64,000 nucleotides of DNA, taken from NCBI GenBank assembly GCA_036362985.1, contig JAYGXS010000004.1, positions 20,422,342-20,486,341 on the forward strand. The letters are read 5' to 3'. The translations under genes and the position numbers were made by a program. Shown piece after piece: positions 1 through 64,000 of the stretch. This stretch comes from Ligula intestinalis (lineage: Eukaryota > Platyhelminthes > Cestoda > Diphyllobothriidea > Diphyllobothriidae). Under the pieces are notes generated by a model, which saw only the letters and a list, made by a program, of their open reading frames with translations, had not been told where the DNA came from and did no database searches. The first letter of the stretch is position 1. Every line of letters begins with the position of its first letter.

Positions 1-1787
1 AGTTCGATGCCCTTAAAGACACACAGTTAGTTCATTGAAAAAGTGCAGAAAATGTTTTCCTTTTTTGATATTTATTTGTTATTGAATAAGGTCCTCGTTG
101 CACACAACACTTGAACATGCGATTTAATCCAATCTTGATTGAGTCACTCACCTTAGATTTTCGGCTGGTAAATACACTGATTCATCAGCCAAGGAGGTTA
201 GTGAATCATAAGGGCAAGGGGAGCAGTCACGAATGAGTTGCCTAACATGAATTGATGGTCGCAGTTAAGTAGGTTCACTGCATCGAGCAGTTGATTAAAA
301 TAGGTCAAACACTCATTTAATTGTGCCAAAAATTGCACATCGAGTCAAGGAAATAATACACACTGACGTCATAGGTAATTAAAAGCAGACCAAGGACTCT
401 TAGCTCTGGTGTTTTTGTCGAGGTAATGGCCTTGTAATAAAAGGTCAGAGAAGCAGCACCTTTACTTAACAAGCACAAAGCCAGTTGCGCATGAAAGAGC
501 CTAGATAGATGCGAGCGCATTTTTGGCACATAAGGGGTTCAGGGCTGGGAAAGCCCTTGAGAATACTAACTCGAGAACGCATGAGAAAATCTTGTAACAT
601 TAAGTAAGAACGTATAACAGCACATAACTGTTATGGACACGGAGCCCTATAAAGCTTTACAAAATAATGCATTTTGGTCACTTTGGGCTCTCGTGTTACT
701 AGTTAGAAAGCGCTTCTGCAGTCTGGGATATGTCTGCCTACAGGTATTCTCATGAGCTCGTTACATACGGTGTAAAATATGTCAAACAGCTTGTCTGTTT
801 CCAAGTTCTGGCAATCGTTTAGACTGTTTATGGCCGCAAACCTTTACACCAAATCATTAAATGTCAATAGTAAAAGGCTTTAAAAGGGGCAACCCGTGTC
901 AAAACAGCTTTGTTTTACCCGCATAATTTGTAATCTTTTTACCTTGCGGTCATTTAGGATATATTTTACATAAAGTTTCCCATCGTGAGCGCATTTTATT
1001 GCGTTAAAAAAGCTCATTAAAAATTTAACCGGCTGATTACACAAGACAGACATTTTTAAATGTATTTTTTAGATTTGTGTCTGCAGTGAAAAAAAAACTA
1101 GTAGTCATGTGCAAGCTAAGAAGACAACGACTTCTTAGAAAGACCGAGGAAATCCTCGTTGCAAAAAACGTTTTAGGGAAAGTCAGCTGATGATACACTA
1201 GGTAAAAAGCCGGCACCTTTCCAAAACTTGGAAATCATACTTGACGAATGTTATCCACAGGAGCACGTTTACTTGTAGCAAGTAAGTGTTCTTAGAAGAG
1301 TTGGCTGCCGCAGGTATTTAGCCAGGACGTTTGCGAAAAATAAATCCATGTTTCAGAAATTTCTCGACAGAGTGTCAAACCAGATTTACTCTCATCAAAA
1401 ATTGATTCTTGATCAGTGCAAAAGTCAACAACATAATTGGGAAGGCTTTTTAGAAAAAAATTAAGGCGTGCTTAGCTTTGAAAAGTGAAACATATTCAAC
1501 TGGATTTGCATGCAAAATCAAGCCAACCTTAAAGGCTACGAAACGTATGAAGATAAACTTCAGAGGCTAAAAAATCAATGATTATTCTTAAACATGTAGG
1601 GTGACAGCGTTAACAGCCCTAAACACTTGAGGAAGTTTTCATCCAGACATTACCAGCATACAGTTTTTAACAAATGGATAGGACTAGCCATTCAAAGACT
1701 TAATGAGAGACAGATTTGTTGCTTCGTATAAACTGAAAGGCAGGCATCCCAAAAAATGTAATTTTAAGGAAAGGCATCCTTTGGTTG
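1..1787. other. 5' flank, no recognised gene
   Basis: AT-rich sequence without a convincing open frame or splice-bounded exon. The part after about 1300 may be the decayed 5' portion of the Penelope-like element whose recognisable coding starts near 1823, but the translation there is too broken to align by eye. Nothing else is supported. Confidence 0.5.
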
Positions 1788-1819
1788 AAGGGCCTTTGTT
1801 TATTTGAACAAAGGCCCTT
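1788..1819. repeat. 13-bp perfect inverted repeat (hairpin)
   Basis: AAGGGCCTTTGTT at 1788-1800 is followed after a 6-nt spacer by its exact reverse complement at 1807-1819. It lies just upstream of the first recognisable coding of PLE-1. No function can be assigned. It could be a remnant of inverted junctions common around PLE copies, or chance. Confidence 0.7.
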
Positions 1820-1822
1820 TAA

Positions 1823-2880
1823 CAAAAGCCCACCTTGATAGCCTAAAAGAGCTAGGGGGAAATAAAAATATCGTGCTAACCAGAGTAGACAAAGTATCTG
1901 GAATAGTATTGCTGGATAAAAATGATAACGTCGCAAAACTAGAAGCAATTTTAGCAGATCATACAAAGTTCTCAAAAGCTTAGAAGGACAAAGATCGGAC
2001 AGATACTGTTGAAGGTCAGCTGACTAAAATTCTCAAAGACATCCATAAAGGTATTTTGACTGACAAACAGCTTGAAACACTAAGAGCTGTAGGAACGACG
2101 ATACCTAGAATGTATGGACTTCCAAAAATTCACAAACAGGGGCTACCCTTACGTCCTATCCTGGATATGAGAAACTACCCTTACCACATCATTGCTAAAT
2201 AACTGGGAGGAAAGCTGAAACCTCTTGGAAGTTACATTTATCCTCAAAGCCTGAAAGACACATTTCAATTTGTCAAAGCTATCAAGAATATGAACGTTGC
2301 AAGAAGTAAGATGCTCTCATTGGATGTATCCTCACTATTCACCAATGTACCCGTGGCAGAAATCATAAACTACCTCTGCGACGTTATTTGGGACATGAAC
2401 TACCAGATAGGTATGCCCGTGAAAACCCTCAAAGATCTCCTTACGCGATGCACACAAAATGTCCAATTTCTCTGCAATGGTCAGTTTTACAGACAGATAG
2501 ATGGTGTGGCGTGGGCTCACCACTTGGACCGTTTCTTGCAAATGTCTTAATAGGCAAGATCGAGAAAACGAGTCTAGGGAACACTATCAATGACCTTGCA
2601 TTCTACAGTCGATATGTAGATGATATATTCTGTTTGACAGACTATAACGCTGCCATTGACGCCTTGGTCGCGAAGTTTAACAGCACTAACCCATCGCTCA
2701 ATTTTTCTGCTGAGACTGAAGTGGACGATGAAATTGCGTTCATTGATGTCCTTCTGCGAAGGCAAGAAAATGGATCTATCCTACGCAGGGTTTTCCAAAA
2801 GAAAACCTAGACAGGACAATACACTATCTTCCACAGTTTTGTCCCCCTCAATATAAAACGAAATCTGGTCCAAGGATTAG
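1823..2880 (+). pseudogene. PLE-1 reverse transcriptase, N-terminal and palm part (broken)
   Basis: The translation matches PLE reverse transcriptase but is spread over several frames. There is an in-frame stop at about 1981 and another near 2201. A one-base loss in the conserved QIDGVAMGSPLG block near 2511 moves the frame from one beginning at 2290 to one running through 2810. The catalytic YSRYVDDIF motif is intact in the second frame (YVDD at 2613-2624). A stop at about 2808 precedes the thumb remnant. The RT would copy RNA into DNA at an endonuclease nick. Here it is a fossil. Confidence 0.85.
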
Positions 2881-2881
2881 C

Positions 2882-2893
2882 AGCTAGAATACG
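2882..2893. repeat. Target-site duplication, left copy
   Basis: AGCTAGAATACG at 2882-2893 is repeated exactly at 3191-3202, bracketing the RTE-like fragment. The PLE-1 sequence reads on across the two copies, so this is a target-site duplication made when the fragment integrated. Confidence 0.9.
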
Positions 2894-3190
2894 TTCTCCG
2901 TCGTCCGCCCTACGAGCTGCCCTCGACCCGGCACCGCAGCCCACCTGGAAACGTCGAAGAGGAGGGCAACTGACGACCTGGCTAGACACCGTCCGTCAAG
3001 ACATGGAAGCAGTTCTTGGACCTTCTATCTTCGGCCTCCGTCGCTGGAGAAGGGACTGGGTGGAGCTTTCGAGATCCGCTGCCGCCAATTGCCACGCATG
3101 GAGAGGTACCGTTCGTGACATCATTGAGGCCGGCTAGATCAGGCATGATCACATCCGTTACAAGTACAAGTAAGTACAAGTAAGTAAGAA
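2894..3190 (+). mobile_element. 5'-truncated RTE-like non-LTR retrotransposon 3' end
   Basis: A 297-bp insertion inside PLE-1. From 2895 to the TAG at 3135-3137 it reads as the last 80 codons of a retrotransposon polyprotein, with WKRRRGGQLTTWLDT and then FGLRRWRRDW and a short tail. This resembles the C-terminal region of RTE-type reverse transcriptases common in flatworms (family assignment from memory, not a search). After the stop comes a short 3' UTR ending in tandem ACAAGTA-type units, typical of RTE 3' ends. It is flanked by a 12-bp duplication. The fragment is strongly GC-richer than its host element. It is younger than PLE-1. Confidence 0.82.
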
Positions 3191-3202
3191 AGCTAGAATA
3201 CG
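3191..3202. repeat. Target-site duplication, right copy
   Basis: Exact second copy of the 12-bp AGCTAGAATACG. PLE-1 coding resumes directly after it (RQICSPETVEAELQ). Confidence 0.9.
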
Positions 3203-3996
3203 ACAGATCTGTTCTCCTGAAACTGTCGAAGCAGAACTCCAACATCTGCAGCATACATTAATTGAAAATGAATACCCGGAAAGGTTCATCCTCAGAAATA
3301 TTGGTGAACGCGCCAAAAAAGCCTGTTACCTTAACTGCAAAAAAGAAAGAAGTGTTCATAAGACTGCCTTTCTTAGGCGATGTAACCAGCGAGCTGGTCA
3401 GACGACGCTTGAGGACTGCAATCACAAACGCTTTTCCAGCGGCGAACTTACGGGTGCTCTTCACGAACTCTCCCCTCCTACGATTGGGAGGTAAAGACAG
3501 ACTCCCTTTGAAGGCCACATAAATGTGCATTTACTCTTTCACTTGCTCCTGTGGAGCGGGATACATCGGCCGTACAACGAGGCGCCTCGAAAAGAGGGTA
3601 AGTGAGCACATACCGACCTGGCTAAATAAAGGTGAAACTAGATCGATCTCGAGTGCTATTCTCGCACATCTAGTTGATACGAACCATCGAGTCGATACTA
3701 CCGAAGCCTTTAAGGTGGTCTATAGGACACCATCTAATTTTTCCAAAGTCCCACGCCAATGGATGCTTGCAACAGCCGAAGCAGTAGCTATAAGGCTAGC
3801 AAATCCAGTGCTGTGTTGTCAGAAGACTCTGACACAAGCTCTGTCACTTCCATGGCCTAAACCGACACCACGTGGCGAAAGGATTTCGACCCTACCAACA
3901 AGCGACAATCCCTCAACCAACACGCTGACATGGCCTACATGCGAAACTGACATAGTCTGCGTTGGCCAATCAGCGCCCGTGTTTGATAGTTATTGA
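3203..3996 (+). pseudogene. PLE-1 thumb and GIY-YIG-like C-terminal domain (broken)
   Basis: Continuation of PLE-1 after the nested insertion. One frame (3262-3522) carries the linker with IRLPFLGDVTSELVRRRL, which matches the FVSLPFKSDNILNTIKRRL region of PLE-2. It ends in a stop, and the next frame (3523-3996) carries YSFTCSCGAGYIGRTTRRL followed by EHIPTWL and HLVDTNHRVD. This is the endonuclease-like domain of PLEs, with a Cys-rich segment in place of a classical GIY and an intact YIGRT. The last 40 or so residues are unlike other copies and probably extend past the original end because of a frameshift. Confidence 0.8.
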
Positions 3997-4057
3997 TTTT
4001 TCTACCTATTTAAACCTTAGTTGTTATGTACAGCGTTAATTTCCCTTGCAAATGTGC

Positions 4058-4093
4058 GGTCTGATGAAGAGTTGCTGAAAACAATTGTTTGCC
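4058..4093 (+). ncRNA. Hammerhead-like core at the 3' side of PLE-1 (degenerate)
   Basis: CTGATGA at 4061-4067, a minimal stem II (AG 4068-4069 with CT 4075-4076), GAAA at 4077-4080, a 3-bp helix III (A4080-A4081-C4082 with G4087-T4088-T4089) closed by the palindromic tetraloop AATT, T4090 at the cleavage-site position, and a 3-bp stem I (GGT 4058-4060 with GCC 4091-4093). PLEs are known to carry hammerhead ribozymes in their terminal repeats. Stem I is short and the cleavage triplet would be TTT, so activity is doubtful. Confidence 0.5.
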
Positions 4094-4192
4094 ATTAACT
4101 GACTTCGAATTCGTATAAAGCAGAATTTATTAGAACCGTAAATTTCGCCAGTGCGAAATTTGGATAGGGGCCATCCCGTAGCCCCCAAAACA

Positions 4193-4324
4193 TTCATCCG
4201 AGTATTTGTTCTGGCACGAACAATTCGTACCTTATGCTACCTGGAGGTAGCCTACATACGGCGGTCTAAACCTGACCTTTGTAAACAACTGGAGCATGTG
4301 GTAAATTTAAATCTGTCGTGGTAA
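4193..4324 (+). pseudogene. PLE C-terminal fragment (PLE-2 family)
   Basis: One open frame ending in TAA at 4322-4324 encodes a tail with LEVAYIRRSKPDLC and QLEHVVNL. It matches the last 43 residues of the PLE-2 protein (LEAACIRRFKPDLCKQLEHVVNLALPW region) but lies on the plus strand, just downstream of PLE-1. It is a separate, strongly truncated insertion or a piece of a tandem PLE array. It belongs to a different PLE lineage from PLE-1, whose own C-terminus differs. Confidence 0.8.
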
Positions 4325-5689
4325 AACCGGCTCTCTGTTTACACATTCCTGTATGAAATCAATTTTGTATGTTCTCATTTGCTACTCACATTATGCTGCG
4401 AGAGGACACAGGTGTTGAACATTCGTGAAATTTATGGCCACTATTGACAGTCTTGAGGACGCCGCGAACGTCACATGGCACAAGAATGTATCCAAGTTAG
4501 CCAAACGCGGAAGTTGAGCCAGATATAAGGCACGGTTAGTAGTTCAGAGCAGTGGGAACTTTGAAAAAAATCCCTTCTGCCGAAAACGGTCCACTCACCT
4601 TCCTACAGACGGGAAATTTGTGCACCGTTAAGTACCCGAGGTTGTGTTGAGTGTGGCTGGTTTGGTGATTTACCGAAGGGTCACCAGTCGCTACTTCTCG
4701 TTTCGAAAGTCATGTCAAGTGGATTTGGATTATCAAATGATGCTGAAATGTGACACTTTTTTGAACCCCACATATCCGGCCGGCCGGTATACTGAACTGA
4801 ACGTTAGCGCATAGACCAAGCAAACACAGAACTCGACACACGAAGTTGTTTCACAAAATTCGCCATGTTAGAATTTGGGATTAAGGCTGCTTGACTGTTG
4901 CATAAGCAACTCTGCATAAGACTGACGCCTGGAGAATGGTACATAGATGCTTACTCCTTCAACAGGCACCTGGACCTTCCCACGGCCTACAAAGCCCTAC
5001 GTAATTACGTGAGTAAAGGAGAGGACAAGGTCGAACTGAATTTAGGAATTGGAAGCGAAGACGATAGAGGATTGCCAGCATCCTCTGCCGTGAAGACAAA
5101 ACGCAACATTAACTGCTGTCAGGCCGTGCCAACATCCACGCGAAGTTTCAAAGCAGCGAACGAAGAAACATCGATCGGCCCATGGCCGACTCGTACAGGC
5201 ACGACTTAAAATAGCTGATTAATATACTCAGTTTACGCTTTGACAGAGGACAGCCGGCCCAGCTGTCCGAAGAGTCAGTGAACAAATAAATTCAGTCCAG
5301 TGAGCCCAACGTGAATTATGATTTTTATCCCTGAATTTTGAATTGCAAACGTGAGTCATATTTGTTGCCAAAGCAGGTAACTGGCATGAAGTTTTACAGG
5401 AAATGAAAGAACGAATAGATAACGCAGTTGCTAATGATATACAAGTAGATCCAGCTCAGACTAGAAGTCACAATCGAGTTTCGCTCTGAAGATACCAGCA
5501 AGAACGATGATCCACGAAAACAAATGATAAAGACACACAGTAGAGGGCCCTTCTCATTAAACAGCAGCCGGAATTCTAAAGCGTTTTTGGGTATGGGAAG
5601 TAAGTGATGTAGGATTTTTGAGATTAATTATTGAGCAATCTTACCACAAGAGATTTCAGCCATTTCACGATACCAGCCTTTAAACGAAT
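4325..5689. other. Unassigned stretch
   Basis: No recognised element. An open frame of 103 codons at 4898-5209 (plus strand) has no similarity I can name and no splice-site or codon signal that would make it convincing. The remainder is AT-rich single-copy-looking sequence. Confidence 0.4.
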
Positions 5690-6054
5690 GTTTTGCTTAT
5701 CGCTCGCAGAAAGTATGTTTTGTAAAATGGCTGCTTAAGTAGTAGGCGGCTGTCTCATTTATTTGCAATGCCCTTATAAATACAAATATCTAACATAAAA
5801 AGGCTAACAAAAAATATTCTTTGTCGTATTCGTTTGGTAAAAAAATTACGCATTTTTAAATTTTTATACTTAAAGAAAAGAAAACTTGCGGGTTTGAAAA
5901 CTTTGTAACTATAAGATCTTTTAAGACCATGAAATGCTCCTTCATCGGCAGTTTGTAACTGTTGCCCATTAAGTATTGAGGGTTTATGAGAACTATATGA
6001 TCTCTTCCTCCTAGCGTAGAGAACTGGGTGATTTGCCCTAGACTGAATATATAC

Positions 6055-6190
6055 AGCACGTACAGTACACCCGTATCTGCAACTGCTATCTGACTATGTC
6101 TCTGATGACGAATCCGCGACGGATCTCGAAACGTCAGGCGAATAAAATTATTATTCCCGGCGATCGAGTCGTCTTCTTCTCAAGCACGTA
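6055..6190 (+). mobile_element. Short hammerhead-bearing retroposon, copy 1
   Basis: A roughly 120-bp unit (about 6063-6182) with a hammerhead core, then AATAAA, a GCGATCGAGTC block and a pyrimidine-rich 3' end. It is bracketed by AGCACGTA at 6055-6062 and 6183-6190, a likely 8-bp target duplication. Its 3' half matches copy 2 across about 50 bp and ends at the same place. This fits independent insertions of one small retroposon family rather than a simple tandem duplication. Confidence 0.65.
6097..6140 (+). ncRNA. Hammerhead ribozyme core, PLE/retrozyme type
   Basis: Stem I is 5 bp (6097-6101 with 6136-6140, including G-T wobbles). Then CTGATGA (6102-6108), an 8-bp stem II with one bulge (6109-6127), GAAA (6128-6131), a helix III reduced to the palindrome ACGT (6131-6134), and cleavage triplet GTC (6133-6135). 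With no loop between A-C and G-T, helix III can only form between two RNA copies, as in the double-hammerhead mechanism known for other minimal hammerheads. All conserved core bases are present. Confidence 0.8.
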
Positions 6191-6262
6191 GTTTGGAAAC
6201 CATGAATGCAATGGTAACGAGTGGAAGAGCGACCAACTCAATAAAATATGATTAGGCAATTT

Positions 6263-6379
6263 GCAATATTTTTCTGCTACCCATGTCTCTGATGACGAAT
6301 CCGCGACGGATATCGAAACGTCAGGTGAATAAACATATTGTCCCAGCGATCGAGTCTTCTTTTTTTCGCAATATTTTTC
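6263..6379 (+). mobile_element. Short hammerhead-bearing retroposon, copy 2, with 12-bp TSD
   Basis: A 93-bp insertion (6275-6367) flanked by perfect copies of GCAATATTTTTC (6263-6274 and 6368-6379). It begins in TGCTACCC, contains a complete hammerhead core, then GAATAAA, the GCGATCGAGTC block and a terminal pyrimidine run. It is 5'-shorter than copy 1 but shares its 3' end, as expected for target-primed reverse transcription. No protein is encoded, so it must be mobilised in trans. PLE reverse transcriptase is the obvious candidate, by inference. Confidence 0.8.
6284..6327 (+). ncRNA. Hammerhead ribozyme core, PLE/retrozyme type
   Basis: Stem I pairs 6284-6288 with 6323-6327. Relative to copy 1 one pair changes from G-C to G-T, preserving pairing. 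CTGATGA is 6289-6295, stem II 6296-6314, GAAA 6315-6318, palindromic ACGT helix III 6318-6321 and cleavage triplet GTC 6320-6322. The core is complete. Confidence 0.82.
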
Positions 6380-6590
6380 AAGTAAAATGTCGAAATTTAC
6401 CATCTTTTCAGGTATAAATTTATAGAAGGTGTACTTTGCTACCAAAGCAGTGAAAAAGGAGTTATGTTTGTTCATGCTTTCTATAAAACATACTTGTATT
6501 TGTAAGAATACTTCAAATCAGTAAGACAAGTGCTTACTACTAAGGTGGCCTTTTTAGAGATATTGCCTTTTGTAAGCAGTCAGAAAAGAC

Positions 6591-6984
6591 CTCTCTTAGC
6601 GGCCGGCATCCCACCATGACTATAATTTGGTGAGATTAGGTTGCATGATAATAAATATTATAACCGCTGCTATTTCCAGTTGAACAATTAGGAAGTACTC
6701 CACGTCCATTTTCAGTGACTTCCTGCGAGACCAACTTCAATTGTTTCCCTCTTACAAAAGGCTGTTCCCTCGCACTCTGAACTGCATGCCCGAGAATTCT
6801 GCTCCTGTTGACCTTTTTGTTTCCAGTCGAATTCATACTGGTGTTAAAAGTAGCCCCTACCTAACTGGCACTTGAATAGTGTACTCACCACCCGTACAGA
6901 TTTCTGAACTTTTTATCACCTTTGCCCATAATGCTTCCGCCTCCCACTGCATCAAGAGACAACTGGTTTTAAGAGCTAACTGAT
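6591..6984. other. Unassigned stretch before PLE-2
   Basis: About 400 bp without a recognised gene. It may include the remaining 3' UTR of PLE-2 (minus strand) up to about 6985, but no boundary or terminal repeat is visible. Confidence 0.35.
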
Positions 6985-7228
6985 ATTGAAGATGGTAATC
7001 AATGCAAAATTTAATGGCACCATAAATTTCTCGAGAGCTCATCAGTTGCATCCACTCATTGCGTTAAGGTCCACGAATGAGAAAATTATGAAATTGAATT
7101 TGTACAGACAGGTCAAAGGTCCTAGTCAGATACAGAAGGAAATTTAAAACAAAGTGGGAGGGGCAAACAGGGAATTGCGTTGTGAGGAAGATTGGGGCAG
7201 GTGAATATGCAAATCTGGGGGCCCGTAA

Positions 7229-8575
7229 TTACCACGGTAAGGCAAGGTTAACCACATGCTCCAACTGTTTGCATAGGTCCGGTTTAAAGCGTCTTATACA
7301 GGCTGCCTCCAGGTAGCGCAAGATTCGAGATGTTCGTGCTCGAACAAGAACTCGGAATGAAGTTATAGGGTCTACAGAATGACCCGTGTCCAGCAAGTGT
7401 TCTATAATAGAGGAACGAGGGGATCGGTTTTCTTGCTTGAATAACCAACTAGGCAGGTGCTCCTTGGCTCTGGCTGCCAATTGCCTTTGCGTTCGCCCTA
7501 TGTACTTGCATCCGCAAGTGCATGTGAATTTATGAACGCTGTTGGAGGTGACGTGCAAACGTAAGGCATCCTTAACACAAGGAATTGGCAAGGGCTTTGT
7601 TGGAGAGCAGAATATGAGTTCAGCAGCGTAATAGGTTCTTTCTATAGCCTTAAGTAGGCGCCTCTTAATAGTGTTTAAGATGTTATCGCTCTTGAATGGC
7701 AAGGATACGAACACTGGATTTTTAGGAGCTGAATGTTCGTTCATTTTCGGTCGCAAAGGTTTGCTATATTTGTCTACAAACTGAGGTGGATATCCACGCT
7801 TCAGTAAAGTATCTTTTAGACAGCCTAATTCTGCGTCCAAAATATCCTCGGAACAGATTTTTCTAGTCCTTTGGAAAAGGTTACATACCAAGTTACGTTT
7901 CCATTGAATGGGAACATAAATTAGATAATTTGAATACTGACCTTTCCAGGTATTCATGTGGTAGACTCTCTGTGAATTGGAGTCATCTATCAGTCTGGAC
8001 GAGTGGACGTCGAGGAAAGACAGTTGGTTATCTCGTTCTGGTTCCATAGTAAATTTAATCTTTGGATGCAGCTTGTTCATTGTGGACAATAATTTCTCAG
8101 CTTCTTTCAGGTTCTGCACAATCTTAAAAATATCGTCTCCATATCGTCTGTAGAGTGCTGTGTGGTTCAATTTCGCGAGTACTTTTCCTTCCAGATGGCT
8201 CATGAATATGTCTCCAAAGGTTGATCCAAGCAGGCTTCCCATTGCGACACCGTCAATTTGTCGATAGAATTGGCCATCAAACAGAAATTGGACATTCTTG
8301 GTACACAGGTGTAGTAAGTTCCGCAGTAGTTGCGGGGGCAGGCGTGCGTCAGACGAATAAGCACAAATAATGCCTATGGTTTCATCCAACGGCACATTAG
8401 TAAACAAGGACTCAACGTCCAGGGATATCATACATTTGTCATGTATGTTAAGCTGCCTGATCTCGTCGATAAAATGGGAGCTGTCTTTCAATGTGAATTT
8501 GGAAAATCTTTGGCGAATTGGCTCCAATTCCTTGACTAGCCAATGCGCTAGTTTATGAAAGGGTGAGTTTGACAT
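7229..8575 (-). pseudogene. PLE-2 RT palm/thumb plus GIY-YIG-like domain
   Basis: A 448-codon frame. In protein order: LDVESLFTNVPLDETI (palm motif A), QFYRQIDGVAMGS, RRYGDDIF with the catalytic YGDD at 8132-8143 (usual PLE form YVDD), IKFTMEPE and LSFLDV, the thumb with WKGQYSNYL and LKRGYPPQFVDKY, then a linker and the C-terminal endonuclease-like domain with KFTCTCGCKYIGRTQRQL, EHLPSWLF and HLLDTGHSVD. It ends in LEHVVNLALPW. The usual PLG after GS is changed to LLG. It would act as a nuclear reverse transcriptase and nickase. It is open by itself, but its N-terminal part is in other frames upstream. Confidence 0.9.
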
Positions 8576-9243
8576 GAAAGAATGGGTCGTAAAGGAATAC
8601 CGCTTTTATGGGTTTTTGGTAATCCATAGAGTCGTGGGATGTGGGAAACTCTTAGTTTTAGCGAAACAGCAGTTTTTGCATCAATCAAATTAATGTCCAA
8701 CATAAGCTTGATACTTTTCCAAACTGAATCTTCTAATGCCTTTGTTTCATCTTTGCATTTCGATTTTAGACGAAATTTACTAGAATCATTTAAGATGGCT
8801 TTCATTTTATTGGCATAGTCCTTGGGATTGAGGATAACTACTTCATGCCCTTTATTCGGTTTAGAAATAACTATTTCTGTGTGGCATTTCAACTCGGATA
8901 GAGCAATCGTATTGTCTTTGGTTATAGGAGAATGTTTTGCTATTGGAGATTTCCGGTACTGATAGGCAATGTTCACAAATTTTTCTTTCATCCATCCTTG
9001 ATCATCAATAGATCTCGGTTTTAGGTCGAACAGTTGAGAGTTTAAATCTTCGAATTGAGCTTCAACGTCTACAGGATTTATTCGATTGTTCGGCAAACAG
9101 AAATCAAGTCCTAATGAAAGAGTTCCTGTTTGCAACTTATTGAGTTGGATGTCAGAAATATTCAAGTTAAATTCATCCGGGTTTGAAGGGAAGATCTCCT
9201 CGGTAGGCTTTATACAAATTGACTTGAGTAGTTTGCGACGCAA
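8548..9243 (-). pseudogene. PLE-2 RT N-terminal (fingers) part
   Basis: A 231-codon frame overlapping the palm frame by 28 bp. It carries the pre-RT region with PDEFNLNISDIQ and VDVEAQFEDLNS, then VISKPNKGHEVVILNPKDY (fingers) and RLYGLPKTHKSGIPLRPILS. The protein similarity passes from this frame to the 7229-8575 frame at about 8560-8575, so a single-base indel separates them. The same N-terminal nucleotides recur in reversed context at 11056-11190. Confidence 0.87.
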
Positions 9244-9481
9244 TGTTTCTCTGGTCTTCCTTTTTTATGATATATGCATGTTGTATGAATATGCACCAGC
9301 AATAAACACTAATCTTGTCTAGAATGTGATTGGTGTGACGCAAAAGAGATTTCTTATGATCCAAAGACTGAATAGAATCCTCTATTTTTGACTGTGTGAG
9401 ACGGTCGAGGTTTTTGAAGGTTGGGCGTACTTTCCCACATCGAAGAATTTTGTAAAACTGATGCAACTGACGAGCACTCAT
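9173..9481 (-). pseudogene. PLE-2 N-terminal extension
   Basis: Frame beginning with an ATG at 9481, with FKNLDRLTQSKIEDSIQSL and KSLLRHTNHILDK. After about 9265 (a run of six A on the coding strand) the sensible reading moves to the next frame (ETLRRKLLKSICIKP), so an indel in the A-run is likely. The region resembles the poorly conserved N-terminus of PLE proteins. Function of this part is unknown. Confidence 0.7.
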
Positions 9482-9560
9482 GAAATTTTATGGATACATT
9501 AAAATTTTGCATTACTATTTTCAAGTTCTCACCGGGAAAATATTGCTTCAAATTTCTGAA
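9480..9560 (+). repeat. PLE-2 terminal sequence in inverted orientation
   Basis: A plus-strand block (GAAATTTTATGG, TTTTGCATTACTA, TCACCGGGAAAATATTGCTTCAA) matching 11250-11325 and, as reverse complement, 6985-7080. It is the antisense copy of the PLE 3' UTR at the 5' edge of PLE-2. Confidence 0.7.
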
Positions 9561-10009
9561 ACAGCACCTCCCTTTGGATACGCACGAATTGACGATAGAT
9601 GGAATTTGTCCATTTCGGTATCATATTCAATTGAGTTGATTCAATTTAAATATGTCGATTGGAAGCTTTTTTTAGTTGTTACGTACCTTCTGAGATAGAA
9701 GTTTAACTATACTGATTTCCAAATTCTTGGGTTTTGCATTTCACCCAATAGCTTGATTGTTGTGGGTACGTTTACCATATCAGAGTCGTAGTTGCCTTTG
9801 AAATATTCCAGTCTGTTTATTCAACAGCTCTCTACATTAGATTGATTATCTCATTAATTTAGCAATATAATCCCTGTTAGGCACAATCAGATAACACTGT
9901 TTGTCCTAAAGTCTCACGACAGTAATGGACCGAGTGTTCGTAAAAAAGAAAGCCTACTGTAATTTATAAATCAATAGTACGTTGTTTAGAAATACCCATT
10001 TTAAAGGAA
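9561..10009. other. Unassigned stretch
   Basis: AT-rich, no recognised gene or repeat. Confidence 0.4.
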
Positions 10010-10290
10010 AGTCGATAAATCACAAAACTTGAAAACCAGTGTAACGAAGTGAATTTAGGGTTTAAATGTGCAGGAAACCTTTCCCTGTAACTAACCGATC
10101 ACATAAAGCAGCACAAGTTAAATTTATTTTGAAAATAGTCCCTTAATGAATTTCACGAATAAATGTTCGTCCATATTAAGTGCAATATAAAGTGTAGCCA
10201 TTAGCAAGCAGAATAAATTTCGAGTACATATTTCATTATCTTGTCATGAGAATTGACTGTTTTTCTTCCGTTTGAGCTGCATTTTATTAT
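10010..10290 (+). repeat. Interspersed repeat, copy A
   Basis: About 280 bp shared with 13315-13625. The clearest blocks are CCATATTAAGTGCAATATA, ATAAAGCAGCA and AAATTTCGAGTA in the same order and orientation. Identity is moderate. No coding capacity and no terminal repeats seen. Class unknown. Confidence 0.6.
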
Positions 10291-10569
10291 GATTATTGCG
10301 AGTTATTTTGCCATGAAATCTACGTGATAAAGCTTTCGAGGACGCTTTACTTTAATTCTGCATGCCGGGTCCCCAATACTGAAAAACGTCGAGCAATATT
10401 TCAGGAAGGACAAGGTGAATATTTTAAAGAGTTGGCCCTCGAGTTCGCTAGCATGGAACTTTTTCTCACTTTTCGACATGTGATTGGAGTTTGAAACGAA
10501 GTCTAGTTAGCTCGACTGGATAAGTCCGACGTACGAGTGAGTGAGTATATCTTCAAATGTGGTGCTCTT

Positions 10570-11055
10570 TAACCGTTACACCATAATGCTCGTCAGTTGC
10601 ATCCACTCAGTGCCTTAAACGTTCATGAACGAGAAAATTACGAAATTAAAATTGGACAGAAATTTCATAGGTCATAATCACTTAAACTTATTAGTAAAAA
10701 AGGAAAGTTAAACGAGGTGGAGGGGGAACAGGGTAATGCACAAATCTGGGGGCTTGTAGTTATCAAGGCAAGGCCAGGCTAACCACATGCTCCAACTGTT
10801 TGCATAGGTCCGGTTTAGAGCGTCTTATACAGGCTGCCTCCAGGTAGCACGAGATTTGAGATGTTTGTGCTCGAACAAGAACTCGGAAAGAAGTTATAGG
10901 GTTAACAGAATGATCCGTGTCCAGCAAGTGTTCAGTAATAGAGGAGCGAGTGGAACGGTTTTCCCGGTTAAATAACCAACTAGGCTGATGTTCCTTGGCT
11001 CTGGCTGCCGATTTTCTTTGCGTATGCCCTATGTACGTGCATCCATTAGTGCATG
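10570..11055 (-). pseudogene. PLE-3: C-terminal/3' UTR fragment (PLE-2 family)
   Basis: Minus-strand remnant closely related to PLE-2. It contains the endonuclease-like domain (remnants of YIGRTQRQL and EHLPSWLF), the LEHVVNLALPW end and part of the 3' UTR including GGATGCAACTGACGAG. Several stops and a changed YIGRT block (near 11025) show decay. It stops abruptly at 11055, where the sequence changes to the N-terminal PLE region on the opposite strand. Confidence 0.82.
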
Positions 11056-11330
11056 AACCCGAATGAATTTATCTTGAATCTTTCTGAATTTCAATTTAAC
11101 AAGCTGCAAACAGAGACCCTTTCATAAGGACTTGATTTTTGTTTCCCGAACAAACAAATAAACCTTATAGACGTTGAAGCTCAATTCGAAGATTTCTCAT
11201 CCGTGGACCTTAACGCAATGAGTGGATGCAACTGATGAGCTCTCGAGAAATTTATGGTGCCTTTAAATTTTGCATTGACTACCATCTTAAAGTTCTCTCC
11301 GGGAACATCATGCTTCAAACTAACTGATAT
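11056..11330 (+). pseudogene. Internally deleted PLE: N-terminal piece fused to 3' UTR
   Basis: Plus-strand sequence matching the PLE-2 N-terminal region (FILNLSEFQFNKLQTE, one stop, then IDVEAQFEDF) to about 11190. It then jumps directly into the PLE 3' UTR (GGACCTTAACGCAATGAG, GATGCAACTGATGAG). The whole RT and endonuclease are missing. Together with PLE-3 this forms a head-to-head inverted junction at 11055/11056. Confidence 0.8.
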
Positions 11331-13314
11331 TGCATCCCCATCCCCTTCTGGTACGATTACGGCTGCCACTACTGCTGACCTCAAACGCTTGCAATTCCCC
11401 CTCCTTGTCGACACAGTATTGCCTCTGTTCACGTCCACACCCTCCATTCTTCGCGTTGGTGTTTTCAGACCAATCCTAAAAACCATCAGAACGGCCTCCT
11501 GAAATCATATAAAAGCAGAGCCACGCCCCTCTCACACTAAAATACACAGGCTTTCTGAAGACTAGTTTTGCCCTGCGTGGCCTTACTGTTGAACGTGTGT
11601 TCTTCCCTTGCATAGAATCAGGCTATTTGGCCGACTCTCTTCGCTTGTTGTGGAGTACCATACTGCCTTGATAGCTTTTATCATTGGTTTTGACGTACGC
11701 GTGGCTGCTGGATACAGCCGGAGAAGTCAAGAAGATGAAACAAGCATTTTTTCATACCCCAAGTATTTCAGAATTTCGATGAACATTTTTTTGAAATAAG
11801 AAAACGACTGTATCCTGTTGTAGGTAAAAGACTGCCAAGCATGGGGGCATGGGAATATGTGACATTCTGGAGTTGAAGGCGAGACTGAGAAGAGTTCTTT
11901 TCTTTAGCGAGTGAAGGAAAGAGGAACAAGTCTGGCTTGCGGTATCCACGGGAAAAAAAACGCCTGCAATTGGGACTACCGCAGACGTTTAAAGTTCGAT
12001 CAGGACCAAAGAAAACATTTTCAGCCGTCAATTTTTTCTCTGCCTTACTTGCTTCTTCTGTGTGAATTTTGGGGCACGAGGACAGCCACAGACTTACTAT
12101 GGATTCAGCTTTCGTATAGTGCCAACAAGTGTCGGCTGTTCGCTGACGGAAGCGTGAACCGTTACCGGGTGCGTTGCATCGCCAACGATGGCTCGTAAAT
12201 TTGAATTTTAAGAAGCTCATTTTATTTGCCTCCATAGTCGCTATCAACATTAGTGATTGGGCAACGGATAACTGGATTACAGAGGACAGCTGGAAGCGCT
12301 GCCTATCCATTCTCCAGTCAGTACTCTTAGCAAGCTGTGATACCAAGTTGTTTTCACACATAGAATACCAAACTTGCTGGGCACTTCTGGGCGGGTTCCC
12401 TAAAACGAGTTTTTCAGGAGTCAATCACTACCGCAGAGCGCCTGTATCCTTCTCGGCCAATCAGTTCACCAGGACAATCTACACCATTTCGTGATCTGAA
12501 ATACCCGAAAAGCAGAAAAAGGGTAATCTTCAGCGTAGGTTGAAGTTCATTGACACGACGATTTCCGGGGTAATGTTTGCATCTGAGCCAGTACAAGACA
12601 ATAGATTGCTCGCCGAATAAAAAATATTCGCCAAAAGCCACCGAAGAAGGTGATACGACACTAATGGAGTCATCCATTATTGTCACGGTATTATGCGAAA
12701 CAAGGGAAGGTGAATGCAGCGGCCTCTCGATGACAGACTTGCGGAATGAGGGAGCTAAGTGCGAAGGCAGTGTACAAAGTAGCGCGTATCCACGTTCTGA
12801 GATCAAAAAGTATCAATCAGCTACGATCTGGAGCTGCGCTAAACCCGCGCCTCCGAACTGTCGTGTATCTGGGTCCGTCAATTCCACTCAGGCCAGTCGA
12901 AAATAAACCAAGGGCGAGGGAGCCTGCACACCTACCTAGTTACGCGCGCGCCTCAGCGCAACCTGTGTTGCTTAGGTTAATTAGCCCCGATTTACACAAA
13001 AAGTCAAGACAATAAAAAAGTCACAGTGAAGGAAATAGTTATACAAAAGTTTGGGCTAAAAATATAAAATAGTTATTGCCATAGTGCAGCCGGAAAGCAA
13101 ATGAACGTTGTAGATTTTAGTTTCAACTGTGGTTGGCATGCATTGGTGACTCCTTCTTACAGTAGGTGGCCAAGCTCATGCAATCCTACGATTTTTAAAA
13201 GTAACTCCCTCTTACTCAAACGCAACCCAAGCTCTAGCCCCCAAAGTCATACACCAATAAAGTTATGATCGTTCTTCACAATAGGGCATATTATGATTTA
13301 TGAAGGAATATAAC
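11331..13314. other. Unassigned stretch with several short open frames
   Basis: The frames here (for example 11768-12424 minus and 12577-12906 plus) overlap each other on opposite strands, have no recognisable motifs and lack splice context. The first 170 bp may still be PLE terminal sequence. No gene is supported. Confidence 0.4.
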
Positions 13315-13625
13315 GTTTTATAAAAACACCAGCTTTTTTAACAAAGCAGAAAATTCCGAAAAAGTGGAAATCGGGCGTACTAGGGAAACTTAAGTTTTAC
13401 CTGAAGAGAAAGCCCCTTCATATAAAACAACTGAGTAAATAAAGCAGCAAAAGTAGAATTACGCTGAAAATTAATCGTTTTGTCAAGTTTTCGAATAAAT
13501 ATGCTTCCATATTAAGTGCAATATAGTGTATGGCTGTTACCGAAGAGCCTAAATTTCGAGTATGTAGTCTAACACGTTTTTACTAGAACTGCTAGTTGTT
13601 TCTTTCGTTTATGCATCGCTTGACT
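13315..13625 (+). repeat. Interspersed repeat, copy B
   Basis: Second copy of the 10010-10290 repeat in the same orientation (shared CCATATTAAGTGCAATATA, TAAATTTCGAGTA). Confidence 0.6.
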
Positions 13626-16544
13626 TATGTTGGACGAAGGTTACTACGTTTTTGCTTGATATGCCCCATTGGGAGATCACAGGAGTTATATATTGCTTAA
13701 GCTCACTTGCAGACATGCCGGTAAGTGACAAATAAATTTAAATAGAATTTTCGGGAACAATTGTAAACGTACCATTTGTTGTACACTAAAAGTTATTGCC
13801 TTCCGCTATATTTTTAGTAATTATTTCAATATTTCTATTACGAAGAGGTGCAGATCTTCCAGGAAATTCTAATAAAGACATAACGATTTTCACTGGCTTT
13901 AGTCAATTGACCATAAATAATAAGTATATTCTATTTGCTTACCAAAGCTTTCAAAATAAGATATATTTTAAAAGCTTGTACAAAAATAACAAGCTTTTAA
14001 ACATTTTTTGTCATGCAGTTGTCTTTGTGTGTCATAGTTTCAGAACCACCCAATTATGTGAACTCATTGCCGAGAAGAATAAACGTCTACTACAAAAGTC
14101 GCGAATAAATATGCTTGAGGTTGATTTAGAAAAAATCTACAAAAAGTAAACTCTTGAAAAAAGCTTTACTTATATATTATGGCGTCTGATGTCTGCGTAT
14201 TTTAATTTTTTGATGATAAAGTCAAGGTCAGAATATGAAATTTAGGCCAGTGGATTGATTTTTTCCTAACAACTAGGGATATCTCTTCTGTTATAAATGA
14301 AAGAGCTACTTGTTTTTTCTACAACGGAACAGTTTTCAGCATATTTGGTTACTTATAGACTAAGTTCTACAATAAAAAATGCAAAGAAGAGTGGCAATAA
14401 TATCAACAGCGATTTTTGAAAACACTGTTTCGCAATATCCCGTGAAAACTCTGACAAATGTTAGTTATGTTAACTGTTTCCAACTTCATATCGATTGTAC
14501 AATTAATTTGGTTGCCATATACCAATAAAGTTCACAAACGCATTCCTTGCCTGTAACCCCTCAAATATTAAATATAAATTTAAAATGGAGTAATGCAAAA
14601 AGCAACTTCGAAAGTTTATTGCTCAATTTAATGACACGAAACTTGGCAGATTTGCAAACTATAAATTTTCAAACTTATTTTGCTCTTCTATTCTCAAAAG
14701 TTATGTGCTATCTCCTAATTAAACTAACCTCAGTTTCATGGATGCAAAACAAAATTTTCCGTTTTGTGAACATATATAATTAGAAATTGTCTGCTCTTCA
14801 TGAATGTTCTTTGATAGTGCAACATGCACACACAGGAAGTTCTTGTCTGCAGCGTTTAATAGCATAGGAAATTCCTTGGATATTAACAAACGCTGGATTT
14901 GGCCCAGTTTTGCCTCTATTTTCTCCCAGTTTTCTGATCTGAACGTAATTAAATTCTAGTAAACAACATTTTGCGACCCAATTAAACCCAATAAACTGAC
15001 TAAACAATCTCAAGTGTGCGTTAAATTCTCCAATCCCCAATCTTGCATCAGATATGCAATCTACTGTACTAATGGTCAGCGCGTTAGGCTGATGCGTGAC
15101 ACGCGTTTATTTGGCTGCGCTGAATGAGTACGAGTCCTTGCAATACATAAGTTTGGCACGCCCCAGACAGATACTTTCACGTTTTGTCAGTTGCCATGCC
15201 TAATCTCACCACCAACTGGTTGACAATAGAGAGCGAATAAGGCCGATCCTGGGAAAACCAGCCCACCTTCCAGATCGGTATATTCTAAATCAGCTACATC
15301 CGGATCCAGTGGATCGCTCTAAGAGCCGTGGACTGATAGGCTGCCATCTGACGGAGGTAACTCGGTCTTTTCCACTACTTGGAATCGTCTACAGTGGCTT
15401 ATGCTTAATGCGATCTTTATGGAACTCCCATCAATTTGAACTATGAGACACCTACCTGTTATCTGTGGACACATTGGCCCTGTCAATCGTCGCGTCCACA
15501 TTCACCCCTGTTCGTCTTGACTTTGTGCTGTCATTAGAGCAAGGTAGGTTAATGAGAGAGACGTAAAAGTGAGATCGACGTAACACAAGTCTGCTTCACT
15601 ATAAACAAACTCAGGTGTAAAAAAGATACTCTTGTTCAATTTATGCCAGGAAAACACTGCTTCAAACTTAGTTAAGGCAGACTTAACATGAACGCAGGCC
15701 TCAACTTGCGGGACCGCATCAAGTGAAGGAGGGACAAAAGGGAGGCTGTCCTTTCAGAGGTAAGCTGGCTCGCCACACAGGCGTCTCATATCACACAAGG
15801 GACACGTTGGAGCTGGCGGTCACGTAACGCGGCAAACACCAAGGCAGCTCGATACACACAGAAGTGCATTCAGAGGTCCACCCCGTGACTAGGGCACGCC
15901 CACGCAACGGAGGCACGAACCTTGGACAGTGCAGGCGGACGCCCCCACATGGGTACCTTTGCAGGGGCTGGCACACCCTGGTTGGACCCACCAAACTTGG
16001 TAAAACTATGCGGACGATTTCGCAAAAAGGTCAGCTGTTAATGAGGCACTCGAGATAACACACTCCCAAAATGCACAGCCCAAAGAAATCGTGCAGAAGT
16101 AAGGCGTTTAAATACATCCGCTGCAGAGAAAAATCAAATAAGCAGAAAAACATACAAAACCTAAGGAAACCAACAACATGGCAAAGAAAATTCCGCATCA
16201 GAAATTATTTGCGCCTAGCGAAAAAGTATTCTGGTTTAATCTGGTTTAAGCTTCGTATACGCTTTAAGTTGCGTATATTCTAATTAAGATTTCTATATGG
16301 CAAGCTGTTTTGAAAAATCAAATGTTAAAGTTTGAATAAAAGCAGCTAAAGATGATAGTAGTGTGCTGCATTTATTCGCTACCTTAGACATACAGTATGG
16401 CGAGTGCCGCATGAAACATTCCGCAATTTGAAAAAGGCCACTAATCAATCGCAAACCAGCATTGAGAAGGGTTGCAAAACTGTTTATCATGCAGTCCAAT
16501 TTCAATTATTTCCAGTCTAGCTAGGCTGCCAACTCTGTGATGTG
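13626..16544. other. Unassigned stretch
   Basis: An AT-rich frame of 117 codons at 13796-14149 (plus) has no recognised motif. The 15700-16060 part is GC-richer, with opposing open frames of about 65 codons, and may be a retroelement remnant, but I cannot name it. No gene is supported. Confidence 0.35.
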
Positions 16545-17050
16545 CTTCTTTTGACCGCTGCGAAAAACTTGATTATGTAAAAAATGGCTAATTAAATAGT
16601 ATGCAGTTTTATCATTGAGTTTAACTGCCTTTATAAATTGAAATATATTTAATGGAAAGCATGCACGAATAATCCTCTCTTGTACTTATTTGATAGAAAA
16701 TTATACCTTCTTTAAATTCTATTATTAAAGAAAGGGTTTCCTTCGGTTTTAAATTTTTTTCGAATTTTGAGTTTTTTATGACTGTGCGGTGTTCATCCAT
16801 AAAACATCACATCCGTCAATTTATCGATGCAGTCACTGATATATACTGCATGATCCATGCCTGTTGGGAACTTCTATGAGAGCTTTGTAACCACTTCCTC
16901 AAACCATGGGTAAGAACATACGTTTCCCTAAACAAGATGAACACAGCATTCAGTTTGTAAAACTTAAATTCAGTTCTAGCAGTCGGTAGCTTTCATAATA
17001 ATTCGGCAATTTAGAAACTTTTTTCAAAACCGAAGGAAACTTAACTTCCA
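16545..17050. mobile_element. Fragment of the mariner-like miniature element
   Basis: Internal and sub-terminal parts of the 56072-57059 element are recognisable in order: ATAGTATGCAG, AACTGCCTTTATAAATT, GAAAATTATACCTTCTTTA, the TGTTCATCCAT region, AATTCGGCAATTTAGAAACTT. The outermost terminal repeats with CAGT are missing. Confidence 0.68.
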
Positions 17051-17312
17051 CTTGGAAATAACAACTAACATGTCAGAATTTTTTTTATCCGAATACCTAA
17101 TCATTTGCTTCGCTGCCAGCTCACTCTTGGATTCTTACTTGAAACTTTAGCCTTCTCAGAATTTTGGCAAAAACCACTGACTGCTCCAGAAAAGGATGCG
17201 GCATGTACACCTGCTTAGATGCGGTGCGCTTGTCAAAGTCAAGTTTTGGGGATCCGCCCTTTGCGTTCTAAGGCTCAAAACGTTGACTTCTCAGCCGTCT
17301 ATGAGAATATGG

Positions 17313-17535
17313 CAACGATCACGAGATTAGCAGGATTTATTGACGTCATAAAATTTTGTGACCTCTTATTCAACGGTCGTTGCCTATTAGTAAGATAATT
17401 AACTGTCCAATTAAGTGTCAGCATTGACGGGTAAAACTTGATAGGTGAAGACAGTAGAAACATTAAGTCTTAGATGTAAGCGCATTTTGAGGTGATAGAG
17501 GAGGGGGAAAGTAGTTGTCACAACATGGCAGTTAA
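17313..17535 (+). repeat. Repeat R, left copy (inverted partner at 19190-19385)
   Basis: Blocks CACGAGATTAGCAGGATTTATTG, TTTTGTGACCTC, CCAATTAAGTGTCAGC, GGTAAAACTTGATAGGT are found as reverse complement at 19190-19385. Its last 70 bp (TGTAAGCGCAT to CACAACATGGCAGTT) is also repeated directly at 18062-18130. It brackets PLE-4 and may be its terminal repeat. Confidence 0.72.
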
Positions 17536-18061
17536 TTTTTTAAGAATATTTTGGCGCGGCTTTTGAATTTGAGCCACCCATTTTTTTGCTCTCCATTCAC
17601 GGGGAAATTTATTATCCTATACCACCCCTTCTAATCCTCTGCTTTGTTTGTCTGCATTTGTGATCATGAGGTTATATCTACAATACACTGCTACCTTTTT
17701 GAATGAACGAAAAAAAGTTATTTTTTCTACAACATATCACTAACCCAATATTTGTCAAATGCGGCCAATCTGTCGCACATGCAATTCACCAACAACACCA
17801 ACATCGACAATTTTCCGTAGGATGACAATACGAAGAAAAAAGCGCGTGAAGAAGCGGAAATGGAGAAGTGGAAAGCCGATTTGTCTCCATAGTTGACGTG
17901 AATGTCGTGAAATACTTGACTAGTGAGTATAACATGACCTTTTACCTTTGTCCTTTTAAAAATGATCCTTTATTTACCTTACCATCTGCTCTCCGTGAAT
18001 GGAGCCATTTTTGCTGAAAATTCAGGTTTGTGAAATCCTCAATATAGCATTCTTCTTCTTC

Positions 18062-18130
18062 TCTAAAATGTAAGCGCATGGTGAGGCGATAGAGGAGGGG
18101 GAAAGTAGTTCTCACAACATGGCAGTTCAT
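18062..18130 (+). repeat. Repeat R, partial direct copy
   Basis: Matches 17467-17535 with few differences (shared GATAGAGGAGGGGGAAAGTAG, here cut to the part common to both, and CACAACATGGCAGTT). It lies immediately downstream of the 3' UTR of PLE-4 (minus strand). Confidence 0.75.
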
Positions 18131-18254
18131 GTAAGTTCATGTTCATGAAAGCCTGCGGGACGTGGTTAAAGGAGAGAGGTTGGGGCAGGGGACGAGGTGA
18201 TGCTTAGTCCTTAAGGGGACGAGGAGGCGTGAGCGGGAATGAGTTTATTGATCA

Positions 18255-19130
18255 CTACCACGGCAATGCGAGAATGATCACATGATCCAACCGCTGACAG
18301 AGTTCTTGTTTTCTTCTTCATATTGCAGCGGCCTCCAAAAATCGTAGGAGATGCCCGGTCATCGCCCAAAGTACGAGCTTAAATGCAATCTTCTGCCCGA
18401 CGTCCAGTAGGTGCTTCGTGATTGATCTCTTAGGTATTTTATTTTCCGCCCTGAGCAACCACTTCGGCATATGTTCAGCTGACCGCGTTGCCAACTGCCT
18501 TTGCGTGCGCTCGATGTATTTGCATCTGCAACTACATGAAGACTCGTAAATATATTTGTTGTGGTGTGCCTAGGCAGAATGTTTTCAGTACAACAATTTA
18601 GCGGTGGAGTAGGTTCTTTCAATCGTAGATTGAAGCCTTAGTTTTCTCACGTTGGAGAAAGTAACATCCTTTAAAGGGGGGAAATGCTCACTAGATTTTT
18701 AGCCCTGATATTTCAGGAGAATTTTCTTGTCTGTGATTGCGATACTTAGCAATAAGTTTATCCGGAAAGCCGTTTCCAAAAACACTTTTGAAAAAAAGTC
18801 ACCTATTCATCGATTGTATCCGAAGAATAGATTCTAGCGGTTGGATTGAAAAGGCACAAAACCAAGTTTCATTTACTCTGAATTGGAACGAAACTAAGAA
18901 AGTGCATGTATTGCCCTTTCCACGTGGTTTTCCGACAGATGGGCCTCTGAACGGAACCATCTGCGCGCCTGCGTATACGCACGTTTAAGAAAGCCAGTGT
19001 GTCGTCCTTCTCATACTCGATTGTAAATTTGATCTTTGTATGTGCCTCATTCAGAGCTTTAAGTAGCAGTGCTTCCTCCTCGGGGTTTCCGCCTACGACA
19101 AAAATGTCATCCAATTATCGTCTATAAAAT
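18255..19130 (-). pseudogene. PLE-4: decayed Penelope-like element (RT thumb to C-terminus)
   Basis: Minus strand. From high to low coordinates: a broken catalytic block around 19120 (DDIFVV preserved), IKFTIEYEKDDTLAFLNV, KGQYMHFLSFVP, a degraded linker, then SCSCRCKYIERTQRQL with EHMPKWLLRAENK, HLLDVGQ and a C-terminal LEAAAI and LDHVIILALPW ending at the stop complement 18255-18257. YIGRT is changed to YIERT. The RT fingers and palm motif A are missing. Inverted copies of repeat R flank it. Confidence 0.83.
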
Positions 19131-19182
19131 GCAGTTTTTCCTATGTGTGTGGCTTATTTTCGTTCAAGGTTCTACGTGAAAA

Positions 19183-19205
19183 TATCTCTATCTCTATCTC
19201 TTTCC
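19183..19205. repeat. Short CTCTAT-type microsatellite
   Basis: About four imperfect units of ATCTCT. Otherwise unremarkable. Confidence 0.6.
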
Positions 19206-19385
19206 CCTATCCCTTCACCATGCGCCCACGTCTAAAAATAATTGTTTAAACTATCTTTACCTGTCAAGTTTTACCCTTCTAGGCTGACACTTAATTGGAA
19301 CGACCGTTTGCAGTTGAATAGGAGGTCACAAAATTCTATGAAGCCAATAAATCCTCCTAATCTTGTGATCTTTGCCTTGTTCAAA
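19190..19385 (-). repeat. Repeat R, right inverted copy
   Basis: Reverse complement of 17313-17515, sharing long blocks including GTCAAGTTTTACCC and TGACACTTAATTGG. It sits at the 5' side of PLE-4. Confidence 0.72.
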
Positions 19386-22300
19386 TTTCATTCGAGATGA
19401 AGATGTTTCAATTTTATGCAAAGATAGTTTGTGTTAAGTAGTCCTCTGTGCTTTTATACGGCCACTTTCCAACAGCGACAGTTAAAGCGTGTACTTCAAA
19501 TGATGGCTCTAGAGTGGGGAGGTGGGTGCAGAAACCCTGAGTTCCAAATGAGGATTTTTATATGGATAGTAGGCATCGGCAGCATCTATGGCACTCTTTC
19601 TCTGCCCCACCCGCCTGCAGCCGGTGTCAAGAAGACGGAGGCGGGATCGTGTGCAGGTGGTTGGCACGTCTTGTGCCTACACCTTCGCATGCCACTTCGG
19701 ACGCCCCAGTGTCAGCCAATCCGACTCATCCTGACAGTATCACGGTGACTTTCTCCACCTGGTGGAATCAGTTCTCCGAAACCCAGGATTTACTGTCTGA
19801 AGACGTGGGTGCGCAAAAGTTAGAACAGCGCTTAAAGCAGAGACCAATTAAAGCTTTGGAGCGTCATGGAAACTACAGCTGACGAAGAGCACTTGCAGGC
19901 GAACGTAGAATGACTTCCAGAATGGCCGAATGACCGGCTTTTACCTTTCAAGGAAAACTAGTGTAATATTCAGAGAGTTGGTCGAACAGGTCTCAGAATC
20001 CGCAGACTGCAAGGAATGGACGCATAAGACTTGTAAATAGAGACCACGGTCTCGTTTAAACCTTCGCTGCACCGATCAAAGGTGGGCGAATTTCAGATGT
20101 CAGTTCCATACTTTGGTAGGACTTGTGCATTATTATTCAAATGCTAATCACTTTATCTCACACAGATTCGGAGTGCATACTGGGTGCGACTTCTTAAAAA
20201 GCACACAAAGGCCCTGCTTATAGTATAATATCTACTGGCCTTAGCAAGCATGAGTAATAGAAATAAGTGCTCTTAGTATAGGCACGTACCTATAGCAGAA
20301 GTATCTTTAGTCGGCACAGCTCGATGGATAGAGTTGAGAGTGCGGACAACAAGGCAAACGCTCTTAAGCTCAAAGCTCCAAGCATGTACTGATTCGAAAT
20401 AGTTTAAAACCTAGATTTGCACTCCTATTTGAGACAAGAAGGGCATGAGCCCCAGCGCTAACTTCAAACCAGCGTCATTTGTGAGAAATTTTAGCGTCAG
20501 AGTTAGTACTGATACTACTAAGAGTCAACTACATTGATGGTCAGTAGAAACGGTAGGAGTAGTATCAGTCTTGGCCTCCTTGGGCCTGTCTTCACACCTT
20601 CTATGGGTGAGTGAGGGTAGATAGTACAGCAGTACCCACGCAAAGACCACTGTCACTTAAGACTAAGTTAGGCAGTGTTTCGGCATGCATTTGATAAAGC
20701 AGATTACGCTGGACCCTATTTAGTCTTCGAGACTCCGGGAGAGGGCGAAGAGTGCGGGGCCGCTAATTACGTCCTCTATCACTTTAAATCTAACCCCTGA
20801 GACCGGACCAGTCTGTTGGTGCACTTGGTGGACTTCATCGAAATCGATGGTCAAACGCACACACGTGTGCCACTACAGTACCCATTTGTGGTACGCAGTC
20901 CCAGTAATGCTTACCGCGACCTGATATGAACCCCCTACTGGTCCAGCACATCAATCACGTGGCCCATGCTACGGGCAGGTTAGCCTAGCCATATTTGCAC
21001 CGGAAACATTTGCCACTTGTGCACTTCCTCTCGTAACTAAATGCTCTATTTAGGGAGTTTGGAAGATTGTCGCGCTTGCTGATGGACCATGGGCCAGATA
21101 AGGATAAGTTGATCAGGTTGCATCGCCTGCAAGAACTCATACATCACTACATCATACTATGAACCTGACTTCTTAGAGGACTAAAACACTACTATCCTGA
21201 AACTTTTTCAACCAAGGACGTTCATTGGGCACGTTAAGTTTCACCCAGATGTGAGGTTTTTCCAATTTGACTGTTAACTGTTTTTCAAACAGGCAGTAGA
21301 CTAACTTCTTGCTACTTAGGGCAAGTAGCGCAGGCAAAACAACTGTTGTTCCGGTTCCGCAGGTCGCTTAATCAGTTTCCTATTCAAATAATCCTTTTAT
21401 GATATGGTAATTTGTCCTCCTGGGGGTGAATTCAAAAAAACAAACAAAAAACATCAAACACACCTGTGCGTTGCTTAGGTAAGCAGTTAACACGATTAGA
21501 CTGCTGTGAAATATCCTTGAGTTAGTCATTTTTTGGCGTGATGCGTAATCCACAGGGTTAGGTTCTTACAAAAAACTAAATGAGCGTATAATGGGATTTT
21601 GCCTTCAAACAATGACGGAAAACTCTCCAGTATGTCCCTTCGTTTAGTTTATTAGTATTTCTTAAGAACATATTTTAACTACTTTGGTCACCTTCAGCTA
21701 CTTATGTGGTCATAAGCCTATAATACCTTACGGTTCTTTTCATAAGAATGTTGCATCCTCTATTCGGACCTATTACTAATGAAATCCTGACAAGCAGGAA
21801 AAAGCACGTGTTTGCCCTTTGCCTACGTCACCGTTTCTCAGTTAGGGAGCCCCAAAGCTCAACCTAGGACTTGCTTGATAGTTTGCGAGCGCTCTTCTGC
21901 ACAACACACGGCCCCGTTCCCTGCGCATTGTAGCAGGTAACATAGATACTGACGAAAAAATGCACTTACTGCCGGGCGGAGAAAGATAAAGCAGAACGCC
22001 CCTATTTCATCGGGGTATGCTACGCTGCATGAGAACTTAAACAACTGAAAGACACACTTGCTGATAGTAAACTTAAAATATACACTGCTTAAAAATCCTG
22101 GATGATGCAATGAGAGCCAATTGGGTTTGTGAATTTGTATTCTGCGCCGTGAGAATATGAATCTAATCTTGTGTACTGAATGCACTGAAAGTGTCCATGT
22201 TGGAAAAGCCAAAACCAGTGAAGGTTTTATTTGAAATTACTAGCGTATCACCGACTTAGGTAATAGACCAGGGTGCCACGTAGAGCCAGCGCGTCAAAGG

Positions 22301-24219
22301 CGTGCCCATAGTGAACAGAGAACGCATTCTTCTCTTCTCCATTGCATTACCCAGGGACGCCCAATCTTGTAGACTGATATAGTGGTTGATTGTTTGCGCC
22401 CTATATTTGTGCTCGGAGGTTCAGGCACCCCAGCCACTTCGTAAAAAAGTTCTCGGAGAACTTTAGAGGGCTAATTCTCCTAGCAAACGAGGTCATTATA
22501 CCTGCTAACGTCACATCTCACCTAATTTCTTGCAAGGAACTCGAAAATTTAGCTTGGACACACCTTTATGCTTCAGCTCTTGAATGCATGATGCGTGCCC
22601 GACGATACAGTGTGCGAGCAAATTAAGTGCATGCCAGTGGGCTCATTGATTTCGAACTCATAACCGGGGCGACCATGCGACGGTTGGAGTTGCTTTTCAT
22701 TCAAAATCACAGATGGTAAATTTAGACTCGGTTAGTGCATAATAACTATGTTGTTACTAAGCGGAAATCAGATTCTGACACTCAAAGAAAATCACATTGC
22801 CATCTTCTATGACCTAACATTTACACATGATGAAGGAAGCAAGCGGTTTATCCCCCTTAATGTCTACCGCCGCCATAAATTTTGTACAGATCTAGAGCCT
22901 AAGCGCTTCAGGAAGTTGATAAACGTGTTGTAAGCACTGAATTTCAATAACAATCACTCGCTCAGTCAAGAACGCAGCTGCATATGAGGTACCGTATCCG
23001 CAAATATTAACGCAGTGCATTTAACTGGAAAATGTTTTGCTGCGCGGATAGTTATTCAAGCAAGTTCCTTCACACGTACTTGTACAAATGAGACGAGAAA
23101 CCAGATCACATCAGCCGCCAAGTCTTGGTGAATGTTCTCGCGACTAAAAAATGTGTCCCAAATCAGCGGCGGCTTCCCATACTCCTTGAAGGTGCACACA
23201 TATGGGAAGCAACAATCAGGCCTCAGATCATGAGGCCAATAGGCCAACTGACACGGAAGGCAACATTTGGAGCCGTTTTGCGAGTGTGGTTCGAAATTAC
23301 TCCTGACGCGCATAGACAAGCATGCAGGAGCAATGAGGAGAAAAGACGCCAGATCAGGGATCATTTGACCGTAGCTGTCCTCGTCTTCAAGAAAGAAGAG
23401 ATCGACATTTTCGCGAAAGGCGAAGAACGCGTGAGTCGCGAGTTCTCGGGACACTAGTCCATAAACAAGAACCGCGATCTCCCCTCTATAATCTCCTGCG
23501 GATATTTTGCCTGGGCAGAACAATAAGCAATGCAGAAAGAACGTGGGCGTACATAACTTTTAGTGTAGCATATGCGAGCCAAATTTCAAAGTCGTAATGA
23601 TGCAAATAACCAACTCCGAACTGTTGGCAATTAGCGATTCAGACGCGGGCGAGGTTGCAATTCTTGCACTAATTATCTTATATAAGTACGTGAGCAGCTT
23701 ATTATTGCAGTTTTGTGGTGGTCATATAATGACATTTGAACACAGGCGTCTCCATTTTTGAAAACGTCAGAAGAAAAATATACCTTTCCAAACGAACGCC
23801 TCTTTTGGGCGTATCACTAGAAAATCCGATTAATTCTGGATCCATTGTGCGTTTTTGGTAATGTCTCGATTGATGGGTTCAAATGCTCTTCCGAAAAGTC
23901 ACCTGAAAGCATTACTTTTTCTAAAACAAGCACACAAAGTACCGTTTATTTGTACAAACAAAGTTTGGGGTGGTTTCTCAATTGCTTTCTGTCTTTGCAT
24001 GAATAAGATAGCAAATAGAGACCACAACAGCTTTAATTTATTCAGAATCAATATATAACAGCAGTCATTTTTCAACCAGGTGAATAGTCAGTAATAATGT
24101 TGCCTTTAAACTTGGGATACACGAAGGAAAAATTGGGACGGGAATTAATAAAATCTAAGGTTGATTAAATGTAGGCACATGCGCGAATAATCGATGTCCA
24201 GATAGTATGTTGCTTTCAT
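19386..24219. other. Long stretch without a recognised gene
   Basis: Candidate frames exist (106 codons at 19562-19882 plus; 155 codons at 23056-23523 minus, overlapping 110 codons at 23125-23457 plus) but none shows a motif I recognise. The 20.7-21.1 kb part is GC-richer and looks like decayed coding or retroelement sequence without an open frame. No tRNA, SINE or ribozyme core was seen. Confidence 0.4.
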
Positions 24220-24625
24220 CATCACAGAAGAGGAAAAAGAGGCAAATTCTGAGACCAAAATGTAAGATGATATTTCAAAAGCATTCTCGTTTCCATTGTC
24301 AGAGCGTGATATCTGTTTTCTTGTTGGCGTTAAAAGAATTTGCCTGATGGCTAAACGCGTATTTTGGCTGCCTGATGCTCGCACGTCGATAGATTGTACC
24401 GATCGATTGCTGGTGGTTGTTTAAATTGTTTGAGCCATCGCGGGCGCTTCCATGCGATGCGCCACGTCGTTCATGTGCCTTCTGAGCGTTTCCACTTTCT
24501 TCGCTCGCGGCTGCCGGCTGTTTGCTCTGCGTAACTTCCGTCGCCCGACCTATTACTACGCTTTGAGCAGATGCTTGCCTTGTACGGAACGCCTTTGAGA
24601 AAGCAAGAGTAGTAGGCCGAGCCAA
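24220..24625 (-). repeat. Palindrome, left arm
   Basis: About 400 bp whose reverse complement matches 24680-25085 at roughly 80-85% by eye. Landmarks are CAAGAAAACAGAT, CGCTCTGACAA and GATGGCTCGAACAATTTAAAC-like blocks read from the minus strand. A 130-codon frame (24688-24299, minus) runs through the arm. Confidence 0.82.
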
Positions 24626-24679
24626 TGACAAGGTGGCCAGATTGCTGCTAGAAAGTTGGTCCTCGATTGGCACACTTAA

Positions 24680-25085
24680 CCGAGCCATAGATCTTTATCC
24701 CTCCTACCAAGCGCTCCGCACAAGGCTAACATCTGCGCAGAACGGAGCAGTAGGTTGGGCAAAGGAAGATACGCAAGGCAAACAGCCGGCAGCCGCGAGC
24801 GAAGAAGGTGGAAACACTCAAAAGGTACATGAACGACGTGACACATCGCATGGAGGCGCCCGCGATGGCTCGAACAATTTAAACAACCACCAGCAATCGA
24901 TCGGTACAATCGATCGACGTGCGAGCATCAGGCAGCCAAAATACGCGTCTAGCCATCAGACAAAGTCGTTTAACACCAACAAGAAAACAGATGTTACGCT
25001 CTGACAAAGGAAACGTGAATGCTTTTGAAATATCAGCTTACAACTCGGTCTCAGAAATTGCCTCTTCTTCTTCTTTCTCTTCCGG
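24680..25085 (+). repeat. Palindrome, right arm
   Basis: Inverted partner of 24220-24625, separated from it by about 55 bp (24626-24679). A 123-codon plus-strand frame (24633-25004) encodes almost the same peptide as the left arm (both with KQPAAASEE, NNLNNHQQSIGTI, RRASIRQPKYA). Long inverted arms with a short spacer suggest a foldback-type DNA element or an inverted duplication. No target duplication was identified. It abuts PLE-5. Confidence 0.82.
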
Positions 25086-25086
25086 G

Positions 25087-26025
25087 CTAATAAAGGCAAA
25101 AGGCAGGCATGTGAGGCAGTTGGATTTTAGCCCCATGATCGGGTTTCTCCCGTCGTTTATTGGCTGCTTCCATAAAGCGCAAGGTTCGATTTGTTCGTGC
25201 TCGAACTAGGACTTGGAAAAAAGTTTTGAGGTCAACAGAGTGACCACTGTCTAGCATGTGTTTTATAAAGCAGAACCGTAGAACCTGATTTTCTTCTTTA
25301 AAAAGACAATTAGGTAAAGTTTCAGCGGCCCTGGTCACCAATTGTTTTGCGTTCGGGTGGCGTACAAAGGCAGGACATTCTTTGTCCGGCTAACTGGAAA
25401 GACTTTAGTGGGAGTGAGGAACACTAGCTCAGCTGCATTGTACGTTCTTTCTATGATACGCTTAAATGTATTTGAAAAATTGTCCCCCTTAACCAATAAA
25501 GATATAAAACAGGCTTTTCAGAATCACTGTTCTGTAGATTTCGGTTTAGAAGAGCTGCTGTATTTTTGAACGAAACGTGAAGGAAAGGCACGTTTCAGTA
25601 GGACCTCGTTGATGCAGGCAATTTCTGCATATATGGTTTCACTGGAGAAAATATTGTTAGCTCTCTAGAAAAGGTACAGTAGCAGATTTTGATTTCACAG
25701 TGTTGGTGTGAAGCTGGTAAGATGTAGGCAGTGTGCTGTCCAGGTAGTTTTTTTCAGAAAGCAGTGCGCCTCAGTGAAACATCCTCGTCTCTGAACAAGA
25801 GGACGTCTTAGAAGGACAACTTGTTGTTCTGTTATCGTAAACTGAATCTTCAAATGCAATTTATTCATAAAATTATGAAGAATTTGGGCGTCTTTTTTGG
25901 TATCAATAATAGTGAATATATTATTCACATATCGCCTTAATATTGTTGTCGAATAAGGTAGGCCCGAGTGGAATCCTCATTGCAACTCCATCGATTTTCC
26001 TAGTAATCGTCCCTCTTTCCTACCA
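25087..26025 (-). pseudogene. PLE-5: decayed Penelope-like element
   Basis: Minus strand, from high to low coordinates: KIDGVAM and PLGPT (about 25990), a deletion, then NNIFTIIDTKKDAQ where the catalytic DD is replaced by NN, IKFTI-like IQFTITEQQ, KKTTWTAHC, LLKRAFPSRFVQKY (about 25600), FKRIIERTYNAAELVFLTP (about 25460), and LVTRAAETLPNCLFKEENQ with HMLDSGHSVDLKTFFQVLVRARTN near the C-terminus. The YIG block itself is lost. Multiple frames are used. The changed catalytic pair alone would abolish RT activity. Confidence 0.83.
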
Positions 26026-27195
26026 ACCTCCTTCTGAAGTATATTTGTTTTCCTTTTATCGCTGAAAAACTTGTACTTTTTAATCTAGAATAAGCAACCT
26101 AACGACGAAGGTGACATCTCTTTTTAAAACGTAGTCCGACACAAAAAAATTAAATCCCAGTATTTTATTCAAATTTAAACATTTACAACTCATCGTGCAC
26201 TAAACATAACCCTAGCAAAGCCTTACATTTTACCCTAATTTCCTCTGGAATTAGGCGACGTTTGTATTTGTCCAACTCACGTAGTTTCATCTTCCGTCTA
26301 TAATTGCTTGTATATGTTGTGCGAACAATAAAAATCGGAATATTATTCAAGCTGTAGCATAGTTTAATTCTAAAAAAGAGAAGAATTTATTCGAAAAAAT
26401 GGATGCAACCGGAAAATCCATCAGGTCAGTAGGAAGCAGCCGTGGTGAGGGTCACGCTTTCATATCGTTATGACTTCAATTGAAAACTTAATGTGTGCCC
26501 AGCTATTCGTAGTGGCTTCTTAATACGCCTGTACGGCATCCATCTTATGATAATACCCTGTATTAGTAATTATCGTAGAACATAATCTCAAACTATTTCA
26601 GTTCCGTCAAGATGCTGCCTTTAGAGCAAGTTTTTTTCTGACTGTATGCAAAGAACAGTTATCTTTCAATAGTATTGTTACTTAGGTAGTATAAATGCTT
26701 CCAATTGCATTTTGGTGACAAAACTATGCACAACACTTTTATTTTTTACCGATTTTGTAACAAACTTCTCCGGTTTGCAAAAGTTAAAATTCCGCGATTG
26801 GAATCAGAGACCACATTATGCTCACCGGAATGTGTTCGTTTGTTCGCGGACATTTCGGACAGCTGGGCTGGCTGTCCTTCGTCAAAGCACGAACTGACTT
26901 TATCGATCAGCAATTCAAAATTGTGGCTGTATGTGCTGGCCATGGGCTGATCGATCTTTTTCTTCGCTCGCTACTTGGCCCTCCATGTGGATTTTTTTTC
27001 CTCGACCAGCGACACCTGCTTCTTCCACCGGTGGCCATGGTGAGATCGGCAAGATAGATGGACTGTGGACAAATTTAGGATTTGTATGGCTTTTATAGCC
27101 ATCTGGACAGGAAACGTGGCGCCCCGCCTGCTTCAATTAAATTGTTTTCCGATGACTATCAGGTAGAGCAAATATCTCCGTGTCTGACCAGTAAC
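26026..27195. other. Unassigned stretch
   Basis: AT-rich to 26.7 kb, then mixed. Overlapping short frames on both strands at 26705-27136 have no recognised motifs. No gene supported. Confidence 0.4.
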
Positions 27196-27380
27196 ACTAA
27201 CCACAACAGAAAAGTAATCTGTAACCTAAATCTTAACCCTAATCCTACCCTGAACCTTAAATCCACAGTCAAAACAAAATCAAACCATACACCTTCACCT
27301 AATCCTAACTCAGACGCAAACTTTGGCCGTAACCGCAACTTTACACATAAGCCTTATCTTAGCTCTTACCCCTACTCAAC
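27196..27380 (+). repeat. Degenerate telomere-like hexamer repeat (AACCCT type)
   Basis: Loosely repeated CCTAAT/CCTAAC/CTTAACCC units, clearest at 27222-27260 (TCTTAACCCTAATCCTACCC). The frame through it (Asn/Pro/Leu rich) is a by-product of the repeat. Similar material occurs at 44696-44765 and, in opposite orientation, at 48695-48795 and 62488-62625. Confidence 0.6.
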
Positions 27381-30045
27381 TTAGCCATAAATAAAATCTT
27401 CCCAGAACGACGCGCAAAGCCGCAGGTATTGCGAACGTGTCTTGTCTAGGTGGCCATTAAAGTCGTCCTTATCCGAAAATTTGGCAGTAGTCCAATCTAG
27501 TCACCGCAAATGTGATGATCCAACTCACTGTTGACATGCGGCACAGACATACATATAGCTAACACTGTTCAATTCAGACAGATATAGTCTGTTTAGTGCC
27601 GAGTTAAAAGGCCGTCGGATATAAACGTAAGATATAGCTTTCAAGCTTGCCGAAGTACAAGATGTACAGTTTTTACTTTTTCCACCCCAGTTGAATAACT
27701 TTTTCCAGCGTAGCGGTAAAGGCAAAAAAATGTAGCCTTCCTCTGTCTAGCAGGTAAATTACTATAATAACCTTTTTCAAAAAGCACTTTTTAGGCTCGC
27801 TCCAACTCACATCCCAACAACGAAGAAGACCAAGGAATTTTTGAAGACTGGAATTGCGAAGAAGAGTTGACTAGCGTTACCCGCTTTTTTTCGAAGCGCT
27901 GGCGGCGACATGGTTTTCTGCACCGTCTTAGAAGCTTATATATTCCTCTCCCACTCTACCTAGCCTGACAGTTGTCTCCATGGTGCTCAAGCAAATTGTG
28001 TTTACCGCAGGAAAAACAACTAAAGCCCCGGTAGTGAGTGCTGTTGAGCGTTACAGGCAGCGTGTTGGGGCGGCACGGTTATGCCATGGCTAGAAGCCAC
28101 TGGCTTCGCGCATGTGTCCACCGTAGCTGCTAGAGCATATCACATGCCGATCGATAGATGCCTCATCGTCAGCCGCCGCCACATGCGCGCATGTGTGCTT
28201 AAATGCGTGGCATGCCTTCGCTGAAGCGTGCGCCAACTTTCAGCATTAAATTTTTCTAGAGGCGGCCCCTTGTCTCTGCCATGCAAGAGTAGACGTAAGC
28301 ATGCACATGAATTGTGTGCGTGCGTGTGTGCGTGTGCATACATGTTTGTAGCGGGGTTGGGGTTGGAGCAGCCGACTTACTCTAATTAAGATGCGTGCAC
28401 GCACAGGCTTCTTAAAGACGCACCAATACACACGTACACGCACACTAACACGGACCCGCCAATGAGTGCTGCGCAAGGGGCGCAGGCTTGGGACGCGTGC
28501 ACAAGTATTGGCACGCAGGTTTCAAGGTCACGCCAAGCTTCTGCGCTCGGGCATGCTAAGTGTTCGCTCGGGCACGCGCATGCACAAGCAGCGTTTATGC
28601 GTCGCAAATTATACCAGTGCATTAGTGCCGAGGAGACCCCACATGTACCTACAATGCTCTGCTACTGCTGCTATGCCAAAACTCTACGCTCGGAGTACCT
28701 TCGTTGACAGCAATAACCAATAAAGAAAGTCAGCGTGAGAAACACAGGCTTTGTTTTATCCCTATCACAACTCCACCCTTCCCCCTTTTCGAGCTTCCAA
28801 CCGCCGACCTTGCCGGAGTAGCTTCCACAATTTGCTTCTATGTGTGGCAGGTAAACGTTTGAGAGTCTATGCAATAGTTAACATTATTTTTTACAGTTGA
28901 CCTCTTTCTACTAAGTGAGGACTCTTATAATTGTCACTTTTATTTGCGTATCCAACCGGGGCTGATACTGTGGAATATACTGTTTGATGTGATTTACTGA
29001 CTACTGTTAACTTGCAAGTAGGCTTAAATTGTAGTCGTGTTTACGGTAAGGAGGTATATCAACGACGATGACCAAGACTGAATGAAATTTTGGAAATTTT
29101 ATTTCAGTATTCGGAAGGGTAAATTCAAGTTATGCCATTAATTATCAGGAAAAAGGCGAAACGGGGCTGCTGGTTCTGGCATGGACTGCCAACTTGAAAT
29201 GCATGCATTTAAAAGTGCACTTAAAAAGTGCTGCCCCATTGCTCAGATGTGGGGGTGTTTCCAGTCATTTGGTTTCACTTTGCCATAACTTTATAGAATC
29301 CTGATTTATTTGCTTACATTTTTGCCATTCCGGTCTTTTTTCCTTTTATCTTTTGCAATAAATGGGATTAAATTTTTTCAAATTCGGTCATGCGAACAAC
29401 GTCTCGAAATTATTTATCACCGAACACAAGTTATTTTAATAGCAAATAAATGTTTTCTCATCTTAAATATCTCGTGTTTAATGTTCACCTTGTCATAAAT
29501 CTTCAAGAAGTTGTGCTTGGAATGAAATTGCTGAATTTTTACGTTTCCTCCAGACTTCTGGCTAACAGCACCATCTCTTAGTGCAGGTGAATCATTCAAG
29601 CTGCACTTATACCCCAGAATTGCACTCTTCATCCACCACAAGACATTGTCAGACATTGCCTGTTTTTAGTCATCTCCGCTAGCTTTAACGATTTTGACCA
29701 GTGGCTGCAATAATTAAAGCGAGTAGAGCTCATCTACGCTTTGCTCATTCAGACTTAAATAAGAAGGTGGCCAGAATTATTGATGATAGTTTGCTTCACA
29801 GAAAATTCCATTCTTCGCCTAGCTTTCAACCTTGTTGTAACAGAAGGCCAGGCCGATATATATCCGCCAATAACGCTTCGTCTGAGTCCCCAAAGGAAGA
29901 ACACGACAAAAAGTGTGGCAGCAGAAGTCTTGAAGTGTAATAGGTACAACATATTCAGAGCAACAAATGCGTGTAAATGATGTCCTGAGGAATAGATCGG
30001 TGCACAATAAATAATATATGCTCCCAATCTACAACCGGCTAGACA
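27381..30045. other. Unassigned stretch, including alternating purine-pyrimidine region
   Basis: 28080-28700 is GC-rich with many TGCGTG, CACGCA and GCATGC runs, so opposing frames on both strands are artefacts of composition. No gene, tRNA or element recognised. Confidence 0.45.
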
Positions 30046-30240
30046 TTGACGTCAATGGCTCAATGGTTAGGACGTCTGCCCCTGACCGGCGAGGCGCGAG
30101 TTCGAAACTCGGATGCGGCAGCAATTTCAGCTGCTACACTAGAGTTGGCTTCCCGTGGCTGATGAGGGCTAATAGCCCGAATTAGCTATATCACGGTGCC
30201 TTGTCTGAGCCGGAATACTCTTATGATGTCCATTGATCCA
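30046..30240 (+). mobile_element. tRNA-headed hammerhead SINE, copy a
   Basis: Head with an A-box (TGGCTCAATGG at 30056) and a B-box (GAGTTCGAAAC around 30098-30108), the two internal promoter elements of a Pol III tRNA-like gene. There follows GCGGCAGCAATTTC, then a hammerhead-like core and a tail with CTTGTCTGAGCCGG (compare CTTTGTCGG in other copies). No ORF. It is the most diverged subfamily member, yet keeps paired stems. Confidence 0.82.
30153..30196 (+). ncRNA. Hammerhead-like fold in SINE copy a
   Basis: CCGTG (30153-30157) pairs with CACGG (30192-30196) as stem I. CTGATGA is 30159-30165. Stem II is a perfect 5-bp GGGCT/AGCCC hairpin with a 3-nt loop (30166-30178). The GAAA box is GAAT (30179-30182). 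The stems differ in sequence from all other copies but pair fully. The altered fourth base of the GAAA box probably weakens or abolishes cleavage. Confidence 0.65.
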
Positions 30241-33200
30241 ATTATATTTTCTTTGAGATTGGCCATCGCTGTGATTGGCTAATAACTCGACGGCTGACTG
30301 CAACTAGAAATTTGAATAATCGATTGATTGACGGCCTGTGTATATTTGCCCGTGCAGGCCTATCAATAGCCTGCTTGAAGTGCCGCTATGGCTTGCAAGT
30401 TTCTGCTTACTTAGGCTGTTCGTTAGGCTGTCCTAACGAACCTAACCAGACTTCAGAAGGATAGCAAAGCTGAATGTCTTGGAACTTAATCTGATGTAGA
30501 CCCTTAAACAATGGCTTACCGACTTTCAAGTGACTGCAGCCTGGCCGAATGGCGCTCGCTTTTTCGATCGCATATAGATATGGGGAGGAAATTTAAATGA
30601 AAATATAAGCTTGGTAATCTTTTATCGAATAAGTTAGCGCAAATGCATATTTGTGTCTTGTCAATATGAAATTACGTTGAGTGTAAAAGTTTTGTTTGAA
30701 GAAAAGCAAATTTTGGGTTTCAAGAATAAACAAGTTCAAAGAAAATCTCTATTTTCGGGGGTTTCTCATTTTTGAAGACTGCAATCAGAGATTTACGTGA
30801 GGCCAAATAAATATTCTCACAATTCGCCGCATAAACGCTCTCCAATACTTTCGGAGTTGAGTTTTTGGTATTTTCCATTGTATGCGGTGAGGTCAGTGAA
30901 AATTATAAAGAGGATAGTATTCGAAAATACGAGTTGAGCAAAAATTTGCAATGCTTTCAGCATGGAGAACATCTTAAAATTCGCATATTGGCTTCCCCTG
31001 TAAGCATAATAAAAAGGGCGAAGTTTTTTAAAACCACTGATTGAAAAACACTTTGAGGAAACATTTGTTGGGTGTGACGGAGAAAATCAATATATACAGC
31101 AGAAATTAAAGAAAATATCTGCACACTTTTTACGTAGGGCAGTTCTGAGTGCGCTTCACTCACATCGCTCGGTGGTTATTCGCAGCCAAATTTAGCATGC
31201 TGCCAAAAAAACTTAGTCAAAACTGGGGGTTAAACAAGGTTGTTTCGCATGAACTAGTCCAAGCTTTATGAAAGTATGAGTAGGGTTTTTGTCTCTTGCC
31301 AAACCATGTATGAAAGAGGGGCTAAACTTAATTTTCCAAATGCCCATTTTCCTGCTTAGGTATCACAAAAGTTTAGTGTGCCCTGTGCAATATAGTAGTG
31401 GGCAACTTTTCCATATTGCTTTTTTTTGTGAAATTTGACACTTGTATTGACAACTTTACTGAATATTGTTTTAAAAGGATACCACGCTCATGGACATCAG
31501 ATTCAAGCACTATGATCGGCTATCTTTAGGTTCTGTCATTGGCATGGAACAAAAGTACAGTCAATGTGTTCGCTACATCCGGCTTAAAAATTCAAATAAT
31601 TTAAAAAGACTTCAGGATCTCCGTCAGAGCCCTAATCGCAATTTCTATATGTTAGAATACCCCGAAATACTCCTTGAAGTTATCTACCATGAAGAAAATG
31701 AATTAATGCGCAATAGTAAGCCGCGCATCAAAAGTACTTTCAATGCTTGTTTTCTCCATATTGTCCAGCACAGAAATCAGGTCTTTTTACTCAATGTGAA
31801 AACGGCAAAAATGCTGCAATGCTACCAAGTTGAATGTTTCCACTTTTGCTCGGGTTTATGTCTTATGTTTTACTGGTAAAGGGTGGCATCACAGTGTACA
31901 CTCTGCTTCTTGCCAAATATTAAATTCGACACAAATAAGTGTAACCACCCACGTCTTGATCGAAAGTTCAACGCCCACCGCTCCAAGTAAACGCATTTCT
32001 TGATCGACAGGAGCACGTCCTAAACAGGAAACCTAGTCTGGCGCAGCTTACGTCAACAAGACACCCTCCGCCAACGTTAAATTCGGCACAGCCAAGTCTT
32101 TGTGTGGTAGAATAAATAGAAGCAGGCAGGTAGGAAGTCAGTACGGGTCCATCGTACAGGGCAGCAGATCGCTTGAGAGTCAGACCGGTAAAAAAGGAAG
32201 CAAGACATTTGTGAAAGGACCACGAGAGAGACAAATGCACGCGCAGGATGCCTTCATTTTAACAACTGCCAGGCAGGAAATGCTGATAAGTTCTGTTAAT
32301 ATTGTGTCGAAAAATATTTGAAGCCGTTTTTTTTGAAAGAACATTTGGCAAAGGACTCTGAGTAGATTGGAATCCAACCGACATATTGACAAACACTGTT
32401 GACAATAAATGACGATATCTAACATGCGTTAAAAACGAACAATTACTGTGCTGATTAACAATTGACAAGGTGGCACGGGAGCAAAGACCGGCGCATGAAT
32501 ACGATGGCTGTGAGAGCATCGTCGGTTGGCCTGGTGCGGGAAACCGGCGCATGTGGGCCTCGTATACGACCTGATCTCGCTAACACAGACATAAGGATTT
32601 AGTACAAAAGGGTTTAAGTGGTTCACATCTCACATGCATTGGAATGTCAGAGGTTACATTAAGAAGGAGGCGTTGACTGGTGGTCTGCGAATCAGGCTTC
32701 AGTCACTCCACACACAGTTGCACAGTGGGCTGAGTGCGTAACCTAACTTTAATTCCTAATTGGCAACACTCCAAGTCACAGTGCTTAACACACCTTGATT
32801 TTCTCACACAATACAGCCTGCAAACAGCTGAGCGACATTGTTGTACTTGTGAAACCTGCGGTGACATTTATTGAGATGGATATTTGACACGTGCCAGCTG
32901 GCATTTGCAGAACCATTCGTAGGTCCCAGTTGGTAGAAAATTAGCACCTATTTATTAAAACTACGATTAACCATACGAAGATTATCCTTCAGATATTACT
33001 TTATGGCATCGGGCTTAGTTAATTTGTCCATGGGCAAACGTATACGACCCCGTGCAGCACTGAATTAATTTTCAGGAATTTGTTTATGTTCGACCAATGG
33101 AAAATACTGTTTTTATCTAATTTTTACCTCCTTATGTAAACGTAGGGAGTCATTCTTTGAAATAACCGTTTTTATATTTTGTATACTTTATCGTTTCATG

Positions 33201-34300
33201 CCATCGTGCGATCTATTTAATAAGGCTGAAAAGGAAAACAAAGTATTCTCTCCTGTTTTGATTAGAGAATTTTCGATAAGATAGGCCTAGGTAAGATGTC
33301 GTCCTAATGTCTCAAACGGACATTTTTGCGGCTAATAACTCTTAGCAAAATGGACGACGGACTCCCTAGCAATCGCCACTGTTCATGTGTAACCTAAACA
33401 ACTACAAATCGTTGATCCCAGACGCATGAGAACATATGCCAGTTCTAGGCTCTTACAATATACATATATATAATTCAGGAATTCAGGTTTAGCAAATGAA
33501 AGTTTTCGAATACTTATCCTCAGGTAAAAACAATATTATTAGCGACGGTAGGGTAAAGACTTTAAAGCAACATATCAGTATTAATTACGAAGAGAGGTGT
33601 TAAGGAATCAAAGAGTTCGCTCATAATCATAATAAGGGAACAGAGAAGGAAAGGGGGAAAAGGGGTCCGACCATTACTCCCTCTCACCCCGGCGTCTCTG
33701 TTTCGCGTCGTACTCGAAAGCGTTAGGATCTGACCCTACGATCGTACGATACTACAAACATAGTATCGCAACATTTCACGCAAATATTTTGAGTGATAGT
33801 CATGCATATTCCATTAAAAAACTTCGACTTTTATTTAAATCACTTAACACTATCTACATTCATAATGGCTAACTACAGGAAATCATTTAGGACATGTAAA
33901 TATGTAGGCCAGGACTGGGTGGCACAAAGCCCACGCATACAATTCCTGCCTTGTCAAATTATCTTATAAATGTGTGTTTATTTTGGAGGTTTATGGTACC
34001 AGAGGGGGTTGCTGGACACGCTCTAGGAAGTAAAGTTCACTGGGAACTCGAGAATAACCCCCAGTCTGCAAGCACTTCACGGACTGGTTATCTTTAGTGC
34101 TATCTTTTACAAAAGAAAGAAATGGGGAAACAGTTATAACCTGTTATCTGATGCTGGCGCTAATTGCTTCCATCCGATGGACTCTACAGCATTCACATCC
34201 TGCACTTCCAAGATATCACGTCTACTCAACCCCTGGGGGTAGAGTGTCAACTTCCAAAGTGCGCAGTTGAATCTCCGAGTCAACTTTCAGCCAAAATTCG
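30241..34300. other. Intergenic stretch upstream of the Sema-like gene
   Basis: No recognised element. A 129-codon plus frame at 31490-31879 has no known motif. 33.6-34.3 kb would contain the promoter of the gene that begins at about 34.3 kb, but no TATA box or other element is convincing. Confidence 0.4.
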
Positions 34301-34332
34301 CGCAGTTTACACCTGCAGGCAGATAAAGACCA

Positions 34333-34340
34333 ATGAGAGG
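34333..34340 (+). CDS. Possible first coding exon end of the Sema-like gene (ATG AGA GG)
   Basis: GAGAGG followed by GTAAGT at 34341 is a strong donor. Splicing to the acceptor CTCTTTCGCTCAG ending at 34527 would join ATG AGA GG to G ATA GAT ATG and enter the long frame in phase, giving a start four codons upstream of the Met at 34535. The alternative is that this exon is only 5' UTR and translation starts at 34535. The intron would be 187 bp. Confidence 0.4.
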
Positions 34341-34534
34341 GTAAGTTAGGGGCAGACATTCTTGCAATCGGAAGGCGAAGAGCGAAAAGATATGGAACCC
34401 TGAGATGGTTGATTCGATCCTTTCCATTTAGGACGTAAACTAAACAAGCTCGGCTGCAAGACGTTTTTGTTGACCTCATAGGTACGTTTTCCTTCCTTGT
34501 AGTGTCTGCCTCCGCTCTTTCGCTCAGGATAGAT

Positions 34535-35312
34535 ATGCCTCAGCCAACCGTCTGGCAATGGTCGTCCACATCTTCTCATTCCCTTCTCCTTCCTCCTCCA
34601 CCCTCGGCCGCTTCTTCAGCGGACGGCTCGAATGTGACCGAAATGCCACAGACAGCTTGTGAGGACTACAAATCTTCTGCAGCTGAGACAAAATACTTAC
34701 TTCAGGAAAATCTGGTTAACACCTCTCCCCACCCAGTTTGCAGTGAACTGGACTTTCAGGTCTCGGAACGCAGCCACGACGCTCGCGAGGGCTGCCTGGC
34801 GACTCAACCCTCCACACCTTTGGATCTTATTTCACACACTTGTCTGAGGACAGGCAAATTGCTCTGGCGGCAGGTTTCCTGGTTCTGTACATTCAAGTCC
34901 ATCCTCGTTAGTCATCGCCTCTACTCATCACTCTTTCCATGGACGTGTATCCTTCTCATCCTGGCCAGTTACCTTACCACTTGTCTGGCCTCACCCATAG
35001 ATTCCGCCGGCGGGATAAATTTTACCCAGAAGTGGAATACTTCCCTCACACAGGTTGTCACTAGGAGTCCTGTATCACAGGAGCCTATCCACCAGAATGT
35101 GGATGAAGACGACGAACATAATGCCTACAACAGGGACTTTTTGCAGGATCAAATTGACCTTTCCGACGACCTTTCTTTGTCCTACCTACAGGATGCGTCT
35201 TTGTCTGGACATGTGGATGAAAGTGATCTCAGTGAGGATTCTGAACACCTTGAGCTGCAGACTGGAACCTATTTTGTTCAAACTGCTGATGGCTTATTAA
35301 CAGGAATTGAGG
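34535..35312 (+). CDS. Sema-like gene, exon 1: long leader, hydrophobic segment, acidic stretch
   Basis: Large single frame of 259 codons from the ATG at 34535. The first 130 residues are Ser/Pro/Thr-rich with no visible domain. Residues 131-152 (LFPWTCILLILASYLTTCLA) are a hydrophobic segment followed by SPIDS, which could be a late signal peptide or a signal anchor. The rest is acidic and probably extracellular (DEDDEHN, ESDLSEDSEHLE). Exon end ATTGAGG is followed by donor GTTAGT, in phase 1. A polypyrimidine acceptor ending at 34527 lies just upstream. The protein would be secreted or membrane-bound. If the true start is internal or in another exon, the long leader may be UTR. Confidence 0.65.
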
Positions 35313-38004
35313 GTTAGTTTCTATTCCCCATCAGACTTTTTTTTACTAAAACGCACGTTATCTTTGAAAAAAACGTATAGGAGGTCATCTGAAAGGCTCA
35401 AATGCTGGGTTTTGGCATACATGGCTACTGATTACATTATTATCACTGGCATTCGTACGCACTCAAATATTAAGAAGGACGAAATTTTTCAATTATAATT
35501 TATCAGAATATTCTTTTACGACCGTTTAAATTGAAATCTTACAGGAGGACTACATAAGAATTTGGTTAAATAACTGTAAAGCGGAATTAAAATAAATATT
35601 ATGTAGTAAATGGTTTTCCAATAGTCTGTTTACTCAAGAACTAACTTGGTAGCTCAGGTCACATACAAAGCCGGAATACGCTCGTGAGCTACGTACACCT
35701 TCTAACCGAGAATATTGTGGCACTCTTTATGAATACCTCCGCTGGTGTGCTGCATGAATTAAACGGAAATAGTGGCAAAGTGGCGAGAATTATGATGAAA
35801 GTGATGCAGTTGCTTTAACAGAATCTACTCTGTACACTAAAATGCATGGTTAAAGCCGCTGCCTGTAGAGCGAAACTAATGAATTCAACGTGATCGCATT
35901 ATGCCCTCTGAGTTCTTATGAGCAGTAACGTAATGTTCCCTCAAAGAAACAGAATAAATGATGCTTAATGAACGTCACCATTTACCTACTCCTGGTTTAA
36001 ACCAATATGCACCAGTATACAATGAATTTTGAGGCTTCAATAAAGGTAAGGCTGAATGGCCTTCGCCTTTTATTTGATGATGAACACGGATTCCGACAGG
36101 GTGGGACGAAATAAGGCTGTAATCAGTATTATTTTGCCAGGCACAGTGACCTTGGTCGGCAGTTGAATTTTGTGAGTGTGCGTTTTTTCAGATTAAAAGT
36201 ACTTTAATTAAAACAACAGGGGCTTCTGTGTTACCTGTAGACGATACAGTTAAATAACATTTTATGCCACATTTGACAGGTGAACAGGTATTGCTGTTTC
36301 TCCTTTGACCTGTTGAACTTAGTAATAATAAATAAAAGTAAATGAAATGATATGAAGTGCTATTGTTCGCATACCGCAAACTTAGCAGGATATCCATTCT
36401 ATAGTAGCTAGTTGTAGTGAGTCATAGAAAAAAAAACACGGGTGCTGAACAAATTCGGGCTTAAGCCTAGATCCTGTGCATTGTCGATAAGATTAAATTC
36501 AATCATCCGTTAACTTTACTTATTAAAATCACCTTTTGTTGGGGCAGACCGGAAAAAGGTCGGGTCGTATTAGAGTTGTATGTACTGGTCTATCCAGCTT
36601 AGAAGTCAGAAAGGAACCATTTCGTCGTACCTTGGAGCCCTGGGTCTGATATGTTTTGAAATTTGAAATTTGTAAATTTTTTATGGTTGTTATTCGATCT
36701 ATAAGTGCCACAAAACGCTTAAAACTGCATAGACATGTCCATTTTACTGTATGCCTTACATTGGTCATGGATAAATCACCGGAACTCTTTTCTTACATTA
36801 TAAAATGTACTATCATTGAATAAACCAAGACCTGGATTGGAGAAAAATTGCGCATTGTTGTTGCATCTGCCATCTTGCTTTGTTCAGAACCCTTACCCTA
36901 GTTTTCTTTTCCCATTCAATCTTTTGTGATATCCTTTTAAGAGCAAGCGTTTTCATGTTGCTCATTATGATTTTGCAGTTCACAGTTAAATAATGTTTAT
37001 ATGGGGACAAGGCATTCGGCTGCAGTTTTTCAAAAGAAGCTGTTTGTTGTTTTCTGCCTAAAATTGAGAAAAAGCCCTACATCCTGATCTTGCTACCATA
37101 CTTAAGTGTGTGCTTGAGTGTGCAAGCATTTTTTTCTTAAATTCGAGACTTCTGTTGGTTGAAATCCACACTAACTAACCACTGGAAATTCGAAGTTTTT
37201 CAAACAAGAAAATTTCGCCCTTTGTAGATGGAAATAATTTTTCGAGCGCAGCAGTGAGTAGGTTAAAATAATCATTCAAATACAATAGGTTTTGGCTGAC
37301 GGAATTCGTTTGTTGAGCTAATTGGTCTGCGAAAGGAACATTGTTACATCCTTGTTCTCCCGACTTTATGCATTCCAGTCATAAATAATATCATCCTTCT
37401 CTGCAACATTTGCATTTTCATTTGAAGGCAAGATAAAACAAGCGCAAAAAACTAAAGGAAGTGTAGACTAAAAAATTGTTCTTTCCAGACTTGTATCGCC
37501 AACGTTTGATTGGCTAATATACCCATGAACCATTTCTCTATAGATTGCTCTATTACCTCTCTCAGTGGATACCAGTGTGACGACGAATGCCCACGAAAAT
37601 TAATAAATGGTTCCAGTGCTAAAATATCTTTATTAATACACATATCTTTATGCATAAAGAGGACTTTATTTGAATAGCGCTCATAAAAACACACTTTTGC
37701 TTGCCCGCGACCGTCTTCGGAGCTTGGCGCTGTAGTTTTTTGTAATAACTGCCACGTTTTGATTGTGTGTGGGCAACGCCTAGCGTAAATAACTCATTTT
37801 GGCACACGTGGCAGCTGAAAGACTGGCTTATTTTAGTCGTTCATATATAGCATCAACGAAGTCCAGATGAAAAATCTATTAAATGCTGCCATCAGATCGC
37901 ACAAAACTACCCCGTTACTAACAGGGAGATTGTGCGTTTTGGGAAGGTCTGTAATATCTTCTGAACAGTCATCTTAATTATTTAATAAGTTGAATATATA
38001 TTGA

Positions 38005-38116
38005 ATAAAATAGGTCCGACAGAGCCAGCCATACTCAATCTCAGGGGTCGGACCCCCCGAGATTCGAACACGGGACCTGGGCAAAGGGCAACTAATTATT
38101 CTTCTATTAGACCTAC
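38005..38116 (-). mobile_element. tRNA-headed SINE, copy b (ribozyme segment deleted)
   Basis: Minus strand. Head with TAGGTCTAATAGAAG (A-box-like) and GTGTTCGAATCTC (B-box). After GATTGAGTATGGCTGG it jumps straight to CTGTCGG, so relative to copy c the segment from CTGATGA to the tail is missing. Arranged head-to-head with copy c. Confidence 0.75.
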
Positions 38117-38162
38117 GAAGCACATATTTTCATCATATTCCCAATCTCAACCAACAAGGTAA

Positions 38163-38325
38163 CGAGTCCGTAGTGCAATGGTAGAGTAGCAAACTCAATA
38201 ACCAAGTGTTACAGGTTCGAATCTCGGGGCTTCCGACCCTCGAGATTGAGTGTGGCTGGCTGATGACGGCTAACAAGCCAGAAATGGTCATTCCGGTCTC
38301 CCTTTAGCTTTGTCGGCTCCATTTC
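38163..38325 (+). mobile_element. tRNA-headed hammerhead SINE, copy c
   Basis: A-box TAGTGCAATGGTAGAG near 38172, B-box GGTTCGAATCTC near 38215, then TCGAGATTGAGTGTGG, the hammerhead fold and CTTTGTCGGCTCC. Non-coding. Pol III-transcribed RNA would begin near the head. This is the copy with the most complete ribozyme core. Confidence 0.85.
38254..38298 (+). ncRNA. Hammerhead ribozyme fold in SINE copy c (complete core)
   Basis: Stem I pairs 38254-38259 with 38293-38298 (6 bp, two G-T). CTGATGA is 38260-38266. Stem II is GGCT/AGCC within 38267-38280. GAAA is 38281-38284. Helix III has 2 bp (A38284-T38291, T38285-A38290) with a 4-nt loop, and the cleavage triplet is ATT (38290-38292). Every core base of the CUGANGA...GAAA...NUH consensus is present. 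Triplets other than GUC usually cleave more slowly. Confidence 0.75.
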
Positions 38326-38364
38326 AGCCTATCATGATAACCACTATATGAGTGGCTGCGCCGC

Positions 38365-38435
38365 TCTAATTGTGGGCTCCAGGGCAAAGCGGAACTTAAT
38401 TTTTCGTCAAATAGATCGGCGAAGCACATGCGTTA
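38365..38435 (-). mobile_element. SINE head fragment, copy d
   Basis: Reverse complement reads GTGCTTCGCCGATCTATTTG then AAGTTCCGCTTTGCCC, the same head as copy e at 42715. Only the 5' head remains. Confidence 0.65.
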
Positions 38436-41400
38436 ATATATTAGATAATTAAAAGGATTATCTCTAAGGAAGTTTAATGATACATCTTATTGGAAGAACA
38501 GGTAACGGTTAAAAGCCTAGCCGTCTGTTTAACCGATAGTCTGTTGCTGCAAAACACGATTACGAGGGGTTCGGCTAAGCGAGAGGTTGTCCTTTTTGTC
38601 TTCTTGCATAGTGAACATGACGTTTTACGCAACCGCTTGCAGTTAAATTTAAATGAGCATGCGCCTTTGAGAATCGACTAGAAATGGCGATGCGATATTA
38701 ATTTTAAAATGCAAGCCAATTTTAACGTTTTGAAAGAATTTATAAACTTGGATAGTTTACCAAGCGACAAATTTCAGAAGCTCTAAAATCTCTTAAACTG
38801 CTCGCTTGGATTTAAAAATCGACAAACCCTAAAATATGCATAAAAGTAAGGTGAGAGCTCTGGAAAAAAAAATTGGAAAAAAGGAAACACCGGTACGCTC
38901 TTCGACACTTTGCCCAAAGCTCTACCAAATGGGACTAGTGCATGAGACTTTTATTACCAATCTTTATAAATCTCTAGCTCCAATCACAACAATCATTTGA
39001 TGAACAGACCATTAAAAGAACTGCAAAAAGGCCAAGGTTAATGTTTCAGCATTTTGTTTAGCCACGTTATTAACATTTTTTATCACGCACAATTCACTCA
39101 TAACTGTTATCATTCAGACGACGAGACTTCATGTGGCTTTGGAAACAAAAATTTACTTTGGAAGAATGTAGGAAGCAGAGCCACAGCGAAGCAGCGGGTA
39201 GCCAGTTACGTTTTAATTTTAATTTTTACCTTCATGCCGGCGAAGGGTTTAAAGGTGTGTATTGCTTGCTTATGTGCGTAAAAAGTATAACCATAGCAAT
39301 GGTCAATGTGGGTCAATGGTCGTCTGACGTTTTTTACGGTTGGCATGATGGAAAGCAGATGACTATCCCAACTGCTGGCACATATAAAAGCTAGAAGAAA
39401 CACATGCACGGCTGAGGAGAACATATAGTCACCTCCTTGCAGACACTGTCACATGTCTTAGACCCATGTCGGTCTGGAGGGGTCATTGACGGCTTATACC
39501 CAATCACTAGTGATCTGTTTGCATTCATCCACCCTGCCTTACTTAAACACACCAACCGTGGGATCGTTAACCGTATTCAACGTTTAAAACATGTCCATTC
39601 TTGCAGCATTCAAGCACGATTTGAACCCTATAGCTCAATAGTAAACCTCGTGGCATTTTGCTTCTTCGACAAAGGCTGCCTACAACTATGGTTTGCCTAG
39701 CCTGCAGCTGTGACTAGAGCAACCAACTACTCAGAATAAAAGGGGAAAACGTGCTTCATATTATGTTTTCTACTTCAGCCAGTGGTTGAATACAGTAAGG
39801 GTGATTGTCAAACACATTCTCATTCATTATTCAGATCAATTGCTTACACTCCTGAGAGTTGGAGCTGAATCTTCAAAATAAATACTTTCAAGCAGTGACT
39901 CTGATTTTCCGACAAAAATACAGACAATCACTTATAAGACAGTTCACTTGACTGATTTTCTGATCTTCCTGGCAATAGAGTCGTTTTTACCGTTATTTTC
40001 GCCAGCGTTTAACTCCGTGGTAGCCAGTAAATACTTCATTAGGGGTACGGCTTTCCCAGTCTCCCATTCTTTGTCGCATGGCTTGCGGATTTTTTACTTT
40101 CTTGTTTGACTGCGTTTTATACCCTGCATGTTTTCATAATGAATACATTTTTATTAAGGACTGGAAATTTTTTAATTTGGTGAAGCTCAATTGCTCATTA
40201 TGGTCATCGGTAAGCAAAACTCTTAACAAATTGGCAAAACTCTCTACTGAGGCCCTCTTAAAAGAAACCATTACGGAATTCGTGGTTAAAGCTTAAATAC
40301 TTGATATCGGATTGCAAATGCACGTTAAATGAAGAAGAAATTGAACACTTGCAAGTATATTGGAGTCACTTTTAATTCAAAAAGCAATTTGCGAGCATAC
40401 GCATACTTTCAAAAAATTCTCATCAGGCCGTTACATTTATATGGGAGGGGGGTGAAGCTAAAAAGGTAAAATTGTAGGTAAATTACGATCAACGTTACAG
40501 GCAAATTCGTCCAGGGAATAAGGGAGGGCGTTCGGAGTAGTAACAAGCGGCTAATTAAGCTGTAATCAGAGAGATGGCGGAAAAAGAGGGGAGGAGGTGG
40601 CTGATTGGCCATGCCTAGCTTGGAGCTTGTAGCAGCTTCTTTTTCGCACACAAAACGTATACGTATGCCCGCCAATTAGTTTTCGGATTTCTCTGATGTG
40701 AATTTTTGCAACCTTAAAACAATCCAAGGATCACTTATAATTTTTAAGTGAACTAAATGCAATTAAACCGACCAAAATGAACCCTTGTTGCTATGTTTGC
40801 TGATGCCTATTGAACAATAAGAATAACAGACAAATCCTATTAGGAGAAGTTCGAGCATCGGCTTGCGGAACTTATTTTAAGGCAACCTTAGGCAGGCAGA
40901 ATTTAAATTAAGGTGGCCCACAAGACAGTCCTGCCAATATGTGTAAAAAATAGATAAATGTGTGAATTTAGTACTGCCGGTAAATTTGCCGAAAATCGTG
41001 AACTCATCTGATATTTTTCGAGTTAAGTTTCAGCCGCAGTCTCAGAGCACTGCAACATCTGAGGCGATTTTTCAGCAGCTCAAAGTACTTGCATGAAGTA
41101 GTAACAGTATGTCGTATTTAAATCAGATCCTCTTTCAGGTAGGATTAGGAGGCACGTATTCCACTGTTTTGCACGTGAACTAGATGAACATCATTCGCCC
41201 AGTTTGCCGATAAATGCACCCTCTATCAGATCCCTTCAGATCATAGCTGAGAACATAGACGGAGACACTGCAAGTAGGTCAGTGTGATCGATTATTCTTT
41301 TAAGGCGATGGCACAGTCTTTTCATCAATCAGAATAGCCCAATGCCATGTGGTAGATGCACTGGACCAACACGGGGCCAAATTAGAGCATAGCAGGCCTA

Positions 41401-42711
41401 ATTTGGCTCATATTTCCATGTGAAATGTCAAAAATGAGGGCATTGGTGACACGCATGAGCGCCGGCCTTTATAGCATTTCTAATCCGTGGGATCTGAGGC
41501 AGGCGTGATGGCGACTCTGGCTGTGTCTCGCGCCGGCGGTCAATCGCGCCTTTGTGGTATGTCACCGTCCACAGACGGGAGAGGGGAAAGAGGGTGCTGT
41601 AGTTGCAACGCAAGTCACGCCGCGGAGCATACAGTAAACGTCAGCGTTATTGAACATCACATTCTCATGCCGGAAATCGTTCGAGAAATCAGCCATCGTT
41701 TACGCTTAGCATGATGGCCTTCAGGGCATGTGTGATGGAGGATTTCTTTGCGGTTAGTTAACAAGTAAATGGTTGAGCTAAATCTCACGAAGTCGGTCGA
41801 GTGGACATTGAATTGCAGGAAAACTCCATCTTACCATTCAGTCACGCATAATGAGTACAGATTATTAAGGAGTAAATGGCCCCATTATTAGAGATCTGTG
41901 AAAAGAAGAGAGGCCAGTTATTGTAGATTAATTTGAGACACAGAGTTTTGCTTGATACACATCCTGTAAGGTTTCAGATAAAATGAAGAAAATGTATGAC
42001 AGCATCTAGCACGATGGGTACAGTGAGCTTTTGCAGAAGTGATTTACCCAAGACAACTCAGCGGAATAATGTAGGACAAAAGCTATTGAAAGCTTTATGA
42101 CTAGGCATAAGACAGATTGAGCAACAATCATCAGCTCATCTTTTGATGCCAATTTTCAAGAATGCATAAAAAAATGTGAGTATATCAGGGGCTTTTTGGG
42201 AGAGGTGGAGTAATATGATCAGATCCAGCAGCTGTTGAGTCACAAACTACTCGAAGAGGCTTTTAAACTATAGCCACCAACACTGCCTAAATGGCATACT
42301 GTACTGATGGAAATTTACTTGAATAATAAGTCAAGATATGGAGAGTAGATGCAAAAGTCTAAAGTTTCAGCAAAGTGAACTATGGTTGCCTGCCTAACAA
42401 AAATAAACCAAAATTTGCTGTCCCTGTATATCCTAAATTTGTCGGTATTTTCGTTCTAAACACGAAAATTAGTTTAAATTCGTAAAAGCGTCTGGTTTTT
42501 CAATGTATGACGACGATTGCTCTAAGGTTGCTACACAGGAAGTAAAAGTTGGAAAATCAATGGCATCATGATTCTGAGGCAATGCTTTGCCGACTGAATT
42601 CCGTCAATTGTCAGCGAACACTGTCACTTACGCTGAACTGATGGCCCTAATTGTTTATATAGATTGCTGAAAATACTAATTTTATTCACGTACAAAGATA
42701 CATAGATATAT

Positions 42712-42895
42712 GAATGCATGTGTTTCGCCGATCTACTAGAGGAACAATTAAGTTCCGCTTTGCCCAGGAGCTTGCAACACAAACCCTCCAGATCGTCACA
42801 TGGTGACTAGAATGATGACGGGTTATGAGCCAGAAATGGCCATTCCGGTCTCCCTTTTCTTTGTCGGATCCACCTTATATACACACATGTATTGG
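42712..42895 (+). mobile_element. tRNA-headed SINE, copy e
   Basis: Head GTGTTTCGCCGATCTACTAG with AAGTTCCGCTTTGCCCAGG, then a body with ATGATGACGG, GAGCCAGAAATGGCC and TCTTTGTCGG. The first two core bases are changed (CTGATGA to ATGATGA within AGAATGATGA), and stem I is not preserved, so its ribozyme is dead. Tail-to-tail with copy f. Confidence 0.75.
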
Positions 42896-42944
42896 AACAT
42901 ATGTATATATCTACAGAAGCAGATAATCGAAAAAGACGAGAGAG

Positions 42945-43070
42945 ACTAGGTTGACCGTTTCTGGCTTATTAGTCGTCATCATCTAGCCATATCCGATGCC
43001 AACTTTAAAAAACCTTCGGTTCGAGTCCCTCTCTTTTGATGCATAATCATTAGCAAGCCCAAGGTTCAAA
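42945..43070 (-). mobile_element. tRNA-headed SINE, copy f
   Basis: Minus strand: A-box-like TTGCTAATGATTATG, B-box GGACTCGAACC, then GGCATCGGATATGG and a hammerhead region with GATGACGAC, AATAAGCCAGAAACGG. Stem I is a 6-bp match, GGCTAG (42988-42983) with CTAGTC (42949-42944), but the first core bases are mutated. Confidence 0.7.
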
Positions 43071-43179
43071 TTACTGAGCCCTGTTGTCCTTTTGGTTGCG
43101 ATCGCAAAGAACAACTATGTTGTATGCGGAGTACTCGCTAAGATTTGGGCTCAATCTAGAGTTCTATGGGCAGGCGTAT

Positions 43180-43275
43180 ACTGACCAGTAATATCGGCAG
43201 AGGGAAATTACCGGTAAAGACAAAGTTGACCAAATGGACATTTCCGGCTCCTTAGCTCTCGCTACTCAGTAACAT
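43180..43275 (-). mobile_element. Degenerate SINE body/tail, copy g
   Basis: Minus strand shows GAGCCGGAAATGTCC and later CTTTGTC in the spacing of the SINE body. The head is not recognisable. Weak call. Confidence 0.35.
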
Positions 43276-44695
43276 CAAATCGAATGGATGATAACATTGT
43301 CTGTGTCCTATGATCAGTGGTTCGGTACGTGATTGTATTTAACTATATTGACAAATCATGCATACTGCGCTCAACTGTCACTACACGCCCGCACTCCATA
43401 TGCCCTGGTGTCTCGTTTCACGTGGCCACCAACCACTTTCTGAGAGGCAGAACGATGTCCGCATGATCGGTGGCTATAAAACTATTTTGTATGGCGCTCG
43501 GCTTTAGAAGCAAAAGCTCTGGGTATCTTCTCTTAGGAAGAATTTAGCACTAGAGCACTAGTTATCTGTTGGCCAAAACAAGTAACTGATACTTGCTTTG
43601 TTTGTCCCCATTTTGAAAAAATAGTGGTATTTAAAAAATGGAAAAATATGCTAGTTTGAAGTTATCCTACTAGTTGAACAATTTCACAAGCAGAGAACTT
43701 TAATAATTAATTATAAGTATCCTAACAAAGTTGTTCCACAGTTTTCAAATATATATATAATCTATACGGTAGCAGATATGCCAAAAACTTGTATAGCAGA
43801 AATCATCGAAAAATACTCATCTGCTGTGTGCCTTATGATTACCTCAGAAAGGAAACCTAATTCATGCAGTCGTGAGAACTAATAAAATATTTTGCATGCT
43901 TTTTTACTGCTTGCAAAGATTATGAGCACAGTTCATCCACTGGCCTAATATATCTGCCCAATCATTGAGGATGTACGAATTGATAGTTATTCAGTCCGAT
44001 AAGTTATCAAATACATCTGGGATACGTAGTAGAACAGTCATTTTGCAGAATTGCCTAGAAGTTGTGAAATGTTTTGTTTGATATGACTTACCTATAAAAC
44101 ATATAGATCCTTGGATTTGAGGATTTTTGTTCAGCAAGTGATCAAGCATGTTTTCATCTAGGTTTTGAGAGAAAATATTTGGAGTTTTGCAAAGACTAGG
44201 CTGCATTTGTACCTTTTTACCACACTTTGGTCTGGTGTTCGTTTAACAGAGCAGAATCTTTGTCGCCGACTGTATTAAAAACGAACTACTAGCCTAGATA
44301 ATGAAGAAATGAAGTTCACAAATGTTGCGCGATGAGCTTTGATAACCGGCCGTAGAGTGTGACAGGGTCTAATATAGGACAGTAACGATATTTTGTTGAG
44401 TTCGATGAGTCAGATCGTGGAGTTACCGGTCCTTCCGATATGGCGCCATGTAAAAGTTGTAACTTTAAATTTTGAACATAAGTATGCAGGCTCTGTGTGG
44501 GTAAGGCTTTATTTTCTTCGCCTGGGTACTGCGAAGAAACGTTCCAGTGTTTGGACCGTCCGGGTTTACTGTCATTTGTCAACTTAAGTCTGGGCCTCAT
44601 AATATGCCGTGATCGCACATGAGAATACGGACTGTTCCAGGGATATAGACGGCCTTGCGCTTACATCCATGCCAGTGCATATTCTCTCGTCCTAA

Positions 44696-44765
44696 AGTTC
44701 ACTCATACACTTCCCCTAACCCTCCTTACACTAGCGCCAATACTAACACTAACACTAACGATCCC
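44696..44765 (+). repeat. Short degenerate CCTAAC/ACTAAC repeat
   Basis: CCCCTAACCCTCC, then three tandem ACTAACACTAAC-type units at about 44740-44760. Related in form to the telomere-like repeat at 27.2 kb. Confidence 0.55.
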
Positions 44766-46178
44766 TGGAATTCGAGACAGGGTCACCGATCGTACTGAGG
44801 GGCTCCGATTCCCCTGCCCAACGATGCGGACAGTGACACTGGAGTGTAGACGCTGGAGCGTCCTTAGCTCCTTAGATGTTTCTCTTCTAGACCACTTACA
44901 TCGGTCGCTCTAGCCGAGAAACGTATACCATCAGAGTGGGTAGGAAGAAATGTTGACAATGGCAGTCTTTTATGCTGACTTCGCCAACCCATCCCCACTT
45001 CTTGAAAGAGAACCGTGTTTTGAGAGAAGGCGGGTAAGACTAGCAAACAGGTCCGGCTCTTTTAAAGGACCACGTGAGGGCTGGGATTCCGAAACTGATT
45101 AGTGCTTCATTTTAGGGATGAATTATTGAGGCGACGAGCGTGGTGGGCTAAGATGCTTAAATGAATTAAAACAACCGTAAAAGACCTATAATGCAATTTT
45201 CAATATGAGATGGCCATATTCAAATGGTATTTAACGTATAAGGCGAATGCGCGATCAGCAGATGACATTTTTGCTTTCAGCACAACAGAGAAGACTTCGT
45301 CCGCCCCGAATTCACTCAAAACAAAGGATGTAAAGGGTTACCTTCATGGTAGAGCGCGGAGTCTATCCGTTACATCTACTTAGCAGCAAAACGGCTGTTA
45401 TCGACCAAATCTCTCATTCCACGTGCGACGAGTTGTCTCCGACATTTTGGCTTCAGACAACTCTTCCTATCTAGTCTTAGCTAAAGCCTAGCCCAATGCA
45501 TGTTAACTTTCTTCTACGCGATGCACAGTGCATATTCTTCCTCATGCTACATTCACGAAGAAGTCTCGTGGCTTTCTTTTAAATAAAACGCCAAAAGGGG
45601 CTTTCTTCGTGACAGAGAGCAAAGCCTGTCCATTGGCCGTGTAAAGTACCGGAAATACAAAGTGGCTGCTGACAATAAAATCTCAGAGCACGCTTGCAAC
45701 GGTGATCACCGCATTGATAACCACCAAAATCCTGTCTTCAGACAGATTTTTGCTCAGTAAATACCTTAATCTGTATAAATTGGAAAACACGCCTACGAAG
45801 AAATTTTAATTTGAGGAAGAAGATGTTCTTTGGCATGTTATTTAACTTTACTCAGTGCATTTTCGAGTCTGGAACCCCAGCTGGACACAAACTGAGGTCA
45901 CACCTACCAATCAGGTCTCACCCCGTAAGACTATTGATTTTCCGTACTTTTGAACTTTTAATTGCTCATTGCACATTTCCTGATAGTCCGCAAATGACCT
46001 GAGGCACCAGGCCCGAAAATTCACTAATTTAAGTTATGTTTTATCCCAAAAAATCTTCTTCAAATACCCACGAATTGCTGTGCACATAATATTGATTTTG
46101 CCCCTAACGACCGACGGTATTACTTATATTGTTTTCCCTTGGCACGATAATGGTCATTAATATTTCATCCGATTTTAG

Positions 46179-46287
46179 AGCTCATCAGTTCCGGCAGGGC
46201 TGTTGCCTTCAAGGACGCCACCTACAGTGGTTTCAAGCAGTTGCAGTACCTGACGCATGACAAAGCCATATACGTTGTGGCTTCCGG
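46179..46287 (+). CDS. Sema-like gene, exon 2 (start of Sema domain)
   Basis: 109-bp exon between acceptor CATCCGATTTTAG and donor GTGAGG. Entered in phase 1 and left in phase 2, it continues exon 1 without a stop. It encodes GRAVAFKDATYSGFKQLQ then YLTHDKAIYVVASG. The pattern of a hydrophobic strand, a short turn and IYVVASG resembles the first Sema-blade strand of plexins and semaphorins, where LYVGA is usual (family knowledge). No stop in the used frame; the two other frames are closed or do not fit the phase. Confidence 0.7.
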
Positions 46288-47409
46288 GTGAGGCTTTTGG
46301 TTTTACATCCTTTAAGAAGCGTTCATATAGACAATACTTTTAACCATGTATTTTGTTTTAAAACTGAACGATTTGCACAAAAACACAACTCTGCTGTCAG
46401 ACCTCGGCAGAACGAGGGCACAGCGAACCGATTTCCCGGCTCCATTGTTAATAGGCTAAACTCACCAATCGGATCGCAGTGGGCCGGTGTAAAGTAATGA
46501 GAAACGGTATTTAGCACAATTTCTGATATCTAGACGCACAGACTATCAATGGAAATTTAAATTTTATTGCGTCTGGAGGTTGATTTACTCCTCCGATAGG
46601 TTTGCTATAAAAGAGGCGGGTCCTGTGATGACTCTGCGTTAATGTTGTTTTTCTTCTTCATGTGCTAGCCAATAGGATATACGGTCAGGTAATGAAAAGT
46701 ACAGTTGAAAGATGACAGGCTGAGATTGCGAATGAAAGGAATCGCTTACAAACCAGTCAAAGCCAATTAAACTGAACAGTCTCCCAAAATCACCAAGTTC
46801 ACCACCAACTGACTGTCCGACTCTGTTGTTTGGTTGCGTTAGATGATTTGCTGTCCCTTTAGTTGAACTCCTTTCGGAATTGCTCACACGGCAGGTGTAA
46901 GCGTTACAATAACGTTGACTGAATGTTTGTTCGCACAGTAAATTCGAATAGTTCACTTAGAATTAAGGCCGACTGCGCAGTAAAATGCCAATCTAAAACG
47001 GACAATAGTTTCACTGATGACCGCCAGGTTTCATTACATAACCGTGAGACCAGCAAAAGGGCGCCCTTTTGCTTAATATTTAAGCGTAAGTGAATGAATA
47101 AGTGTGTGAATATACGAGCGCAAATGTATGTATATGCTTGTGTTCCTCCTGTGACGCTCTCTCATTTTTTACGCTTGAACCGCATGAACATCCCCATGAT
47201 TTCAGGGAATAACTCTTCAAACCACACTTATGTAGATTCTCTTGGATAAAAATCACCCAAATATGCAATCATATAGCAGTAGATAAGTGTACACCTATCA
47301 GTTACATGACACCCTGGTCCTGGTTGATGCTTTAAGAGCCCACACACATATGAGTATTATCGGTGCGCACTTATATACTATTGTATTTTTCCGATCAAGA
47401 ACCGACAAG

Positions 47410-47590
47410 ACAGCGAGCTCGTGGCTCAACTGTTAGAGTGTTTGACTCTGATCAGAGGTCGCGGGTTCCAAACTCGAGTGTGGCAGCAATTTCTGAAACA
47501 ACACTGTAGTTGGGTATCACTAGCTGGCGACGGCTAATGACCCAGAAATGGCCATCCTAGTCTCCCTCCGTCTTTGTCGGTAATGTCCTA
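47410..47590 (+). mobile_element. tRNA-headed hammerhead SINE, copy h
   Basis: A-box TGGCTCAACTGTTAGAG at 47422, B-box GGTTCCAAACTC (one change) near 47464, then GTGTGGCAGCAATTTC, the hammerhead region and CTTTGTCGG. Non-coding. Confidence 0.85.
47519..47561 (+). ncRNA. Hammerhead fold in SINE copy h (perfect stem I, one core change)
   Basis: Stem I is ACTAG (47519-47523) with CTAGT (47557-47561), fully Watson-Crick. The core is CTGGCGA (47524-47530), with one substitution from CTGANGA. GAAA is 47545-47548, helix III 2 bp with a palindromic GGCC loop (47550-47553), and the cleavage triplet ATC (47554-47556). The fold is intact, but the core substitution should impair catalysis. Confidence 0.65.
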
Positions 47591-48129
47591 AATGTAATCA
47601 TATTTTTTTAGTCCTGAGCAAGGTAATCTTTTAAAGGTTTTTGAAATTTGCACTAATGAACTGATGCGTGGACGTAAAATGCAACATCTTAAATAAGTTT
47701 AAAATTATATGCATTTAGACAGGCTTATGGATACCTTTCTGCAGACGATCTCCACCTTAAATGTTACAACTACAAATTTACAAGGGGCTTCAGAAAGCGT
47801 CACGTCCCTTTCCCTTGAATTTGCTTTCCAGATGCAGTTGCACTGTAGGAGGGCCTTAAAGCAGTGGTACCTTTAAGCAGTGGTACCATATTAAGGCACA
47901 TAAGGCACCTTAGTTGGTCACCTCCCCGTTGAAAGTACATGGAGGAATACAATAAGTAGGAACCAATAAATATAATTCATCTGTTTTCAAAATCGCACCC
48001 TGAGTAATTGCTCTGCAAAATTCCATGACGGTGAACTCCTTATAGTTTCATAATAAATTGCTTTGAGTACTTTGCTGTGGAACACCATCTGGCAAGAATT
48101 ATTTATATGGCTCCTCACCAGGATAGGAG

Positions 48130-48442
48130 AACAGGAACCGCCAACAATCCAGATGGTTTTGACACTCATTGATGAACGTTCAGAGGCCGCTAAGGGAACG
48201 CGCTTGCTCCGCTCTGCTTTGGGTCTAATTTCTCGGGTCTTGATAGCAGTAGAAGTGGCTAGTAATCTTTCGTATATAGCATTGCTGGGCAAGAAAAGGG
48301 AGACTAGAATAGCCATTTCTGGCCTGTTAGCCATCATCAGCCCGTCATACTCATCCCCAAATGGTGCACCGCCCGAAACTGTAACCTGCGACCCTTTTGA
48401 TCAGAGTCTAACACTCTAACCATTGAGCCACAAGATCTTTGC
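48130..48442 (-). mobile_element. tRNA-headed hammerhead SINE, copy i (long form)
   Basis: Minus strand: A-box TGGCTCAATGGTTAGAG at about 48425, degenerate B-box, GGTGCACCATTTGGGG, hammerhead core, CTTTTCTTGCCCAGC and a 3' body of about 150 bp (CCGAGAAATTAGACCC, GAACGTTCATCAATG region) that recurs at 49640-49800, 55375-55505 and 60600-60740. This shows the full SINE is about 300 bp. Confidence 0.8.
48303..48346 (-). ncRNA. Hammerhead fold in SINE copy i
   Basis: Minus strand: CTGATGA (48340-48334), stem II TGGC/GCCA (4 bp), GAAA (48319-48316), a helix III palindrome-like TGGCTATT and stem I with GAC/GTC preserved but one A-G clash next to the core. Core bases are complete. Stem I is weaker than in copies c and h. 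Confidence 0.65.
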
Positions 48443-48565
48443 TTTGCCGGTGTAGGCTCAAGTCTCGGGTGGTACACCACTTGGCGTTGGGTATGACTAG
48501 CTGAAGAGTGCTTATTAGCCAGAAACGGCTAGCAATACCATCTGTCAGATAGCTTAGCGTAACTT
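48443..48565 (+). mobile_element. SINE copy j (head-to-head with copy i)
   Basis: Begins CTTTGCCGGTGTAGGCTC and continues with CGGGTGGTACACC, a hammerhead region with CTGAAGA (48501-48507) and GAAA (48522-48525). Stem I is unusually long: GGTAT and CTAG (48490-48500) with CTAG and ATACC (48529-48539). About four bases of helix III and the cleavage triplet are lost, so the fold cannot cleave in the usual way. Confidence 0.65.
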
Positions 48566-48599
48566 CCGGATGAATTATAACTGCGTTCAAGCCTATTGA

Positions 48600-48680
48600 T
48601 TTCTGCTACCGTCTCTGATGATGGGTTCATGAAGTAATCAGAAACTTGACGCGAAGAAAATTCTTGTCCCAGCAGTTGCA
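48600..48680 (+). mobile_element. Third copy of the short hammerhead retroposon (degenerate)
   Basis: TTCTGCTACC, GTCTCTGATGA (core 48615-48621), a 5-bp stem II with a bulge, GAAAC (48641-48645), then TTCTTGTCCCAGC, matching in order the 6275-6367 element. The cleavage triplet GTC is not preserved (TTGAC). Confidence 0.6.
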
Positions 48681-48694
48681 TATGCTTTCGCATG

Positions 48695-48795
48695 GCTAGG
48701 GTCGTGTTTATGGTCAAGGTTAAAGTTAATGTTGTTTGGGAAGATAGGGTTTAGCGTGAGGTTCATGCTACTATTAGAACTAATGTTTAAGTTTA
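48695..48795 (+). repeat. Degenerate TTAGGG-like repeat
   Basis: GGCTAGGGTCG, GGTCAAGGTTAAAGTTAATG, ATAGGGTTTAGCGTGAGG: irregular hexamer-derived units in G-rich orientation. Confidence 0.5.
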
Positions 48796-49469
48796 TATTT
48801 GGGTATTCTTACGAGTAACTCGATGCGACTGCCATGGGTAGACCGCAAGAGAATGACGTTTAAAAGTAAACCTTCTTCAAGCATTGCAAATTGTAGTAAG
48901 ATTATTAAGCTAAATAGTCCTTTTAGTTAATTTTATAGTAAAGACTGACGCTTCTTAGCTGAACCATTGCCTACTCTGAAAAATGTGCACAGCCATTGAC
49001 TCATCGGCTTGCGTGGGTGGAGAGCTTAGATGAAAAACCTTAACTAAATAGAAAGAACGACAGCATAATGATGAGCAGACGGAACAGATTGTCTGCGGGA
49101 AGTTAACTAACATCCCACCGAATAGGTCAAAAGCAGAAATACCTGAAAGTCTTTTGGAAAGTGTATCTTGTGGTTGAATCTTGATGACATCGTAGCAGTC
49201 GGTCCTAATTTGAGGCATGCCTATTGCCGCTAGAACCAACCCGCCATTTGAGACTGTTACCAAAGTACAACAGAAGAATACCGACAGACTGGGTGGCATG
49301 CTGGTCGAGGCTAAGGAAAGGCTGGATGGTGAGGCGCAGCTATATAGCAGGACAGGTTGGAGCGAAACAAGAATTTAGTAACATCAAGTAGAACCGAGTA
49401 TGAATAGAATCGATCAATTCAGCCCTCACTTGGTTTTCGCTTCATTTCGATAGTGCATCCGGCAAAGAC

Positions 49470-49622
49470 AAGGGATATTGGAACGACCATTTCCGCCTTA
49501 TTAGCCATCGTCAGCCAGCCATTCCCAGACCCAATTGGTGCACCACCCGAAGCTCGAACCTGTAACTTTTTTGAGCAGAGTCTAACATTCTAACCGTTGA
49601 GCCACGAGGTCGCTGCATTGTC
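49470..49622 (-). mobile_element. tRNA-headed hammerhead SINE, copy k
   Basis: Minus strand: A-box TGGCTCAACGGTTAGAA, B-box GGTTCGAGCTTC, GGTGCACCAATTGGG, then the ribozyme region. Core CTGACGA (49514-49508) and GAAA (49493-49490) are intact; stem I has 3 bp next to the core (TGG/CCA). Helix III is TGGTCGTT. Good Pol III boxes. Confidence 0.82.
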
Positions 49623-49639
49623 AGTTTAGGTCGAGAGAT

Positions 49640-49860
49640 TAATTGACACTCGTTGATGCATGTTCACTGACCACTGACGGAACTCACTTGTCCCGCACTG
49701 GCTTGTGCCTCGTTTCTCGAACCCTGACAGCAACCACACAGTGGCTAGTAGTCTTAAGCTGATAGTATTGTCGATAGAAGACAGGAGAGCCTGGAATGGT
49801 AATTTCTCCTTATTTTGTCCTACCGCCATACCATTTCATATCTCACCAAATTCCCCCGTT
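49640..49860 (-). mobile_element. SINE copy l (3' body, degenerate ribozyme region)
   Basis: The 3' body of the long SINE (GATGCATGTTCACTGACCACTG region, in plus orientation 49655-49680) followed by a blurred remnant of the ribozyme and tail. The head is not clear. Confidence 0.55.
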
Positions 49861-50638
49861 TAGCGAGGATGCAGATCAGATTAATCTTTTCTACACCAGG
49901 CTCGTGCGCAATTAAGATTTTAGAAAAATCGATTGCTCAATTTTGCTGCAATTAATCAAAACTCAGGGACAATGGAAGTAACCATAGGTGTATCAAAGGT
50001 GCATCAAACCCTGTGAGGTTCACAACTGGGCGGTTTGAGGATAACACGGGTTTTGCTCCATAGCACTTTTGCAGTAGCAAAAAATGCCATTATTCAAGAA
50101 AGAATAGTGTTAAGGCCATTTCTTTGCGAAATTCGGGCTGCGCGGGACCAACAGAATCGGAGACCCTGTTGTTAAGCTCACAAGCATGCAACGAGTTCAA
50201 TGAACCTGCTTTTTCAGCTCCGAAGTCTTTGTAAGGATATTAAGTAAACAGTGATCCCGCAAAAGCTGTTTGTAGAAAAAACGCAACTGAACTATACAAA
50301 TGGGCGTGCTGGCGGGTGATCAACTAAAGCCTACCTTACATTTTATCCATCTGTCTGAATTTACAGCATCCAGTGACACGATCTGCTCCTGACAGCAGCC
50401 CTTAACTTGGTGCTGCGGAGAGCAACCATTCGAATAGTAGGCCTTACACCTGCGGCTGTATAATCGGTAGTACTGCATTCAATGAAGTTGGGTTTCCAGA
50501 AATAACTTTAAGCAATCTGTTATTCAGACCTTCTAAAATTGCGTACACCAGCTTTTACTGGTCAGCTGTTTTTAGTGCGACTGCGTTGTTATTTCGCACG
50601 TATTTTACGTGGGTGTGTTTGGCTGACATTAAGTAACG

Positions 50639-50668
50639 TGCCCACGCGTGCCCACGCGTGCACACACC
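50639..50668. repeat. Short tandem repeat, CGTGCCCACG units
   Basis: GTGCCCACGC is repeated twice and a half in tandem. Confidence 0.7.
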
Positions 50669-53600
50669 AAAACAACGTTTGTGTGCAATTTTTGGTGGTA
50701 GTGGTTACATGAGGTATAAAATATTTGCGGTGCAGGATATATCAAAGTGAAAGACGTACAGTCCAACACTGAGGTGGGAGGGTAGATATGGAAATGAGGG
50801 TGTATTTATACATGATGTCAAAAGCACGACCAAAATAAAGAGTCGGCCAAACTATCGCGTTGCCGCCCCGCTCCCCTCTTACCATGCTACTGCAGACTAT
50901 TTTGGTTTCTGCGGATGATGATGATTAACAACAGGATGACTGCTAAAACATAACCTTTCAAGACCTCTTACATGGTCCTTATTTTCTCACAAAGTGTCTG
51001 CGTAAAGTGTGGTATGTGTTCATCACAAATAAAGGACCTGACATTCCGTAAGGCAATCTTCGGTGTAACATTTGTTCTGATTAGTAAGGTATGAGCCCTG
51101 TTTAGGAAATTGGCTGAAAAATGAGTCCGCCGGTTACTAATTTTACTCAGCGTAATTCACTAAGTGAAATGCCTTCATAACCAAGCAAAGCCAGGTTTTA
51201 ATGTTATTTCGGGCTCGCTGAATCTGAGCGTTGTGGAAAAATATATATTTGGAAACGGCGATGCTTTAGTCACCCTCTTTGAACAAAGCATTGCCATCAG
51301 ATTCATGTTTCGCACCCAATGGGCGTGTCGTTTAGTTGCTTCAGGTCCAAACAGAGTTCACGCGTTTTGGTTTCTAAGATTCAGAAGGATGTGAACCACG
51401 TTTACGCCAGTACGTCTGCCCACGAACCTTTTATTTAGAACAACTTAAACCATGCTTGGGATGTGCCTATGGCCACTAGGGTTTGATGAAAGGTAATTTT
51501 TATCGACTCTCGCGGAGATAAACAACGATATTTAATGTCTGATTAACCCGATGACTAAACACAAAAACTGTCGAAACCAGTTGACAAAAATTGAGGCAAC
51601 GTGAGGGCCTGTGGCAGATGACTGTTTCGTATTGGTACTGTTGGTCGCTTTACCTTAGTCCTCGCATTCAGATCAGCTCACCCCAATTAATATTTGATCT
51701 ATTCTTTTGCCCAAAAACACGTACACCGTCCGCTTTAGACCTCCAAAACTGCGATTAGCATCATGACAGATAAAATGTGTGCCTGGCCAAGAGAAAGATG
51801 CAGTCTGTCAATTATAGAAAGATTGTGTGGTATCCCATGCATACACATTGAGGCACCGGACTGAGTGAAAGGCGCTGGACTGCTACGGTCGGCACCGTTT
51901 TTTCTCACACTTTCCGGATGCTCACAGCAGATTGGCACCAGACAAAATGAGTGAGCGAAATAAGTCAAGGTAGGGGAGGTCACAGTCGAAATTTACACAG
52001 GAACCCTATGGTCTTGCCGTCACTATGCTCCACGGAAACAAACATTTTTAGCGATTAACTGTGTTAGGGCCTCCATTCACACAGATCTTGAGTACTGCAT
52101 GAATAAACAACTACTAAAAGCGGAATGGGTTCCCTGCCAGCACACACGGGGCGATGGTTAAGGCACATGCATTATTCCGCAACTCGAAATCTGCAGAATG
52201 CTGTAGACAGACCTAAGAGGCAATCTTACTCACTTTTTTGACTATTTTTGAATTTAAAGTACGTTTTTAAGTGACAATTTGTATGATTTTTACGGATAAT
52301 TTGATAATATGCATACCTCTCCAGAATTTTGACGGATATATCCGGGTTGATGACGGAGGTGAAGAACGGGGATATGTGGGTTGAAAACCCCGTCCTTACC
52401 CCCGTTGCCACCCTCGGATCACCCCTATTTCCCCAGAAGTTCGACGGGGGATCCGGGGATTTTTCTGACAGAGTTATTTATAAGGACTTGAGAGCATCAA
52501 GTCAGATTGGAAAACTAACTCATATGAGATTCTTCTATATCTGTTTGTTCATAGGATGGTCAGAAATGGAAGTCATGGTTACATTTTCGTTATTTTCACT
52601 CATGCCGTCCTTCTTAGACTGAGATGCTGTCTTACGTCCCCGGATAAACTAATGAATTTTAAGTCTATAACAACATCTTTACTAAACTCACAAATTAAAA
52701 ACTTGTCATTGTCTCAGGCGGAAGATTTCCACATTGATGTTTATTAATGACAACTTGGAGTAAAAGACTTTATTCCCTGTCTGTACTTTACTCGAACGTT
52801 TTTGTACGTACAATAACATTCTGTATGTTATCTTTGTGTCGTCTAGGCCTGATGGAGCCTGACTGGTGGCGAGTGTTAGGAGTTTAGCCTAACCAAATGC
52901 TAGCAACATTCGAAGGCTTTCCTGAGGCGTCGAACCAAGACAAATGTCTTTGTATGTTAGCGATGACCGCATACGCGTGATAAGTGTCCACGTGCGATGA
53001 CCTCTACCTCTAGAGAGGAAACAGATGCAAGCACTTGCACGAGCGCCCACTAGTCGCAGTTATCTGCAATGCGCTAATCAGGCAACAAGCGAACGCGCAC
53101 TTGACAATCTCTTATAAGCCACTGTCACACCTCAGACAGTGAAATCGCTCACGCAGACTGCGAGGAACCGTCAGTCCGCTCCCGAGGCAATCTTGAGCCC
53201 GGAGGCGAGACAAAGAACGCGCTGGAGATCAACCAGTGGCAACTACCACCCGAGACAGCAACTCTGGATTTCGTACACAATTAACCCTCCTCCGGGTGAT
53301 TCCAGAATTATGACCTTCCTTTTGTGTTCTTCCTTGGGGATTCCAAAGGACGTAATTAGACGGTGGCACATGTCAGATGCCACCGTTACAATGACGATGC
53401 CGTCGTTTCAACAGCGAGGCTTCATTCAATCTCATTTTATTCTCAAATTTGATTGCTATAATTAACTGTTCATCCGGTGTGCCTACTCGCACCAGTTCAG
53501 TTTCGACTAGTAGGTGTTTGCCACAAACACTACCATCCCCAGACAGCTGCCTTTCCACTATGTGTTACACTCTGTGGTTGGCTTCGGAACTAAGTACAAT

Positions 53601-53719
53601 ACATTGCAATCGCCAATGTCGTGCTGATATTTCAGTCGAAAAAGACCTGCTTCGTTTAGATATCGTATAAGTCCTGTTTTCTTTGTCTATTGTCTACATT
53701 TTCTCTTTCTTTTCGCCAG

Positions 53720-53816
53720 TGCGACACTCCTGAAACTGCATGGCGATTCGCTGGCCCTCCTCGATTCCTACACTGTCCCATCGCAGTCCAAAGAGAATTT
53801 CTACTGCAATCCATCG
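53720..53816 (+). CDS. Sema-like gene, exon 3
   Basis: 97-bp exon with a strong acceptor (pyrimidine tract ending TTTCGCCAG) and donor GTAGGT. Entry in phase 2 completes the codon left by exon 2, and exit is phase 0. It encodes ATLLKLHGDSLALLDSYTVP then KENFYCNPS. In plexins the corresponding segment reads as NRLYQL, a short strand, then a conserved Cys-Pro-Pro. CNPS matches that cysteine context. The agreement of both phases with exons 2 and 4 is the main evidence that it is real. Confidence 0.75.
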
Positions 53817-55374
53817 GTAGGTTGAGAACTCGACTCATTCTTATATGCTGTAGTCATCGGTTATGAAGCCCACCTCGGGCCCAGACCAAATTGGGCTTAA
53901 TGAGCGGTGGGCGCATTAACTGGAGAGTCATAGTTCTTGATTAGCAAACGCAGAATAGTCACTATACATTACATACGTAATGTAACCAGTTGCGCACGCA
54001 GAGAGATGAGAACCTCACTCTATCATGTTGGCAAACCGGGCTTTGTAGCCGGCGACTGGGCTTATTAGCCGGCGGATTTCGCTATGTAAAATTCCGTCCC
54101 AGGCTGATCTAGGCTTTATACGTGCCTGGGCCTACTAACCGTGGGCTTAATAACCGGCGACTACTGTACTACCGCAGGAACTCACCGGCAGTTGTTTTCA
54201 AGTTTTGTAGGAAATTTTACTTACACATCTCTTCGAAAACAGTAATATATGCAGTATGAGCAGATATAACCAAGCGGTCCCTACAACTGTCAACTTATGC
54301 AGTTTGAATCCCGTACTTACGCGTAGGTGATCGTGCATAGTAGGCATTGGTGTAAAACTTCACGTCGCGTTCGCCGGCAATCGTGGACAGGCCGTTCGTG
54401 AATAAGGGGGCGCAAACAGGTGGGAGAACGGAAAGTTGATAGTATTATTCAGTTCCGTATTTAAAACACTTGAAACTATCAGGATGTGTGTGCGTTTTGA
54501 TTGGAATGGCTACAAACTGAGCAAATAACGTGGCCCCGCTATAGAATAAGAGCTACACTGTAGAGGCGCCTTCTAAATATAGTCTTTCCGGACTTTCGCT
54601 TCTGTGAGTTCCAAGCCCGTGTGTGAGACGGCGAATTCTCATTACGTAAGCTATTGTGTCCACTAGCATTCCGATTCTGCTTAACTTGAATACGCTGCAA
54701 GGACAGAGTTGAGTGGGGCCGAAACAATTCAGATAATGAGTAATACTAATTATTTTGTTGAGCAAACGCAAAAGCCTTACCATGGTAACTGAAGTACATT
54801 TTTTAATGAATTCTAGAACGAATGCGTCAACACTGGATGCTGTCCAGCTTGTGTTTTTAACAGGGTGTCTGATGTGAAAAAAAACAGTCAATGAACAGTA
54901 AAAAGAACTCCTTCAGGTTTGGTTGGCAAAGGACAGAAAAATGAATTTATTTTATTCGTTTTTAAGAAAAAAACATTGTCAATCATGGGAAGGTAAATAT
55001 GCCTATGGGGAAGGACCGTCCAGCAGATGGGGGTATATACGAGAAGTTCGAAGGATTAATGGCCAAGGGCGAATGCCTAAACCAGACGAAGTGCCTCGTC
55101 GTAGATCGGATTTTAATACCTTGCGATGACAGCAGGAGCGACCATTTGGGCGGCGACACAGAAGAAGCCCGCCCCGATCTTTTACCTTCCCCGTAGAGTG
55201 GAAGCGAGGAGGCGTCATTAAAGGCGGTGAGGATCATCAAGGCGCAAAGAACGAACAAGCCATCAGTAGGTGGCAAAAAAAGTTATCAGTCATGCTTGTC
55301 CCCAGGTCGCTTAACATTGAAATGAATTTACGTTAAAAGTCGCACATATCATCCCTGCAGTGCAGCTGAACGGA

Positions 55375-55505
55375 AATAATCACTCGTCGATGAACTTTCA
55401 CCGACCACTTTCGGAACTAACTCTGCCTTGGTTCTCATTTCTCAAGCACTGACAGTATCCGTAGAGGCTATTATTCTAGGCAAATAGAACCACGAGCTCT
55501 TTGTC
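55375..55505 (-). mobile_element. SINE copy o (3' body only)
   Basis: Plus-orientation blocks CGTCGATGAACTTTCACCGACC and CTCATTTCTCAAGCAC-like match the 3' body of copies i and n. The head and ribozyme are absent. Confidence 0.55.
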
Positions 55506-56069
55506 TCTGTAGGTCAGGAGCCATCGACATTCGTTAATGAACGTTCACCATAAGCAGTCAGTCGACATTCAACCCATGAGGACACGCTAACAGCCAAAGT
55601 TTGAAAGGTCCCACTGTTGGCGAGATAACACTGTCCTCCTCCTCCTTCTCCTCCTCCAGCAACTAGAGTCAGGCTGTGTTGACTAAAACTCAGTTTGACT
55701 TTAGCTGAAATATTACTTGGCTGAAAGCAAACAGTGAATGGTGAAAAACTTCTTCATCTGAATTTAGCGATCAGCCCGTGCCTAGTATCAATAGACTAGA
55801 CGCCATTGCAATCTATAATTGCACACACACGCTCACAGGTTAAAACAGTTCGGCTGTCGGATCCAAAAATGTCCGGCGTGTAGTTCAGTAGGCCAAATGC
55901 AAACGCAGTGACCTGTACCTGAGTCAGTTTTAAGTGATGGCAAACTTGCGCTGCGTCCTCTCCTGTCTCATCCGCCGTGCCTGATGTTATGAGAAAGTCA
56001 AGAAGACCTGGAGGTGGGCGGAGTCGAGCTCATGTGACAAACACAAACAGAATTTTCCACGTGCGTATG
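55500..56069. repeat. Segmental duplication, copy A
   Basis: Matches 57410-57960 in the same order: GTCAGGAGCCATCGACATTC (compare GTCAGGGGATATTGAAATTC), CAACCCATGAGGACACGCTAACAGCC, GTCCTCC, AACTAGAGTCAGGCTG, and the 270-bp terminal module with GGCGTGTAGTTC and GAGCTCATGTGACA. Confidence 0.85.
55632..55661. repeat. CCT microsatellite
   Basis: TCCTCCTCCTCCTTCTCCTCCTCC-like run within segmental copy A. It is reduced to a few units in copy B. Confidence 0.8.
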
Positions 56070-56071
56070 TA

Positions 56072-57059
56072 CAGTACGCGCCAGAATTCGTGCAACATGC
56101 CGACATAGGCGAAAGACTGATACTCTTTCGCTAATCGGCATTGACTCAGGTTGTGATACTGATTATCGTGTAGTCTATTCAGAAGTTATTTCAGTCATTA
56201 TAGGATGCGCGCTTTTTAACGAGCTTACTTTTGACCACTAACAATACGTTTGTACTGTAAAAAGTAACTACTTAAATAGTATGCGTTTTTATCCTTGATT
56301 TTGATTGCCTTTATTAATTTAAATATATTTTATGGAAAACACGCACGAAAAGTTTTTTTGTAATTGTTTGTCAGAAAATTATACATTCTTTACATTTTAT
56401 ACTTAAAGACAGGGTACCTTTCGGTTTGAAAAGATCTTACAATAAGCTTTTTACAATTGCGAGGCGTTCATTCATGAACCATCGTATCCGTCCATTTTTT
56501 AATGCTGCCTATACTGTATGAAGCATGTTCCACACCTATTGCAGCATTCTATGGGAACTATTTGAGTTCTTCCTCAAAATGTAGGCAAAAACTTACTTTT
56601 ACTTAAACAGGATGTGCACAGTGCGCAGTTTGTAAACCTTGCATTCAAGTGTAGCAGTCAGTAGTTTCAAAAACAATTCGGCAATTCAGAAACTTTCTTA
56701 AAAACGAAAGATACACATTCTTTAGTTATAAAATGTAACGAAGGCATTATTTGCCACCAAACAAATGCAAGGAATAATTTTTTCGTTAACGTTTTCCATA
56801 AAATGCATTTGAATTTATAAAGGCAGTCAAAATCAGTAATAAAATGGCATACTATTTGAGTACTTACTTTTTACAGTACAAAGGTTTCGTTAGGGGTCAA
56901 AAATAAGCTCATAAAATAGCTTATAGCCTATAATGAATGAAATGACTTCAGAATAGGCTACACGATAATCATTCGTACAACCTAAATCAATGACGATTAG
57001 CGAAAGAGTATCAAGCTTTGGCATGTGTCGGCATGTTGCACGAATTCTTGCGCGTACTG
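56072..57059. mobile_element. Mariner-like miniature transposon with long inverted repeats
   Basis: 988-bp element starting and ending with CAGTACGCGC, flanked by TA on both sides (56070-56071 and 57060-57061), the target of Tc1/mariner transposases. The outer 34 bases of the two ends differ at a single position. Terminal inverted repeats extend about 375 bp (56072-56450 and 56690-57059), leaving about 240 bp of centre. No transposase is encoded, so it depends on one elsewhere. Related fragments lie at 16545-17050 and 5690-6590. It is the only complete copy in the window. Confidence 0.88.
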
Positions 57060-57061
57060 TA

Positions 57062-57300
57062 ATTGACTCCAGTGCGATTTGCCATTATACACACGTTAAG
57101 ACCGTTCTACCTTCGAATCCGATGATGTCCACCGCATATTGCAGCAGGCTGAAGCCATACAAAATGACTTGTACGTTTGGGTTAAGTTTCAGTAATAGCA
57201 GACCTGCGTTGCATTTACCGCACTCTCTATTGCCTCATCCGCCTTTACCTGATGTCATGAGGAAGGCAAGAAGACCAGGAGAAGTGACGGGGTCACGCAT
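57062..57300. repeat. 270-bp module, partial copy
   Basis: Shares CACACGTTAA, TTCGAATCC, GATGATGTCCACC, GCAGGCTGAAGCCATAC and CTGATGTCATGAGGAAG with 57960-58240, and less closely with the ends of segmental copies A and B. It lies directly right of the mariner-like element. Confidence 0.8.
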
Positions 57301-57425
57301 ACAGTGCCAGTCAGCTATACCCAGACCCAAGTGGTACCCCACCCGAGGTTCGAATCCGCAACTATTTCGATCAGAAGCCTAGCACTTTAATCATTGAGCA
57401 AAAGGTCTGTGTCGTTTTAGGTCAG
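57295..57425 (-). mobile_element. tRNA-headed SINE, copy m (ribozyme deleted)
   Basis: Minus strand: A-box-like TTGCTCAATGATTAAAG, good B-box GGATTCGAACCTC, GGTGGGGTACCACTTGGG, then GCTGACTGGCAC where the ribozyme would follow. Truncated at that point. Confidence 0.75.
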
Positions 57426-57960
57426 GGGATATTGAAATTCGTTGATGAACCTTCACAATAAGCAATTAGTAGAAATTCAACCCATGAGGACGCGCTAACA
57501 GCCGAAATTTGAAAGGTCCTACTGTCGGTGAGATAACTCTGTCCTCCGCCTGCAACTAGAGTCAGACTGCGTTGACTAAAATGCAGTCTGACTTTGGCTG
57601 AATTCTTTCTTGTTTAAGATCAAACAGTGAAGGCACAAACATTTGCTCCTCTGAATTTAGAGATCATACCTTACCTAGTTTACATAAACTGGACTCCAGT
57701 GCAATTTATCACTGCACACATACACACGTTAAAATACATCGACCGTCGAATCCAGAGATGCCTAGCGTGTAGTTCTGTTGGCTGAAGCCAAATGCAGTGG
57801 CCTGTGCGTGAGGGATAGCAAACTTCTACTGCATTTATTGCGTCCTCTTCTTCCTCACCCGCTCGTGTCTGATGCCATTAGAAAGTCTAGAAGACCCGGA
57901 GGAGGGCGGGATTGAGCTCATGTGACACACACAAACAGCACTTGCCAGGTGCGTGTAGAC
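57410..57960. repeat. Segmental duplication, copy B
   Basis: Second copy of 55500-56069, similar throughout. Confidence 0.85.
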
Positions 57961-58240
57961 TTGATACAGTATAATTTGCCACTACATGCACGTTAAAACC
58001 ATTTGATCTTCGAATCCGACGATGTCCACCACATGTTTAAGCAGGCTGAAGCCATACGCAATGACTTGTGCGTGTGGGTTAAGTAAAAGCACACCTGCGT
58101 TGCATCTACCGCACCCTCTATTCCCTCATCCGCCCGTACCTCAGTGTCATGAGAAAGTTAAGGAGACCGGAGGGTGAGGGGGCCAGGATGACACGCGCAT
58201 GTGACACGTATGTGCTGCGCCCTGATCATGCAAGGTACCA
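57961..58240. repeat. 270-bp module, further copy
   Basis: Continues directly from copy B; closest to 57062-57300. Confidence 0.8.
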
Positions 58241-60599
58241 CTCTCTCTTTCTCTATATCTATTGACCGACGAGCTGCTCTGCTCCGGCAAGGAAACACAC
58301 AAACATGGTAATAAAAACCTAAATTAAACATCTTTCATGCGACATACCTAAGCTGCAATGTTGCTTGATAGCTCTATTGTTAGAGCAGAGCTTTGGAAAT
58401 AAAGACACTGTCAATCGAGGAGATTATACGAGTTCCAGGCCTTATTCAGAGGGTTAAATTTAATCCAATGATAGTTTTGAAAGCTAAGAACTTTTACTTT
58501 TTACATACTTTTAAGCTAAAAAACTCTTCCATAATCCGATTTTTTCATACAAACTTCATTGATTGCTTCCTTTGGATTTTAAAAACCCAACTTGTGGAAA
58601 AATTTATATCCCACTCAACGTTGCCTTAAAAACCCCGCATGTTACTCAATCACATGTTGAGCAGGCTTTTTGCAATTCCATTACCAAGTTCATATAGCCA
58701 TTTCTAGATGATATGAAAAGGCGGAGTTTCGGGTAATTGTGGCAGAAAACAAGTAGTTGTATTTCTTTTCCTTGAAAGGAACAAATATATATTAAAATTT
58801 CTTATATTAAATCTGGATTTTCTGAGCACAAAATTAGCAATGCGAAATAGTTCACGGCGTTTAGCTAGTGTATGACATATCCACTTTTGAATTATAAATT
58901 ATAACTAATTTGACTAATAAAATATCGCTCATTTATTTTCCATGAGTTCTTTTTTGAGAGAAATCACTCCAGCACATTTAAATTACGACTGACAACCAGT
59001 AACATTGGGTTCAGGTAGTTTCTTCCACGAAAAGCACATGACCATGCGTCTACGAAAATCAGGACAATGTAAGAAAAATAAATTGAGAGTCATGCCTTCA
59101 CAACTTACGTCATAGATGATTTCTGCATTAGATGCGTTTCAATGAGAACGATGAGCTGGCTACAAGTTCTTTGATAAGTGTAACCCTGTTTACGACAGTT
59201 TTAAGCCCTTACCAATAAATAATATGTAAGTCGCTAGCCACCGCACTAGTATGTCCATTTCCACTTCTTTAACAAGGGTAGTTTGGAGCCAGACTGTTTG
59301 GGAATTCCACAGAAGCCACATTAAGCAAGAACCACTACATACTGATCGTCAAACGTTGCTTAAGTAGTACACTTCATAAACCTCTAATCCCAGCATTTGT
59401 TCTACGGAAATGGTTGTTATAGGAGTTTTGGGGGTGGAGAAATAGGATGGGCAGTGAAGGAATTTTTCAGAAGTGTAAAGTAGAAAAAGGTAGATGGATT
59501 TGTTTTTCGCGGCCGCTTGGATTATGTAAGCTATGCATATTTCTACATGGCTTACATTCAATGAGGCCTTCTCTACATTATCTTCGCAATAACATATGCG
59601 GACACATTGCTTAAACGCAAAGGTCAGCGGTGCGGTTTAAGAAAAATACGATGAAACTTTTTTGTCACTACATTTGGTGCGACAAAACTATGCAGGTAAC
59701 TAAACATATTATTGAAATATAAATCTTAAACATCTTTGCAAATAAATGCGATTCCTTGAACTTGGCCTCTCTTGAATCTGAACAAATTTGGACAACATTT
59801 TCCAGTTCTAGAAGGGATATCTTCTATACCTATTTTACTTATTTTGGAGTTTCTCCATCGTATAATCAATAAAAATTAGCATTTTGGTTCTGTCGTTCGT
59901 AATAACATAGGAAATTCCTTCGATATGAGACTACTGCCAATTTCGCCGAAATGAATGTCCATTTCTCTTAATAAACCTAACTAAAATAGTGATTTTCCTA
60001 ACTAAAAGACTTTCGTAGAATTAAATCCACTAACTGAATCAAAATAGTGTAACCAAATGTATGTTAATGAACCAAGTCAAATTCCATATAGAAAGTTGTG
60101 CGGTCTTTAGCGAAAACTCTTAATTATATTTGTTTATATTTTAAGCAGTTCAATTTTTTTGAGAATGGTAATGCAGTCTTTTTTATTTAAGAGTCTCGAA
60201 GATCATTGGTTAACGGTTCATGTGTTTGGGTGCTTTATATATACCAGGTATATTCCAGAATGACAAGTTTCAGTGGACGGCGAGTTCGTCTGACTGACAT
60301 TCCATAAAAGGTACCGCCAGTGGGTACAGGACGTTCATGCCAACACCCGAGTTTAGAGCTTGCCCTATCTTCCTCACGAGCATGCAGCAGTAAATGTCCA
60401 AAAAATGAATCATGAATAATGACTGACTTAATTGAAATGATTCAGTTGATCCAGTTGTGAGGCGCACACATAGCTCAATGATAGAGGGTTGGCTGCGCAA
60501 AGCGTCTTCTGTTGTGTGGGTTCAACTGCCACCGAGACCGCGAAGTCTTCACAATTGGATCCACTAAAATATTCAAATCTGCCAAACCCTCCTTATAAA
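58241..60599. other. Unassigned intronic stretch
   Basis: AT-rich, no recognised repeat or exon. No frame with splice sites fitting the Sema-like gene was found. Confidence 0.4.
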
Positions 60600-60900
60600 T
60601 TAAATGAGTCCTTCATCTGTTGAAGCACTTTCACCGACCGCTGACAGAACCTACTTACCCCGCTCCGTCTCTGCCTCGGGCCTCATTTTTCGGGCCCTGA
60701 AAACAGCCATAGCAGTCAGTAGAATAGGACGATAGTATTGCCGGCAAAGACCAGAAAGTCTGGACTAGCCATTTCTGGCTTCTTAGTCGTCGTCAGCCAG
60801 TCGTACCCGATCCCAAAAGTGCACCCCACGAGGCTCAAACTCGTGCCCTTGTGGTCAAAGTCTCAACCCCTAACCATTGAATCATGTAGTCGTTGACTTT
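60600..60900 (-). mobile_element. tRNA-headed hammerhead SINE, copy n (long form)
   Basis: Minus strand: A-box-like TGATTCAATGGTTAGG, degenerate B-box (GAGTTTGAGCCTC), GGGGTGCACTTTTGGG, ribozyme region, CTTTGCC and the 150-bp 3' body. Core CTGACGA (60796-60790), GAAA (60775-60772), stem I CTGG/CCAG (60797-60800 with 60760-60763). The cleavage-site bases are altered (TAGT). Confidence 0.8.
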
Positions 60901-61188
60901 TTTATTTTTGACACCATGCTTCATAGGTTATTTTAAGGTGTATTTTATTTTTTATACGTTTGTGTTACCGAAGAGGCTATACTGTTGAGCTAAAAGAAAC
61001 AATAGGCTTCAAGAGGCTAGCGTTTATTGCTAAATCTGTTCAATGCTGTCGCTTTTCGTACACAGGGATATATCTTTCGAACAAAATCACGTCCGAGGTA
61101 ACTGCCTTGTATATTTGCTGCCAAACAGGAAATTGCTGATTTCAGGTAGACACTTAAATCTCTTCCCTTTTACACTTCTGCCTTTTAG

Positions 61189-61335
61189 ATGGGCTGCGAA
61201 CAGGTAAAGGAGATCAACCTTCTCGCCAAATTGCCCTCGGCTGATTTTGTCTGGTTCTGTGCTCTGCACTACGAACGCTACCCGAACGGTCAGAGCTTCT
61301 ATCAGCAATCCGTGACTGGCTGTGCTGTACCCAAG
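61189..61335 (+). CDS. Sema-like gene, exon 4
   Basis: 147-bp exon (49 codons, phase 0 in and out) between a strong acceptor (CACTTCTGCCTTTTAG) and donor GTGGGT. It encodes MGCEQVKEINLLAKLPSAD, FVWFCALHYERYP and SVTGCAVPK. In plexin Sema domains a cysteine, then NKLLLV, a short strand, CGS and a later GVC follow in this order; here C, INLLAKL, FCAL and GCAV occupy those places. Four cysteine-containing positions suggest an oxidised extracellular domain. The ATG at the exon start is internal, not a start codon. Confidence 0.75.
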
Positions 61336-61689
61336 GTGGGTCACTTATTAGTCTGAGGCCGTGGGGGTGGCACTGTCAAGAAGTATTAGCCCCGAATTTA
61401 CCATTTATGCAAAGTCTGACTGAGACATTGCTGAAAACCCGATTCGTGGGACTTTAAGCATCCCCGAGCACCGGGTGGTGGAACTCAAGGTCGAAGGTCA
61501 AGGTTGCAGGGAACACCCTGGCCGCTGCGATCTTCAGGCCCAGTTCCTTGTGGGAAGAGAAGACGTGGGACGCCAGGCGGGAGGAATAGTGTATTCTGTA
61601 CAGAAGTAGCGGAGAATAAGAAGGAGAAATTTGACTTGAGGCAAAGGTTCGCATATCAAGTATAGGTATGGATTTAGAAGAGGTAATTT

Positions 61690-61780
61690 CGATCACCAGA
61701 ATCGAAGTTTTATGAGTCTGAGCGTTTGAACTACTGCGAGATTCCATCGTCAGCGATAAAACCGTCAACGAAAGCAAGAA
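61690..61780 (-). repeat. Hammerhead-like repeat, inverted partner of 62040
   Basis: Minus strand CTGACGATGGAATCTCG, then CAAACGCTCAGACT, CATAAAACT and GGTGATCG. It matches the plus strand at 62041-62110. GAAA has become CAAA, so the core is broken. Confidence 0.55.
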
Positions 61781-62040
61781 ATATTTACAGGGGAAGGGGC
61801 CAATTAACTGTCAACGAAAGTAAGCACCATTTATAGGGGTGAGGGGTCAATTAACCATCAGAGGGTCGGGGAGGGGGATGGAGGGAAAAAAATTGCACGG
61901 ACAGGGGGGAACAGGACCACCAGTGTCGTGAGTCTGGAGCGACCTGCGCAGGGCAACATATGCGGGCGCGACCTCAATGCATCGGTTAACTGAGTTGTCA
62001 TCAGCTGCCCAGGCTTCAATCAGTTCTCGACCCGTCGTTG

Positions 62041-62110
62041 TCGGTTTTTATTTCTGACGATGGACTTCCGCAAGAGTTCGAAAGCTCAAACTAATAAAAC
62101 TACGACTTCG
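62041..62110 (+). repeat. Hammerhead-like repeat
   Basis: CTGACGA (62054-62060), an extra T, a 6-bp hairpin GGACTT/GAGTTC, GAAA (62080-62083), then AATAAAACT and GGTGATCGG, parallel to AATAAA and GCGATCG of the 6.1-6.4 kb retroposons. Clearly related in layout; the extra base before stem II and a missing NUH triplet leave its activity doubtful. Confidence 0.5.
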
Positions 62111-62487
62111 GTGATCGGAATTTGGCTGTCGGACGAGCGTGCAGCCGCAGCCTCGAGGGCGGCGTCCGATGTGTTTGAGAGAAGGGGACTCATCACAGTG
62201 CCTACAGCGTGGTCATATGTGAGTCAGCCACAGGGAGACGATTGGCCAGACCAGATTGGGGTAGGCAGACACTGGTGCACACTTACAAGCAGTTGCGAGA
62301 GGTGACATGTTGAGTGTGGCACGCAGCATTGAGTCACTACAGATCGAGACGCAAAAAATGTAAGATGGCCAATTGAGTGGGATTCAGGCTGGTAGGGATG
62401 ACTTAGAGGACCGCCTTATTAAGACACGGGAACAGGAACAGCCCACGATACGGGTGTGGTGGCGCCAAATTCCAGGGAAAAAGAATT

Positions 62488-62625
62488 ATGTTTGGGTTAC
62501 ATTTACGGTTAAATATGCGGTTAGTGTCGACGTAAATTAGGATTAAGTTTAGGGTTAGTGTGAAGTGTGGGGTTAGAGTTAAGGTTGAAGTCAGGATAAA
62601 GATCAGGGTTACTGTCAAAGTCTGA
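62488..62625 (+). repeat. Degenerate TTAGGG-like repeat
   Basis: GGGTTACATTTACGGTTA, TTTAGGGTTAGTGTG, GGGGTTAGAGTTAAGG, ATCAGGGTTACTG: irregular units in G-rich orientation. The minus frame through it is an artefact. Confidence 0.6.
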
Positions 62626-63430
62626 CTGATGATTACTGCCAGGTTATGCCACCGCCTTGGAATTATGAGCAGGGCCACCACTATTATGTGGGCCTGATGC
62701 TCCTATTTCCACGTCCTATTTGGGAGGGAGAGCATACAATCCATCCTCACAGTAAAGTTGAAAACACGGTCGTGATTTGACTTCTGACAAGCAGGACACC
62801 ACAATTTTCCAAAATTCAGATCCCGCGAACCCCTTATAAAACACTTGAGTTTCCGATTGTTCGTCTATACACTATAAACTCCGTTTTATTCACCGCAACA
62901 TTTCCTACTTTTCTCCGAGTTTGCACTGCGCTGAAGATTTTGAATATTTGCGTGAAATGGACAACCAAGTAAAATATGCTGTTAATGCCTTCCTACTTCA
63001 TTTGAATCATTGAGGAGTAAAGGTAAAAATTTTTTGGACTAGCTCGCACGTTGGGTTGCATGCGAATGATGTAAGATTGGTAAGTTGTTTCTACATATAT
63101 CCCCGAACAAAAGACCACTTTCCCTGTGAGTAACGTCCGACGACTTTAAGAAGTGTGACTGCCTCCGGACCAAAAAGCCGAATAGGGGGTGAAAAGATCA
63201 CCTAAGATCATACTCGTAGAATTTGTTGTGTAACGTGAAGAAACAGTTCGGAGAAAAGGAATTAAAAAGTCAACTGCCACGGCAGAAAATGTCTAGAGTC
63301 AGTTGCCGGATCTGATGCAGTTTTGGACAAAGCAACTACATCGGAATAATTACTCCGAACATAAATGGCAGAAAACGTAGCAACCGCGAGGAGGCGGAAT
63401 GATGCTAACTCTCAGATCGCAGCGCATTAG

Positions 63431-63612
63431 GTGGCACCTAACCACACCTGCAAGTTAAGTGAAGCCATAATTCTCTTCAGAGATGACAACTGTGTGACCC
63501 ATGAGCTTTTTGGAACATGGTTCTTCAGCCCGAACAAGTACAGTGAACTTCCGCCTTCATATCCTGCACTGCGATTTGCTCTAGGAAAAAATTTTCTACG
63601 AGAAGAAGGCAG
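63431..63612 (+). CDS. Sema-like gene, exon 5 (partial domain, gene continues)
   Basis: 182-bp exon starting in phase 0 after GCATTAG and ending in phase 2 before GTAACC. It encodes CKLSEAIILFRDDNC, HELFGTWFFSPNKYSEL and PSYPALRFALGKNFLR. In Sema domains a strand of this kind (GTW/YT..., then Y-aliphatic-S-R-L) follows the exon 4 region. The acceptor pyrimidine tract is weak, and the donor is non-ideal at +4 to +6, so this exon is less secure than 2-4. An alternative acceptor at 63415 would bring in an in-frame TAG. Confidence 0.55.
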
Positions 63613-64000
63613 GTAACCAGCAGTCCGGTCCGCAGCTGGCCAAATGACCGAGTAATTGTCACGCCAAGAATCGACAACGGCGATGATCTTACGATTCGGG
63701 TACGGACCGACAGGCAAACATCGCATCATCTACGACCCCCCCCCCTCAATGAATACAAAGACTGTCAAATATAGTAGGCCTGTGGTTGCTTGGCAAACAT
63801 GTCCTACAAATACTATGCCCCTTGTGTTCCTTATCACCCTTTGCTGCAACTGCCTCTGACGATGAGTTCGAGAGAGCACCCGAAACACAAAGCTCTCTTT
63901 CAAGTGTTCATGTTCCTTTCTTCGCGACTTCTTCCTTAAAATTGTCCTTTTTCGCTTCTGCTTAATTCCTCACCTTGTCCGGATAGGCCTTGGACATTTT
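63613..64000. other. Right edge: start of intron 5, with a hammerhead-like motif
   Basis: No further exon seen. At 63856-63885 CTGACGA, an extra T, a weak GAGT/ACCC stem and GAAA recall the repeat at 62041. AGAGAGC also pairs with GCTCTCT just downstream, giving a competing hairpin. Confidence 0.4.

Follow-up and report, generated by a model that had tools for sequence, protein, structure and literature searches.

The genome of the tapeworm Ligula intestinalis harbors a non-coding family of tandem units of approximately 309 nt that combine a tRNA-like head with a hammerhead-type motif, and this family was probably spread by a reverse transcriptase of Penelope-like elements (PLEs) that copied its RNA, which is predicted to cleave itself and to be multimeric or circular, into AT-rich targets. 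The window, i.e. the whole stretch of 64,000 nucleotides that was analyzed, corresponds to C4:20422342-20486341 of a 644-Mb assembly, and family copies were searched across this assembly. A preliminary description had interpreted the repeats of the window as a SINE family with a hammerhead in its body; the repeats do form a family in which a tRNA-like head precedes a body of the hammerhead type, but it proved to be a tandem unit and not a SINE.

In its first round, an iterated nhmmer profile built from positions 38163-38440 yielded 15 family matches in the window (E<1e-6), the self-match included. All previously named copy places (30.05, 38.0-38.4, 42.7-43.3, 47.4, 48.2-48.5, 49.5-49.8, 57.3 and 60.7 kb) were recovered by the profile, and the repeat family in the window is real. 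The window copies are old members of the family and younger ones are found elsewhere in the genome. The following copies were delimited:
38075 to 38437, plus strand: copy c, 363 nt or 1.2 units, with linker, tRNA-like head, hammerhead and second linker
38024 to 38079, minus strand: inverted arm, head to head with copy c with an overlap of about 5 nt (nhmmer E 6.2e-07)
49453 to 49816, minus strand: 364 nt, exceeding one unit; its hammerhead core lies at 49514 (nhmmer positions 249-602 of 606, E 3.1e-17)
42930 to 43281, minus strand: more than one unit, 352 nt, decayed (nhmmer positions 222-593 of 606, E 4.8e-07)
48207 to 48431, minus strand: left arm in a head-to-head pair; its hammerhead core, with U-A at 10.1-11.1, lies at 48340 (profile and descriptor)
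48425 to 48531, plus strand: right arm of this pair, hammerhead core at 48501-48525 (profile match)
42783 to 42875, plus strand: partial copy that includes the hammerhead region and overlaps with a match on the minus strand at 42709-42851
47416 to 47582, plus strand: head and hammerhead region, C at H17 and core A6 altered (profile match)
60669 to 60884, minus strand: head and hammerhead region, U16.1 altered (profile match)
30056 to 30234, plus strand: diverged copy (profile match; pairings by eye)
57307 to 57399, minus strand: fragment comprising just the head and the beginning of the hammerhead stem (profile match)

Copy c is a continuous match to two joined old-type units (the L053 unit taken twice; positions 52-414 of 606, nhmmer E 5.9e-61). 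The 56-nt inverted arm at its 5' end, delimited here as 38024-38079, spans 38023-38112 according to another profile and, as judged by eye, its hammerhead is deleted. One reading of the overlap between 42783-42875 and 42709-42851 is a head-to-head join within the near-palindromic hammerhead. The diverged copy at 30056-30234 was read by eye to contain G-C at 10.1-11.1, a stem I of CCGTGG/TCACGG, the helix III palindrome TAGCTA and GAAT in place of GAAA. A separate inverted repeat with 289-nt arms that are 83% complementary and 414 nt apart was noticed at 56070-57061, adjoining direct repeats at 55495-58141.

Copy c retains every hammerhead core base (38260-38298) and the order that had been described for the family, with A and B boxes followed by CTGANGA, the GGCT/AGCC stem, GAAA and the stem I partner. 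Its parts are all located on the plus strand:
38165 to 38234: tRNA-like head, limits by eye
38171 to 38181: A-box-like TAGTGCAATGG, by eye
38214 to 38226: B-box-like GGTTCGAATCTCG, by eye
38248 to 38302: hammerhead-type motif, predicted by descriptor and by eye
38254 to 38259 and 38293 to 38298: stem I, GGCTGG/CCGGTC
38260 to 38266: core CTGATGA
38267 to 38280: helix II, read as C, GGCT-AACA-AGCC, A
38281 to 38284: GAAA
38284 to 38291: palindrome-derived helix III (TGGTCA after GAAA)
38292: H17, a T, the last of the TT after TGGTCA
between 38292 and 38293: predicted cleavage

ARAGORN detected no tRNA in the window and none in 11 family loci, and a match to a tRNA-like family reached no more than 14 bits (E 2.6). 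The earlier label "tRNA-headed" therefore rests on the A and B boxes and on arms that were read by eye. An assignment of the head to tRNA-Gln would stem from by-eye reading and the Sm-alpha paper and not from a tool.

A descriptor of a type I hammerhead with an exact core was satisfied at three sites when both strands of the window were searched, 38260 (plus), 48340 (minus) and 49514 (minus), all of which belong to this family, and had no match in ten first-order shuffles of one strand. At 49514 the descriptor was satisfied only by a stem I partner that lies farther downstream than the family's own. Allowing one core mismatch added two more places in the window, as was also seen in shuffles. 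Young copies read GACTGG-CTGATGA-C-GGCT-AACA-AGCC-A-GAAA-TGGCCA-TT-CCGGTC and have their predicted cut directly behind the TT in ATGGCCATT. The majority sequence and copy c both contain the complete set of core bases as well as three helices. The hammerhead is not canonical and departs from the textbook form in three respects. The pair 10.1-11.1 is C.A in copy c and non-standard in 65 of 90 copies, helix III consists of a palindrome that lacks a loop, and the predicted cleavage base of the 309-nt unit's motif is U. Closing a loopless palindromic helix III takes two molecules or two units.

These peculiarities raise the question whether the hammerhead is a fossil or structural relic, formerly used by the family but inactive owing to C.A at 10.1-11.1 and the lack of a helix III loop, that is kept only within a recognition structure of the reverse transcriptase. 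We regard this as somewhat unlikely. The frequent non-standard pair would agree with it, as would the results of Rfam searches: no hammerhead was returned for the window at the gathering cut-off, for 31.5 kb and 201 bases of the window at E 10, for copy c or for a young copy. A covariance-model score no better than that of shuffled copies had been named in advance as evidence against the motif and, since Rfam gave no hammerhead score, this is formally the outcome; Rfam was equally blind to the hammerhead-like motifs of PLEs in this genome. The core is also broken in some young copies (C3 is changed in two of three L025 units and A9 in one L038 unit), and hammerhead mutants of a published PLE still insert in vitro, according to the consulted part of PMC11167929.

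On the other side, the core is the least changed part of the motif in low-scoring copies. The 132 profile hits included 103 over the hammerhead, and 93 rows were left after identical and N-bearing ones had been dropped. Departures from the all-row majority affected 28 of 260 core, 161 of 804 helix and 191 of 642 other cells in the 24 low-scoring rows (66-89 of 93), in counts that include subfamily differences and cells that are not independent between copies of shared ancestry. A smaller contrast was obtained for the 57 middle rows (9-65), with 24 of 627 core, 120 of 1931 helix and 113 of 1642 other cells, and the eight top-scoring copies were off the majority at only one of 88 core cells; rows 90-93 belonged to no conservation group. 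Old copies keep the core bases better than the remaining bases. In addition, the oddities recur elsewhere in the genome as judged by eye, with A.C at 10.1-11.1 in a second, 368-nt unit and a palindromic helix III in one PLE lineage.

Covariation was considered and rejected as proof of the hammerhead, as the signal is weak against shuffles. In the alignment 86.1% of the cells were paired compared to 85.6% in shuffles (21 of 500 as high), with 31 further pair types compared to 25.2 (3 of 500), nine pairs with double changes compared to 6.0 (39 of 500) and a covariation score of 0.114 compared to 0.110 (92 of 500). Slid partners gave 9-12 double-change pairs, no fewer than the structure, with at most 56.5% of their cells paired. 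Such weak covariation is expected of decayed copies. Dimer folding was evaluated for 90 copies, three of the 93 being too short. For the top-scoring copy the minimum was predicted to be the dimer hammerhead, an outcome seen in only 24 of the 90 copies overall, and 50 of 300 shuffles of the top-scoring copy pair as strongly as its dimer, which rules out the dimer fold as proof. A monomer fold with stems I and II was predicted for 15 of the 90 copies. A strong rod-like circular fold was also discarded (z -1.6 and -1.9, paired fraction near that of shuffles).

Searches of the assembly with two unit queries gave 3,343 and 3,726 first-look candidates, of which 40 were scored for each. Family copies were located on many contigs and were up to 99.7% identical to the reference unit. 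In many copies the linker upstream of the head is the same as the one located downstream of the hammerhead in L018, L020, L025 and L028. The copy spacing is 309 nt in L025, L027 and L020 and 300-309 nt at six more places, computed by hand from the positions. On the sequence, head and hammerhead are parts of a tandem unit of approximately 309 nt, which was mapped by phase as follows:
start of the unit: hairpin-bearing linker
phase 148: head
phase 244: hammerhead core
after phase 276: predicted cut
phase 309: 3' end

Comparison of one young and one old unit showed the hammerhead region to be the most similar part (48 of 54 bases identical), ahead of the pre-head stretch (27 of 31), the head (60 of 72) and the spacer (9 of 12). 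The tail followed with 18 of 24, and the linker was lowest with 58 of 109. The hairpin is found just after the 3' end site and reads GGTCGCTAAGCGAC in young linkers (e.g. L028); the L008 hairpin GGTCACTATGTGAC contains a paired double change relative to it, as seen by eye. A classical SINE of head, body and a LINE-type or A-rich tail was dropped on the basis of the tandem phase map.

The ends of young insertions were used to analyze how the unit enters the genome. Skipping 11 duplicate loci left 70, with L074 omitted as a near-duplicate of L073, and 29 young segments were at least 94% identical to the unit and at least 50 nt long. The loci were chosen by similarity to the head-hammerhead part, so that the sample comprises inserts with that part, and stretches of N mask some insertion ends. 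The vast majority of readable 3' ends (23 of 24) fall at two sites, 15 at one and 8 at the other, which both read CCA|TCATAT and lie at unit phases 309 and 116; the lone off-site end is that of L057 at phase 204. AT-only flanks were present at 20 of these 23 fixed ends, and young insertions mostly adjoin (TA)n. The 5' ends are scattered, with 3 of 26 at the two sites. Twelve of the 29 segments are longer than a unit, the longest with 798 nt, and reach up to 2.6 units. Ten head-to-head joins with overlaps of 1-15 nt and no tail-to-tail joins were found among the 29 segments; two of these ten, both in L017, have equal phases and may be one event that was copied. The nearer 3' end is located 33 nt past the predicted cut, and the ends therefore need no cleavage.

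It is highly improbable that the family is a satellite that was dispersed without reverse transcription, either through recombination or through a DNA transposon whose terminal inverted repeats appear as head-to-head pairs. Tandem arrays do exist and inverted arms bound many inserts, but scattered 5' ends next to fixed 3' ends, arms of one pair that differ in length and phase, and the overlapping joins of the 309-nt unit speak against it. These features are as expected of 5' truncated cDNAs.

A second tandem hammerhead unit of 368 nt, which lacks the tRNA-like head, was observed beside 309-nt copies (L027:537-904, minus strand; G000:C2:99096914-99099286). At C2:99096914-99099286 nearly three units on one strand are connected with another three and a half on the opposite strand. 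The block from CTGANGA to GAAA is identical at 22 of 25 bases between the two units, and Rfam matched the 368-nt unit to Hammerhead_HH9 with E 0.03 and 24.9 bits compared to a gathering score of 52. By eye, its stem I is GCTTGG/TCAAGT, its helix III ACAG/CTGT and its pair 10.1-11.1 A.C. The 368-nt unit behaves like the 309-nt unit in insertion and likewise sits mostly in (TA)n. Its readable 3' ends lie at two sites in 22 of 23 cases, 21 of them with AT-only flanks, compared to 5 of 25 5' ends at those two sites. Thirteen of the 25 segments are longer than a unit and five head-to-head joins, one with 17 nt between the arms, but no tail-to-tail joins were found among them. The GC content is 53.4% for the 309-nt and 50.8% for the 368-nt unit, and the longest stop-free runs in four joined units are 98 and 129 codons, respectively.

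The idea that the family is an ordinary tRNA SINE with an accidental likeness to a hammerhead, whose tandem copies arose from unequal crossing-over, is improbable in the light of these data. The A and B boxes, the lacking covariance-model score and the weak covariation could be explained in this way, but the exact-core descriptor matches only this family and not the one-strand shuffles, single (TA)n insertions already exceed one unit and have constant 3' ends, the joins found are of the head-to-head type with none tail to tail, and a second unit with another body shares the same hammerhead block and the same habits. The SINE reading of the preliminary description was accordingly not borne out, given the tandem units, insertions of more than one unit, head-to-head joins and two 3' ends mostly by (TA)n.

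PLEs are abundant in the same genome. Two PLE queries gave 35,562 and 27,017 first-look candidates, from which 93 and 150, respectively, were scored. Undisrupted frames of 811-841 aa were present among the PLE-sized places, and hammerhead-like motifs were found in PLE repeats, with pairings judged by eye. The window itself contains PLE remains of several lineages:
7229 to 9264, minus strand: PLE remains
1813 to 4324, plus strand: PLE remains
18255 to 19186, minus strand: PLE remains
25114 to 26013, minus strand: PLE remains
10766 to 11202, minus strand: PLE remains

Among the best 120 of 326 matches of the window PLE protein, the best is 80% identical, the nearest named relatives by score are proteins of Trichobilharzia regenti (44%) and Dicrocoelium dendriticum (43%), and one match labelled as a Lactococcus assembly was taken as a mislabel. 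Two CTGATGA...GAAACGTC motifs about 190 bases apart were noticed at 6102 and 6289 (plus strand), which we take to resemble the minimal hammerhead of PLEs. CTGATGA...GAAA stretches also occur by window PLEs at 7045 and 11232, where helix II is hardly formed.

In one PLE lineage all ten close opposite-strand pairs among 150 places are head to head, a count for which 107 of the 150 places were entered (contigs C1-C5 and C1672) and the rest was checked by eye with no close pair seen. This young lineage (L086:164, L088, L090, L091, G000:C5:12163779-12167549) has frames of up to 841 aa, and the other sampled lineage bears hammerhead-like motifs within its repeats. Six inspected ends revealed more than one 3' end for the young lineage, and just before the 3' end it carries the motif CTGATGA AGAGTTGCT GAAA ACAATTGT with a helix III that is palindromic by eye. 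No (TA)n ends were detected in the stretches of the two sampled PLE lineages that were retrieved, unlike for the 309-nt unit, so neither lineage is established as the helper and both were set aside as candidates.

Published accounts of PLEs agree with this picture. According to PMC11167929, a purified PLE cuts AT-rich DNA on both strands, extends each of them and initiates at two sites inside the RNA. Inverted PLE structures are described in PMC3846280 as mostly head to head, with targets rich in AT and a tail that is optional. PLEs and the 309-nt unit have in common a hammerhead whose helix III is minimal or palindromic, copies arranged in tandem as well as head to head, an optional tail that yields two 3' ends and AT-rich targets, as far as described in the consulted sections of PMC3846280, PMC11167929 and PMC7761336; unlike PLEs, the 309-nt unit encodes no protein. 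Its head-to-head 5' truncated copies, two internal start sites and AT-rich target are insertion traits of the PLE type.

By its upstream DNA that equals the downstream DNA, its tandem units of approximately 309 nt and its head-to-head joins, the family is placed with the animal non-LTR retrozymes. It shares with the metazoan non-LTR retrozymes, as characterized in the consulted part of PMC7229834, short tandem units, a hammerhead of putative type I, the lack of a long frame, many copies and coexisting PLEs. Both unit lengths, 309 and 368 nt, fall in the approximately 150-450 bp of retrozyme tandem units. Differences are the tRNA-like head, the non-standard 10.1-11.1 pair and the loopless palindromic helix III of the 309-nt unit, as well as the targeting of (TA)n, the alternative 3' ends and the inserts joined head to head. 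The GC content of neither unit is below 45-50%, a low-GC trait that is a tendency of animal retrozymes and not their definition in the published accounts. The two-ended, head-to-head, (TA)n signature is not described for retrozymes in those portions of the published accounts that were examined, and the terms "target site" and "inverted" are absent from the main text of PMC7229834. Taken together, the anatomy fits an animal non-LTR retrozyme and the DNA ends resemble a PLE insertion.

In uniting a tRNA-like head with a hammerhead within about 300 nt, the family also resembles Sm-alpha and Sj-alpha, compared here by description and not letter by letter, and Sm-alpha holds up as the natural precedent that had been invoked for it. 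We consider it fairly unlikely that the family belongs to the Sm-alpha lineage itself, as a tRNA-type hammerhead element inherited from an ancestor common with schistosomes. Helices II and III of the 309-nt unit differ from those of the Schistosoma hammerhead. Common descent would nevertheless suit the fluke proteins that are the nearest named relatives of the window PLE protein among the best 120 of 326 matches. It would also agree with the match of Sm-alpha to tRNA-Gln-TTG pseudogenes and its type I hammerhead, reported in the consulted parts of PMC2770079 and PMC8490949; the latter also lists the 335-bp W36.2 element as Sm-alpha-like. A figure in PMC4918200 already draws a Schistosoma element with a tRNA among the animal non-LTR retrozymes, and the combination of head and hammerhead is therefore not new in kind.

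For the 309-nt unit as a retrozyme mobilized by PLEs, the following course of events can be envisaged. The A and B boxes would drive Pol III transcription of tandem units, and the hammerhead would cut the transcript once per unit, in part possibly as a dimer because helix III is a loopless palindrome. The RNA may then be circularized by a host ligase of the RtcB type. Both strands of a (TA)n tract would be nicked by a PLE protein, with cDNA synthesis beginning at one or the other of two sites inside the RNA. More than one unit would be copied if synthesis passed around a circle repeatedly or proceeded along a multimer, and two growing cDNAs could meet and join via a few matching bases, resulting in a head-to-head insert. 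That the insertions specifically record, down to the base, how a PLE-type reverse transcriptase copied circular hammerhead RNA at the two nicked (TA)n strands simultaneously, with two start sites, repeated laps and cDNAs meeting head to head, is a tentative proposal to which we assign somewhat less than an even chance.

These observations illustrate that a SINE look-alike in one window can prove to be a tandem and possibly circular-RNA element, and that Rfam hammerhead models can miss elements of this kind. The enzyme that mobilizes animal retrozymes is left open in the portions of the literature examined, and PLEs are proposed but unproved helpers in the consulted parts of PMC7229834 and PMC7761336. 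The anatomy of the inserts, with a pair of fixed 3' ends, joins that are head to head, lengths beyond one unit and (TA)n targets, provides a fingerprint linking hammerhead units to a PLE-type reverse transcriptase that can be sought in any animal genome. If the proposed course of events is true, PLEs would be helpers of animal retrozymes, two retrozymes with different bodies in one genome would share a hammerhead block and a helper, and a Pol III promoter of the tRNA type would drive one of the two.
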